Translations under genes and position numbers: made by a program
Notes under the pieces: model-generated
Seen by the model: only the letters and a program-made list of their open reading frames with translations
What the model was told of the DNA's origin: nothing
Databases searched by the model: none
Shown here: one piece after another, positions 1-64,000 of the stretch
Numbering within the stretch: position 1 is the first letter of the stretch
How the letters are laid out: the number at the start of each line of letters is the position of its first letter
Source of the DNA: Mytilus galloprovincialis
Taxonomy: Eukaryota; Mollusca; Bivalvia; Mytilida; Mytilidae
NCBI RefSeq assembly: GCF_965363235.1
Contig: NC_134849.1
Coordinates: forward strand, 57,493,122 to 57,557,121
Length of the DNA stretch: 64,000 nucleotides
Reading direction: 5' to 3'

Positions 1-2
1 CT

Positions 3-3000
3 AAGGTTAAGATTACTGTGCCTCAAGGAAAGCACTGGATTCATGTATATATTTTAGCGCAAACATCGCATCCTTTAATTTTAGGAACGCATTATTTGTA
101 TTCCAAGAATATCGTTCTTGACTTTAGTGATTGTTGCATAAAATCTAAACAGTTCAAAGTTCTAACTCAAAGTCCTGCTTCTTTACCTCCGAATTCAGAA
201 GTCCTTATTTGGGGACACGTAAATGGAAAAGTGCAATATGGAATGCAAGGTATATGTACTTCTAAAATATCTAAAGACCGAGGAGTCATAATATCAAAAG
301 CTGTAGTGACAGTAAATCGTGAGAAACAAGTCCCGATTAAAATATTGAATTTTACTAATGAAACTGTACATTTGAATAAAGGACAGATTTTAGCGGAGCT
401 TGAACCATTTTCTAAGGATCATGTATGTATGCCTTTGAGTGAAAATAATGACACTCATTTTGTTCAAAATATTCAATTGTCGACTGAACCGGTGATTAAA
501 GATACTGAGATCGACTCTAAATTTATTTCTTATTTTAATATTCCCGAATACTTAACTGAAGTACAGAAATCGACATTGATTGAATTTTTACATTCTAATA
601 AAGAATTATTTGTAACCGAGGAAAACCCTGACTTAGGCTTTACCAATGTTGTTCAACACCAAATATGTTTGAAGCCTGACTTTAAACCGAAACACCAACG
701 TTCATATCGTTTAACTCCTGAAAAAAAGGATATTCTAAGACATCATTTAGATGAACTTTTGAGACAAGGTGTAATTGCACCGGTAGACGAAACAGAAGAT
801 GTCCCTATTACAAGTCCGGTTGTACTTGTGTCGAAAAGAACGTACCAAAAAGGCAAAGCAAATGCTTCATCGAAAGAGACTAGTTTGTCAAAATTTCGTT
901 TCTGTTGTGACTTTAGGTATTTAAATTCCATGACTCAGCACTTTTCGTATTCAATCCCAGATTTACAAGATCTCACTGAATCGTTTTCTACAAAAACTCC
1001 GAATTTTCTGACATCAATAGACTTATCGTCTGGATTTTTTCAGCTACCGATTTCAAAAGACAGTCAACGTTACACAGCCTTTAATACATGTTTTGGTACT
1101 TTTAAATTTTTAAGATTACCGATGGGACTGAGCTCATCTCCAGCATCTTTTCAACTGTTGATGGATAAAGTACTTAAAGGATTAACTTTTAAATCATGTT
1201 TGTGCTATCTCGATGATATCCTTATTGCATCCGAAACATTCGATCAGCATATTGAAGATTTACGGAACGTTTTTCAAAGACTTTCGAATGCTGGTTTAAA
1301 GCTGGGACCCAAAAAGTGTACTTTTGCTCAGAACTCTTGCATATACTTAGGTCATAAAATTTCAAATAAAGGAATTGAGCCACCACCGGACCGTGTTCAG
1401 GCCATCGTTGATTATCCTATACCAAAAAATGTGAAAGAGTTACGCCGCCTTGTTGGTTTATTTAATTGGTTTCGGAAATACATAAAAAATTTCAGTGCTG
1501 AAATGGAACCTCTGACGAGACTTTTAAAGAAATATGAACGTTTTAGCTGGACCGATGAACAACAACGTGCATTTCAGAATGTTAAATCACTCCTGCTAGA
1601 TTCTCCTATTCTGGCCTTTCCAAACTTCAATTTACCATTTAGACTTGCTGTAGACTCTTGTTGTAAGGGGATTGGTTACGTGCTATATCAGAAAATGAGC
1701 GAAACTGATGAAATTCGTGTTATACGATTCGGATCTAAAGCACTTAGTAAATGGCAGAAATCATATGGCCCAACAAAGCTAGAATTACTTGGCATGGTTA
1801 CCGCCGTTTTAGAATGTTCATCATACCTACGTACACAGCCGTTTGTTATAGAATGCGACCACCAAGCGTTGAAACCGCTATTTAGCAACCAACTGAAAGG
1901 CGCCATTTATGAGCGATGGATTGCTATTTTGCAGCAATATAATTTTGAAATTCAATACAAACCTGCGAGGGAAATGCAGGTTCCGGATGCTTTGTCACGA
2001 TGCACGCAAGAGACTAATAACGCCTTTGAAAGTCCAGACGAGCAAGATCCGTACTTCCCATATGAACCGGAAAATACAGGTCAAATAATTGTTCCAGGAG
2101 GTATTCAATTGACCACTTTATTACATGACTCGGATACTAGCGACAGTAAAAATTTACAATTGAACAATATTTGTCTGCCTGCGCCAGTTCCGATGTACAC
2201 CGTCGATAATAGTGTTCCACGCAAAAATGTATTGTTACAGGCACAAAATGAATATGATGCCGACACTGAAGACATTGATCAACAGTTTGCACGTGTAGCA
2301 AAGAAACGTAAACCGCGAAAAACGATACAACTTTACCCACGAAAGAAATATAACGTAGTGAAAAAATCAGAACCTTTTAATAAACTGACCGATTGTGACT
2401 CAAAGCATACTCAAATATCGATTTCTGATCAGTTGAACCAGTTTGAAAAAGTTTATCAACAAATCACTCAGTCGACTAATTTACCAAAATCGGATCAAAT
2501 ATTTGATCAAAGTACTGATAGTGCTACTTCTCAATGTGATGCAACATTTTTCAATCAAAGCACTGAAAGTTCTCAAAATGGAGAGCCAGACAAAATATTT
2601 AATCAAAGCACTGCAAGTGATAATGTACAGGATTCGGACAAAATATTTGAGCAAACTACTGACGTTAATGAAACGCAGGTTACTTATATAAGTGAAAATG
2701 AAATCACGAACAATTATACCAACAAACGAGACTCTGATACTGGTATTGATAGTGATCCAAATGTAAATATTTTGAAATCGATTGACATTTTTAGGGAAAA
2801 AGGATTTAGTATAGAGTCGATACATGAATTGCAGCGCAATGACACAAACTGCAGACCTTTAATTCAGTATCTTGAAAGAAACGAACTACCAAAGCTGCAG
2901 AAAGAAGCCCGCAGACTTCTTTTATTAATACCAAATTTTCACTTGATCAATGGAATATTATTTCATACACGAAATAGGAAATCAGTGCGTGCAAAAACAA

Positions 3001-4577
3001 TGAATAATTTTCAGCTAGTTGTCCCGGAAATTTCATTGAAAACAATAATTGCATTACATCATGATTCGACATTAGGTGGACATTGTGGTATACAAAATAC
3101 ACTTGATTTAATCCAAGAACAGTACTATTTTCCGAATTTGAGTGAAAAAGTAACTGATTATATTCGTTCATGTCATGAATGTCAAAGCAGAAAAAATACC
3201 ACACTAAAAACAAAAGCGTCCATTACCTCATTTCCTACGCCGTGTGCACCATTTGAAGTTTGGGAAATGGACCTTCAATATGGACCCGTCCCTGTCTCAC
3301 GAAGTGGCAATTCTTACATTTTTACTGCAATTGACTTATTTAGTAAATACATGTTTGCAGAGCCGATACCTAACACTGATCCGTTAACAGTAGGAAATGC
3401 TCTTTTTAGATTAGTCACGCAATTTGGAGTTTGTCGAACTATCGTTAGTGATCAAGGATCGGAATTTATTGGTAAATGTTTCCGAGAAGTTTGTCGTTTA
3501 TTGGATATTATTCAGGAATATACCCCTAGCTTCGCTCATCATTGTTTGGGAGCATGTGAGAGACCTCACAGAACTTTATCGGAAAGACTAACACCGTTTA
3601 TTGTAAAAGGAAAACCATGGGAGGACGTATTACCGGGAATAGTATTTTCGATGAACAATACGCCAAACCAAAGTGTTGGATTTTCGCCTTTTGAAATAGT
3701 GTTTGGGAAAAGACCCCAATTTCCGTTGTCTCTACATATTAAGGACACCGACTTTTCGTCTGTACCTAAAGATTGCCATACGTATCTGAAACAGCAATGT
3801 GAAAAATTAAACATTATACGTACTGAAGTCGAGAAAAATGCTATCAATTCAAAAGTTAAAATGATGGACCGAGTAAATAAGGACAAAATATCAAATATTT
3901 CATTTAATGAAAACGACTATGTTTATTTGTTGAAAGAGCCAACCGGGTCAGGACAAAAATTTAAGAATAAATTTGCCGGTCCATATGTGATTTCTGCAGT
4001 AAATAGCCCTCATATGTACACCCTGAAGGACCCACACACGAACAAAATTCTATCAAAGTCAGTGCATATCAATAGACTGAAATCTGCGTATGTGAGAAAA
4101 CCAAATCCGTCAAAATATTTTATGGACCCTGTTCATACGAAACTAGACGTTGTTGAAGTGCAAGATTATACATCTATGGATGAGGATAATACGCCTGTTA
4201 AGGACAACCAGAACACCAATTATGACAATTTATCTGAAAATACTTCCGATTCTGATAATACAAGCAAATCAGATAATATTTTGATTGTTGAAAATAGTAC
4301 AGCCATGTCTCGCCCAAAGCGCACTAAGAAATTACCCGCTAGGTTCAAAGATAATAATTTCATTCATTTTGGTGAGGTTGACGTATCTAGCGAATCAACG
4401 TCTGCAAGTCAGTTAAAAGTGAAACGATTTCTAGCGCACAAAATTATGAATGGAAAAAGAGCGTATCTTGCTCATATAGTTGGTGAACCAGCCCAACACG
4501 CTATGTGGCTTCAAGAACATCAGCTTGGACCGAAAGCAAAGGCCAAATTAAAATCTCGACCTCCGCCAAAAATTTAA
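3..4577 (+). CDS. pol: Ty3/gypsy retrotransposon Pol polyprotein (5'-partial)
   Basis: The reading frame is open to the left edge and runs to a stop at 4577 (about 1520 residues in view). Numbering from base 18, the domains in order are: C-terminal part of an aspartic protease (the 'LILG' strand near residue 20); reverse transcriptase with the catalytic YLDD at residues 397-400; RNase H (about 540-660); integrase with an HHCC zinc finger (near 1020-1060) and a D1085, D1145, E1181 catalytic triad with the classical 35-residue D-E spacing; then a GPY/F-type module ('FAGPY'). The order RT-RNaseH-IN defines Ty3/gypsy (Metaviridae). Gag and the protease active site lie left of the window. The linker between RNase H and integrase holds four degenerate 'D-x-IF-x-Q-S/T-T' repeats. 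The protein would copy and insert the element. No frameshift or stop is visible, so this part is coding-competent. It lies upstream of the first visible decarboxylase exon, on the same strand. Confidence 0.95.
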   Translation, partial: KVKITVPQGKHWIHVYILAQTSHPLILGTHYLYSKNIVLDFSDCCIKSKQFKVLTQSPASLPPNSEVLIWGHVNGKVQYGMQGICTSKISKDRGVIISKAVVTVNREKQVPIKILNFTNETVHLNKGQILAELEPFSKDHVCMPLSENNDTHFVQNIQLSTEPVIKDTEIDSKFISYFNIPEYLTEVQKSTLIEFLHSNKELFVTEENPDLGFTNVVQHQICLKPDFKPKHQRSYRLTPEKKDILRHHLDELLRQGVIAPVDETEDVPITSPVVLVSKRTYQKGKANASSKETSLSKFRFCCDFRYLNSMTQHFSYSIPDLQDLTESFSTKTPNFLTSIDLSSGFFQLPISKDSQRYTAFNTCFGTFKFLRLPMGLSSSPASFQLLMDKVLKGLTFKSCLCYLDDILIASETFDQHIEDLRNVFQRLSNAGLKLGPKKCTFAQNSCIYLGHKISNKGIEPPPDRVQAIVDYPIPKNVKELRRLVGLFNWFRKYIKNFSAEMEPLTRLLKKYERFSWTDEQQRAFQNVKSLLLDSPILAFPNFNLPFRLAVDSCCKGIGYVLYQKMSETDEIRVIRFGSKALSKWQKSYGPTKLELLGMVTAVLECSSYLRTQPFVIECDHQALKPLFSNQLKGAIYERWIAILQQYNFEIQYKPAREMQVPDALSRCTQETNNAFESPDEQDPYFPYEPENTGQIIVPGGIQLTTLLHDSDTSDSKNLQLNNICLPAPVPMYTVDNSVPRKNVLLQAQNEYDADTEDIDQQFARVAKKRKPRKTIQLYPRKKYNVVKKSEPFNKLTDCDSKHTQISISDQLNQFEKVYQQITQSTNLPKSDQIFDQSTDSATSQCDATFFNQSTESSQNGEPDKIFNQSTASDNVQDSDKIFEQTTDVNETQVTYISENEITNNYTNKRDSDTGIDSDPNVNILKSIDIFREKGFSIESIHELQRNDTNCRPLIQYLERNELPKLQKEARRLLLLIPNFHLINGILFHTRNRKSVRAKTMNNFQLVVPEISLKTIIALHHDSTLGGHCGIQNTLDLIQEQYYFPNLSEKVTDYIRSCHECQSRKNTTLKTKASITSFPTPCAPFEVWEMDLQYGPVPVSRSGNSYIFTAIDLFSKYMFAEPIPNTDPLTVGNALFRLVTQFGVCRTIVSDQGSEFIGKCFREVCRLLDIIQEYTPSFAHHCLGACERPHRTLSERLTPFIVKGKPWEDVLPGIVFSMNNTPNQSVGFSPFEIVFGKRPQFPLSLHIKDTDFSSVPKDCHTYLKQQCEKLNIIRTEVEKNAINSKVKMMDRVNKDKISNISFNENDYVYLLKEPTGSGQKFKNKFAGPYVISAVNSPHMYTLKDPHTNKILSKSVHINRLKSAYVRKPNPSKYFMDPVHTKLDVVEVQDYTSMDEDNTPVKDNQNTNYDNLSENTSDSDNTSKSDNILIVENSTAMSRPKRTKKLPARFKDNNFIHFGEVDVSSESTSASQLKVKRFLAHKIMNGKRAYLAHIVGEPAQHAMWLQEHQLGPKAKAKLKSRPPPKI

Positions 4578-5992
4578 ACATTTTCATTGTCATATCATCA
4601 TCTTTATTTAATTAGCGTCCACCATTTATATACTCGTTAGATTTATCTCATGAGTACATGCGCGATACAACTGTATATATATATATATTCACAAGTAGAC
4701 TATTTGTCTGTGAGAGTTTTCTCATGACTATATGCGCAATACAACTGTATATATTCACAAGTTACTATTTGTCTGTGAGATTGATCTCATGACAATTTAA
4801 TGAAGTAGCTATGTAAAACGTAACATTTATCGAAATTTGGAACATCGACTCATGATATTAATAATTCGTCAAGGATCTGTGTTTGCCGTCTGTATTTCAT
4901 TCTTTCGCAAACTTACTTGTGAGATTTATCTCATAGTAAGATATCCGTTATACTGGATATCCGTAAATGAAGACCAAGAGGCAAAAGAAAAGAGAATTGT
5001 GAACATTTATTGTGTGTTCCCTATTATATTTTGTATTATTATGCATTGATGTTTTATTATATCATTCCGGCATCACTTACATATATGCTATTGCAATATT
5101 TTGTATTGATTATTGATAACATGAATAATTTTGTTTGATAATCGTGGTTTTTTTTGTAATGAAGCTTTTATTAGAATTTAAAGGCAGTTAGCCTAAATTA
5201 CTTTTGAAAGGCAAATTCCTTGACTTTAGAACATGTAGTTAAAAGAAGGTTTTTTTTTGTGTTTTTTTTTTCATTTTGAATATAGGATTTTGCGTATCGT
5301 ATAAAACTTTTGTTTGTAATTTCGAAAGTTGCAAGGATTAGTTAAAGACTTAATCGTCTTGTCAAAACTTTATAAAGAAACTACACTTTATTTTAAGAAA
5401 TGAACATTGTTTTTTCAGTAGTGCGGATTGTTAGTGAAATAAGTTTAATACCCCCAAAACATGGAAATTGGAATAGTAAGGCATAGATAACCAAATGAGA
5501 TTGTATGAATACCTGTCAGTGACTTTTATATGTTAATCACGAATAACCTGAGTAGTATTGCTGTGAATAGTATGGTTCACGAGAAATTCAGAGTGCATGA
5601 GAGTAGTATGAGCTGGTCTTATATTGTATTTTTGTGTGAGACTCTTTGAAAGTGTGCATATTTTATCACGTTTAGCATTTATCTACAAAATAAGAGTAAG
5701 GTCTCTGGTGATTTCATAGTAATTTATATCATATGATATTAACTGTCACGTTTATGACGAACAAGATATTTTCTATACATGTAGTACTCTGCAATTTGTT
5801 ACAAGATGCTTATTCCACAAAGTTATCCATACCAGTTACTTGTTTGTTTTTATATATTGAAAGTTGAGAGAATTTTGAATATTATGGAAGTTAGAAAGCT
5901 ATATTGGTATTATTGATCATGTATTTTATTTGATTATGGTATGAATTCCACATATGCAAAAATTCATTGGGAATTTTCTTTCTGCCGGGGGA
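4578..5992 (+). other. Retrotransposon 3' non-coding region between pol and LTR
   Basis: About 1.4 kb with no ORF longer than about 70 codons and no recognisable envelope gene. It ends in a purine-rich stretch (gccggggga, 5985-5992), a plausible polypurine tract priming plus-strand synthesis just before the LTR. That it belongs to the element is inferred from its position. Confidence 0.55.
4640..4795 (+). repeat. Tandem repeat (about 75-80 bp, two to three units) in retrotransposon 3' region
   Basis: The blocks 'tctcatga', 'tgcgc(g/a)atacaactgtatat', 'ttcacaagt' and 'ctatttgtctgtgaga' occur twice in the same order, with a partial third 'gatctcatgac'. Copies differ by a few bases and in the length of an AT run. 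Confidence 0.75.
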
Positions 5993-6190
5993 TGTTATAT
6001 ATTTAGATATATATTATATGTATATGTGTAATTCAGTTTATATGTTTTACGGAACTGTACAAGTGATGTCCGGAAACGCCTTTTTGTTTTACTCTCTCTT
6101 TTATTAAATGTCGTCAACGTAAGACGTGTTTTTGTTCATGAGCTAGTCCCAACCCAAAACCTATAATTACGATGAGGCGATATCGTTACA
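5993..6190 (+). repeat. Probable 3' LTR of the Ty3/gypsy element
   Basis: It starts with tgttatat immediately after a polypurine-like tract and ends in tatcgttaca, so it has TG...CA ends and imperfect terminal TGTTA/...TTACA symmetry. At 198 bp it is short, like the LTRs of Steamer-type bivalve elements. The matching 5' LTR is outside the window, so the boundaries are inferred, not proved. Confidence 0.55.
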
Positions 6191-6692
6191 ATCTGACTTG
6201 GGTAAAATTGTTTATCCGGTCAAGATCTATCTGCCCTGAAATTTTCAGACAAATCGGACAACTTGTTGTTGGGTTGCTGCCCCCGAATAAGTAATTTTAA
6301 GGAAATTTTGGAGATTTTGATTATTATCTTGAATATTATTATAGATAGAGTTAAACTGTAAACAGCAATAATGTTAAGCAAAATAAGATCTACAAATAAG
6401 TCAAACATGACCAAAATTGTCAATTGACCCCTTAAGGAGGTATTGCCCTTTAAAGTCATTTCTTTACAATTTTCATAACTTTTTTAAAAGTTTCAGAAAA
6501 TATTTTCCACTGTAATTACTGGGTCAAGTTCAATATAGATAGAGATAATTGTAGCAACAAGAATGTTCAGTAAAGTAAGATCTACAAACACATCATGATC
6601 ACCAAAACACAATTTTGTCATGAGTTTATCTGTGTCCAGTGTTTAATATGCACATAGACCAAGGTGAGCGACACAGGCTCTTGAGAACCTCT
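6191..6692. repeat. Interspersed repeat, 3' part of the 'agctcacctgg...ctctag' family
   Basis: The end 'aaggtgagcgacacaggctc...gagaacctctag' matches the end of another copy at 16436-16482. The interior also shares 'aagatctacaaa' and 'attgccctt' phrases. The beginning of the repeat is not seen here, so the retrotransposon may have landed inside it. Confidence 0.6.
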
Positions 6693-6699
6693 AGTTATT

Positions 6700-6810
6700 T
6701 GTGGGATAATTTTCAACAAAGTACACATTTCCTAAGGGATTCTGTATAGATTCTGGCAAATCCACGAAATCAAATATCCACGGAAATAAATGAATCCACA
6801 GTAGTATGTT
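6700..6810. repeat. Partial MITE-like repeat with 'ccacgaaatcaaatatccacg'-type end
   Basis: The end 'aaataaatgaatccacagta' is the reverse complement of the type of end seen at 26155 ('gtggattcatttatttt') and resembles 28378-28480. It lies in the intron just before the first visible decarboxylase exon. Confidence 0.5.
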
Positions 6811-6893
6811 ATTTCAAAATTTCATATTATGTTCCAATCAGTATGTTTGAACTTTGACTTGTTGTTTTTCTGTACAAATACGATTTATTCCAG

Positions 6894-7009
6894 GTGGTTC
6901 CATTTCCAACATGTATGCACTTAACGTAGCTCGGTATCAACGATTTCCGGATTGCAAAACGAAGGGGATGCAAGCCCTACCTAAAATTTGTGTATTGGCC
7001 TCAGAGAAG
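6894..7009 (+). CDS. CSAD: CSAD-like exon a (GGSISNMYA segment)
   Basis: Acceptor tattccag, donor aag|gtagtc. It starts with the last two bases of a glycine codon and ends in phase 0. It encodes the small-domain/large-domain entry segment [20 protein letters not shown] and ends in SEK. Confidence 0.9.
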
Positions 7010-9554
7010 GTAGTCCATAGCAACAGTTACCATTTTTCTGTATTCTATATATTTTTGCCCATTTTTCACTAGTGTTTATATTTAAGCACCCCTTGATTTT
7101 CTATTCTTTTTTTACGGACCCGTTTTTCTCTATTCTGTATTTTTGTACCTATTATTCTATATTCTGTTAACCCCATCCAAACCCTCATAATACAAAAAAA
7201 TTCATATGAAACAATTTTTGCTAATGCATGTTATTACTTACCTACTTACTTACTTACTTACTTAGTCCTTGCTATGCCTTATGGCACAAAGGGCAAACAT
7301 GTATGTTCTGCTTGCATTTAAATTATATGCTGATATTAGAAATTTACATGTGTGTATATGGTTTTGATAATAACTAAGTGGTCCTACTAGTATATTTTTG
7401 TACCATGGAATTCAGTAGTCTGACAAACTGCAGGTGTTTTAACCCTCGTCCTATTGATGTCATCTTTACAACAAACCAGAAGCTTTATTATAAATGTTTT
7501 TGGACAGATAGTGCCAAAATTATGGATGATTATTCTAAATTCAAGAGAATTAAAAGAGTTTGAAACTTTTTATACGACCGCAAAAATTAAAAAAATTGTT
7601 GGTTGTATATTGGTATCACGTTGTCGTCAGCGTCGTCCAAGACAGATGGTTTCCGGATAATAACTTTAGTATAAGTAAATAGAAATCAATAAAATTTCAA
7701 CACAAGGTTTATAACCACTAAAGGAAGATTGGGATTGATTTTGGGGGTTATTGTCCCAACTGTTTAGGAATTAGGGACCAAAAAAGGGGCCCAAATAAGC
7801 ATTTTTGTAGTTTCCAGACAATAACTTGTGTTAAAGTGTATGAATCTCTCTGAAATTATACCACAAGTTTCCATACAACAAAGGGATGTTTATGATTGAC
7901 TATGGGGGTTATGGCTCAAACCATTTAGGAATTAGAGGGAAAAAAGGGGGAAAACAAGTTTTTTTTTCTGGTTAAAGGACAATTAAGACAATTTAAAAGC
8001 AGTCTAAGGGAGGTTATTCAATTCCAATTTAAAACAACAATGTTTGATTACCTCCCTTACACTGCTTGTAAATTATGTATTAAGAAATGATGATTGTCTT
8101 GAGGTGATTAGCTGTCAATTTATTTTTAAAAGTTACTATTAATTAATGACTATGTATGTCATTTTATATTTTAAGACTGTATTTAAAAGGGTAATTATGG
8201 TTGCTAACTTTATTAGAAATTTGAATTCAGATTTTGACTATATCTTGAGGGAATGAATTTTTTTTTGGAATAAGGGAAAGGGGTAGGTGAAAAAAAATTG
8301 TGGAGGGGGGGGATACAAATTTGTGGGGGGGGGGGGGGGGGTGGGGGACTATTTGTTCTCATTTCAGATTTCAGAAATTAAAAAGAAGATTTCTTCAAAT
8401 ATTTTTTTTGGGGGGTTAATATTCAACAGGATAGTGTATTGCACAAAAGCAAAAAAATTAATATAAATTCAAATCATATAACCAATTTTTAAGTTCTTTG
8501 ACTACAGTTATTCTGTGGCAGAAACCTATTATGTGTCAAATGTTAATTACAATCCAAATTCAACCTGTATCAAACGTGAATATTGTGTCCATTTTTGCCC
8601 TAACTTTTCAGGGTTCGATATCTGCGGTCGTATCCAGCTGCGCTCAGCAAAGCAATTTATTATTGAATATTATAAAACTTCACATTGAAATACAAATTTT
8701 TAATTGGTTGATAAGAGGGAGATATTATATACACTATAATCATTCACTGAGACGCTTGATCATTTGTGCACTTAATTGAATATGGATGGTTGTTATTTAC
8801 ATGATGTCATCGTTTATGACTTTGAATTTGAAATTTAAGAGACAATGGTAACACAAATTTCATTATAATGAATTAAATAACTCATGGCTGAGAGATGATA
8901 GAGCAGATTGTTACCCTTTGAAAAAACATGGTCAACTCACTGGGCTTCGCTTTGGTTGAAAAAGTTTTCTCAGGGTAACAATTTGCAGATTCATTCCTTT
9001 ACTGTTAGAAATAATAGTTTATGACTAAACTTTAAGAAGACTGAAAGAAAACAATGTACAAGATATTTTTATCGAAACCTGCAGATATTTAGACAATATA
9101 CAATGGCTTTTCCAGGATAGGGCGTAGTGGGTGCACTCCCATGATGCATCTTTTGATCTTGCAAAAGAGATAAATCACATGTTTCTTACAATTTATATGA
9201 ATTTCTTAGCATTAAATGGCTTAAAAATTTGTTTGCTTTGCTCTGCTCGCAAGAATCTATTACTTTTTTTTAGGAAAATACGCCCCCTTTTAAAAATCCT
9301 GGATTTGTCTTTGATATGTTCTATGTAAACAGTCAGAAATACTAATTAAACAATTGATTTCAGGATCACTTCTTTTATTAATTTGAATCTCGGTAACTTA
9401 TTAAAGTGATTTTGACGTTTCATTTGAACTTCAAATACAAATTTCATGAATTTCCCCCTAATAACAATTGTTCCTCAATTAATTTTTATATAACATGTGC
9501 TAAGATACCAAAATCATATGCAATTATGCTCTATTGCTTTACTTATACCCCACA

Positions 9555-9591
<37 letters not shown>

Positions 9592-12500
9592 TGTCTGTCC
9601 GTCCGTCCGTCCATCCGTCAGTCCGTCAGTCGGTCAGTCCTGTTTCTTGTCATCGCAACTCCTCTCAAACCACACAACAGAATTTCACGAAACCTTTTTA
9701 GATAATAAGGACATACTATGTAGTTGTGCATATCGACAGGAAATTACGATTCAATTTTTTTTCTAGGTGTTACGCCCCTTTAAACTTATTTACCTTTATG
9801 TACTACTGCAACAGTTTGTCATCTCAACTCCTCTGAAACCACACAACAGAATTTCATGAAACTTTGTGGATAATAAGGACATACTACGTAGATGTGCATA
9901 TCAACAGGAAATTACGATTCATTTTTTTCCAGGAATTACGCCCCTTTGAACTTATTTGCTTCAATGTACTTCTGCAACCTTTTGTCATCGCAACTCCTTT
10001 CAAACAACACAACAGAATTTCATGAAACTTTTTCAGATAATAGGGACATACTATGAAGATGTGCATATTGACAGGAAATTATGATTCAATTATTTTTTCT
10101 TGCACATATTTTATTTCTCTAATGACAATGTGGGGACGTGGGGTATGTGAGCGCACTCACTAAGGTTCTTCAATTTTATATAAAAACAAACATATTCAAA
10201 GTTGTTAATTGTGTTTTCATTATATTTTATTGGGTATTTACTTTCATGAATTTTGAAGGAATATGTTTCAATTCAGCAATTTTCACATTTCTGATAGGTT
10301 TTTGGGCAGAATTTAAAAAAAACATAAATAAAGTTTTTCTTCAATTTTTTAATCCAGGAAAATTGGTACCAACATGAAACAAACGAATCTAGAATAAATG
10401 AAAAGTTATTAAAACTTGTTAAATAAACCTATTTTAAGTATATATAAAGAAAAAGAAATATATATTTCAAAAGTTAGACATCTGTGTGTAAAACATATAA
10501 AATTTGTATTTGATATGTTTGTCAGACAAAATTTGGCCATTTTACTAGATGTGCGTTTAAATTTAATATCAATCTCATTTAATTATACAGAGTTTTATTC
10601 TCACAACATTGAAATCTAAAACCAAATGAACACAAATAGTATAAAAGAGAAGCAAAAGATACCAAAAGGACAAACTCATTAGTCGGGAAAAAAACTGACA
10701 ATGCCACGGTAAAAATCGAAAAACAATCAAAAGAAAAGCAACAGTATACAAAACTCAAATTGGAAACAAGACTGAACAACACGAACACCACTAAAAACCA
10801 AGTATGATCTCAGGTGCTTAGGAAGGGTAGCAGATCCTGCTCCACATATGGCACCCATATTTTTATATAAGTAACACATTAAACATCAGATTTGTATTAC
10901 TGAAGATATTTTATTTCTTTTACAGGCACATTATTCAGTCAAGAAAGGGGCAGGATTTCTAGGTATTGGTATGGACAATGTTCTACCTATTCAAACAGAT
11001 GATCAGGGTAGGATGTGTCCTAAAGCACTGGAAGAAACTATACAAGACTGTATATCCAAGGTATTTGTCCCTATAGACATATGATATAAGATGTGTTCTA
11101 AATATGCAAGATATTTCATAAAGTATGTAAGATATTTCATAAAGTATGTAAGATATTACATAAATTTCGATTATGACGTCAAATTTTCTTGCTTTCCTCT
11201 GAAATTCCTATTGTGTCGTCATGAAAAAATGCGACCATGCCTAATGTTGTCACGTAGAAAGAACACATCTTTTTTTATAGGTTGTTCAAAACTAAGGATT
11301 AAAATTGTCTGCATATGGTATAAAAATCATTAGAGAAACAGATTCTACCACCAAATCTCGTGCAATAGGATATTTATCAAATCTCGACAGTTAAATTTTA
11401 AATATTTAAAACGCTTGGCAAGCCTCGCGTTTTGAATTTGAAAATTTAACTGTCTCGAGTTGATAAATATTGCATCACACTCGATGCAGTGGTAGAATCT
11501 ATGTATATATGAAATCTTATATTTTTATATGATATCTTATAAAAATATATAAGATAATATGAAACATAATTAAAGATATAATCTTTGTAAGACATATTAC
11601 AAAAAAAAAAAAAATAGAAAATGGCTTTTAAACATGATTGAGTATACATTTTACTTCCCGAGGGTTTCACCAGCATATAAGCCAGTACCAAAATGAAAAT
11701 ATAGATATTGTGTTATAAAAGTTTGCTGTTAATTTTTATCTCCATCATGCATAGCTCTAACTCCTTGCCTGACTTTGGCTATACTTTTTGTACTGTTTGA
11801 TTAATATAAGCTCTTAATTTTTTTAATTAGTTTTAAATTTTCAAATAATTTGGCCTCGAGCATCAATGAAAAGACATTCATTTTAGAAATGCCCGTCTGG
11901 TGGATTAAAATTAGTAAGTTAATATTATTGAACAAATATGAATATGGAAGCCATATTAGAAAAGTCAATTTAAAATGGAAAAAAGTATGGTTTTACATCT
12001 TAGGATTGGCATTTGTAGACTTTTCTTATTCTCTACTCTTTCATCATTTTCCTGTTTGCTTTACAGGGTATAGTACCATACATGGTCAACGCAACATCAT
12101 TTTCCTATTTGCTTTACAGGGTATAGTACCATACATGGTCAATGCAACATCATTTTCCTATTTGCTTTACAGGGTATAGTACCATACATGGTCAATGCAA
12201 CATCATTTTCCTATTTGATTTACAGGGGATTGTACCATACATGGTCAATGCAACATCATTTTCCTTTTTGATTTACAGGGGATTGTACCATACATTGTCA
12301 ACGCAACATCATTTTCCTATTTGATTTACAGGGGATTGTACCATACATGGTCAATGCAACATCATTTTCCTATTTGATTTACAGGGGATTGTACCATACA
12401 TTGTCAACGCAACATCATTTTCCTATTTGATTTACAGGGGATTGTACCATACATTGTCAACGCAACATCATTTTCCTATTTGATTTACAGGGGATTGTAC

Positions 12501-15500
12501 CATACATGGTCAACGCAACATCATTTTCCTATTTGATTTACAGGGGATTGTACTATACATGGTCAACGCAACATCATTTTCCTATTTGATTTACAGGGGA
12601 TTGTACCATACATGGTCAACGCAACATCATTTTCCTATTTGATTTACAGGGCATAGTACCATACATGGTCAATGCAACATCATTTTCCTGTTTGCTTTAC
12701 AGGGGATTGTACCATACATGGTCAACGCAACATCATTTTCCTATTTGATTTACAGGGGATTGTACCATACATGGTCAACGCAACATCATTTTCCTATTTG
12801 ATTTACAGGGCATAGTACCATACATGGTCAATGCAACATCATTTTCCTATTTGATTTACAGGGCATAGTACCATACATGGTCAATGCAACATCATTTTCC
12901 TGTTTGCTTTACAGGGGATTGTATCATACATGGTCAATGCAACATCATTTTCATATTTGATTTACAGGGCATAGTACCATACATGGTCAATGCAACATCA
13001 TTTCCTGTTTGCTTTACAGGGGATTGTACCATACATGGTCAATGCAACATCATTTTCCTATTTGATTATAGGGGATTGTACCATACATGGTCAATGCAAC
13101 ATCATTTTCCTATTTGATTTACAGGGGATTGTACCATACATGGTCAATGTAACATCATTTTCCTATTTGATTTACAGGGGATTGTACCATACATGGTCAA
13201 TGCAACATCATTTTCATATTTGATTTACAGGGCATAGTACCATACATGGCCAATTCAACATCATTTTCCTGTTTGATTTACAGGGGATTGTACCATACAT
13301 GGTCAATGCAACATCATTTTCCTATTTGATTTACAGGGGATTGTACCATACATGGTCAATGTAACATCATTTTCCTATTTGATTTACAGGGGATTGTACC
13401 ATACATTGTCAATGCAACTTCAGGTTCTACTGTACTTGGAGCATATGACCCCCTGGAAGCTATAGCCGACATCTGTGAGAAATACAAAATTTGGATGCAT
13501 GTAGATGGAGCATGGGGAGCAGGTTGCCTGTTGTCACGGAAGTATAAGGGGTTCATGAAGGGAATTGAAAGGTAAATACTGTGTTAATAAGAGTTATGGG
13601 AGTTTGACATTATTGAATTGATACAAGTAAATTGATGAGTTCTTTACTTTGAGAATTACTGATGTATTATTCTGCATTGTTGGAACCAAAGTTGTTTTCT
13701 TTTGCAAAAAAAGTATGGAAATACTGCTTTAGGCCATTATAAAAGAATTCCTAAATTCTCACTCATTGAATTTTTATTTAAATTGGTGCTGGGTTTGGGG
13801 GGGGGGATTATTTTGTGTCTGTTTTTCGTGAAAAAATGAAAGAAAATAGCAAAAAATCAAAACACTTTTTTTTAGCTCACCTGGCACAAAGGGCCATTAG
13901 TGAGCTTTTGTCATCACTTAGTGTCCCTTGTCCGTCGTTGTTAACTTTTACAAAAATCTTCTCCTCTGAAACTACTGTGACAAATTTAACTAAACTTGTA
14001 TATAGTTTAAAATGGCTGACATGACTAAAAATAGAACAAAATGGTAAAATGCAAGTTTTGTCTATTATTTTGAAAACTGTTATAAATATAGAAAATCAGA
14101 CAAGGCAAAAATGTTCAGAATGTTGAGCTCTACTTATTTTCCATATTCATCAAAACTGTCAGACAACTTCTAAAAGAGTTATTGCCCTTAAATGACAAAT
14201 TTTACTATTTGTTTTCATTTTTGCCTATCATCTTGAAAACTATGATAGAGAAAGAGAGAAACTTTAAATTGCAAGAATGATCAGCAAGACAAATAATGGT
14301 CAAAATCGTCAGTCAACTCCTTATTAGAGTTTATATTGCCCTTAATTGACGATTTTTATACGACCGCAAAAAAATATTTACGGTCGTATATTGGTATGGT
14401 GTTGGCGTCGTCGTCGTCCAAAGACACATTGGTTTTCGCACTATAACTTTAGTTTAAGTAAATAGAAATCTATGAAATTTAAACACAAGGTTTATGACCA
14501 CAAAAGGAAGGTTGGGATTGATTTTGGGAGTTTTGGTCCCAACAGTTTAGGAATTAGGGGCCAAAAAAGGGCCCAAATAAGCATTTTTCTTGGTTTTCAC
14601 AAATTTAACTTTAGTATAAGTAAATAGAAATCTATGAAATTTAAACACTAGTATAAGTAAATAGAAATCTATGAAATTTAAACACAAGGTTTATGACCAT
14701 AAAAGGAAGGTTGGGATTGATTTTGGGAGTTTTGGTCCCAACAGTTTAGGAATAAGGGGCACAAAGGGTCCAGAATTAAACTTTGTTTGATTCATCAAAA
14801 TCAAATAATTGGGGTTCTTTGATATGCCGAACCTAACCGTGTATGTAGATTCTTAAATTTTGGTCCCGTTTTCAAATTGGTCTACATTAAGGTCTAAAAG
14901 GGTCCAAAATTAAACTTAGTTTAATTTTAACAAAAATTGAATTCTTGGGGTTCTTTGATATGGTGAATCTAAACATGTACTTAGATTTTTGATTATGGGC
15001 CCAGTTTTCAAGTTGGTCCAAATCTGGGTCTAAAATTAAACTTTGTTTGATTATAACAAAAATTGAATCCTTGGGGTTCTTTGATATGCTGAATCTAAAC
15101 ATGTATTAAGATTTTTGATTATAGGCCCAGTTTTCAAGTTGGTCCAAATCGGGGTCAAAAATTAAACTTTGTTTGAATTCTACAAAAATTGAATCCTTGT
15201 GGTTCTTAGATATGCTGAATCTAAACATTTATTTAGATTTTTGATTATAGGCCCAGTTTTCAAGTTGGTCCAAATCGGGGTCCAAAATTAAACTTTTGTT
15301 TGAATTCAACACAAATTGAATATATGGGGTTCTTTGATATATGCTGAATCTAACAATGTATTTAGATTTTTGATATTTGGGCCAGGTTATCAAATTGGTC
15401 CACATTGAGGTCTAAAGGGTCAAAAATTGAACTTTATTTGATTTCATCAAAAATTGAATTCATGGGGTTCTTTGATATGCTGAATCTAACCATGTATTTA

Positions 15501-18500
15501 GATTTTGGATATTGGACCATAATAGGTAAATGTCCAATTTAAAAATTTTAAGTTTTTAAGTTTAAGTTCTTAGACCACATTCATTCTGTGTCAGAAACCT
15601 ATGTTGTGTCAACTATTTAATCACAATCCAAATTCAGAGCTGTATCAAGCTTGAATGTTGTGTCCATACTTGCCCTAGACTTGCTACAATTCCCTTTCTA
15701 TTATTTCTCTCTTACTAATTTATATGTTTACTGATAAGTGCCAGCCTACTGATTGCCCTTGGAGAAAGGCCTTCCTCCTGCAGATGTCAGTATAATTATA
15801 ATCGCCTAGTTATAGCAGTAAAATTATTAAAGGGGCAAAATTGAAAAAAAGAACAAAAAAACATAATTAGGAAGGGACATGTAGCAAGTCTATACTGCAA
15901 CTGTTCAGGGTTCGACCTCTGCGGTAGTATAAAGCTGCGCCCTGCAGAGCATCTGGTAACCAATTGTTTGTGTTTTTAACTTATATCTAAAAAATTATAA
16001 TAGATAGATAGAAACGCAAATGAGCAAAAATGACCAGCAAGACAAGATTTATAATTTATACAATTTGGAAGAAATCGTCTGACGACTCCTTATTGGAGTT
16101 AGTGCCTTTAAATGAGAATTTTTACCATTTTTTTTTGTGTTTTGGCTTATATGATAAAAATTATAATAGACAAATAGACACTTTAGATCACAAAAATGAT
16201 CAGCAAGGCAAGATCTACTAACAACTCAATTTTTTCCGATATAGTTAGTAGACTGTCACTCTTTATAGGAGTAATTGCCCTTAAATGAGGATTTATTTAT
16301 CATCTTGAAAACTAAAGAAGATAGAGAGAAACTAAACAGACTAAATGAACAGTAATACAAGACCAACATAACAGAAATTTTTGTCATGAATACTATTCTC
16401 GTCTACAATGTTGAAGAGTGTCCTTTGTTAAATATGCACATAGACAAAGGTGAGCGACACAGGCTCCTTAGAGCCTCTAGTTTTAGCTCTGAAAAAAAAA
16501 CAAAAAAACAATTGGGTATGGATTTTTTTAGAATTTTTAATGTGCCGTTTGTGTGACTTCCAAAAAAGCTGTGTATGACTCCTATAGGTAAAGCTCATTG
16601 AATAGAATAGAAGCCTAAATCATAAAAAAACACTTCTTGTCACTTGATATATATTCTCTAAGCCCATTAAAAGTTTACTGTAAAATATGAAGAGACAGTC
16701 AAGACCAATATCTACAGAAGAAACACACTAGACAAGAGATGAAAAAAAAAACTTTTTGAAATCAGGGGTTTACTTAGCCAAAGATTTTTTATATATAAAC
16801 CTGCTGTATTTGTATGCACCAGTCCTAAGTCAGGAGCACCTGGTGTCAAGTGGTTGTCGATTGTTGGTGTGGTTCATAAGTGTTTTTCATTTTTTCCGTT
16901 TTTTATATAGATTAGACCGTTGGTTTTCCAGTTTGAATTGTTTTACACTAGTCATTTTGGTGTGCTTTATAGCTTGCTGTTCTGTGTGAGCCAAGGCTCT
17001 GTGTTGAAGGCCGTACTTTGTTCTATAATTGTTAACTTTTTATACATAGTGACGTGGATGGAGAGTTGTCTCATTGGCACTCATACCACATCTTCTTATT
17101 TACATCACTTAATAATATTTGAACTATTTTGTTTAAAGACTATTTCATTCCTCTATATTGCTGACAAAGTATGAATGAATTTTATTTTTAATTAACTACA
17201 AATTACATACATGTAGTAACAGAGATTATATTTATAAACAAGTCTAAATTGAAAACAACGTTCAAACCTATGATTGCGTTGGATGAAAACCGCAATTTTT
17301 ATACGTGTGCATGCAAAACAAATTTCTTGGTAGAGGGGTCTAAATACAGAACAAACAACATTTTCCAAAAGACCAAAAAAGTGATATGAACAATTACATT
17401 AAATATTAAAGCATTGTTTGTTTATTTTACAGGGCAGACTCTTTAACATGGAATCCCCATAAATTGATGGGAACAAATTTACAAGCTTCAGTTTTCCTTA
17501 CAAAACATAAGGTAAGAATTGGATATTCGTTGAAACATCTTTTTAACTAATTGGCCAGTGTGAGTTATAGGCTATTTCTGGAGTCGTGTCTTTCACCGGA
17601 AAAGATCGTCAATTATGCACGCCTTTATGACGTCATTTACCAGATAGAAGGCGCCTGTATCCCTGCTATATTAAGGTTTCAAGCACTTTCAGAATCATCA
17701 TTCTGCAGGGTAGTATAGAAATAATTTATGTTCTGTAAGTATTTAATCTTAATTCCTGTACTAATGAAGGGAGGGGGACCAACTTATTAGATTTTAATTT
17801 CCCAAATATTTTGTGCAGTATAAAATTAAACTTTTTCACCCGTTCGCTCAACATGTGTTGGAAGTGATGATGCTTTTACATTTTGGTCACATGGTGATGG
17901 AAGTCACATGACAGATTCAACTAAATACCATATCCCAGAACTGGCATATTGGAATCACTTGGAGTCCTTGGAGTCCATCTTTGTCTGTCAACTTCTTAAT
18001 TTTTTAAATAATTCTCTGGGGACGTCAGTGGCCAAATGGTCTTAGTAGTCGAACAACTTTATCACTCACCTATCAACACTGAGGTTATGAGTTTGAATCC
18101 CGCATGTGGTTTTTAAGACTCCAATCTTAATTGATTAGGATTGTCAGTTTTTCTACAGAAGGTCTGTTTTTCTCTCCAGGCACTCTGTCTCCCTCCACCA
18201 ATAAAAACTGACCGTCACGAAATTGCACAATAGTGCTGATAGTGGTGTTAAACACCAATCAATCAATCTAATACTACTGAGCCCATTTGAAACTACAATG
18301 GTCTGTTATCCTTAAGTTATCTAGTTTAAAAAAATGGTTAAAAATGTTATATATTGAACAAATCTGATGTGATAAAAATGCATGGATTGCAACTTGCAAA
18401 TTATCACCTATAATCAATCAATTGTATTAATCAATATTTATAAATTTTATCTTGACTTTCAGACAGTCCTGTTAGATGCCCACTCAGCTAAGGCGAAGTA

Positions 18501-21500
18501 TTTGTTTCAACAAGATAAATTCTATGATGTTTCCTATGACACGGGAGACAAATCAATACAGTGTGGACGTAAAGTGGATGCTCTGAAGGTCTGGACCATG
18601 TGGAAAGCTAAAGGTGATGCTGGACTGGAGGAAGACATTGATAATTTATTTTCCTGTTCAAGGTATGGCATATGTCAAGTAGGAGGGTATGAATGCCCTT
18701 TACCGTCAGACGTCATATGGTCATTTTCGGCTACCTTTAGCTTCAAATTGGTTAGCATTTTGATGATATATGTCTTGACTGTATTTTAGCACACAAAAGA
18801 TTCTCTTCATGGTCACATGTAAAAACTTCATAATTACCATCGTCATCTAAGTGTTCTCTGGTATAACTTGGAGCAAGTTTAAGTTGGTAGACTCCAACAG
18901 TAATATTTCTTATATCTTCTTCTGATAATCGGGGAAAAGAAGGGGCGGATGAAGCATCAATCTTTTGCCATTTACAAGAACGTTTGTCAAGGCCTTCCTC
19001 TATTATTTTCTCATGAAGTAAGTTTTTTTGCTTTGAAAGATAAAGCATTTTAGACGCCAATTGTTCATCTTGCTCTGAGTCCCCTGTATTAAGTTCTGGC
19101 CAATATTTGTTCATGATTGCAAAGGCAATGTTGACATAATCAGACACAAATGGAATTTGGCTATTTGGTAGAACTCTATCTAGATATTTCCACGATTTAA
19201 TGCGGCCATTAACGGACTCTACCACCCAACGGATTTTCGTAACAAGTCTTGTTACGTTGCTGTCTTCAACTGGAAGTTGAGACTCCCCTTTTTTATTAAA
19301 AGCTGGCATTTTTGTTTGAATACCCATTTCTTGCAGTAAGTCAAGTGCATCTCTAAAACCACGGTCAACAATCATAATATCATCCTCAGCCACCCATTTC
19401 TTAAATTCTTCAATGTCATGTTGGATGATGTGCTTCATTATTTGTGCATCGTTGTTTTTTCCGTCGCTATAGTAAGGTCCAATTACACTTATAATGTAAC
19501 CAGAAGTTGTTACAAAGACCATTGGTTTAACCAGTGGTCGATGTTTGTGCATGCTATAACATTTACGTTGGAACTTGAATTGTGAACTTTTCTGGATATA
19601 GATATAAGTGCCATCTGCTACTATAATTTCTGGATACATTCCTTTTCCGAACAGTGATTGCGCTAGAGGTCGAGTATGCGATGTTATAACCTCTTCCCTA
19701 CTTATATGATTAAATCCAAGATTAGATGGAACAAAATTTTCAGACAAGTATTTTCTAGCTGATGCAATAGCACGTCTTACAGAATCTTTACCAAGATTAA
19801 AAAGTGTTGAAAGTTTATTTGATAAACCGGACTTCAATTTGGTTAGAAATATTCCGATACAAGTCCGGACACTACGAGTCCAAGAATCCCGTAAATTACC
19901 CTTTTGGACAATTGAACATAGGTCATTAAAGTTTTCCTTAGAAAGGCCAGTAAGATTTAAAATGTCTGAGCTTGTAAGGGCATTTTCTGTGTCAAAGTCA
20001 ATTCGCCGCTTGCTTCCTCTCAAGGCCATATCTCGGATTTGCGTAATAAGGTCCATTAAATCAGTACGGTTAAAAATGGACGAGGACTGCGAATGCGAAA
20101 TTCTGTCAAGTGCATCAGGTAAAAATATTTCATTGCACAAGTGTCCTGGACAACATCTGGCACCAACTGTGAGTATAATGAGTTTATCTAAAAAGATATT
20201 AAATCTAGCGTTTGTTGGGACAACTACTAGCTTTGGGCCTCGGCGTTTACACACAACACACTGCGAGTGGCCACCTCCAGCTGATGGTATAGGCAGTGCG
20301 ATACTAGGTGGAGATTTACATGGATGGCATCTGGCATACTTTGCTGGAGGGACGTACTCCGTGTCATCATTAATTGATTCAGATATTGTAGTTTGTATTG
20401 GGCATCTTGCATTTGTGTCAATTTCTCGAGAGCATCGTATTCTGCATTTATTACATATTACACTGTTAGCGTGATTAATTTTGTCATGTTCAATGAAAAA
20501 CTTCTGTTGTAAACATTTACGTAGTGATTTATTGTTGGGTCCAATAAGTTTCCGCCTGTCTCTGGTTTTTGGTCTTTTTGAACACAAAATGCAAGTAAAG
20601 TTTCTTGGGGTTGACATTCTCTGAAAATTAGAAATAGAAATTGTTAAACACTTAGCACGAGGTAAATCAGAATAAAATAAAGAATATCCAAAGTGTGATT
20701 TAAAATTGAGACTATCAAAGTGCGTACGTTTTTTGGTGTGTTTATTTGTCTGCGCACCATGTGTGTTTTCTTTTTTTTTTGTTAATTTACATGTCAATTC
20801 CTTCACGAAATATCAGTTTTGAAAACCCTGTTTGCCCATACTTAATTATCGTTTTACGTTTACAGCTGATTTCCTAATGCTTGTAGAATAATACTTTGGA
20901 TGGCTACAAACATTTGATCAAGCTTTGTAATAACAATTGGCATCTTCAAACAATATATACTCCGGCATAGTTAAACATGTATATATTATATTTACATTTG
21001 ATTGGAGGCTATCCCAATTACAATTTTATACAATATACAAAGAAAACAAACAAGCTTACCGAAGTCTTGCTCTACATGTATTAGGAAATTAGCTGTAAAC
21101 GGAACCTACTGACAAAAGTTCATGTCAGTATCAAAATCACGGATAGTTAATAATAATAAATAAATACTCTTCACTCTTCACATATTAGATATACAGCATA
21201 AAACATGGATTCAAAGACATAACAAATAAACATTTATAGGACAGCAACCCCCACCCATATAACAAAACACAAACAAAAAGCCGTACATTGACCTATAATG
21301 GTCTACTTTTTTAAATTGTTATTTGGATGGAGAGTTGTCTCATTGGCACTCACATCACATCTTTCTATATCTAAACAGAGGGAAACATATAATATTCAAC
21401 AAAATAATTCTACTCAATATTAAAAACTCTTAAGTCTTTTCGAAATGTAAATAATGCATGCTCTCATCAAAATACGTTTACCATAATTACTAGAAGTTAA

Positions 21501-24500
21501 AACACGCAGTCTTAATCCTATACTCACCTTAAGATCATGAGTTCCTATCAGGAACCGACGTATCCATGTCACCCATTACACGTTTGCATTGTTTAAACCA
21601 GCTCAAAATCTGTTGAAAAAAATTCAAGATTATCAAAATAATGTATATTTATTTTGAACTGAATATGATAGGTTATTAAGGGAACATTTCATGGTTAGAA
21701 TGTTTATCAAAATTACCATGAAAATATAAATAACCATTCTTTCAATTTAAAAATAAAAGATTATTACTTCTATAGCCGCACATTATAAACTGTCAAAATT
21801 AGTATTTTTGATTCTGTGCCTGATAATATAAATGTATCAATTAATCATCATTAAACCATAGGTTAATTAAACTCTTTATTCGAGCACAAAATGCTTTGAG
21901 AAAATGAATCAGTTAAAAATAAGGAACTATACCTCATTATGGCACCATTAAGTATGTAAGTGACAACTGCTACGTAGTACATACAGGTGAAGTATAATGT
22001 CTATTCAAAACAACATGTATACTGCTCTTCAGTAAATATCTATAAAAAAAAACAGTTCATCATTCAAAATCACTCTTTAAAACGTTATGACAATATAAAA
22101 AAGCATTTATGCCCAAAAAAAAAAAAAAAAAAAAAAAATCGAGATTCGATCTCAGCATCCCCGCCTTATTAAACTAACGACCTTATCCTCACGGCCATCG
22201 CTGCAATTGTCCATAAAATGGTAAATAACAGGTACTTAAATTCAACAGTACGTTAGAAAGGTGTCTTTATCATACGACACCTAACATTTCAAATTGTAGG
22301 ATAAATTGTGATCTTTTCATTGTTTATTTTAATGTTTGTAATTTCATAGTATAATGTTATAGAAAAGTGACTCTCAAAAATTCCTAGAACAAGTAGTTTT
22401 CAAACTCCGTAAATGATTTCTTTTCATTTTCATCACCCACGCAATATTTATATTACGAACTGTTAAAAATTATTGCCGTGAAAACACATTTCTTGTGAAC
22501 ATACCGATTTATTTATGGTATATTTTGATTTTCTTACGGATTCATGCAAGTATTAAGTTTTTCAAGTTAAAATCGTGAAAATACTTTCAGTTTCATGTAC
22601 CGTGAGAAGATATGACATAATGTATTCTAATATACTGTACGGACCCCGCATATTTCTGTTTAGATAAATCGATAAGTAAATTAATCAACATACCCTTTTG
22701 AATTGCAACCGAAATTGATAATCCTTTGCACAGCTATTCTCAAAAGTTAAGCGAAATAGATCGGGTCTAAATTACTGCTGGTAACTATAGACGCTTTCCT
22801 TTTGATTTCCTTTTGTACCGGGTTGTCCTAAAAGATGTCTTCTATACTCTGATCCGGATTTTTCAATTTCCGCAACTTCTTTTCTATGATCATGTTTATA
22901 TATAGAGTGATCAGACAATCTAAATATTTAACATGTCACAAATCAAATAAGTTACTGTAGAATTAAGTTTTTTAATGATTTTTTTTTTATTTCATTTTTT
23001 TTATTTTTTATTTTTCACCGGACATCGTTTGACAACTCTATTCGATCCACAGTCATGTCAACAATAATCCACGAAAAAGACTAAGGAGACTAAAAGAAGT
23101 GTTAAAACAATCAACATTGAAATAAATAATATTAATTTGCATCACGTGGAAGTCGAGTTGTATTTGCGAGTAAACTGGTAATCTGAAACGGGTTTAACGT
23201 CAGGTGTTCAATGCCTCCCTTGAAGAAACGATTCCGCTTTTGACAAAAAATTCATACCCTCCGCAGGCATGTGCCAAAAAAATATTTTGCACTATCTTGT
23301 TTGTTTATAGTTCCGTTTATCGTTTAAAGGAAATTTTGGCACATGCCTGTGGAGGGTACGAATTATCGTAAAACGTACTGAAAATCTTTGTTTTTTAAGC
23401 AATAATTACAAATCATGGCGTTTTCGAGGTTCTATTGTGACGTCACGGAACGCGATTTTTGCCGAAAATAACATGTTTTTTGAAAACACACTTTATAATG
23501 ATTATTTTAGTTGGTAATATATAACTGTAAAGGAACTTTGTTTTTTTGTGAAAATTGGGGCCGATTTTGGCCCTTATTGCCCCTACTCCTTTTACCGGGA
23601 TTCGTCAGAGATCTAAAATTATTCACGTTACCGTTATTTTGAAAAAAAAATTAATGTGATTCGTAAAAATCAGTAGATTTTTTTTATCGTCTAAAAGAAA
23701 GTGTACATTTTATCGTCATGCATCAAAAATTACCATTAACATCATTTGGCAGGAATTTTTACCGGTATGTGTCATGAAGGTACCCGCATTCTGACCCTCA
23801 AGAAGGACTCCATCGGATCACTGTATCAAGTGTGATATGATCATTCTTCAATCTTTTCAAATTTTAAAACATTAATACTAAATGAGCATTTTAGATATTT
23901 AAATTCAACTGCCGAGATTGGAGATATATCGTATTGCACAATATTTGGTTGTGGAATCTGTTTCTCTTAAGTATTTTAGACAATATATAGAAATATTTTT
24001 ATTTTTTATGCCCTACCTTAGATAGTAGAGGGGCATTATTTTTTTTCGGTCTGTGCATCTGTTCGTTCGTTCTTCTGTCCTGCTTCAGGTTAAAGTTTTT
24101 GGTCAAATTATTTTTTGATGAAGTTGAAGTCCAATCAACTTGAAAACTTAGTACACATGTTCCGTATGATATGATCATTCTAATTTTAATGCCAAATTGG
24201 AGTTTTTATCCCAATTTCACTGAACATAGAAAATGATAGTGCGAGTGGGGCATCCTTGTACAAAGGGCACATTCTTGTTTTTCAATGATCTGCAAAACGA
24301 TGTTATCTTTCCATGTAACATCATCAAACATTATAGTCACCTGTATTAGAGATGTCACAATAGTGAATTCAGAGGAAAGCAAGAAAATTGGACATCATGA
24401 TTGACATAACAAGACATGGTATGATTGTCAATGATACAACTATCCACAAGAGACCAAATTGTGTAGATATTAGCTAACTATAGGTCTTCAATAACCTTTT

Positions 24501-27500
24501 AAAGATATAAATGTACAGTGAGGAATGTGCATTTCAACCATCTTGTTTTTCGTATCTTATGCCTGTGTGAAAATATTATTTTACTTTGAAACTGCTTGTG
24601 TGTTTACCAAATTTTAAGAAGAAAGTATAGAATAATATATTGGTATTGATGCAATATTTTAACTCGTTCGGAATACTCAACGATCTAGGTACATTTACAG
24701 TTAGAGGAATACTAGTAAAAATATTAACTAATGTTTTTTTTACTAAAAAAATCTACTTGAAATATTTGACATGTACCATATCCTTGTTATGCTAAGAACT
24801 TATATGAGTAATGTAATTTATGTGTAATTAGGTCTTTCCACTTTTCTGTGGAAAGACCTATTGTTTTTCTTCTGATTATTTTTTTTTTTTTTTTTTTCTT
24901 CCGCCTAATTTTGTTCTTGCGATAAACATTTGTTTCGCAATATGTCGCTTAGATATTTGGTATATGATATCGAACAGTTTATGCGCTTTTGAAATTTACC
25001 CTGCGTAAACGAATACTTTTCTTTGTAGGAGTTATCTCCCCAAACACTGTTTTCCTTGTTAGCGCATCTCCTTCGCAACCGTAAAATATTATGACAAATT
25101 TATTTTACAAAATTGCTCGTTATATCCTTCGCATGATTTGTCCTATTTTGACCGAAGTGATATGAACGCTCCATATGAGAGTTATTTCCCCTTATGCATT
25201 TGATATAAGTGATATGCATTTCTATCTTGTAAACCATAAGTGCTAAAGACCAAGGATCTTTTGATTTGAGGTCCTTTGTCCAAAAAAATAAAAATTAGGT
25301 CAAGGTCAAAGGTCAAGGTCATATTCCAATTTTTTGAATTTGGCTTATTTCCACTAATTTCCAGAAACTGTATAAGATATCGACAAATTATTTTTTCTAA
25401 ATTGTTAGTTGCGACATGTCGTAACACGTAAATTTTGATTGCAAGGGTACGTTGAACGTAAAAGTGAGTTTTCTCCCCTCTTGTATTTAAAAATACGTGT
25501 ATGGTGATTTAACTGATTAACCAAATATAATTAAGTCCTATGGTCTTTTGATTTGAGGTCCTTGGTTTATGACCTTGAAATTGATCTCAAGGTCATAGAT
25601 TAATTTGACGTTCTAGTTTTTGACCTTTGCTCTCAGCTCATATTTATACATGATATATCCATGAGACTTTTGGCGAAAGGTATCAAACCATTTAACCTTT
25701 AAAAAAACAACCGGAAGTGACCTTGTGTAAACCGGAAGTAGCTATTTTTGTACTTTATTAATAAAAAAGTATATAGAACCAGATCTTTTTGGAATCAGTG
25801 TCAATTAAATATTCAAATATTATCGGTGGTAACATTTTTCAAACCGAAAGTAACAAATTATCTCCCTTATTTAAAAAATATTGTATAGAAACCATATATT
25901 TCTGGAATCAGCGTACAATAACCTATCAGTTGACGATTGAAATGACATTTTAAACTTAATTTTACAACTTTCATATTAAAATACATTGTTTTCAGTGGAA
26001 AGACCTTCAATTGTTCTCTGAACAATTGGTTTTTAATTTTAGAAGTTTTTCTTTACAGGTACCTTACACAGTTAGCTAAGGCAAGAGATGGGTTTAAAAT
26101 GGTACAAGAAGTGAGTTAATGATTATTTTATTAAAATGGAAATTCACACCTAAATACAGTGGATTCATTTATTTTCATGGGTACCAATTTTCGTGGATTA
26201 AGGAAAACTTGCATTTTCTTGGATATTTAATTTTACTGTTTTGCAAAAGTTTGCATACATTCCAGTAATTCATTAAACATTTATATTCGTGGTTCCCATG
26301 TGACCACGAAATGCATGAAAATTGGTATCCAACAAATAATTATAAATTCACAGTGAATATAGAAATATCTTTTTAATTTATACCTAGTTTAGCATAACTA
26401 ACACTTATACTTTCTCTGTGCATTACCTTCTATGCTACACATTGCTTGACTGAGTCTATACATATTTGGGGGTCTGGATGGAGCGACCAGATTAGAGAGT
26501 ATAGGGGGGGAAAGAATAGCAATAAATGTACAAAAAAACAAGGAACAGAGTAATGTGGTTCTGTTAAATACAGAAAAATTGCCTGAAGATTAAAGAATAC
26601 CCCTCCCCCTTTTCCAAAAAAAAACCAACCAACATACATTATTATACATGTGAGTCTTTTTTAAATCAGAAATGAGTTATATGCACTCAGATTTTTTTTG
26701 GTCATTTAGACTTCAGCTAGTCTTTAGTACAAAATTTTTATTTAAATCTCTTGTTTCTACATGCACAAATGTATACATACTATTTCAGCCCCAGTGTACA
26801 AATGTGTGTTTTTGGTATATACCTAAGAGACTGAGAGGAAAACCTGAGACAGAGGAATGGTGGGAACAGATTGGAAAGGTGAGTGTATCTTTTTATTAGT
26901 CCCCTACCGATGAAGTCGAAGGGGACTTAAGGTTTGCATTCCGTCTGTCTGTCTGTCTGTCCATCCGTCAGGTCGGCAAATCAGTTTTCCACACTTTTTT
27001 TCTTCATGCTTGAAGATATTAATTTGATATTTGGTGTATTGTTTTATCATGAAAAATTACAGATCACGTTCAAATTGTGTTCCGGTCTGGTGATTTTGTG
27101 CAGAGTTATTGTCCTTTGACTTAGAAAATTCACTAAAATAACCAGTTTTCTGCACTTTTTTTTTGTCATTCTTGAAGATATTGATTTCATAATTGATATT
27201 TAGTTTTATCATGACAAGTTTAAGTTTAAGTTTGAATTTTGTTTTGGTCTGATGATTTTGTGCAGAGTTATGGTCCTTGGACTTAGAAAATTCACTCAAA
27301 TAATCAGTTTTCTGCACTTTTTTTTCGTCATGCTTGAAGATATTGATCTGAAAATTGGGATACAGTTTTATCATGACAAATTACAGATCAAGTTCGAATT
27401 TTGTTCCGGTCTGATGATTTTGTGCAGAGTTATGGTCCTTAGACTTAAAAAATTCACTTAAATAATTCAACACTTTTTTGTCATGCTTGAAGATATTGAC

Positions 27501-28247
27501 TTGATATTTGTTATATAGCTAACACCATGACAAGTTATAGATCAAGTTAGAATTTTGTTCCAATACAATGATTGTTTTACCAGTAGGGGACTATGTATTG
27601 CCATGCAATACTCACAGAATGCTTGTTTCTATGTACATTAAAATCTGGGTCTCGGTTGACATCACCAAAAGGGACTTAATTTTGCATGTTTTGTGTAGAA
27701 AAAAAAATCATTCAATTGTTTCAAATAAATATTACTAAAAGTTAATAGCTTAATATACTGTCTGTCTGAATAATTCAAAGTTATTTATAATTGATCAGGA
27801 AAAACTCTCAGAAGGACTGTATTATATTGCTTTCTTATGAAATAAAATTTATCTTGTGGGGAGGGGGGAATTGGAGGCACTAAAATTAATTACATATGGT
27901 TGTTTCCATTTTCCTTACAATTTTGTAAGAATTTTAGGTAAAATGATTTTTTTTTTAAATATGGGTTGTCAGGGTCTTAAGTAAGTGCCTTCAATTCTCC
28001 CCTCCTTTGCATTTAAATCTGGAACAGACCTAATGATAAATATTTAAAAAGTATTTTGTTTACATTATTCAAGGTTGCTCCTGTAATCAAACAGAGAATG
28101 GTGGAAAAAGGAACACTTTTGATTGGTTATCAGCCTGATGGTGAACTTGTGAACTTCTTCAGAATGGTTTTTGCCAATAACGCAGTAACGAAGAGTGATG
28201 TTGAATTCATAGTTGATGAAATTGACAGATTAGGCTGTGATTTATAG
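6894..28247 (+). CDS. CSAD: Cysteine sulfinate decarboxylase / GADL1-like acidic amino acid decarboxylase (3' eight exons)
   Basis: Eight exons join in frame: 6894-7009, 10926-11060, 13390-13571, 17433-17511, 18463-18662, 26059-26110, 26789-26878, 28074-28247. All junctions are GT-AG, and split codons at 13571/17433 and 18662/26059 both rebuild AGG (Arg). The visible 341 residues cover the C-terminal two thirds of a group II PLP decarboxylase (family length about 500). Landmarks are GGSISNMYA, the HVDGAWG motif whose Asp contacts the PLP ring, the WNPHK motif whose Lys binds PLP, and [18 protein letters not shown]. The match is closer to CSAD/GADL1 than to GAD65/67 (for example FQQDKFYDV and [10 protein letters not shown]). 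It would decarboxylate cysteine sulfinate to hypotaurine, and/or aspartate to beta-alanine, in the cytosol; taurine is a major osmolyte in marine bivalves. The N-terminal ~150 residues lie left of the window, and the retrotransposon sits in that upstream intron. No frame break is seen. A paralogue lies on the - strand at the right edge. Confidence 0.92.
7060..7200. repeat. T-rich 'ttctattctgtattttt' interspersed repeat
   Basis: Phrases such as ttctctattctgtatttt, followed by 'ccccatccaaaccc', recur at about 53640-53830 and 60130-60300. Probably a short dispersed repeat; no coding signal. Confidence 0.45.
7237..7266. repeat. (actt)n microsatellite
   Basis: About seven tetranucleotide units of 'ctta' in intron a/b. 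Confidence 0.85.
7571..8660. repeat. Interspersed repeat with 'atacgaccgca...tgcggtcgtat' ends
   Basis: Starts tttatacgaccgcaaaaatt and ends near ctgcggtcgtatccagctgcg, so the ends are inverted repeats of atacgaccgca. Phrases such as 'ataactttagt...ataagtaaatagaaat' and 'aggaattaggg(g/a)ccaaaaa' are shared with 14345-15950. A run of about 18 G lies at 8324-8341. Non-coding. Confidence 0.7.
9541..10146. repeat. Interspersed repeat with about three tandem ~170-bp units
   Basis: Starts 'taccccacacaacgagttg', has a (gtcc/gtca)n stretch at 9590-9645, then three units beginning 'gtcat(c/t)(g/t)caactcct' near 9648, 9820 and 9984. Each unit carries 'cacaacagaatttca(t/c)gaaac' and 'ataataaggacatacta'. 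It ends 'gacgtggggtatgtgagcgc'. Non-coding. Confidence 0.75.
10625..10862. repeat. Dispersed bivalve-type repeat ('acaatgccacgg')
   Basis: A-rich segment with 'aaaggacaaactcattagt', 'actgacaatgccacgg' and 'tcctgctccacatatggcac', which I recognise as a common dispersed mussel repeat. It lies just before the acceptor of exon b. Recognition is from memory. Confidence 0.5.
10926..11060 (+). CDS. CSAD: CSAD-like exon b (AHYSVKKG segment)
   Basis: Acceptor ttttacag, donor aag|gtattt. Phase 0 at both ends, 45 codons. The His of AHYS is the residue that stacks on the PLP ring in this family. Confidence 0.92.
11341..11499. repeat. Foldback (MITE-like) hairpin of about 160 bp
   Basis: Left arm 'gattctaccacc...ggatatttatcaaatctcgacagttaaatttt' (given in parts) is matched by the reverse complement 'aaaatttaactgtctcgag', 'ttgataaatatt' and 'ggtagaatc' on the right. 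The centre holds 'aaaacgc...gcgtttt'. Confidence 0.75.
12042..13422 (+). repeat. 53-bp tandem repeat spanning the intron/exon c junction (26 units)
   Basis: Each unit is about 20 nt of pyrimidine-rich intron end (ttttcctatttgatttacag), then the first 33 nt of exon c (gggattgtaccatacatggt, then caatgcaacatca). The AG of each unit falls near 12065, 12118, 12171, 12225, 12278, 12331, 12384, 12437, 12490, 12543, 12596, 12649, 12702, 12755, 12808, 12861, 12914, 12967, 13019, 13071, 13124, 13177, 13230, 13283, 13336 and 13389. The last unit is the real exon. Two sequence classes alternate after the AG: 'gggattgta' and 'gg(c/t)atagta'; the pyrimidine tract also varies ('tttgctttacag' or 'tttgatttacag'). 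All units keep an AG (one reads attatag). Confidence 0.97.
13390..13571 (+). CDS. CSAD: CSAD-like exon c ([12 protein letters not shown] to HVDGAWG)
   Basis: The acceptor is the last of 26 tandem acceptors. It is the true one because only here does the frame continue past NATS into [16 protein letters not shown]. The donor is gaaag|gtaaat. It contains the PLP-binding Asp (HVDGAWGAG). The residue count between LEETIQ in exon b and this exon matches the human enzyme exactly, so no exon is missing between them. Confidence 0.92.
13874..16486. repeat. 'agctcacctgg...gagcctctag' repeat, split by a nested 'acgaccgc' element
   Basis: Starts 'tagctcacctggcacaaagg' and ends 'gtgagcgacacaggctcc...gagcctctag', which are mutual inverted-repeat-like ends. 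Inside it, about 14345-15950, lies a second repeat opening 'atacgaccgcaaaaa' and closing 'tctgcggtagtataaagctg', the same family as 7571-8660. This is a repeat-in-repeat insertion. Confidence 0.7.
14760..15530. repeat. Tandem units of about 120-130 bp inside the nested repeat
   Basis: About six units, each with 'aattaaactt(t/a)gttt', 'aaaattgaat', 'ggggttctttgatatgc', 'gaatctaaacatgta' and 'ttcaagttggtcca'. Divergence between units suggests an old array. Non-coding. Confidence 0.8.
16756..17105. repeat. Dispersed repeat ending 'gttgtctcattggcactcat'
   Basis: The end 'gatggagagttgtctcattg' then 'gcactcataccacatctt' recurs at 21330-21370, 30302-30337 and (inverted) 44262-44305. It is one of the most common mussel repeats in my memory. 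It carries no intact coding region. Confidence 0.7.
17433..17511 (+). CDS. CSAD: CSAD-like exon d (PLP lysine exon)
   Basis: Acceptor tattttacag, donor aag|gtaaga. It encodes [17 protein letters not shown]; the Lys of NPHK forms the Schiff base with pyridoxal phosphate. Confidence 0.93.
18012..18270 (+). repeat. tRNA-derived SINE (bivalve V-SINE type)
   Basis: The head has a pol III A-box-like 'gtggccaaatgg' and a B-box-like 'gagtttgaatcccgc'. The body has 'ttgtcagtttttctac', 'ctccaccaataaaaactg' and 'ccgtcacgaaattgc'. The tail is 'gttaaacaccaatcaatcaatc', a short tandem tail. The order of tRNA head, conserved centre and repeat tail fits the V-SINE group described in bivalves (family named from memory). 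Confidence 0.75.
18463..18662 (+). CDS. CSAD: CSAD-like exon e ([18 protein letters not shown])
   Basis: Acceptor gactttcag, donor caag|gtatgg. It encodes the signature stretch around [11 protein letters not shown] and [11 protein letters not shown]. The donor lies only 4 bp before sequence that resembles a transposon end (see 18667). Confidence 0.93.
18667..18694. repeat. Candidate left terminal inverted repeat of the transposase element
   Basis: 'ggcatatg', 7 nt, 'ggagggtatgaat' matches the reverse complement of 23250-23275 ('ggcacatg', 5 nt, 'ggagggtatgaat'). The 13-bp block is identical. The element would then be about 4.6 kb (18667 to about 23277) and contain the transposase gene. No clear target-site duplication was found. 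Confidence 0.5.
18752..20617 (-). CDS. DDE_Tnp_4-type transposase (Harbinger/ISL2EU-like)
   Basis: I place the start at the ATG at 20617 (MSTPRNFTC). The frame is open to 20806, but an intron-like acceptor 'tctaattttcag' sits just before this ATG, so the extra 63 residues are probably not coding. Numbering from 20806: Cys-rich N-terminus with CxxC pairs (72/75, 118/121, 183/186) and a CCPGHLC motif near 218-224; HTH_Tnp_4-like segment ([13 protein letters not shown], 285-297); and a DDE nuclease with D398 (VADGTY), D481 (IVDRGFRD) and E530 ([12 protein letters not shown]). About 621 residues, no internal stop, all three catalytic residues present. It would cut and paste its element. It lies antisense in intron e/f of the decarboxylase gene, its stop only 90 bp from exon e. 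A domesticated gene is possible but not shown. Confidence 0.88.
   Translation of the reverse strand: MSTPRNFTCILCSKRPKTRDRRKLIGPNNKSLRKCLQQKFFIEHDKINHANSVICNKCRIRCSREIDTNARCPIQTTISESINDDTEYVPPAKYARCHPCKSPPSIALPIPSAGGGHSQCVVCKRRGPKLVVVPTNARFNIFLDKLIILTVGARCCPGHLCNEIFLPDALDRISHSQSSSIFNRTDLMDLITQIRDMALRGSKRRIDFDTENALTSSDILNLTGLSKENFNDLCSIVQKGNLRDSWTRSVRTCIGIFLTKLKSGLSNKLSTLFNLGKDSVRRAIASARKYLSENFVPSNLGFNHISREEVITSHTRPLAQSLFGKGMYPEIIVADGTYIYIQKSSQFKFQRKCYSMHKHRPLVKPMVFVTTSGYIISVIGPYYSDGKNNDAQIMKHIIQHDIEEFKKWVAEDDIMIVDRGFRDALDLLQEMGIQTKMPAFNKKGESQLPVEDSNVTRLVTKIRWVVESVNGRIKSWKYLDRVLPNSQIPFVSDYVNIAFAIMNKYWPELNTGDSEQDEQLASKMLYLSKQKNLLHEKIIEEGLDKRSCKWQKIDASSAPSFPRLSEEDIRNITVGVYQLKLAPSYTREHLDDDGNYEVFTCDHEENLLCAKIQSRHISSKC
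20807..23249. other. Transposon/intron DNA 5' of the transposase gene, mostly non-coding
   Basis: Contains a 'gttgtctcattggcactcac' repeat fragment (21239-21375), a poly-A stretch with a tRNA-like remnant (22115-22204) and AT-rich DNA. No convincing second ORF such as a YqaJ-type nuclease was found. Confidence 0.5.
22139..22204 (-). pseudogene. tRNA-Ser-like remnant (tRNA pseudogene or SINE head)
   Basis: On the - strand 'gcagcgatggccgtgaggat' followed by 'aaggtcgtta' resembles the acceptor/D arm of a eukaryotic tRNA-Ser, and 'gatcgaatctcg' resembles the T-arm/B box. The 3' acceptor strand is missing and a run of about 24 T follows, a strong pol III stop. Not a functional tRNA. Confidence 0.45.
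23250..23363. repeat. Inverted repeat of transposon-end sequence
   Basis: 'attcataccctccgcaggca'-'tgtgcc' (23250-23275) and 'ggcacatgcctgtggagggt'-'acgaat' (23338-23363) are near-perfect reverse complements separated by about 62 bp. The left arm is the candidate right end of the transposase element; the right arm may be the start of a second, related element. Confidence 0.8.
24006..24280. repeat. Dispersed repeat 'atgccctacctt...gggcacattcttg'
   Basis: Begins 'tatgccctaccttagatagt', has the (gttc)n-rich 'ctgttcgttcgttctt', and ends 'ggggcatccttgtacaaagg'. The layout resembles the repeats at 9541 and 26906. Non-coding. Confidence 0.55.
24829..26030. repeat. 'taggtctttccac...gtggaaagacct' interspersed repeat
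   Basis: The left end holds its own small hairpin ('aggtctttccacttttctgt' then 'ggaaagacct') and the right end repeats 'cagtggaaagacctt', giving inverted ends. A diverged, shorter relative lies at 43333-43860 ('taggtctttcctctttgacg', 'tgtcgcttagat', 'ttggtatatgatatcg'). It ends just before the acceptor of exon f. Confidence 0.65.
26059..26110 (+). CDS. CSAD: CSAD-like exon f (52-bp mini-exon)
   Basis: Acceptor ctttacag, donor gaa|gtgagt. It completes the split Arg codon and encodes [17 protein letters not shown], matching the RYLVEEMKKREGF-type helix of the family. It is too short to be found by ORF scanning. Confidence 0.88.
26155..26360. repeat. MITE-like element with 'ggattcattta/ccacgaaa' inverted ends
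   Basis: 'gtaccaattttcgtgg' on the left pairs with 'ccacgaaatgcatgaaaatt'-'ggtatcc' on the right, and the outer ends 'gtggattcatttatt' and 'aattataaattcac' also pair. About 200 bp, in intron f/g. Confidence 0.65.
26789..26878 (+). CDS. CSAD: CSAD-like exon g (TNVCFWYIP)
   Basis: Acceptor ctatttcag, donor aag|gtgagt. 30 codons, including [18 protein letters not shown], a conserved strand of the C-terminal domain. The - strand paralogue at 63785-63874 matches at 28 of 30 residues. Confidence 0.93.
26902..27600. repeat. 'tcccctaccgatgaagtcg' repeat with about four ~155-bp tandem units
   Basis: Begins 'agtcccctaccgatgaagtc', a (ctgt)n run, then units with 'gcactttttttt', 'gtcatgcttgaagatatt', 'tatcatgacaa(g/a)tt' and 'ttttgtgcagagttatg'. 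It ends 'accagtaggggac'. It lies in intron g/h; the paralogue's matching intron instead holds another repeat family. Confidence 0.75.
28074..28247 (+). CDS. CSAD: CSAD-like terminal exon
   Basis: Acceptor tattcaag, stop tag at 28245-28247. 57 residues from [14 protein letters not shown] to EIDRLGCDL, the usual family C-terminus. The paralogue at 62591-62764 matches at 52 of 57 residues. Confidence 0.94.
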   Translation, partial: VAPVIKQRMVEKGTLLIGYQPDGELVNFFRMVFANNAVTKSDVEFIVDEIDRLGCDL

Positions 28248-28309
28248 TATTAACTATAGAAAATAATTAGGACTCTGCGAAAGGATGATTATTATCCAAA
28301 AAACTGAAA

Positions 28310-28800
28310 TTTTTTAGCTGTCGACCCCCTGCTGATGAAATTTGTTTTTAACATAATACAGCTGTGTATTATTATTCATGTGGATTCTTTTATTTTTGTG
28401 GATTGAGGAAAAATTTTAATTTTTGTGGATTCTTTTATTTTTGTGGATTGAGGAAAAATTTTAATTTTTGTGGATATTTGATTTTGTGGTTGTGCAAAGC
28501 CTGCATATAGCCAATTCGCGTTTCAGAATCTAATGCATTCTGGGTAATATTTTCAAAAGTGTACACCAAAACGTTGTGATTGGTTAAAAACGTCCTAAAC
28601 AATGGAAATTCAACCAATGACGCGACGTTATTTTCATTTTGGGGTACAAACAATGAAATTATCCATAGTCCTTTAGATTCTGAAACGGCCAATTGAACAG
28701 TTTTACATTCGTTGAACATTTGTGGTTTACCTTTACCCATGAAAACCATTAAAATTAGTACCCAATAAATTATAATGAATTCTCAGTACTAGTTTTTTGT
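28310..28800. repeat. Post-gene repeat block with a 45-bp direct duplication
   Basis: 'gtggattcttttatttttgt'... occurs twice in tandem at 28381-28470, and the ends ('gtggatatttgattttgtgg' / 'gaaaaccattaaaattagt') resemble the MITE at 26155. 'ccaattcgcgtttcagaatc' (28512) and 'gattctgaaacggccaattg' (28676) are inverted repeats. It starts about 60 bp after the decarboxylase stop. Confidence 0.6.
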
Positions 28801-30020
28801 GTATATTTTTGCTAATTTTTAGCCACAAATATAAGTGTTCTACAATATTTATTGACTAGCATTGAGAATTTTTCAAAACCATATTGTCCTCAATCTACAA
28901 AAAAATTGATATCCTAGAAAATAAATTAATCAATAGGAATTCTTTCTATAGTATAAATTTATATTATCTTACTCACTCAGTGTTGAACACATTTCAAAAC
29001 GATATTAAAGAAAAGAAAGATCTTGAATGCATAAAACCTTTACTTTAAATTAAGATTTAGACCAAAGTTAAAAATATGTGTTCTACACATTTCCGTCATG
29101 AATTTTAAAAGAAAAAAATATTTTTGATTTTTATGGTATAAATAGCTTGTTGTGAATAAAAATTCAACCTAATCAAGAAAGAGTGCTTGTATATGGTTGT
29201 AAAGAAAACAGATGAATAAAACAAGTTGACAAAACTTCGACCATAAGTTGGTTACACCGGCCGTGTATATGCAAGTGATCATCTACGATCAGCTTGACTT
29301 TAAAATATCATCAGTACTAAAGTCATTTTTTAAGACTATTTTCAGTTAGTGCATGTCGAATTATCATATAAAATAATAATGAAAATTCATCGCACCTGCA
29401 AAAATTCCACATCAGAAATTATTGCACTTTCAGTGATAATCAATCGCAACTATAGTTAAAATGAATAGCATCCAGTCAACAATATTATGGATGCAGCTGC
29501 TTTAACTACACTTGTTTTTACTTTAATCTTGTGATTATACATTAGAAACTTATACTAGTATTCTTATTTAATTGTGTTAAAACATACATTTAGATCAATT
29601 ATTTCGTACTTTCAAAAAGGAAACAAACGCAGATTTTCCCGTCATCCTTTCTACAATAGACATACTCGCATATATAACAGTGAAAATGAACAAACTGGAT
29701 TGATTTCGCACCTTATGGCAGTAATATTGTATATAAAATGCATCGTGTATAGTATCACTTAATTCTTTCAAATATTTTACTTTTTATGTAATTATTTAGT
29801 ATGGTGTGTCCTATAATTGAAAATATGTCTAAATTGTACAGCTCACAATATTGGCAGCAGAATTCCATCCTGAAATTTAAAAGGAAGCTGTCTTGGAATC
29901 ATGATTTTTTATAATTTGTTATTGGTTTGAAACTAGGTCCCACTAAATCAACTTGATTTTATTGTTTGAAACCGATCTGGTAAATCTTACATATCTGCCG
30001 TGGTTAAGGCGAAGAAGATG
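28800..30020. other. No gene or clear repeat seen
   Basis: AT-rich intergenic DNA with only short ORFs and no family match. Confidence 0.5.
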
Positions 30021-30029
30021 TTGGGGAGC

Positions 30030-30345
30030 CCGCAATCATGTTTAACTCCGCAATATTTTGTATATACTGTCTCAAGTTAAGTTTCTGTAATGCCGTGAAT
30101 ATCGTTTGTAACTGTATATCATATTTTGCTATTTATTTTGAACAGAAATTAGGCTGGTGGTTTTCTTATTGGAATTCCTATACTTTGAATTTTGTCGCAG
30201 CCTTTTTTAACTTGTTAAGAAGTATGGTTTTGCTCATTGTTGAATGTTGAAGGTCTGTTGATGACATATAGTTGCTAACATCTACGTCATTTGATCTTAG
30301 GTGGATAGTTGTCTCATTGGCAATCATATTGCATCTACTTATAAC
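30030..30345. repeat. Diverged copy of the 'gttgtctcattggca' repeat
   Basis: Shares 'ggtggttttc', 'tgttgaaggtctg' and the end 'gtggatagttgtctcattgg' with 16870-17100. Confidence 0.55.
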
Positions 30346-30721
30346 ATATTACTTCTTTGTATGTGCGTTCTTATGCCCTTTTGTGTTTCAAATGAAATAA
30401 TTGTTGTTAATTTTGATAGTAACTCTTCATTATACACGACAAGAATTACATAACTGCACCATATCCAACATGAACTAAACCATGACACGAATAAACCAAA
30501 CCATGACACAGATATTTCAGTAATTTTGAATTGAGTGCAAAAGCAGTTTTTTTCAGAATAATTGAAGGCTGTATTATATCACGAAGAAATATGTGATGTA
30601 ACAGACAGAAAGATAATAACTTTTTTTATGCACATTAAACCAATTAGCAACTTTTAAATTTTGACATACGCAAGCTTTGTTCTGTGTTAAATCATTAACT
30701 ATATGATACAACTTGTGACGT

Positions 30722-32332
30722 ACTAACACGGCTGGTATCTACACACGCAGAACATTTGGTTCTGCAATGAAAACCGTGAGAGGATTTTCCGGTTGTGCTT
30801 GAGTGGAGAATTAGTCACCGCTTCAAAAGATATGTACATTTCCAAATCGCAATTTTTTTTATTTAACTGATCAATATATTGAAAATCGGAGAATTTTATG
30901 CTGTGGTGAATACTTTTACGAAGAGATACATGTATCATTTACAGTTGTACGTGGAGTTGAACTCCTACAAAATCAGTTGCCCCACGAGACTTTGCCTAAA
31001 AAAGGGACATTTACATTTTGAAAAGGTTCTATTAACAGACCTACAAGTTCAAATTTACTTTTTTTTTTCTGTCAATGGGTATGAATACCGTTTTGGGCGG
31101 CGTGTACGCTGTCTGGTGTTGATAGACGTCTTAACAAATCGAAAAATCTAATATTTTCATCATTTCATGTGTGAGGGGATCGGTTCTGATTGAGGACATC
31201 GTGAATACGTGAGGTGACGTGAAATGATATCTTTATCTCCAAGCTATGAGTCGTTGAAAGTTGCCTAAATTATGTTAAATTATTCATGAAAAAACACATT
31301 TGTGTTCCAAAAAAATTATGAGATAGAATTTTGAAATAACAATAAATCACCAAGTTTTTTTATATGAACAAACAGTCTAACCAATAAATTGCAAATATGT
31401 CTCAAAATTTGCGGATATGGGCAAATAATCGGTCTAGTTTGGAGACATATTTGCAATTAATTGGGTAGACTGTTTATTTATATACAGAAAACTAGGTGGT
31501 TTAATGTATAAATCAAAATATTTAAACAAATATAAAAATTTGTGTTTTCACAATCAATCATTTTTCAAATAAGCAGTTGAAGGGGAGATAACTCTTTTCG
31601 TAAAAAATATATACTGGGCTGATAGGGAAATTTAACTTTTATTTGTAGCAAGAAACAAAATCGTTGACACCATGTTTTCTTTTTCTCCTTCGTAAAACAT
31701 ATCATAAAACCAATCAATTTATTTCAAAATTCTATCTCATATTTTTTTATGCACACAAATGTGTTTTTTTTTCATGAATAGTTTAACCAAATTAAACCAA
31801 CTTTCAACTACTAATAGCTTGGATATAAAGATATATGATTTCACGTCCCCTCATGCATTCACGATGTCCTCAATCAGAACCGATCCCCTCACGCATGAAA
31901 TAATGAAAATATGAGATTTTTAGATTTATTAAGACGTCTATCAACACCAGACGCCGCCCAAAACGACATTCATACTCATTGACCAAAAAATAAGTAAATT
32001 TGAACTTCAAGGTCTGTTAATAGAACCATTTCAAAATTTGAATGTCACTTTTTTAGGCAGTTTCTCATGGGGCAACTGATTTTGTAGGAGTTCAACTCCA
32101 CGTACAACATTACATGATACATGTATCTCTTCGTTAAAGTATTCGCCACAGCATAACATTCTCTGATTTTCAATATGTTGATCAGTTGAATAAGAAAATT
32201 GCGATTTAGAAATGGTCATACCTTTTGAAGCGGTGACAATTACTCAACGCAAGCACAACCGGAAAATCCTCTCACGGATTTCATTGCAGAACCAAATGTT
32301 CTGCGTATGTAGATTACCAGCCGTGACTAACA
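30722..32332. repeat. Large inverted repeat (arms about 600 bp)
   Basis: Left arm about 30722-31345, right arm about 31715-32332, in reverse-complement order. Matching blocks include 'cggttgtgcttgagt'/'caacgcaagcacaaccg', 'gtacgtggagttgaactcct'/'aggagttcaactccacgtac', 'gtgttgatagacgtctt'/'aagacgtctatcaacac', and 'gaggggatcggttctgattg'/'caatcagaaccgatcccctc'. Arms are mostly alike with small indels. The spacer holds a further palindrome (31377-31477). A foldback transposable element is the simplest reading. ORFs inside it are not conserved between arms and look non-coding. Confidence 0.88.
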
Positions 32333-32670
32333 TATTTACTTTATACAAAGGTACTTACCAGCTTGAATTATTGATCAGAAGTTCCTTTTACAAAATATTC
32401 GAATGTTTACATTTTTGCATTGATTGTCATCAAAAACTCTTAACACCGTCATGTCAAACTTATCCAAACTATGACAAAATCACTGTACTAAACGCTCCTC
32501 GATATGACGACCTTACTACCCGTGAGTATCATACCACCAATAACATATATAAGAAGAGCAAAACCCGTTGCATGCCAACAACTAGTTTTAGAATTAATGC
32601 CGACATTTTTGTGCGCCTTTGTAAAAAATATAACCATAAAAGATTGGATGATATCCTTGTATCGATGTAG

Positions 32671-33600
32671 TCCAGTGAATCTGGGGTTTTACCCTAAACA
32701 AATTCCAACAGAATTCTTTTTTTTTAATGAGAAACGAAGGTTATAACTATAGAATTAACATAACAAACATCGGCAAAAATCGGACCCCGGCAAAGTTGCA
32801 TAATTTTGTAAAATAAAAAGTTTATAAATTTTACTGAATGTCATGCAACGTCTTGCAGGCCATATTTCAAAAGGGAAATAACTTTTATAATTTAACTTCA
32901 ATGTCAACAAGCGGCATTTATTTTGGACTTGGATTTGACCCGTTGTAACTGAACATTGGTGAGTAAAGCTTTATTATTACAATAAATGTATAAATATAAA
33001 TACAATTATCGTGTTCTGACTCCGTAAAAGTATTGTCCCCCGGAGTAGCTATATTTCGCCGTATCCCCTCAACTTGAAATTTTCGATTCCAACATATTTT
33101 ACTTTGATATATTCAAAGAAATCCTGTTTCTTAGGCTTGTAAATGGGTTTAAGTAAAAATAATTGTTACGGAACGCCATTGGTGACAAAAGGAATGAACG
33201 AGTGAATACAAGTATTTGTATTTTCATTCCTATAAATGCTTCTGTAGTAATTGTTTGTTGTTTTTAAGTATCTTATAATGGCCCGCTGTAGGCATCGGGA
33301 TGTTTAGTGTTCTATTATCCATGTTTGTCCGTCCGGATTTCGATTTCGGGAGCATAAAATCATTTAATTTGTAGAACGTGAACGTAAAAAGATATTCTTC
33401 GCCAGACTGCATTGAAACTGAATTATGTTCATCATATATGTCCGGAAGTAGCTGTGTGATATGCAAAGAACCTTTGGAGAGTTGACAAGTTCTGATAACG
33501 ATAAGAGACAAAACAAGTCAACCAATGAAGTAAGCCAACATAGACAACAAAACGTATGTGTTCAATGTAGCCGGACAAATACTACACCAAGAATGTTGAA
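32671..33600. other. No recognisable gene
   Basis: AT-rich; one 93-codon - strand ORF (33230-33511) has no motif I recognise and no splice context. Confidence 0.45.
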
Positions 33601-33684
33601 AAAAATATACAAATGTTAAAAAGATTCAGAAAATTTGTAAAGAAAATGCTGATAAAGACAGATTTAATCGAGACACGCGATCAT

Positions 33685-35290
33685 TACAGTATTTTAATCT
33701 TAGAGAGCATTGTTTATTTTGTCGACAGCCAGCTCAAATGTCAGATAAAATATATAGAAAAGGATATCCAGTTAGAACTTTTGAATTCCAACAGAAAATT
33801 GAGGCAATATGCAAAGACCGAAGGGATTCCTGGGCTGCTGACGTTTTTGCAAAACTTAAGTATGCACAGGACTTACCTGTAGCAGATGCTATTTAGCATC
33901 AGAAATGTAGCGTTAACCTCAGGAAAGGGAAAATATACCTATTGGAACACTAGATCAAAAACAAAATAGTAAGGCAGACTAGATTACACTGAGTCAAATT
34001 CTGCCTTTCTGAAGACCATGGATTATTTGAAAGAAAATGAAAAGGACCACTTGACAGTGATAGATTTCGTTCTTCACTGGGCTTTTTGTCATCTTATATT
34101 AAAGTTCAAAAACACGGCGTGACAGATAATGTCGACCATAAAACCATATTTAGACCTTTTTCTCGAAATTACTACTGATGGTAGGTTAATACTAAAATTT
34201 ATGACAAACGCGATGTTTTTAATTCTCCTATACTTTCCATATCAATGTAGCAACATCCCAGCGGCACCAGCATATGGAGTATATGTGTCTCAATTGATAC
34301 GTTACTCTAGAGCTCAAAGTACGTTGATTTAGTTGAACGAGGAATACTGCTTTCTCAAAAGTTGCCAAGACAGGGCTTTGAATCAATGAAATTAAGGTAA
34401 TCACTCAAGAAATTTTACGGTCACCGTCATGAGCTGATTGGCCATTATGACAAAAGTGCGTCAGAAATCATATCTGATATTCTTCCCCAGTTATAATAAC
34501 CTTCCATCATTACCGAACTGAACAAAGAAATAACACGACGGGTACCGTATACGGTGCAGGAAATGCTTACCCTTCCGGAGCACCTGATTTCAAAACCGGT
34601 TTTAAGTGGAGTTCGTGTTGTTTCTTATATATTATTTATAACTGTTGATGTAAATGTCCTTTGGTTTTGTGAGTCTTTGTTTACTCCTTGTTTTTAATTG
34701 TTATTGTCGTTACCCGATAACCTCGATCAGTCTTCTCTGTAGTACTTTTTGACCAAAGAAAAACATTGGTGGTCAGCGATGTGTAGTTTAGTGCAAGACG
34801 GAACATACCCTGGTAAATCGACAATTAATTGTTTGCCTATGATAGACCTTGAGCCGGGAAACCTTTTATGTATCTTTTCGACTATGCAGTTCGTATGTAA
34901 TAAAGCGTTTGAGTACAGAGCTTATCCAATGCCTACAACCGCTGTACTGGAAAGCACTCATAATTATTGATAATGAACCAAAGGAAAGCGATTTGAAATC
35001 AATAGTTCCCAGAGCAGGAGGTTTTCACCTCGAGATGAGCTTCCTGAGATCGATTGATAACATTATGAGCGGATCTGGACTAGCTGAGCTCAAGGAAACT
35101 GTATGCACATAACCTCATATGTTAACCAGAAACGCAGTTGGTAGAGCACTATGCGGTCATTTTCTCATTCATAATGCTTTAACTACATTATTGCTGTGCG
35201 AACAGTTTCAGGTATCTTCTGTTGTCTTGAAAGATAAGGACATTGCAAATGGGAACATGTTTCATTTCTTGAGGAAATTTCGGGTGACAT
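33685..35290 (+). pseudogene. Decayed mobile-element-associated gene (unnamed bivalve/cnidarian family)
   Basis: Pieces of one protein appear in several frames. 33690-33930 reads EHCLFCRQPAQMSDKI, then FEFQQKIEAICKDR, then a stop, then HQKCSVNLRKGK, a CxxC/HxxxC-type N-terminus. 34800-35110 reads GKSTINCLPMIDLEP, LYWKALIIIDNEP, SDLKSIVPRAGGFHLEMSF, IMSGSGLAEL. 35115-35200 reads NAVGRALCGHFLIH. This order matches a multicopy hypothetical-protein family, usually linked with mobile elements, that I know from bivalve, echinoderm and cnidarian genomes. Stops and frameshifts are frequent; it cannot be expressed as one protein. The function of the family is unknown to me. Confidence 0.6.
34225..34645 (+). 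pseudogene. Reverse-transcriptase-like fragment nested in the decayed gene
   Basis: Reads SNIPAAPAYGVYVSQLIRYSRA, followed after a stop by frame-shifted pieces resembling 'KFYG-H-ELI' and later 'LTLPEHL'. That run of residues is the C-terminal part of a common animal retroelement reverse transcriptase. It is too short and broken for subfamily assignment. It interrupts the gene at 33685-35290, so it is the later insertion. Confidence 0.6.
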
Positions 35291-35299
35291 GATCAGCGA

Positions 35300-36000
35300 A
35301 ACTGATACATGTATTGAAGACTCTGAAAATCACAGTAAAACACCTTTCCCAAGGATTTTAATGAACTGACTTCTGTTTTTGATAAAAACCCACGAACGAC
35401 GTGTTCCAGTAGATACCCTTGACCAAAATGAGATATTAAGAAAATACGCGACAGTATATCTTGAAGAGCGAAATCCATTTTCGATAGATAAATAATGATG
35501 AAATTTAGTAAATGGGTTGACTAGTTTGTGATATCGAAACTCCTTGTGTAAATTTTTCATTTATACAGATATTACACAGAATACGTTGTTATGGTCGTGG
35601 TAGTTTTGAATCCCCCAACCCACGAATTGACATACTAACCACGCTTCATTTGAGAAAGAACTCCATACATTTCAGTGCACCGTTAGTCTTATTCCGAATT
35701 ACTGTGTTTTGAAAACGAAGATTGATTGTATTTTTCCTTTTCTTTTGAGCATGATTTCTATTGTTTGACTTGGCTTTGTTCTTTTTGAATGCCCTGTTTA
35801 AACCAGTTTTATAAAAGAGACTACATGACATATCAAGTATTGGGAATTGCGACATTTCTACAGACTGAGGGGGAACAGACTTGAGTTTCAACATTTTATT
35901 TCATAGTTAGCAACACATACACGACACCTTGTCTTATAAGAGTCCGGCCATTACAAGGAATTCGAAGTACCGGTGATCATGTCATACATCTTTAAGTATA
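35300..36000. other. No recognisable gene
   Basis: Contains a low-complexity Lys/Asn-rich - strand ORF (35646-35894) that I do not consider a gene. Confidence 0.45.
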
Positions 36001-36019
36001 TTGCATAATGGTGGGCCGT

Positions 36020-36150
36020 AGTGGTAGTCCGACGTTTCAATAGTCCGACGGTCCAATGGTCCGACGGTTCGATAGTCCGTCGGTTCAACGGTCCGACTAT
36101 TTTTTAGTGTCCTACAGTTCGATGATCCGACGGTTTAGTCGATTTAAAAC
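36020..36150. repeat. Short tandem repeat of 'ggtccgacggttc' type
   Basis: About eight imperfect 14-16 bp units such as 'tagtccgacggtccaatg' and 'cagttcgatgatccgacg'. It lies about 130 bp past the stop of the PARP-zinc-finger/PC4 gene. Confidence 0.85.
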
Positions 36151-36279
36151 TGTCCTGGGCATTCTAAAACAACAAAGGTCCTGATTCATGCATAAAATCC
36201 ACACTTTTCATTCAGATGACGATAGCATTAGTTGTCATTAATTAATTACGTTTAAAAAGTGTCGAACGGTTTATATTCA

Positions 36280-37553
36280 TCAAGACAACTTGCGCAATGA
36301 CTTGTTAATATTGTTTATATTTTCCTGTAGCTGTTTCCATTGATCTGGTTTAAGTCTAATACCTCGGTCCGACTCGGAAAACGTTTTTTCTTCCGAAAAC
36401 TCGCGAATATCAACGACCACTTCTTCTCCGGAGGCGAAGACTCCAACACGACGTTTCCATGACAGTGAAAACAAAATCCAGTCTGCAAAAGAGAAAAAAA
36501 AAGAATCTTTTATAATCAGAGAAAATATTCTTTACACTATGGACGTTACTTTCGGAATACTACGGTATAGAAGAACTTATCTGTATTTGTCAAAACCTTT
36601 TGAAAGTTTTGGGTTCTCAATAGTCTCTAAATTCGTACTTTATTTGTTAGTTTCAACTTTTTTGGTTAAAGCGTCACTGATTCGTCTTTTGGTGCCTGGA
36701 ACTGGAATGGTACTTCCATCTACTTTTGCGTATTGTTTGTTTAGATTTTAATTTTTTTTTTTTTTTTTCGCATTTTATATTTAATTTTTTGAGTTTTTTT
36801 TATTTTACTTTTTGTTAAATTAAAACTTATAGGCAGTAAGGGTGAGCATCTTCAGTACAATTAGAAGTAAGCACGACAAACAAAATCATTACCTGGAAAT
36901 TCTTCTTTTCCCGGCAATTTATTTTTATCTTTGCAATCTTTTTTATCTTTCTCTTTTTCTTTCTCTTTCAATGTTTTCTGTGTAGTAGCAATGGCACTAT
37001 TGATATCATCTACCTGTAATTCTAATTTATTCCATTGTTCACAGTTTAGACTGATTCCGTACTTCGTTGGTTTCGCGCATGTGCGTCCTCTAGGAACAAA
37101 GTACTTCCGGATGCTCACGTGCAGGTTTGTCTGCACCTTGGTTACAGTGCAACACACTAAATTCGTCAAATCGAAAGTGTTGTCATCAAGTTCATAATCA
37201 CCATCCGCTTCCGAACCTTCATAAGGAATTTCTAATTTAGATCCAGATTTTCGTCGACCAATGGAGGGTGCGGAACTGGCATCGGTAAGAAGTCTACTTT
37301 TATCACTCGGAGGAATACCGGAGAAACCGTCCACTAGTTCAGCAAGTGTATTTCCATCAACACCCCGCAAATGGTTTCTATAGTAACAGTTTGTCCAGAA
37401 ACAAACATAATGAAACCAGGAACTAGATTTATATTCCCGTACTCCAAGTCGAAGTTGATCTGAATTGATCAAGGATTTGCACCCACAACAACGAATATCA
37501 ACTTTTGTTGGTTGTGAGCTTACAATGAATGGAAGAGTTTTAACACGCTTCAT
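36280..37553 (-). CDS. PARP-type zinc finger plus two PC4 domains, two-exon gene
   Basis: Exon 1 37553-36893 (donor ccag|gtaatg), exon 2 36482-36280 (acceptor cttttgcag|ac). The join turns a split codon into Asp and gives 287 residues. I start at the ATG at 37553 (MKRVKTLPF), because the frame upstream only offers TTG. Domains: PARP-type finger (C22xxC25 ... H48xxC51, with WFHYVCFW); an acidic linker; PC4 domain 1 (about 120-185: LHVSIRKYF, KYGISLNCEQWNKLE); a Lys/Glu-rich stretch (KEKEKEKDKKDCKDK); PC4 domain 2 (about 222-285: EEVVVDIREF, DRGIRLKPDQWKQL). In other proteins the finger binds DNA breaks and PC4 binds single-stranded DNA as a transcription/repair cofactor, so a nuclear nucleic-acid-binding role is inferred. 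No ADP-ribosyltransferase domain is present. Confidence 0.85.
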
Positions 37554-37600
37554 TTTTGTATTGATTATGTCTGACAAACCGAAAATTCCTTTTAAAGTGT

Positions 37601-37609
37601 ATATATATA
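37601..37609 (-). promoter_or_regulatory. Candidate TATA box of the PARP-finger/PC4 gene
   Basis: 'ctatatata' on the - strand, about 50 nt upstream of the chosen ATG at 37553. A start site 25-30 nt downstream would leave a short 5' UTR. Confidence 0.45.
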
Positions 37610-38559
37610 GTTATCTCCCTTCCAATTTGTTTATACGTACTCAAATTATACACAATATACTATTGATTTTATCGATCAAGCCATTACACATTTAAACAAT
37701 TTAAATGTATAGTGGTATATTGAACCTTTTTACCTATTTAAGATAACGTTTTAACTATTCAATGAATTGGATTAAACCCACACAAACATGTTCAAAGATT
37801 TCCAATAAGATGAATTCTTTTTAGCCCAAGAGTCTAGTATTAATAGAAGAAAAGCTTGATATAATTTTTAATTGCATATAACATAAATGTGATTAAAAGA
37901 ATTGAATGATTCTTTTTTTTTTTAGTTATTTTCAGGATCGCAAAACCTAATTGATCGTGTGTACATTTGGAATGAAAAATGAGTCTTGCAATATATATAT
38001 ATTCGAAAGGTGCTTCAGATTTCTAAGGTGGCATGGTTAACGACACTGCATACGGAGAACCTGTTGGTGAATTTGAATTCGGGAAGACAATAATTCAAGA
38101 GCAAATTCTTTTCTAAAGATTTTGATAAAATAAACGATTTTCCTGAAAAAATTTTGTTCAAGTTTTTAATAAGTTTCTAAAACATATTTATCATTCTTTG
38201 ATTTAAGGTATCATATGCCATTTACGTATACAAAACCATCTTCCTTCTTTTTTTTAATTCAATTTGTATCAAGTTACTTTCAAGTATATACAACATCTTC
38301 CTCTTTTATATATCAAATTTTAAATATCAAATGACTTTAAACGTAAATTGAATGTGAAATATTCTTGTTATATATTTGAATACTTAAACTTTTACATACG
38401 TCTATTGGATACTGTCCTCACTCAGACCTTGCTGAAATGTTAACTGGTTTTGTTTTTACTTAAACATAGAATTGTTTTGCAAATTTAAATGTATGTTTTC
38501 AATAAAATTATCACAATACTTTTTTTAAACAGAGTTTTACAGTGCTTATTGTTGTATGC

Positions 38560-39400
38560 TAGTGTATTCTGCCGCTCAATTGAAGTGAAGGTATGATGCC
38601 TGATTTTAGATCTTCGCAGGGCGGGCAATGCATGCATTGCAAGCTAAAAGACACCAACCCTCTCAACGCACGTGGTCTTGGTTCTCATGGCGTTCGTGCT
38701 ATTCTCTAAGGTTCACTCAAAAGTCTCACCTTGATTTGTGTTTTCTTGGTCGATTTCCAAAATTTATAATCAGTTTGAATCTAAGTTTTGGCTGTTCGCC
38801 CGGTTGTATGACTATTAAAGAATTAATGGTATGCTACTGTTGCCTTTACTTACTGTGCGTATTGCTGTTAATTTTGTTCATTCCGCCCTAGAATGAATGT
38901 ATGTTGGCTGAAGCAGATCAACACAAGGCGGGTGATGAATGCAATGCAGGATACGTTTATCCTGTCGAAGCATTCGGTTCATACAATTCCCTCAGGTTAA
39001 ATGTCTTACTTTGATTTGCGTTTTCTTGATTCTTGCCGGATTTAAAATCTGTCTACTACTCTACTGTTGCCTTAATTCTTCAGATTTATAGGACCACAGA
39101 ATTTTCTTGAGTCATTGGAGATAACGAAACTCATATCCTTGCATCACAAGCAAACACGGCTTTTATGGTGAAAAGTTATTATATAAAACTAGATGAGATG
39201 CCTCGTGTAAGGAGAGTGACACGGTCACTGCACGCTAAGAACCTTAGACAGTTCCGTAGTCAGTTTGTTGGAAAGTCTCCTTTCTATACATACCCAACAT
39301 ACCCTTCATTAAATCGACGGTTGAAACTATTGTCTTTTATCCGGGTCAATCAATTTCAGAATATACCTTTTTGATTTGGTTTCATTTTCCCCGTCCTAGT
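38560..39400 (+). repeat. Degenerate ~300-bp tandem units in unit A (two)
   Basis: Each has 'attccgcc', 'gcagggcgg' or 'acaaggcgg', 'aatgca(t/a)gca', a 'tctcaaggttcactc/ccctcaggttaaatgtc' block and 'gatttgcgttttcttg'. Two short ORFs here (38628-38891, 39165-39374) are not conserved in unit B and look non-coding. Confidence 0.65.
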
Positions 39401-39621
39401 TATGCATGATGTTGTGATACTGAACGCAAACAAACTACAATAAGTCAAACAAAAAACGTAATCCTCTATCTCAGCTTCATATAACACACTTATATTTTTA
39501 ATCTAGATATTTGAAAAATTGGTTTGTAAATTTTGTTCTTTTCAAGAACATTGTTTCTTTCTGTCATTTATATCATATATACAATTACTATCTGTAATAC
39601 AGTAGGGACATTCGTAATATA

Positions 39622-40501
39622 TACTAGTCAACAATAGAAACGATACACGACTTTGAAATAAAATTTATCAAAAAGTATTAAATATAAAACAAAATGAAAT
39701 ACACTATTTTAAAAAGCTTTCATTTGCTATGTATGCACATGTGATAATGAAAATCAAAACTTGTCGGAAAGTATCTAAATTCCCTGTAAACGACTATAGG
39801 GTGCAAATAAGTTTTGCGGAAAGTTGAATAAAAAATCGACACGTAATTTTCTAATACCTAAATAAAATTTCAACTTTGTTTAAAAATATTCAATATGCTA
39901 ATCAAGTTGTGTTTCGTGTTGTAACTAATGGGTTGAAATATTGTTTTTTTCAAATTTCTGGGAAAAAAAGTGTTTTTTTGAAATCTCAAAAAATGCAAAA
40001 AAAAATTTTTTTATTTTTGTCTCAAATCAATGCTTTGGATATGAAAACAACACACAGTAAATTTGGAACATTTCGGATTAGTTTTAAGATTGTGACCGCT
40101 TTTTGAATATCACTTTACACATACTGTCTATGGTAAATCAGTTGATAATGTATACATTTTAACGATTTCTCGTGGGGCCGAACTTTGGTAAACAAATAAA
40201 CGAAGAAACTGTATGATTTTTAAAAACAAATTGATGGCAAACATTGTCTTTACCTTTAAATGAGAGGTTGGCATCATTGGTTGAAACTTCTGTTTTTCAA
40301 ATTGTCGTTTTATGTAAATTTTGTAAAAAACAAAAAAAATCGTCAAAAAACATCACGAAAGCAAAAAAAATATTTTTTTTAAACGGATTTATATTTCCAT
40401 AATGATTAAGTATTACTACCTTCTATATTGGTCCTATAAACGGAAAACTTTATCTTAAATTTGAAAAAAAAGTCTTGTATCGTTTCTTTTGTTGACTAGT
40501 A
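39622..40501. mobile_element. 880-bp Tc1/mariner-type non-autonomous element
   Basis: Ends are inverted repeats: 'tactagtcaacaatagaaac'-'gataca' on the left and, on the right, the complement 'tactagtcaacaaaagaaac'-'gataca'. A TA target duplication flanks it (39620-39621, 40502-40503). Unit B has the uninterrupted site 'cgtaatatagtttcatt' with one TA at 45999-46000. The interior is AT-rich with no transposase ORF. Confidence 0.9.
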
Positions 40502-40800
40502 TAGTTTCATTAAAACGAAAATAATGACAAGGTATTTTGAACATTTTATTAATGATTTAAAGGGAAAGGTTAAGCATATTATAACTTTGGACAAAAATTC
40601 AGTCATTTTTTTAAAGTGCAAAAATTACGAAAAGGTCTGTTGCATATATATTGTAGAGTTATAGAGTAAGAGATCCTACCTCAAAGACTTGACTCAAATG
40701 GTTATAATAACAGATAACTCATCTTATAATCAGATAACTTTGAAAACAAGAATGGATAAATTCTTATAATAGTTCAAATTATTGTTTTAAAATTTCACTT

Positions 40801-42808
40801 TTAGTCAAATTTTATTTTAAAAACATCAATATACTCTCCACCAGCTATATAAACTGTGTTATCGTCAGTGCTAATCCACATGTCCCAAGGATCAACGACT
40901 TTTTCGAACTTTTCCAATAGAGTAGCTTGCTTTTTTCCATCGTTAGATAAAGCATATAAAGCGCCTTTCTTGTCAAGAATTATAAGCACATTTAAGGACA
41001 ACATAACAATACTAACTGGATTTCTTATCTTGTCACTCTTGTACGTGAATATATTTCGACCATTCAGGGAAGAACATTTTATTTCTTTTTCAATTGTAGT
41101 GTAAAATATTTTTTCCTTGGAAATGGTCATGCCATTCAGTCCTCTGGAATTGGTGTTGGTTGGAAAACCTCTTGTCATTTCCATTGGTGGATCAGATGGA
41201 AAGAACTTCTTCACTGAATCATCGACTATTATATAAATATGTTTATCAAATCTACATAATGCTCCGACAAAGTCTGTGTTGAACGATACTCTATTTATAT
41301 GGGCAATAGTTTCGCCTTTTAAATCAGCAGAAAATAGTTTTTTTAGTATAGCATGATATAAAAATTCGACTGAGGTCTTTATCGAAATATAGGCGTTTAA
41401 CACTTCCAGTTATCTTTGTTTTATTTATCGTCAGCCCGGTTGTTATGTCAACTAAATGAAGTATGTTGGGGTTAGTAGAAGCGTCACCTAGCAAAATGAA
41501 TTTATCAGCGATGCATACGCCACACGTTAATTTTGACCCAGGAAAGTGCATTGTTCTTAAATGCTCAATTCTTATGCCTTCAAATCTCTGGATACATATC
41601 TCAAAGTTCGAACAAATTTTGAATACATCACCCATCTGATTAGTATCTTTCTCTCTTTCTTCAATACTTAAAGATCCAATTTGATCAACACTCTCAACCT
41701 TCTGAAGTGTCTCATTTTTCTTGAAACTTAGGTAAATGTCGATATCACTACCGCAAATTTGTTCTAGCTCTGTGGTGCTGTTCTCGATTTGTTTTTTAAC
41801 TGTTTCCACGTGTAAGAAAAAAAAATGTGTTATGCTTCCTGATGTTTGAACAACTTCGGTTACTTTTGCCCAGTGTTCGATGCTTTGAATCAGTTGTTCT
41901 AATAACCGTATTCGTATGTTTAGTCTGGTATTTTGTTCATCATGAAACACTGTCAATTGTTTCTTGAATGTTTCGAAGCAAATATCTAACTTAGATCTAA
42001 TACCTTGGATGAAATTAGCAGCATCCTCTTCTGTGTTTTCTGCCATCACTTTGATATTGGCCTTTTCCTGTTGTTTTGCCTGCAAAAGAGTTGTTGTTGA
42101 TTCCCTTAATATATCATTAAGTTTTTCAAGTAGTGTCTTATACATTCCACTGCTGTGAACAATTTCTTCGATTGACTTCACATTATCACATTTTCTATGA
42201 TTGATGCCTGCACATAAACCGCAACATGCAGTTTTATGTTGAAAGCAAAAAACGTCGACCATTTTCAATGGATGCATCCCACAGTATTCTGAAACTGCCC
42301 TAAGATCTAAACCACCTGTTTTACGCCCAACGTCCTCAATGGGAACAACATCATGTGTCATTAGAAGTGTCATCCTATTATGCATTGAAATGCATTTCTC
42401 ACAAAAAGCTTCATAGCACTGTTTACACCAGGATTTCGCCTCGAATGTTTGATTATATCTCTTGCAAGTTTGGCATTCCAAAGCTTTATTTCCGTGATCC
42501 ATAGTTAACACAGTATTTATGATAACGTTATCCTGTAACGATTTAGCCCATTGGTCTAGTTTAGCTTCAGCATCTTTTGGTTTAACCACTGTTCTACACA
42601 CGGGGCAATTAAAGTCTTTTATTGCAATATCCTTCTTTCGAGCTGTAGACAAAATGAATTCATGAATACATTGCTCACAAAATGAATGTAAGCATGGCAA
42701 TATTTTTGGCGATTTTAACGTTTCTGAACAGACTGGACAAGAAAATGTATCAGAACTTTTTGATAAATCCATTGTACGCTTGTTCATATCACTTCCTGTT
42801 TGTGTCAT
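40801..42808 (-). CDS. TRIM-like RING/B-box/coiled-coil/propeller gene, copy 1 (frameshifted)
   Basis: The intact frame 42808-41324 gives 494 residues. RING C3HC4 (C24, C27, C39, H41, C44, C47, C68, C71); B-box 1 (about 110-150, CxxC...CEKCISMH); B-box 2 (about 175-215, YCGMH...CCGLCAGINH); coiled coil (about 225-340); start of a C-terminal beta-propeller (GVCIADKFILLGD, LHLVDITTG). Compared with copy 2, one extra base in a run of seven A (coding strand; 41338-41344) shifts the frame and ends the protein at 41324. The remaining propeller (ADLKGETIAH to FKIKFD) continues in another frame to 40801. So it is either a RING protein with a cut propeller, a pseudogene, or a sequencing error in a homopolymer. 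Family members are usually E3 ubiquitin ligases, expanded in bivalve immunity. Single exon. The ATG at 42787 (MNKRTMDLS) may be the true start given the TATA box. Confidence 0.88.
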
Positions 42809-42826
42809 CCACTATTACTATATGGA

Positions 42827-42834
42827 TATTTATA
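42827..42834 (-). promoter_or_regulatory. TATA box of TRIM-like copy 1
   Basis: 'tataaata' on the - strand about 20 nt before the first ATG; the same 'ctataaatatccatat' block is kept upstream of copy 2. A normal start site 25-30 nt downstream would fall at or past the first ATG, favouring the second ATG at 42787. Confidence 0.55.
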
Positions 42835-42860
42835 GAAATTCACCAGTGCACTTTTGATTA

Positions 42861-43330
42861 GAGAGAAAGAAAATCATATATTATTCAAAGCGAGATAATC
42901 AACGAATTGAATTCAAAGTGTTATTTAGTGTTTTCTATTTATTAGAATTCAATACAGACCTAAATATGGATTTTTTTAAATTTAGTTTGACCATAAGCTG
43001 TCATTCTAGAATACAATACTGCCGGCAGACAAAAACCAGTGAGAACAATATTTGTATACCCTTTAACAACCCCTTTAAAAGTTTAAGGATAATACCAGTC
43101 TTAATCCTATATTTAATATACTGAATAAAATTTAAAATAAGAAGTATTTAATTCTTAAAGGGATATGAAATGGATTTCTGGCATATTTTATGTTAAGAAA
43201 ATTATTGAACATATCCATGAATATATACCAAATTAAGTCATTTGTGTACTTAATGTTACATTTAGCTTGAATCCGTTACGTATAATCAACATAAATAAAG
43301 TGATTGTTGAGTAAACATTTTAACAACTAA
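42861..43330. other. No recognisable gene
   Basis: AT-rich spacer between the duplication units; short ORF at 42918 has no match. Confidence 0.4.
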
Positions 43331-43332
43331 TT

Positions 43333-43860
43333 AGGTCTTTCCTCTTTGACGTGGAAAATCCTCATGGTTTGGTGCTGATTATTATATTTTTTTTTATCTT
43401 CCGCTCCTTTTATATCACAAGTTGTCGCTTAGATTTTTGGTATATGATATCGTACAGTTAATGTGCATTTGAAACTCTCCCTGTTAAACCGAAAACTTAT
43501 CCTTGTAAGAGCTACCTCCCAAAACACTGTTCTAAAATTTCCTCCGTAACAAAAAAGGTACCGACAAGTTCTTTTTCTTAATTGTTCGTCACATCTTTAG
43601 AAATTTTGACTGACTTAGACCGAAGCAATTCACCTACATCTGATAGGAGATATCTACTACTGACAACTACATTTTTCTGTATGTTCCAGTAAGCCGTATA
43701 GACATGGGGATTTATAATAGAGGTCCATGGGTCCAAACTTTGAAAATGAGGTAAAGGTCAAATGTTAAGTCCTTGTTCTAAATTTTGTCTAATCGGATAT
43801 TACTAAATTTCTTCTACGATTACTGACTCTTTCTTCCTTTGCATTTCCCCTTCGCATTTG
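43333..43860. repeat. Diverged 'taggtctttcc' repeat
   Basis: Related to 24829-26030 through 'taggtctttcc', 'tgtcgcttagat' and 'ttggtatatgatatcg'. It abuts the start of duplication unit B. Confidence 0.6.
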
Positions 43861-44257
43861 CGCTGAGATGGTCGAATTTCTAAGGTATCATGGTTAAAGT
43901 CACTGCATACGAAGAATCTGTTGGTGAATTTGAGTACGGGAAGACAACAATTTAAAAGCAATATATGTCTGAAGATTGTGATGAAAAATAATAACCCTTA
44001 AAAAGAAAGTCGTTGTACACGTGTTTTATGGTTACACTTAGCCATTCAAGTATCTAAAACATAGTCATCCTCCTTAAATTTAAAGTATCATATAACTATA
44101 AAGCGTATAAAAACATCTTCTACTTTTTAATAAAATTATCCAATGTATCTAATGACTTTCAAGTATGTACAAAATCTTCCTCTTTTTTTTTTTAAATTTG
44201 AAGTACCATTTTACTTTAAATTCATGAGAGATATTCTTGCTGTATATCTAATATATA

Positions 44258-44420
44258 TAAGAAGATGTGGTATGACCACCGCATGAGTGCCAATTAGACA
44301 ACTCTCCATCCAAGTCACAATTTGTAAAAGAAAGTCATTATAGGTCAAATTTCGGTCTTCAGCAAGGAGCCTTGGAGCACGCCGAACAGCAAGCTATAAT
44401 AAAGGTCCCCAAAAATGACT
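44258..44420 (-). repeat. 'gttgtctcattggcac' repeat inserted in unit B only
   Basis: 'aagaagatgtggtatgacca'... through 'gacaactctccatcc' and 'gcaaggagccttggagc' is the reverse complement of the repeat at 16756-17105. Unit A has no such block at the corresponding place (about 38370). Confidence 0.75.
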
Positions 44421-46189
44421 AATGTAAATCCATTACAACGGGAAAACCAACGATCTAGTTTATATATATATATATATCAACGAGAAACACTTATGAACCA
44501 CATCAACACACGACAACTACTGAATATCAGGTTCCTAATGTTCATTATTTTTATGTACTTTTACACACAAATGTATGCATCTATTGGATATTGTCATGAC
44601 CGTGGTGTAATGTTTACTGCCTTTTTAAAACTTAAACTGGAAATTGATTTGCAAATTTACTTTTACAATAAAATTAACACAATACGTCTTTTAAACTTAG
44701 TTTTACTGTACGTATTGTTGTGTGCTTCTAAAACTCCGCCGCTTGAATGAAGAAGATTTTCGCAGGGCGGACAATGCATGCATAGAAGGAGACGCTTACC
44801 CTCCCGTCGCACCCGTTCTTGGTTCTCATGGATTTCATGCTATTCTCTAAGGTTCACTCAAAAGTCTTACCAAGGTTTCCCAGTTTTTTAAATCGGTTTA
44901 AAACTCAGTTTTAGTTTGTGACCGGGATTTTGTTTGCTTAATTGATGTATGACTATTGAACAGTGGTATACTACTGTTTCCTCTGTTTACTGTGCGTATT
45001 GCTGTGCGTTTAATCATTCCGCCGCTTGAACTAAGGTATGTTGCCTTGACGCGAGTGGTGCATTGCCAGAGACGCTTACCCTCCCGGCGCACCCGTTATT
45101 GGTTCTCATGGCGTTCATGCTATTCTCTACGGTTCACTCAAAAGTCTCACCTTGATTTGTGTTTTCTTGGTCGATTTCCAAGATTTATAATCGGTTTGAA
45201 TCTGAGATTTATGTTTTGACTCGGATTTGTTTTCGCTTAAACGATGTATGACTATTGAACAGCGGTATGCTACTGTTGCCTTAACTTACTGTGAGTATTG
45301 CTGTGTATTTGTTCATTCCGCCGCTTGAATGTATGTATGTTGCCTGGAGCAGATCTACGCAAGGCGGGTGGCGAATGCAATGCAAGAGCTGCTTACCCTG
45401 TCAAAGCAGCCGGTCTTGCTATTAAGAAGTTCATGCGATTCCCTCAGGTCAAATGTCTTACATTGATTTGCGTTTTCTTGATCGATTTCCAGGATTTTGA
45501 AATCTACTCTACTGTTGCCTTAGTTCATCAGATGTATAGGACCAAAGGATTCATATCCTTGCACAACAAGCAATTTATGCCCTGTATGTGAGATTGTCTG
45601 CATGTGATGCCGCTTGTAAGGAAAGTGAAACGGTCACTGCACGCTCAGAAACCTTGACAGTTCAGTAGGTAGTTTGTTGGAAGGTAACCTTTCTATCCAT
45701 ACCCTACAAACCTTCATTCAAACGACGGTTGAAACTACTGTCCTTTATCCGGGTAGATCAATTGCAGAATATACTTTTTTGATTTGTTATCATTTTCCCC
45801 TGTCCTAATTAAGCATGATGATGTGATACTAAACGTAAACAATCAACAATAAGTCAATCAAAAAAAATAACTTTTATTTTTAATCTAGATATTTGAACAA
45901 TTGTGGTTTGTAAATTTTTTTTTAATAACATTGTTTCCTTCTGTCATTTATATCATTATACAATTACTATCTGTAATACAGTGAGGACATTCGTAATATA
46001 GTTTCATTAAAACGAAAGTAATGACAAGGTATTTTACACATTTTATTAATGATTGTAAAGGTTAAGCATTTTATAATTTTGGACGAAAATTCAGTAATTT
46101 TCAAAGTGCATAGATTACGTTAAATATATATTGTACAGTTATAGAGCAGAAGATCCCATCTTAAAGACTTAATCACAAGGCTATAATAA

Positions 46190-46745
46190 CAGATAACTCA
46201 TCTTATAATCAGATAACTCATCTTATAATCAGATAGCTTCTCATCTTATAATCAGATAACTCATCTTATAATCAGATAACTCATCTTATAATCAGATAAC
46301 TCATCTTATAATCAGATAACTCATCTTATAATCAGATAACTCATCTTATAATCAGATAACTCATCTTATAATCAGATAAGTCATCTTATAATCAGATAAG
46401 TCATCTTATAATCAGATAAGTCATCTTATAATCAGATAACTCATCTTATAATCAGATAGCTCCTCATCTTATAATCAGATAACTCATCTTATAATCAGAT
46501 AACTCATCTTATAATCAGATAACTCATCTTATAATCAGATAACTCATCTTATAATCAGATAAGTCATCTTATAATCAGATAACTCATCTTATAATCAGAT
46601 AACTCATCTTATAATCAGATAACTCATCTTATAATCAGATAACTCATCTTATAATCAGATAACTCATCTTATAATCAGATAAGTCATCTTATAATCAGAT
46701 AAGTCATCTTATAATCAGATAAGTCATCTTATAATCAGATAACTT
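46190..46745. repeat. 20-bp minisatellite, about 27 units
   Basis: Unit 'cagataactcatcttataat', with an a-to-g variant ('agataagtc') in several neighbouring units and two longer units ('cagatagct(t/c)ctc'). It lies just past the stop of TRIM copy 2 (46791), so probably in its 3' UTR or flank. Unit A holds only about two units at the same place (40705-40740). Confidence 0.97.
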
Positions 46746-46790
46746 TGACAAAAGAATGGACAAATTCTTTTAAAAGTTCGAATTATTGTT

Positions 46791-48521
46791 TTAGAATTTC
46801 ACATTTAGTTCTATCTTATATACATCTATATGCTCTCCCCCAGCGATATACACTGTGTTATCGTCAATATTAATCCACATATCACAAGGATCAGCCACCT
46901 TATGAAATTTTTGCAATAGAATAGAATGTTTCTTTCCATCGCTAGATAAAGCATGTAAAGTACAATTTCTGTCAAGAATTAAGAGCACGTCGGCAGACAA
47001 CATAGCAATACTTACTGGTTGTCTCATCTTGTCACTCTTATGTGTGAATATTTCACGGCCATCCAAGGAAGCACATTTTACTTCTTTATCAACTGTAGTG
47101 AAAAAGACTTTCTCCTTGCAAATGGTCACACCATTCAGTTCTGTTGAATTGGTGTTGGTCAGAAAACATTTCGTCATTTCCTTGGGTGAATCTGATGGAA
47201 TGAATTTCTTTATTGCATTATTTACCGTTATATAGATATGCTTGTCGAATCTACATAAAGCTCCGACAAAATCCGTGTTGAACGACATTTTAATTATCTT
47301 AGCAATGGTTTCGCCTTTCAAATCAGCATAAAATAGTCCCTTACTATAGCATGATATAAAAATTCGATTGAGGTCTTTATCGAAATATAGTCGTTTAACA
47401 TCTCCAGTTATCCCTGTTTTACTTATGGTCAAACCTGTTGTTCTGTCAACCAAATGAAGCATTTTTTGATTGGTAGTAGCGTCACCCAACAAAATGAATT
47501 TATCAGCGATACATACGCCACACGTTAATTTTGACCGAGGAAAGTGCATTGTTCTGCTATGCTGAATGCTTATGTCTTCAAATTTGGGGACGCATATCCC
47601 TATTTTTGAGCACATTTTAAAAACGTCACCAAGCTGATTAATCTCTATTTCCTTTTCTTCCATACTGAAAGAACCAATTTGGTCAACACTCTCCAACTTC
47701 TGAAGTGTCTCGTTTTTCTTGAAATGAACAAGAATGTCGGTGTCACTGCTACAGAGATGTTCTAGCTCTTTTATGCTTGTCTCTATTTGTCGTTTAACTG
47801 TTTCCACATGTACGAAAAGTTGTATTATGCTACCCGATGTTTGGACAACTTCGATAACTTTAATCCATTGTTCGATGCTTTGAATAAGTTGTTCTAGTAA
47901 CCGTATACGCATGTTAAGTCTGGTATTTTGTTCATCACGAAACACTGTCAATTGTTTCTTAAATACTTCAAAGCAAATATCAAACTTAGATCTTATCCCT
48001 TGGATAAAATTTGCAGCATCCTCTTCTGTGTTTTCTGCTATCACATTGATATTGGCCATTTCCTGTTCTTTTGCCTGCAAAACAGTTTTCGTTGACTCTT
48101 TAATATCATTTAGTGATCCAAGCAATGAGTTACCGGCATACGTTTCGCTACTGTGAACAATTTCTTCGATTTGCTTCACATTATCGCATTTTCTATGATC
48201 AATGCCTGCACATAACCCGCAACATGGAGTTTTATGTTGAAAACAAAAAACTTCGACCATTTTCAATGGATGCAAAGGACAGTATTCTGAAACTGCCCTA
48301 AGATCTAACCCATCTGTTTTACATCCAACGTCCTCAATAGGAACAACATCATGAGTCATTAGAAGTTTCATCCAACTATGCATTGAATTGCATTTCTCAC
48401 AAAAAGCCTCAGAACACTGTATACACCAGAATTTCGCCTCGGATTTTTGTTCATGTCTCTTGCAAGGATTGCATTGAAATGATTTATCATTGCCATTATC
48501 CATGGTTAACGCAGTGTCCAT
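46791..48521 (-). CDS. TRIM-like B-box/coiled-coil/propeller gene, copy 2 (RING lost)
   Basis: 576 codons open from ATG 48521 (MDTALTMDNGN). B-box 1 (CNPCKRHEQ...CEKCNSMH, about 16-48), B-box 2 (YCPLHPLKMVEVFCFQHKTPCCGLCAGIDHRKC, about 80-112, given here as pieces YCPLH and CCGLC), coiled coil (about 120-240) and a full propeller to the C-terminus (VYKIELNVKF). Unlike copy 1, the propeller is in one frame. The RING that should precede it is destroyed (48522-48812). Without RING it would lack E3 activity but could still oligomerise and bind a partner. No intron. Confidence 0.88.
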   Translation of the reverse strand: MDTALTMDNGNDKSFQCNPCKRHEQKSEAKFWCIQCSEAFCEKCNSMHSWMKLLMTHDVVPIEDVGCKTDGLDLRAVSEYCPLHPLKMVEVFCFQHKTPCCGLCAGIDHRKCDNVKQIEEIVHSSETYAGNSLLGSLNDIKESTKTVLQAKEQEMANINVIAENTEEDAANFIQGIRSKFDICFEVFKKQLTVFRDEQNTRLNMRIRLLEQLIQSIEQWIKVIEVVQTSGSIIQLFVHVETVKRQIETSIKELEHLCSSDTDILVHFKKNETLQKLESVDQIGSFSMEEKEIEINQLGDVFKMCSKIGICVPKFEDISIQHSRTMHFPRSKLTCGVCIADKFILLGDATTNQKMLHLVDRTTGLTISKTGITGDVKRLYFDKDLNRIFISCYSKGLFYADLKGETIAKIIKMSFNTDFVGALCRFDKHIYITVNNAIKKFIPSDSPKEMTKCFLTNTNSTELNGVTICKEKVFFTTVDKEVKCASLDGREIFTHKSDKMRQPVSIAMLSADVLLILDRNCTLHALSSDGKKHSILLQKFHKVADPCDMWINIDDNTVYIAGGEHIDVYKIELNVKF

Positions 48522-48812
48522 GATATAGTTATCAAATAGCGATGGAACCCTTGTACTAGTTTAGCTTCAACATCTTTGGTTTGAACACTATTTTACGAAC
48601 GAGACAATCGAAATCCTTTTTTAAAATGTCCTTGTTCCGAACTGTAGACAAAATTCGTTAAAACATTGCTTACAAAATTTATGTAATGATGGCAGTTCAT
48701 TGGGCGATGTTAACGGTTCAGAACACACTTGATAACAAAAATGAACCAAAACGTTTTGATACGGCTTTATATATATTATACTCCTGTACCTTAAACTTCC
48801 TGATTGTGTCAC
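48522..48812 (-). pseudogene. Degenerate RING region of TRIM-like copy 2
   Basis: Reads CYQVCSEPLTSPNELPSLHKFCKQC: the third zinc ligand is Ser instead of Cys (LPSLH for LPCLH). After a frameshift the last pair is CLVR instead of CPVC. Stops separate it from the B-box frame at 48521. Confidence 0.8.
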
Positions 48813-48824
48813 TACTGATATGGA

Positions 48825-48832
48825 TATTTATA
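48825..48832 (-). promoter_or_regulatory. TATA box retained upstream of TRIM-like copy 2
   Basis: 'tataaata' within the block 'tataaatatccatat' shared with copy 1; the first ATG of copy 1 is lost here. Confidence 0.45.
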
Positions 48833-49504
48833 GTATTTCACCTGTGAACTTTAAATTTGATAAATCAATTCTGACAAAAACATATAATTGTTTGGTGTTC
48901 TAATAATATCCATTTGAATAAAATGCAAACAATGTGTTTTTAATGAAGTTTTCGTATTATAAAATCATTATAAATCAAGTAATCTAATCTGAACAGACCA
49001 CATTTATTGTCCGTATATAAATAAACTCATCATAGATACCAGGACTAAATTTAGTATATACGTCTAGATTCTGAAAAGGCGAATTATGTCAGAACAAAAA
49101 ATCACTTTGATCCAGGTGGTTATTATAGAATTAGGATTGTTGTGAATGTCCCTGTGGCAGGTTTCAGATTAAGATACACATTCTGCTTTCCTTATGAAAA
49201 CTTACCTGTACATTTTGTCTCTTTTTTCCGTTTTGAATTTTTCTCGGAGTTTTTTTTTTTTACAATTTTGTTATCAAAAAATGATGGAAAGGTTTGCTCT
49301 TCACATATGCTTCAATATAATGTAAGAACCAAGTCCTTTAATTAACATAATTCAATTTAATCATTTACTGCCTGTTGTGACAAGATTCTGACTGGCATTT
49401 TGCAAAATGTTCAAATGGATGAATACTTAAAAAGTAATTTGATAAACAAAATAACAAAAAACATTTTTAGACTGTAATACTACTTTAGCATGATGAAACA
49501 GCCA

Positions 49505-49668
49505 TTGAACTAGTATATATTTGTTTAGGGGCCAACTGAGAGACGCCTCCGGGTGCGGGAATTTCTCGCTACATTGAAGACCTGTTGGTGACCTTCTGCT
49601 GTTGTTCTTTCTATGGTCGGGTTGTTGTCTCTTTGACACATTCCCCATTTCCATTCTCAATTTTATAT
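49505..49668. repeat. Dispersed repeat 'gagagacgcctccgggtgcg'
   Basis: 'ggtgcgggaatttctcgcta', 'gaagacctgttggtgacctt' and 'gggttgttgtctctttgaca' form a segment I recognise as a very common mussel repeat. Recognised from memory. Confidence 0.6.
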
Positions 49669-50079
49669 CTCATGAACAGTGGTAGGTTATGAGTTGTTTT
49701 TTTCGAAATAGTAAAGTTTAGGGGATATAATCAAGATTTGAGAATTTCATCTGAAATTTTTCTGTCAATTTTTTTTAAAAGAAGTGTTTGTACGTAATTA
49801 GAAAAAAAACTATAGTGGCGTCGATATAGAGTTCCTGCAGTGTTGCCTGTGGTTGATAAATAAGGCGATCGTTATAGGTGAATTCTTGTATTTCTGTACA
49901 CCCATTTCTACGTTTGAGGCAAAATATTACTCCTTTTGCTTTGACAATATCTGCCTAAGCTAATGAATTTATTTATTGTTGCAGAATATTGAGTCTCTCC
50001 TCATTTATTTTCAGTTCCTATCAGGCCAGATTATTCCTCTCCAAAAACCTTCTGTACGTCTCTTGTTAGATGCTCATCA

Positions 50080-50255
50080 AAGTAAACAGTAAAATCGCAA
50101 AAATACTGAACTCCTAGGAAAATTCAAAACGGAAAGTCCTTAATCAAAAGGCAAAATCAAAAGCTCAATCAGCTTAAACGAATGGACAACACCTGTCATA
50201 TTCCTGACTTGGTACAGGCATTTTCTCAAGTAAAAAACTAAACCTGTTTTTTTGG
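50080..50255. repeat. Dispersed repeat 'aaatactgaactcc...ggaaagtcc'
   Basis: 'gcaaaaatactgaactccta', 'caaaacggaaagtcctta' and 'tcctgacttggtacaggcat' are characteristic of a common bivalve repeat. It lies about 170 bp upstream of the first B-box gene. Confidence 0.55.
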
Positions 50256-50428
50256 ATAGCTAAACCGCTCACTTGTATGACAGTTGCATGAAATTCCATT
50301 ATATTGACTACGATGTAAGTAAGTGACAGATTGTATTCGTTGTAAGATCCCCCTCAAACTTGCAGATATTATGATTTATGATATCTGAACATGAAGTGAC
50401 GCTTATCATAAACACGTTGTATAAAATA

Positions 50429-51189
50429 ATGGCCCAAGCAGTTGTGAGGAAATGTGAGATATGCAATCAAGCAACAGGTATAGAGTTTTGCAGAGAATGT
50501 GAACAATTATTTTGTAATAATTGCAAATTAATGCATTTGAGGATGAAACTATCGCGAAATCATACTTTCAGAGATGTCGATCATGAGGACGCCAAACTGA
50601 CCGTATGTTATGAACATGATATGGAATTTATTTTATTCTGTGAAACATGTGAGGCTCTTGCATGCAAGGCATGATGTATAACGAAGAACCATAAGGGTCA
50701 CGAATTTGAGGATATAGACATTGCTAGAAAATTGGAAGTTGATGTGTCAGAGCAATTAGAGAGTCATTCGAAAGCTTGAAAAAGGTGAGGGATGGGATTA
50801 ATAGTCGCGGTGAAACGTTTAAGTCTTGTGTGGATGAAATTGTATTTTCTTTAAACAGTCAAAATTTAAGAAAAGTAAAACAGCAGCAAGAGAACGCAAA
50901 GTCATATATTGATGAACTAGGGAAACTTGACGAAATACTAGACAGATTTAAACACGAATACAGGATGATTCGTGACAAAATAAGTGGTGTTGCCTTACTT
51001 AAATCGTTACACAATTTTCAAAAAGATATTAACAGAAATTATACAGCAATACCTTTCCAGCCGTTTTGGGGTCAAATAGTATATGCTGATCAATGTAAAT
51101 ATACCACTAGTTATTCTGAGGCAATTAAGAATTTATTTGACGACTTAGATGTTGACAGTAGTTCAGAAACGTATTCCGACACGGAATAA
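50429..51189 (+). pseudogene. Two-B-box protein gene, copy A (broken)
   Basis: Starts MAQAVVRKCEICNQ. B-box 1 (CEICNQ...CNNCKLMH) and B-box 2 (VCYEHDMEFILFCETC...ACKA). An in-frame TGA at 50672-50674 is an extra codon between ACKA and CITKNHKGH compared with copy B. A frameshift near 50770 follows, then a coiled-coil frame (KKVRDGINSRG to EAIKNLFDDL) to the stop at 51189. B-box 1/B-box 2/coiled coil without RING is the layout of bivalve TRIM-like and B-box-only proteins. Not expressible as one chain. Confidence 0.82.
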
Positions 51190-51303
51190 ACTAGGGCATA
51201 TTTTATAACTTCCAATGCCTGGATAAAATGCTATCACATAATGATAAACAAAGACAAGAAATAATGTTGTATGGACTAAAGAAAAATAAAAATGAAAAAT
51301 TGT

Positions 51304-51426
51304 ACAGATATATGGTGACTTTGTATAGAGTGTTCATCGTAAGATGACCTCCTGGCCACCGTTTCACAAAGCCTTCTTAACTTACGATCATCGATGAACA
51401 CTCTATACAAAGTCACCATATACCTG
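51304..51426. repeat. Perfect-arm palindrome (about 29-34 bp arms)
   Basis: 'atatggtgactttgtataga'-'gtgttcatcg' (51312-51341) and its exact complement 'cgatgaacac'-'tctatacaaagtcaccatat' (51393-51422), with a loop of about 50 bp; 'taag'/'ctta' extends the inner part with a short insertion. A short foldback element or MITE remnant lying 115 bp past the broken B-box gene. Confidence 0.88.
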
Positions 51427-51429
51427 AGA

Positions 51430-54150
51430 ACGGAAAAAAAATTGAATTAAAGTTTAAGAAATAGTATTGTTTTGTATCACAAAATTTAAGACTCGAAAAC
51501 AACTACATGTAGTTTAAATCATATAAATAAGCAAGACAAACAAATGTGCAAATGATATAAGTAAACACAATAATAAATCGTGTTACATCTACCAATGAGA
51601 ACAATTATATAGAAAAGAACTGACCATAAACACGACTCCTCATTTCACGAAACAACTTTAGTTAAAAAATTAAAAATCAACACACAGTATAGCAGAAAAT
51701 AACTCGTGGACAATTCAGAGAACTGTGCTAGTAAGCCATAATGAAGCAAAGAATGAAATTAAATATATTGACCAGAACCAATTTAGGTTGATTTTTATAT
51801 TGCAATCATTAAGCTGAAACACAGATTTGTCATCTTTAAGACTCCCTATGCATTACATCATCCTCTTTGGCAAATCACACAGACGTATGCAGTAAGAAAA
51901 TTAATATTCCGAAAGTACAGGTAAAATAACACAACTGGACCGGGATTTTTTTTAATTTGAAACAAAATTTAAGACACGGATAAACCATAATCTCTTCAAC
52001 AACAAGAAATGAAAAAAAAAGAAACTAGAAAGGAAACCTGATATTTTGAAGTTACAAAGCTGATATATAAAATACCAGTGAGATCAGCGAGGACAAAACT
52101 ACATCCAGGTCTGAATATTGAGAAACTTTCATTCATTATCGTACAACTGCATACTATAAAAAGGTTCTATAATACATATCAATTGAGAGAATAGGAAATA
52201 AAGAAAGGACAATTCTACAAGATAAAAATACTATTGCCTATTTATGACAACAAACGAGGGCTATGGACAAATATAATGTGTGTCTCTCGTGATAAGAAAA
52301 TCCCCAAATTTTCTTAATTATTGAAAATCACCACAACTCTGCATCCATTCTGATTAGCAAACCATACATCACAGTAGCCCTAACATAATAACATCCAGTG
52401 TAACAACCTTTCATGCATAATGCATATTGTATGATATGAACATGGTAAATATATATACGTTAAAGTCATAAGAAACGAGTGACCGGTGAAAAATAATGTT
52501 CTTCCAATTCTTGAACCAATGCATACAAACATCATAAACTTAGTCTTCTGTGCACGAATTTATCATTTCTTTCGTGTAAATTTCGTATAATCGTCAATTT
52601 TTTTTTCAATCGGTCAGTGTTATTGTGAAAATATGCCAGGTAATTAAAGTTCGTGTTTTGAAGCCGAAGTTTAACGATTGTCACCTGTTTGTCAACAATC
52701 GATAAAAAAATCAACAAAAAAGCATGGAAATTGAGCACGTGTTTAACATGTAAATTCAGATAATAGTTTATTTTAAGGACATCCATGCGTATTGCGATCA
52801 CCGGATTTTTACGAGATGGGTCACACTGAGGTTACTTTGCATACGGAAAATTTGTCGGGGGGAATTGCTTCCTGGAAGAAAGCAATTAAAATAAAGTAAA
52901 CTTCTTCTAAATATGAAGTTCTTCAGAAAAAAGTAAATGTACATAAGTTTTATAATGAAAATAATGAAAACTATCCATTGAGTTATAAAAAAACATATGC
53001 ATTATTTTTTTTAATTTGAGGTTTCTTATGACTTTAAAAAAAAAAAGATACTATTGAATCGATAGTAATCTTTATATAGTTTGTTATCCAAATATTATAA
53101 ATTGTGTTCCGTGCTTTAGGAAAAGTAAGGAGTTTTGCGCTTGCCTGACTTATTCAAACATATTAGAAATTTAACAAACTATTTGGGAAAATAAATAAAT
53201 CCTTTGATCAAACGATATTTGCAAAATTTGGAGAGAAAAAAAATAATGGCGACAGAAGTTTAGAATGTTCAAATGTCGTATATCGACTAAGAAGAGACAA
53301 ATCTAAATATAACAAGAGACTCATGAGAGCCTGATATCGTTCACCTGTAATTTCAGTTTCATACATTTGACTTATTTGTAGATCTTACTTCGCTGAACAA
53401 TTGTATCGTTTTAACTTTCTCTCTTTCTGTGCTAATATTTAAGATATAACACAATCCAAAACTGTAAAAATTCCGAAAAATGGGCTATTTCTGGACAGTA
53501 ACCCAATAATTAGTTGTCCTAATGGTCTGAAGATTAATAGAAAGGTTTTTTGCAAATGTGTTTTATTCAATTATAAATTGTCTTGCCTTTTCCGAAAATT
53601 CTAGCTTTTTAAAAGCATTTTTACTTTATTGATGGCATTGAAGGGGTCACTTAACAAAAATTTTTTTTGTTGATCCCATCTTCTTCTCTTTTCATTTTTC
53701 CTTTTATTCTCCATTTTTAATCTTTATTCTCATTGTGTTTTTATTTTTATTTTTGTTGACCTATTATTCTCTATGCTGTATTTTTTCAACTTCATTAAAT
53801 ATTTAGACACTCAATTTTTCTCGTTTTTCTAAATTCAAGTGCGCTTATTTACTATCTTTTATTTTTTGGTCGTAATGAACGTACAGTGACCTAGAGCTGA
53901 TTCAGAGCTGTTTCTTTTGTCTCTTGTTCAAATGTTGGACTTGGATTTTGCAATTTATTAACCGTCTTTTAATTTGTTTATGATTTTCGGTATTTTTTTT
54001 ATTTTACTTTTAACATCTTAAGGCGTGTCTCAGACACGTCCTTAGATTATTATTGATAATGTTCCTGGCCCCAAGAATCTTTTTAAATATATTTATTTCA
54101 ATTTTTGTATTTATTCGAAAATTCCGCTTAAAACCATTCAGATAATGTGG
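51430..54150. other. Non-coding stretch
   Basis: AT-rich. 52810-52920 contains 'cactgaggttactttgcata'-'cgg', weakly like the opening of duplication units A and B. 53640-53830 is a copy of the T-rich 'ttctctatgctgtattttt' repeat. No gene found. Confidence 0.45.
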
Positions 54151-54234
54151 TCACATGAAGTGACGCATATCCGTTGTTTGATAAAGGTATTGATACATTA
54201 AAGGTAAACTGTTCTTTGAAAATTGTTTTAAATT

Positions 54235-55053
54235 ATGGCTCAATCAGCTTTAGAAACATGCGAAATATGCAACCAAGCATTGGGCATTGATTATTGCGAA
54301 GAGTGCGAACAACTGTTTTGTAATAATTGCAAATTGATGCACCTTAAAATGAAAATATCGCTAAATCACACTTTTAAGGATGTAGATCACCAGGAAGTAA
54401 AATTAAACTTGTGTGACCAACATAATCTGGGATATATTTTATATTGTGAGAAATGTAGTTCACTCGCATGTAAGACATGTATAATTGAGAACCATAAAGG
54501 TCACGCATTAGGGGATATAAACGTTGCAAAAATATCAGAATTGCAAGTCGAAGTGTCGGAAAAATAAGAAAGCTATTCGAAAGAGCTAGATGAGGGACAT
54601 CGTAATGCACTTTTGGTGGAAGGCCAGTTGGAAAATCTTGAAAAGGATTGTAAAAAGGCGAGGGAAGAAATTAAAAGTCGCGGTGATACGATCAAATGTA
54701 ATGTGGATAAAATAGTAGATTCGCATACCACACGAATTTTGCAAAAAGAGGAAATCCAGAAACAGAAAGCCAAGGCGTATATTGATGCAGTAGAAAAAAT
54801 TTACGTAAACGTATGTAAACTAAAACGAGAGCATCGGAATATTTCCGACAAAAGAAGTGGTGTTGCCTTACTAAAGTCGTTACAAAAGTTTCAAAAAGAA
54901 AATAACAATTTTAACTTAAAAATACCTGTCGTGCCATCTTTGGGTCATATATATGCTGTCGAAGGTGACTATGAGTATTTAGGAAGCCTTTATGATCGGA
55001 CTAAGAATTTATTTGACAATTGCAATTTTGAGTTTGGTTCTGAATCGAAGTAA
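54235..55053 (+). pseudogene. Two-B-box protein gene, copy B (single nonsense codon)
   Basis: One reading frame of 272 codons interrupted once, by TAA at 54565-54567, where copy A has TTA (Leu). Before it: MAQSALETCEICNQ, B-box 1 (CEECEQLFCNNCKLMH) and B-box 2 (CDQHNLGYILYCEKCSSLACKTC ... NHKGH, given as pieces). After it: a coiled coil (SYSKELDEGHRN ... VEKIYVNVCKLKREH) and the shared SGVALLKSLQKFQKE segment, ending in GSESK. A 110-residue B-box-only protein, stop readthrough or a very young pseudogene are all possible. The 5' flanks of copies A and B share 'acatgaagtgacgc'. Confidence 0.8.
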
Positions 55054-55199
55054 ACAAGAAAAAAGATTATCTACAGTTTGTATAAAATTAAACAATCAAA
55101 ATAAATGAAACATTGCAAACTTCGTACTTGTTTTTAACAAAAACAATCAAATACCCATGGAAAGACATACATCCTTTTCATATACAATTATTTGCTTTA

Positions 55200-55482
55200 G
55201 GGAGCTACCATTTGATTTTTATGGGGGGGCTAGGATGAAAAATTTTGTCCTGCTTTTTTTTTTAGTTGTAATCTCTGTCCTGCCTTTTTATTTTTTACTC
55301 TATTCGGTCCTGCCTTTTTTTTTACTAGTTTATCCTGACTTTTTTTACACAAATTGTCATCCTGCCTTTTTTTTTTAACAAGTTTCTCATCCTGCCTTTT
55401 TTTTTTACTCAAAACTCCTGTCCAGCCTATTTTTTTCAAATTTCATCCTAGCCCCCCCCATAAAAATCAAATGGTAGCTCCC
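55200..55482 (+). mobile_element. Harbinger-type MITE, copy 1
   Basis: Inverted ends 'gggagctaccatttgatttt'-'tatggggggg' and its complement, flanked by TTA on both sides (55197-55199, 55483-55485), the target duplication of PIF/Harbinger elements. The core is repeated 'tcctgcctttttttt' motifs. Confidence 0.9.
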
Positions 55483-55499
55483 TTATACTGTCATAAATT

Positions 55500-56320
55500 T
55501 ATTCTAAAGTTAACAAATTAATATCAAGTGGAATGGAAAATCTCTTTAACAATTGACAAATATATGTTTGGATATCTGCTGTCACAAATTGATTATCCAA
55601 AATGGTACAGGAAAACAGAATGTAGTATGGACAGTTGGGGAAAAAATACAAATTAAAAAATGATTTGTGTTTTGAAATAAACCTAACAGGACCTCTATCA
55701 ATGACGACGACCTTTTTTACAAATCCGTATTTATGTATCCTTCAGTAAAATGTATTAGCTGGAGATTGGTTATGCATGAATTAGTCGTGTTCAGCCATTA
55801 AAAGGAAAGGGTGTCAACATTGAAAATGGAACACAGTCAAACTATTTCATTGACTGATTCGATTCACAAAAATAAAACATTATTATACAAGTAAACACAA
55901 TAACTAACTGATTGTTCTTAACCTAAAATATGAAATAAACAAACATAGAAAAATTCAATTGCACTATTTCGCTAACTATTTATATCGGGTTGTATGATCG
56001 TCGGCAGTCTTCGGATATCATCTCAATAGTAAATAAGATTACGTCTAGACGAAAATACACACGAAAGTCTGATATAAATATTATCGAGTACAATCATTGT
56101 TGACTGTTTATTTCAAACTGATGGTAATTTGGATATACAATTTAATATGGTATAAATCAAATAGGAGAATTTGAGTTAAATCGTTTCTCTTTAGTCTTTT
56201 TCGTTTTTTGCCTTAGCGTTGTGAGTTTATTTTCGAGTTATTTTTCCCCTCTCGTTTGACATGAAAACATCCGAATGCAATATCGTAACTCATACAGGCG
56301 TTATAAGACCGATTTTTTTT
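55500..56320. other. No recognisable gene
   Basis: AT-rich intergenic DNA without long ORF or clear repeat. Confidence 0.45.
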
Positions 56321-56322
56321 TT

Positions 56323-56352
56323 GCATGAACCCCCTGAGGGGTTCATGCTTAT
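56323..56352. repeat. Perfect short hairpin 'gcatgaacccc ctga ggggttcatgc'
   Basis: 11-bp stem, 4-nt loop. Probably the end of a dispersed element; too short to call a terminator in a eukaryote. Confidence 0.7.
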
Positions 56353-56559
56353 ATATTGGTGAGTTTTGGATGTGTCTATGGGCCACTCGATATCTCTCGG
56401 CCGGAAGTCGGAATAAAATTCTCGGAACGTCTCGAATGTTGTCGATTATTTATACAGGTATTAATCTATGCTTTGGCTACGCTAATCTGACTTAGTTTGA
56501 ATATATAAACGTATTTGCCTTTTCACAAAACATATATGTTTTGATAATAAGCGGTGTGA

Positions 56560-57000
56560 AAGTTTTTATAAAACAACAACGCTATTATATTTGTTTTGAA
56601 GCGATCTCTGAATATTCTGTGTGTATCTAGGTCAATTATAACACGGCATTGTTCAGTGGCAGGATAACATGCGTGAAGAATTAACCACGTAATATAGTGT
56701 ATTAATAATTTTATCAATGACTTGGGAGATAACAGTTTGGTTTAAATATTTTTATTTATTTAAATCGGAAAACCGAAAGATAATATGATTTTAACAACAA
56801 CGCTATTATATTTGTTTTGAAGTGACCTCTGAATATACTGTGTATCTAGGTCAATTATAACACGGCATTGTTCAGTGGCAGGATAACATGCGTACGTAAT
56901 ATAGTGTATTAATAATTTTATCAATGACTTGGGAGAGAACATTTTGGTTTAAATATTTATATATTTAAATCGGAAAACAGAAAGATAATATGATTTTAAA
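56560..57000. repeat. Tandem duplication of a ~220-bp unit
   Basis: 'aacaacaacgctattatatt' ... 'gtcaattataacacggcatt' ... 'gataatatgatttta' occurs twice in a row (about 56568-56793 and 56794-56998), alike apart from small indels. Confidence 0.88.
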
Positions 57001-58340
57001 AATTAAGTTAGTTTCAAAGCTGTTAAAGAAATATATAGAAACTATTAACTGTATTTATCATGTTTATGTTTTTATAGAAACTAACAATAATTGAAGTCAG
57101 AATATTTGCAATTATGAGAGGGGCGTAAAGAGGGTATCTGCACGGAAGAACGCTAAATAAAATTGTTATTCACGATGAACGAATAAATAAAAAATGTCTT
57201 GCACATTAATTGATCTTTTTTCGATTTCACGAAAATGATGAATACAATGTAATGGACCTTTTTCACGGTTGCATGTGAAATAAAAATGGCAAAACACGTT
57301 ACGCGTAAATAACCCTTTATATTACCACACTCTTAAGAATTTTAAAGTATTTTCAATATTCATTTGTAGTTGAAATAAATATTTATACCTATAAGACTTA
57401 TATATAAATTCTTGCATCTTAAAAAAATTTTGATCAACAATAATAATTGTTCTACGTTATATTTAATTCATACAGTTTTAGTAAGGTTTTAAAAGTAATT
57501 GTTATGTAATATATCCATAAAAAAGAAAGAAAGACTTGAAGACAATTTAGATGAAATGATAGAGGAATTATTAAAAACTTGAATTTGTTTTTGTTTATTG
57601 ATGGTAGTTATTAGAAATTTCGAAAAAGGATTTTGAATATGAATTTATTTTTATTTAATTTCAATTATTTTTTATTTATATTTTTAAATAACAGTTAAAG
57701 TCTAATCTTGAAATATTTGCATCTTTGAAATATGTTGCAATTATGAGAATAGTTTGCATTGTTTTTCTTCATAACAAATCGTTAAGTGTAAAGTAAAAAT
57801 CCATATGGAATCGAACTTTATTTAATTGAAAGAAAGATCGTAGAGAGCCGATCGGTCTTTTTTGGGTGCAAGTGTGAATATGAAAGCAAGATGTGTCAAT
57901 ATTGTGTATCAATAAATAACCCTTTGAAGACATCGCCTTTGTTTATTGTATTGAAATAAAATTGGTGGATAATTACGGACGTGTACATCCCAGATACTGG
58001 TCACTTCTATAACATGAAATAAGGTTCCAAAAGGGAAATATTTATCGATTTATTCTTTAAAAGTGTTAATTCATCATTTTTTTATTAAAACATTTTTATA
58101 GCATAAACTCATATTTAAATTTCGTATTTGTGATGTTCTTTAGTAAGTTTTATATATTATATATTTATATATATATTTGTATCATAATACGTTTATAAAA
58201 CAAGTGTAAATTATTATACCGATCTTTGCCAATAACTTTACTATATCTAATATATGTTATATTTCGGAATACAATTTATCTTAACTAATTGGAGATAATG
58301 CAAATGAAAAAAAATATTTGTATTTCAAAATTTATATCAT
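57000..58340. other. No recognisable gene
   Basis: Very AT-rich; only short ORFs. Confidence 0.45.
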
Positions 58341-58349
58341 ATATTATCA

Positions 58350-58635
58350 AACATATCCCTGTCACATTCAGTAAGTATCTGCCTGTAATTGAATGGTTGT
58401 TGCTGTGTTGCATGATTGATTTTTCGTTTCTTTTTGGGTACATTAATCAGGTCGTTCCTTTTTTCGTTTGTATTGTTTACATTTCTTATTCCAAGGCCTA
58501 TTGTAGCTGACTGTGGTAGGGCTATGGTTTTTTTTTATGAAGGCTGTTTGAAAATGTATAGCTGTTAATTTTTGTGTTATAAGGTCTCTTGTGAAAGAAT
58601 CTCATCGAAAATCACACCAAACTTCTTTTCTATAT
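58350..58635. repeat. Diverged dispersed repeat related to the 'gttgtctcattgg' family
   Basis: 'ggttgttgctgtgttgcatg', 'tttcgtttctttttgggtac' and 'tgactgtggtagggctatgg' follow the layout of this mussel repeat; the end is weak. Confidence 0.4.
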
Positions 58636-59374
58636 TAATCTTATTTGGTTTACTTTTTTCTTGAAGGTATATCACAGAACAATTCTTATATAGTAGATAT
58701 TATAAGTCATATATCAAGGTATTTTGACAAATAACCTAAACCATATATTCAAATCTGAGGTCCAGAACTTTAACATTTATTTATCTTATATGTCCACATT
58801 GATTACATTACAAATAAAGTGTGTATAATTGTCACAGACAGCCTCAAATAATTATGCAGGATAATTAAAAACTTCCAGGAAACAAATTAAATCGATATCA
58901 ATTTTTAAAAGTCAAAATAAATTAACCACAACAAAAGCAACCTGAGGATTAGACGTATGTTGCAGAGTTAATAAAATTTCCCGTAGTCACTTAGAGTTTG
59001 CAGAAATTGGGAATTGCAATAGATCAGCAGCAATTTGTACATGAAACACAAAGTAAAAATTAAGTAAATTCATTCACATGTGCAATAATCTACCCACTAT
59101 TACATATTTTCAATAATGATGTGACAACAAAACTCATTAATATTGATCAATATCTCATTCACAGTAAATTTGTTCAAATCAAAAGCAAATAAAATCAACT
59201 AATGTTATTGAACGCAGTCAGAAGTTGTGGGTTCATGTATTGCTTTTCTTTTTTTAAAGAAAGCAACTTATTTTCTAGTTGACGTTAATGTTAATTATGT
59301 ACATTTTTATAAATTTCCTGTTTACAAAACTTGGAATTTTTCGAAAAACTAAGGATTTTTTTTTATCCCAGGCA

Positions 59375-59565
59375 TAGATTAACGTAGTCGTATTTGGCAC
59401 AACGTTTTGGAATTTTGGATCCTCAATGCTCTTCAACTTTGAACTTGTTTGGCTTTATAAATATTTTGATATGAGCGTCACTGATGATGAGTCTTGTGTA
59501 GACGAAACGCGCGTCTGGCGTACTAAATTATAATCCTGGTACCTTTGATAACTATTTTTGTATAT
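59375..59565. repeat. Dispersed repeat 'gacgaaacgcgcgtctggcg'
   Basis: 'gagcgtcactgatgatgagt', 'cttgtgtagacgaaacgcgc' and 'aattataatcctggtacctt' are a repeat I recognise as extremely common in mussels (memory). Confidence 0.65.
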
Positions 59566-59569
59566 ATAA

Positions 59570-61190
59570 ACACCTGTCTTTTATGTAAAAGAAAATACTT
59601 TAACTCTGGGGTTTTTTTCGGTCATATTCAGGAGCGATAATTATATGTTCTATATTCTGTATTAGTAATAAGTTTAGTATAACAAATTTTTCTCGCAATG
59701 AAAAACTGAAAAAAATATTTTGTCAATCACTAATTCACTAGTCAGAGAGAGATAACTCTAGCTGTTTCTTGGAATGCTTTTGATTCAATTTATGCTATGA
59801 TCTTTAATGAAACATAGTATGCAATGGTCTCACTTAAGTTTAATTTCTGAAAACATACCACATCTTTTCTTTATCATCCCTAATAGAAAATATGCAAATT
59901 TAGTTCGAAATGGAAAATATGGATGTCTATGTTAGTATTTCACATCCATTAGGAAATATCTCATGCATATCAAGATGATTATTCCGTCATGTTGACCTAC
60001 CATTACTTTTACATACTGATTGACTAGTGAAAAAGTAGCAACTTCCAATTTTCTAGTCTGTGGTATGACATGAGTAGGGATTAAAGAAGGTCTGGCTGAG
60101 GGGTCCTTCATTATTTAGAGCATCTCTAGAGCTTTTTTTCTCTCTATCTTTTATTTATATTGACACTATTTTCTTATGTTCCAGCTCTTAATAGTTCTAT
60201 GTGTTTGTTCTTATTTTGCCTACTTTTACATTTTTTACCCGTTATTCTGCAAAATTTACTCATTAATCTCTTTTCTGAAATCAAGCCCCATTCAAACCCC
60301 TAAAGCTTCAGCACTTCAAGTGAGCATGCTACCACAATCTCACTGAGACCACTCATACAGTAAAACAAGAAAAACAAAACTTCCTTTTTTCTTTTATTTG
60401 AATCAACAAATAGTAGAAACTCTATCATTAATGGTGTAAGATTTTTATGAGAAATATTTTGAAAAAACATTTGCACAAGAGACTAAAGTTGTAATTATAT
60501 TCAAATTGAAATGATTTATCTGGGTTTTGATTATATACAACATAATGTAGTTGATCACTGCCTTGTGACATTTCTTGTGTAATACTGTCTTTTTATGTTG
60601 AATATTTAAATAAAAGTAAAACATAACTATAAATATAATAAGTAGCTGTTTTAATAATTTATAAATACAAGGCCTTTCTGGATAATGATATGAAGTTTTT
60701 TTTTAAACCAGTTTATGAATAAAGAATCAAAAATAAACAAGGTTATAAATATTTATCTTTGATATATATTTATAATATATATAATGAAAAGAGATCAGGC
60801 TATATGTATTCATATTATTTCATACTAAATTTTTCTCCTGGAAATATAAAAATGATATGGACATATATAGATCAAGCTAACAGAAATATTGCCTACATGT
60901 ATTGGTATAACATGATAAAGTATGTAGATATAACAATGATAGAATTAAACAAACATGATGATATAAGTAAAAAAGAGGGAGCATACAATTTATGCAGCAG
61001 TAAAATATACAGTTAAAGTAAAAAGAAGGCTCACTACATACAGGCTCATATAGAATGCACTTGAAAATGATATGAGGTTAGAAAGAGACATTGTTATCTC
61101 CCCTTAGTCTTTGTTATCTCCCCTTAGTCTGGAATGTTTGAATATATTCTGTGGATTCATCTATTTTCATCTGCATTTCAATGGTTTTCG
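59570..61190. other. Non-coding stretch
   Basis: Includes a T-rich 'ttctct...tatttt' repeat copy (60120-60310) and a direct duplication of 'gttatctccccttagtct' (61092-61129). The 85-codon ORF at 60759 lacks any motif. Confidence 0.45.
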
Positions 61191-61194
61191 TCTA

Positions 61195-61400
61195 TCGTTC
61201 ATTAAACCAATCATATGTACTGAAAATGGTTTTCATTGAATAAATGATTGTTAAACCAATTATATGAATCAATACTGATAGAATGGTTTTTAATGAATGA
61301 ATAATTATTTGAAACAATTCTATGATCTGGTAAAATTGGTTTTCATTGGATAATTATTTAAACCAATCTTATGTACAGATAAAATGATCGTTATAGTAAA
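61195..61400. repeat. Degenerate ~60-bp tandem repeat (about four units)
   Basis: Units contain 'aaaccaat', 'tatg', '(a/t)ggttttcattgaata' and 'aataatt'. Confidence 0.65.
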
Positions 61401-61595
61401 AATGCATAGATATTTTTTTGAAAGCAATGCAAGTCCATAGATTTGAAAAAAGGGGGAGGCGCTACCAAAAACACAAAATATGAAGATTGACCAGTAAAAA
61501 GTCTATGCAATAACCATATATTTAGCTTCTTAAGGGACATCATACCCAAACTAAAGTCTCATATGTATTGATATTCAATATATGGTCAATAGTAA

Positions 61596-61881
61596 GGGAG
61601 CTACCATTTGATTTTTATGGTGGGGGGCTAGGATGAAATTTGAAAAAAATAGGCAGGACAGGAGTTTTGAGTTAAAAAAAAAGGCAGGATGAGACACTTG
61701 CAAAAAAAAAAAGTCAGGATGACAATTTAGGTTAAAAAAAGTCTGGATAAACTAAAAAAAAAAATGCAGGACCGAACAGAGTGAAAAATAAAAAAGCAGG
61801 ACAGAGATTACAGCTAAAAAAAATGCAGGACAAAATTTTTCATCCTAGCCCCCCCCCCATAAAAATCAAATGGTAGCTCCC
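61596..61881 (-). mobile_element. Harbinger-type MITE, copy 2 (opposite orientation)
   Basis: Same inverted ends as 55200-55482, inner sequence reversed ('aggcaggacagg', 'aaaaatgcaggac'), flanked by TAA (61593-61595, 61882-61884), the complement of the TTA at copy 1. 286 bp. Confidence 0.9.
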
Positions 61882-62147
61882 TAATAAACAAATTCAAAAA
61901 TATAACAAGAACACAAAAGTAAACAAATAAGGCAAATGCAAAATATGTAAGAAAAGAATATAAAACAACAACTTATACATTGAACCTTTTATGTTTTGGA
62001 AGATATAAGATTACTACAATAAAGGCAGGACCTCTTGATCTTGTTTCAAAGCATAAACAGTTAAAGCATTCAACAACACAAAAAATGGTACTGAAAATAT
62101 CACTAATGTGCAATCAAATGTTTCTAGAGCATTTTCTTTGACGCTTA

Positions 62148-62290
62148 TCAGTGGCGGATCCAGGGGTTGGACCCCCCCCCATTTTTTTGTTGTCAATCAA
62201 TGCATTTGAATGGGGACATATAGTTGGAACCCCCACTATATCCTGGGTTGGGAACCCCCTTTTAAAATGGCTGGTTCCTCGCCCCTGCTT
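62148..62290. repeat. Dispersed repeat 'agtggcggatccaggggttg'
   Basis: 'cagtggcggatccagggg' followed by C- and T-rich segments and 'cctgggttgggaaccccc' is a widespread invertebrate repeat (memory). It lies about 300 bp past the stop of the second decarboxylase. Confidence 0.6.
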
Positions 62291-62590
62291 ATTTACATAA
62301 TAAAGCCTGCTTTGAAATTTACAACATTAGTTATCAATTAAAATGGCAAGAAAGATAATTAGGCATTGAAGAACAAATTTTGACTAGGCACGTACTACAG
62401 TTTGAAATGGTGTACTGACAAAGTAAAATAACAAAATAATGATATGCATGATCACTACCTGGTAAAAAGGCACAGCATTTAATAGCTTGGTTTCATGAAA
62501 TCTTCACCAAGTTCATTTCTGAATTTTCTATAGTTAAATTTGTTTGACGATTATCATCATGTAATTAGGACAAAAGGTTGATGGTTAATA

Positions 62591-64000
62591 CTATAAATCA
62601 CAGCCTAATCTGTCTATTTCATCAATAATGAATTCAACATCACTTTTCGTAACTGCATTATTGGAAAAAATCATTCTGAAAAAGTTCACAAGGTCACCAT
62701 CAGGCTGATAACCAATCAAAAGTGTTCCCTTTTCCACCATTTTCTGTTTGATAACAGGAGCAACCTTGAAAAATATAAACAAATCAGTTTTAAATAGATG
62801 ATAATAATTTAACATAAGAATTGTTCCAGATGTAATTGTAAAGAAGGGGTGAAAAAAATGCACTTATTTAAGACCCTGACAACCCATATTAAAAGAAAAT
62901 TAGGGAATGTATCCAGGGGACACAAATGATGCCCTAGCTTGCATATAATATTACAAAGGGACATAACTCCAGAACTGTAAAAGTGACACTACCCAAATTT
63001 GTACTTCTTCTGAATTTTGTGGTAGCAAGTATTGTGTATATGTTTCATATCATTTCAATAGTTGAGGCAAACTTAAGTTAGAGAATGGAAATGTAATCTT
63101 TAGCAATATCTTTATTTATTAAGGGGCATAACTCAAGAACGGTAAAAGCAATGCAACCAAATTCAAATTTGGTCTTTTTTTAAGGTAATAAGCATTGTGT
63201 ATAAGTTTCAACATTTTTGGAAGAAGCAAAGTAAAGTAAACGGAAAAGAAACAAGAAATTCAGCCATTTTTCTATTTGTAAAGGGGCATAACTCTACCAT
63301 GGTAAAAGTGATGCTACAAAATTTAAACTTGGTCTGTGTAATTTTTGTTTAAGTTTTATAACATTCAGTTGCGGCAAACTAAAGTGAAAATTCTTACAAA
63401 CTTCTATTGTATAAAGGAATTCGAAGATGAAAACAACAACATTTGAGCTTCGTCAGATAGAAATGGACCTTATACAATTTCAAGTACACATAAATATGAT
63501 AAAAAAATGTGGGCCTATTTTGTAGGGTTTAATAACAACTACATTTTTCAAATAGTTACAGACTTTGCTTAGAGAGTTTGTCAATTGTCAACCCGAAATA
63601 AGTTAGCAGATACATGTATTGATATCTATTTGCATAAGACCATTTTCAATCCGACGCAGCTCATTTAATTTTCTTGAGTGCCTCCCAGCCCCCCTTTCTT
63701 TAAGTTTTTGAACAGCCCCTTTATCATAAAATATAGGATCTGTTCTATTTTTAGACAGTTCAAATAAAATTGAGATACACCTACCTTTCCGACCTGCTCC
63801 CACCATTCCTCTGTTTCAGGTTTTCCTCTCAATCTCTCAGGTATATACCAAAAACACACATTAGTACACTGGGGCTGAAATAGTATGTATACATTTGTAC
63901 ATATAGAATCAAGAGATTTTAATAATAATTCTGTACCAAAGAATCAATTATGAAAAAAAATCTAAGTGTATATAACTCATTCACTTTCATGTTCAATGTT
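62591..64000 (-). CDS. CSAD: Second CSAD/GADL1-like decarboxylase (last two exons; continues right)
   Basis: Exons 63874-63785 (acceptor ctatttcag, donor aag|gtaggt) and 62764-62591 (acceptor tttttcaag, stop at 62591). The first encodes [18 protein letters not shown] and the second [14 protein letters not shown] to EIDRLGCDL. Exon lengths (90 and 174 bp) and phases equal those of exons g and h of the + strand gene; 80 of 87 residues are identical, with conservative differences (K/E, I/V, R/K, E/D, V/I, A/S). The intron sequence before the acceptor is also alike ('acaaatgtatacatactatt'), so the pair arose by DNA duplication, not retroposition. The catalytic exons are beyond the right edge. Confidence 0.92.
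62765..63784. repeat. Intron with 'aaggggcataactc' repeat, about three ~165-bp units
   Basis: 'gggacataactccagaactg', 'ggggcataactcaagaacgg' and 'ggggcataactctaccatgg' each start a unit with 'taaaagtgatgcta(c/a)' (62956, 63122, 63281). The corresponding intron of the + strand gene holds a different repeat (26902-27600), so both insertions postdate the duplication. Confidence 0.75.

Follow-up and report, generated by a model that had tools for sequence, protein, structure and literature searches.

How is an exon found by the spliceosome when its 3' splice junction stands in 26 near-identical copies in a row, and how did these copies arise? The question is raised by a gene in the 64-kb stretch of mussel DNA analysed here (the window), in which TRF identified one tandem array, situated at 12042-13422 with a period of 53, 26.1 copies and 94% matches. 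Its 1381 bp are made up of 26 units, 24 with a length of 53 bp and two with 52 bp, and a closing 5-bp piece (24x53 + 2x52 + 5), and contain 26 acceptor AGs, bearing out the original prediction of a 26-unit minisatellite built from a 3' splice junction. No second array was found within the window, 12000-13580 giving no blastn match outside 11900-13600, and the unit core (GTACCATACATGGTCAA), with up to 3 mismatches allowed, matched the window 26 times, always within the array, against 0.27 expected from shuffles.

12042..13422, + strand: minisatellite lying over the 3' splice junction of intron b/c; of its 26 units 24 have 53 bp and 2 have 52 bp, and CTTCA follows as a terminal copy of 5 bp
12042..12046, + strand: CATCA at the left edge of the array, pairing with CTTCA at 13418-13422
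12043..12066, + strand: acceptor of unit 1; the preceding unique intron supplies a TTCAT branch-point-like motif (CTTTCATCATTTTCC)
13366..13389, + strand: the genuine exon c acceptor, in unit 26, the sole frame-keeping acceptor of the 26

Each unit combines the final 20 nt of the intron, AG included, with the first 28-33 nt of the exon. The unit had been described as exactly the intron end plus the first 33 nt of exon c; this anatomy stands with a small qualification, since no more than 28 nt of its exon portion are unambiguous exon sequence. The last 5 nt read CATCA in 25 units and CTTCA in the real exon, and they can be assigned to either the exon or the intron side since the intronic left edge of the array also reads CATCA. 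These two 5-mers, at 12042-12046 and 13418-13422, are likely to be the seed of the first duplication.

The gene hosting the array is a mussel CSAD-like (cysteine-sulfinate decarboxylase-like) gene with a Pyridoxal_deC domain (PF00282, E 1.1e-80), and the following exons were located.

6894..7009, + strand: exon a, the first exon found in the window
10926..11060, + strand: exon b
13390..13571, + strand: exon c, its first 33 nt being the exon part of unit 26
17433..17511, + strand: exon d, containing NPHK
18463..18662, + strand: exon e
26059..26110, + strand: exon f
26789..26878, + strand: exon g
28074..28247, + strand: exon h, with the stop codon

All eight exons have open frames and GT/AG boundaries, and exon d carries NPHK, which we take to be the PLP lysine motif. 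With exon b joined to unit 26, the translation runs across the junction as in the CSAD-like protein P0001 of M. edulis, and exon c has matches among the glutamate and cysteine-sulfinate decarboxylases of known structure. On domain and junction homology the gene can be assigned to the CSAD/GAD group II PLP decarboxylases. No exons 5' of exon a were found within the 64-kb window and the gene may therefore be incomplete. A transposase frame lies inside one of its introns, and a Ty3-like element was spotted by eye upstream of exon a.

When analysing the splice signals of the array, the acceptor AG was found to be intact in all 26 units, the AG ends running from 12066 to 13389 with a spacing of 53 in 23 and 52 in two of the 25 intervals. 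Eight units hold a second AG, ending 7 nt past the acceptor AG, giving 34 AGs in total. The 20-nt acceptor signal of the last unit is identical in 14 upstream units, while eight upstream units score higher and three lower by a matrix that, like all splice-site matrices used here, was not fitted to molluscs; as the last acceptor has no advantage in signal, some mis-splicing may occur. When exon b was joined in turn to each of the 25 upstream acceptors a premature stop followed in every case, in agreement with the earlier claim, traced in three units, that only the last acceptor gives the enzyme. These stops fall 106 to 1445 nt ahead of the end of exon c, and further exons follow.

The GTATAG of units 1-3, which had been pointed out as donor-like, is literally present but weak, scoring 2.38 where the weakest real donor of the gene scores 4.55. 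A GT found in 15 units scores 2.42 and the top donor-like GT of the whole array 3.24, whereas the gene's seven real donors range from 4.55 to 12.34, again by a matrix not fitted to molluscs. Cassette, mutually exclusive or exonised units were rejected since no donor within a unit matches the gene's own (3.24 against at least 4.55, matrix not fitted to molluscs). A recursive (ratchet) splice site has a GT donor directly after the AG at the acceptor; all 26 acceptors read AG|GG and none AG|GT, and recursive splicing was rejected on this ground. A translated repeat protein was rejected as well, the period shifting the frame so that every upstream entry meets a stop, and the 52-aa translation of the array gave no candidate in a protein database search admitting proteins of about 29-91 aa. 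The array region showed no unusual RNA fold (z -1.04, with 4 of 20 shuffles folding equally well, over 941 nt covering part of the array), and a masking of upstream units by RNA structure was rejected from this value.

Taken as a whole the array is, in our judgement, rather probably a minisatellite of the mirage type, in which the upstream units are mostly passed over by splicing. The first step would have been the duplication of 53 bp spanning the 3' splice junction of exon c (the last 20 nt of the intron and the first 33 nt of the exon), for which slippage between two CATCA 5-mers is the probable cause. Slippage and unequal exchange would then have expanded it to 26 units, every unit keeping a usable-looking acceptor and none, by a matrix not fitted to molluscs, acquiring a donor equal to the gene's own. 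Exon definition would start from the real donor of exon c, at 13571, and pair it with the closest acceptor, that of unit 26, to give an exon of 182 nt; the upstream units would mostly be skipped because unit 26 is reached first. Transcripts joining an upstream unit would carry a premature stop and be expected to be degraded, and the effect of the array on the gene may be near-neutral. Use of unit 25 or 24 would lengthen the exon to 235 or 288 nt; these are ordinary sizes, against which donor proximity alone is insufficient. Unit 1 is transcribed first and keeps the unique upstream intron with what appears to be the better branch-point-like motif, TTCAT, a putative branch point by consensus. 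This motif and the early transcription, together with the lack of advantage of the last acceptor, make use of the first acceptor, or mixed use, conceivable. The locus thereby offers a sharp natural test of whether the spliceosome, among near-identical acceptors, chooses the first seen, the strongest or the one nearest to the donor.

Mirages were named in amphioxus, where the available text of PMC3087553 describes minisatellites over intron/exon boundaries in BflGb6, BflGb9 and Adh3 with normal mRNA and suggests that the repeated signals could serve as cryptic sites; excerpts also give an equivalent architecture for amphioxus globin, Adh and troponin C genes, the mRNA being reported as normal. 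The mussel array shares features of a mirage in that its unit spans an intron/exon boundary, the AG is present in 26 of 26 units and the authentic junction is the terminal copy. As far as the excerpts describe it, the BflGb6 mirage likewise repeats in tandem an intron's 3' end together with the beginning of the exon that follows, keeps many AGs and has the authentic exon at its end, but its haplotypes have 6 and 3 units of 150-160 bp where the mussel has 26 of 53 bp, and the units of Adh3 are given there as 10-72 bp. RNA and length polymorphism have been studied for the amphioxus mirages, whereas the mussel array is known from the DNA of one haplotype. In the lancelet PGBD5 gene (PMC3902484) tandem repeats also lie over splice sites of a conserved gene, with copy numbers differing between two versions of the genome sequence, but unlike the mussel array they are imperfect and abut 5' splice sites (2 or 7 copies of 60 bp, 3 or 6 of 108 bp). 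A minisatellite in a mollusc gene is described for the TSSK1-like gene of abalone, where it is variable in length; according to the extract of PMC6905558 its 27-bp unit is placed in intron 3, and a position over a splice junction is not described there. No splice-junction minisatellite of bivalves or other molluscs was found in the literature among the matches listed, seen in extract, which does not establish its absence in print. The present array extends the structure to a mollusc and to 26 copies. A 37-bp junction duplication in RHD, considered as a further analogue, was dropped when the literature search gave no match.

The same acceptors can be read in another way, as a tunable device in which upstream units are used at a real rate, the transcripts are unproductive and the length of the array sets the output of enzyme. 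This we regard as unlikely. The intact AG in 26 of 26 units, the eight upstream signals that beat the last (matrix not fitted to molluscs) and the stop met from every one of the 25 upstream acceptors, never closer than 106 nt to the end of exon c and with more exons after it, are what such a device would show, but a period not divisible by 3 yields stops without selection. An unproductive-splicing (poison) switch would in addition have its poison sites used in RNA and respond to the gene product or to conditions; of this scheme the sequence shows the stops. The predicted aberrant peptide had no match in protein databases, neither as the 52-aa array translation nor as a mis-spliced isoform (search admitting about 157-500 aa, thus without the relatives of 512 and 515 aa); within the length bands searched this is a weak negative, aberrant transcripts being rarely deposited as proteins. 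The related amphioxus structures are, in the excerpts, reported as splicing normally. The human case points in the opposite direction, since internal tandem repeats at exon-intron boundaries of recent paralogues can alter gene structure and are often accompanied by alternative transcripts (66% of intron modifications in duplicated genes, by the part of PMC2812944 available); there the repeats form novel introns, whereas no new intron is evident in the mussel. In PMC5511178 CSAD is described as the key enzyme for making taurine, which in oyster probably acts as an osmolyte, so any effect on output could show in physiology.

A second, inverted copy of the gene is situated at the end of the window; two of its exons were identified and the remaining ones were not found within the window.

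63785..63874, - strand: exon g of the inverted paralogue
62591..62764, - strand: exon h of the inverted paralogue

With this copy at hand, the array gene could be a redundant duplicate and the array tolerated damage on the way to a pseudogene, a reading we hold to be quite improbable. Besides the inverted copy itself it is favoured by exon h of M. edulis P0001, which is nearer to the inverted copy (98.3%) than to the array gene (93.1%), by the intronic transposase frame and the Ty3-like element noticed by eye, and by the upstream exons not found in the window. It is opposed by exons a-h, which are open and have GT/AG at their boundaries, and by coding constraint in the last two exons: between the array gene and the inverted copy exons g and h have a dN/dS of 0.11, and neutrality of one copy since the split fits poorly (P 0.0009 to 0.0025) and is unlikely, by tests that are blind to a recent loss of function.

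Tandem arrays are often misassembled. Inflation of one or a few units into 26 by the assembly, for which the draft array of amphioxus BflGb6, judged in PMC3087553 to be aberrantly assembled, would be a precedent, is very improbable given 16 unit haplotypes over 12 sites in spatially structured order, though the exact copy number may still be off.

The order of these haplotypes bears on how the array grew. Neighbouring units are more alike than in shuffled arrays, 0.0275 of the shuffles being as low at lag 1 and 0.038 at lag 2, and AAC occurs in 9 of units 1-14 but in none of the last 12 (p 0.0007, the split being picked after the data were seen). When common variable sites are paired, 7 of the 10 pairs have all four combinations of variants. 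In mirages the edge units are described as escaping homogenisation (PMC3087553); here units 1 and 26 each have a haplotype of their own, and so do eight other units (10 singletons among the 16 classes). The array has most likely grown by slippage together with unequal exchange.

Comparison of the exon parts revealed a signature that is a new observation of this analysis. Variants common to at least four units lie at third codon positions at four of four sites, two of them linked, while variants found in one or two units do so at none of five, this cut between common and rare being chosen after the counts were seen. The excess of third positions among shared variants has p 0.006 (0.019 to 0.026 with the two fully linked sites counted once), and Fisher's test of common against rare variants gives 0.008, or 0.048 if exon position 30, which varies in the terminal exon only, is taken as a rare third-position site; with the linked sites counted once the two values are 0.018 and 0.048. 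As shared variants are all at third positions and rare ones never, the shared ones probably arose in working exons before they entered the array. We tentatively suggest, at somewhat less than even confidence, that the array preserves a fossil record of the exon from which it derives. Unequal exchange would bud new units off the functional end of exon c, or units would be copied in from the inverted paralogue or from diverged alleles, so that shared variants would have passed through a selected coding state and later, private ones would be unconstrained. If so, earlier synonymous states of a single exon could be read from the array, and the array could in turn serve to rewrite that exon; should the signature hold in other animals, such arrays would be archives of past exon states. 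In support of this suggestion, synonymous differences between unit types amount to 0.24-0.36 of the sites, close to the raw 0.25 between the two gene copies in exons g and h, and the Met/Ile variant site of the array is a position at which the relatives P0001 and P0002 differ.

A tandem-repeat search of the window showed 12042–13422 to be one tandem array, with a period of 53 and 94% matches, lying across the 3' splice junction of intron b/c in the CSAD-like gene and spanning 24x53 + 2x52 + 5 bp. The array contains 26 AG ends (12066, 12119 ... 13389) spaced by 53 in 23 of 25 intervals and by 52 in the other two, and a core 17-mer, allowing up to 3 mismatches, has 26 matches in the window, every one within the array, against an expectation of 0.27. 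Each unit, numbered from 1 (most upstream) to 26 (the authentic acceptor and the start of exon c), consists of 20 nt derived from the intron end (TTTTCC...ACAG; units 19 and 20 have 19 nt) plus 33 nt from the exon start, 28 of the latter clearly exonic. The final 5 nt of the unit are CATCA within the array versus CTTCA in exon c, and CATCA is likewise found at the left, intron-side edge. The simplest route to the array would be slippage between two CATCA 5-mers formerly 53 bp apart, which requires an ancestral exon c with ACA, not ACT, for Thr. An inverted repeat around a 2-nt loop is formed by ACCATACATGGT in 19 of the 26 units. An extra AG, ending 7 nt past the acceptor AG, is present in units 1, 2, 3, 12, 15, 16, 18 and 23 (12066–12649 and beyond) and absent from unit 26; in these eight units it is a possible close tandem acceptor.

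Exons a–h of the gene were placed on the + strand by tblastn, in frame and with GT/AG boundaries, and when joined they encode a protein of 341 aa (PF00282, E 1.1e-80). The top relative is the cysteine sulfinic acid decarboxylase-like protein P0001 from Mytilus edulis, with 96% identity over the full query length. When searching the window with the first 160 residues of P0001 (E up to 0.1) no exons preceding a were found; the sole match (9167–9313, 35%, E 0.077) lies downstream of exon a, hence out of order for an earlier exon, and was taken as chance. A second, inverted copy (62591–63874, - strand) is represented in the window by two exons only:
63874–63785, - strand, exon g of the inverted CSAD-like copy
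62764–62591, - strand, exon h of the inverted CSAD-like copy
Exon h of P0001 is 98.3% identical to the inverted copy versus 93.1% to the array-bearing copy.

When joining exon b to each acceptor in turn, the enzyme was obtained from unit 26 alone, while with all 25 upstream acceptors 19 to 67 codons are read before a stop, which lies 106 to 1445 nt short of the end of exon c, in agreement with the three premature stops traced in the original prediction. By general rules, transcripts with such a stop are expected to undergo decay. Using general splice matrices, scores run from 4.55 to 12.34 for the seven real donors and reach 3.24 at most for a GT in the array; the GTATAG earlier pointed out as donor-like in units 1–3 is present, but its score (2.38) is similar to that of ATGGTCAAT in 15 units and below the weakest real donor. 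The acceptor of unit 26 scores 5.78 and its 20-nt signal is identical in 14 upstream units, with eight others scoring higher and three lower, and therefore the acceptor signal itself does not single out unit 26. What sets this unit apart is its position closest to the real donor (182 nt), and its choice probably occurs through exon definition. Some mis-splicing to upstream units is possible, because three points speak against this choice: the exons resulting from units 25 and 24 (235 and 288 nt) would not be unusual in size, the unique upstream intron with its TTCAT motif is retained at unit 1, and upstream units are transcribed first.

By architecture the locus, read here in the DNA of one haplotype, is a mirage, the name given in amphioxus to minisatellites over intron/exon boundaries (PMC3087553), and it shows two of five defining mirage features: a tandem unit across an intron/exon boundary, and copies with splice signals of which the last is the authentic junction. 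PGBD5 is described as a further case in PMC3902484, according to which the Adh and troponin C cases yield no aberrant mRNAs. Human exon-intron boundary repeats may, according to PMC2812944, create new introns, with alternative transcripts being frequent, and an abalone gene is described in PMC6905558 as carrying an ordinary intronic minisatellite. Among the literature matches listed, from a search mostly without subscription papers, no mollusc mirage was reported. A mirage-type, mostly splicing-silent array with choice of unit 26 by exon definition is moderately probable as the whole explanation, our confidence being slightly lowered because exons of 235 and 288 nt would be ordinary in size.

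The units fall into 16 haplotypes across 12 variable sites. Adjacent units are more alike than shuffled ones (fraction of 2000 shuffles as low, 0.0275 at lag 1 and 0.038 at lag 2; 0.16 at lag 3, 0.07 at lag 4 and nothing at lags 5 to 8, eight lags being examined), and among the first 14 units 9 carry AAC, versus none of the last 12 (p 0.0007, for a split picked post hoc). Of 10 pairs of common variable sites, 7 show all four combinations, a sign of exchange within units or of recurrent change. Within the 28 exonic nt, sites were classed as common (varying in at least 4 units) or rare (1–2 units), a threshold chosen post hoc on small numbers. All four common sites fall on the third position of a codon (hypergeometric p 0.006), and all five rare sites on a first or second position (p 0.12 alone), the contrast giving a Fisher p of 0.008, or 0.048 when position 30, where the real exon alone differs, is added. 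Sites 3 and 6 are not independent because both vary in the same eight units; when merged, three of three common sites are third-position (p 0.019 to 0.026; contrast 0.018 or 0.048). Three of the four common sites are synonymous, the fourth being Met/Ile, with Met in P0001 and Ile in a second relative, P0002. Synonymous-site divergence among unit types is 0.24–0.36 over 33 nt (two or three differences), and raw synonymous divergence between the gene copies is 0.25 in exons g and h (13 of 51.7). From the third-position pattern and this divergence near the gene-copy level, the shared variants look older than the units, born in exons under selection and later entering the array.

Comparison of the array-bearing and inverted copies over exons g and h (87 codons) gave a dS of 0.31 and a dN of 0.034 (ratio 0.11). 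As 7 or fewer replacement changes out of 20 would be unlikely had one copy been neutral since the split (0.0009 to 0.0025), this argues for constraint on both copies during most of their history, for these 87 codons only and blind to recent loss.

Further features of the window are:
about 1–4576, + strand, Ty3-type retroelement polyprotein-like stretch (by eye), upstream of exon a
18755–20812, - strand, uninterrupted open frame of 686 aa carrying DDE_Tnp_4 (PF13359, E 3.3e-19), within intron e/f
41324–42811 and 46791–48560, - strand, two long frames (495 and 589 aa) related to each other, TRIM-type zinc-finger-like by eye
46186–46744, a second strong tandem array, with 27.7 copies of a 20-bp unit and 95% matches
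The frame within intron e/f is possibly an intact DNA transposon. The second array is situated just beyond the stop end of the 46791–48560 frame.
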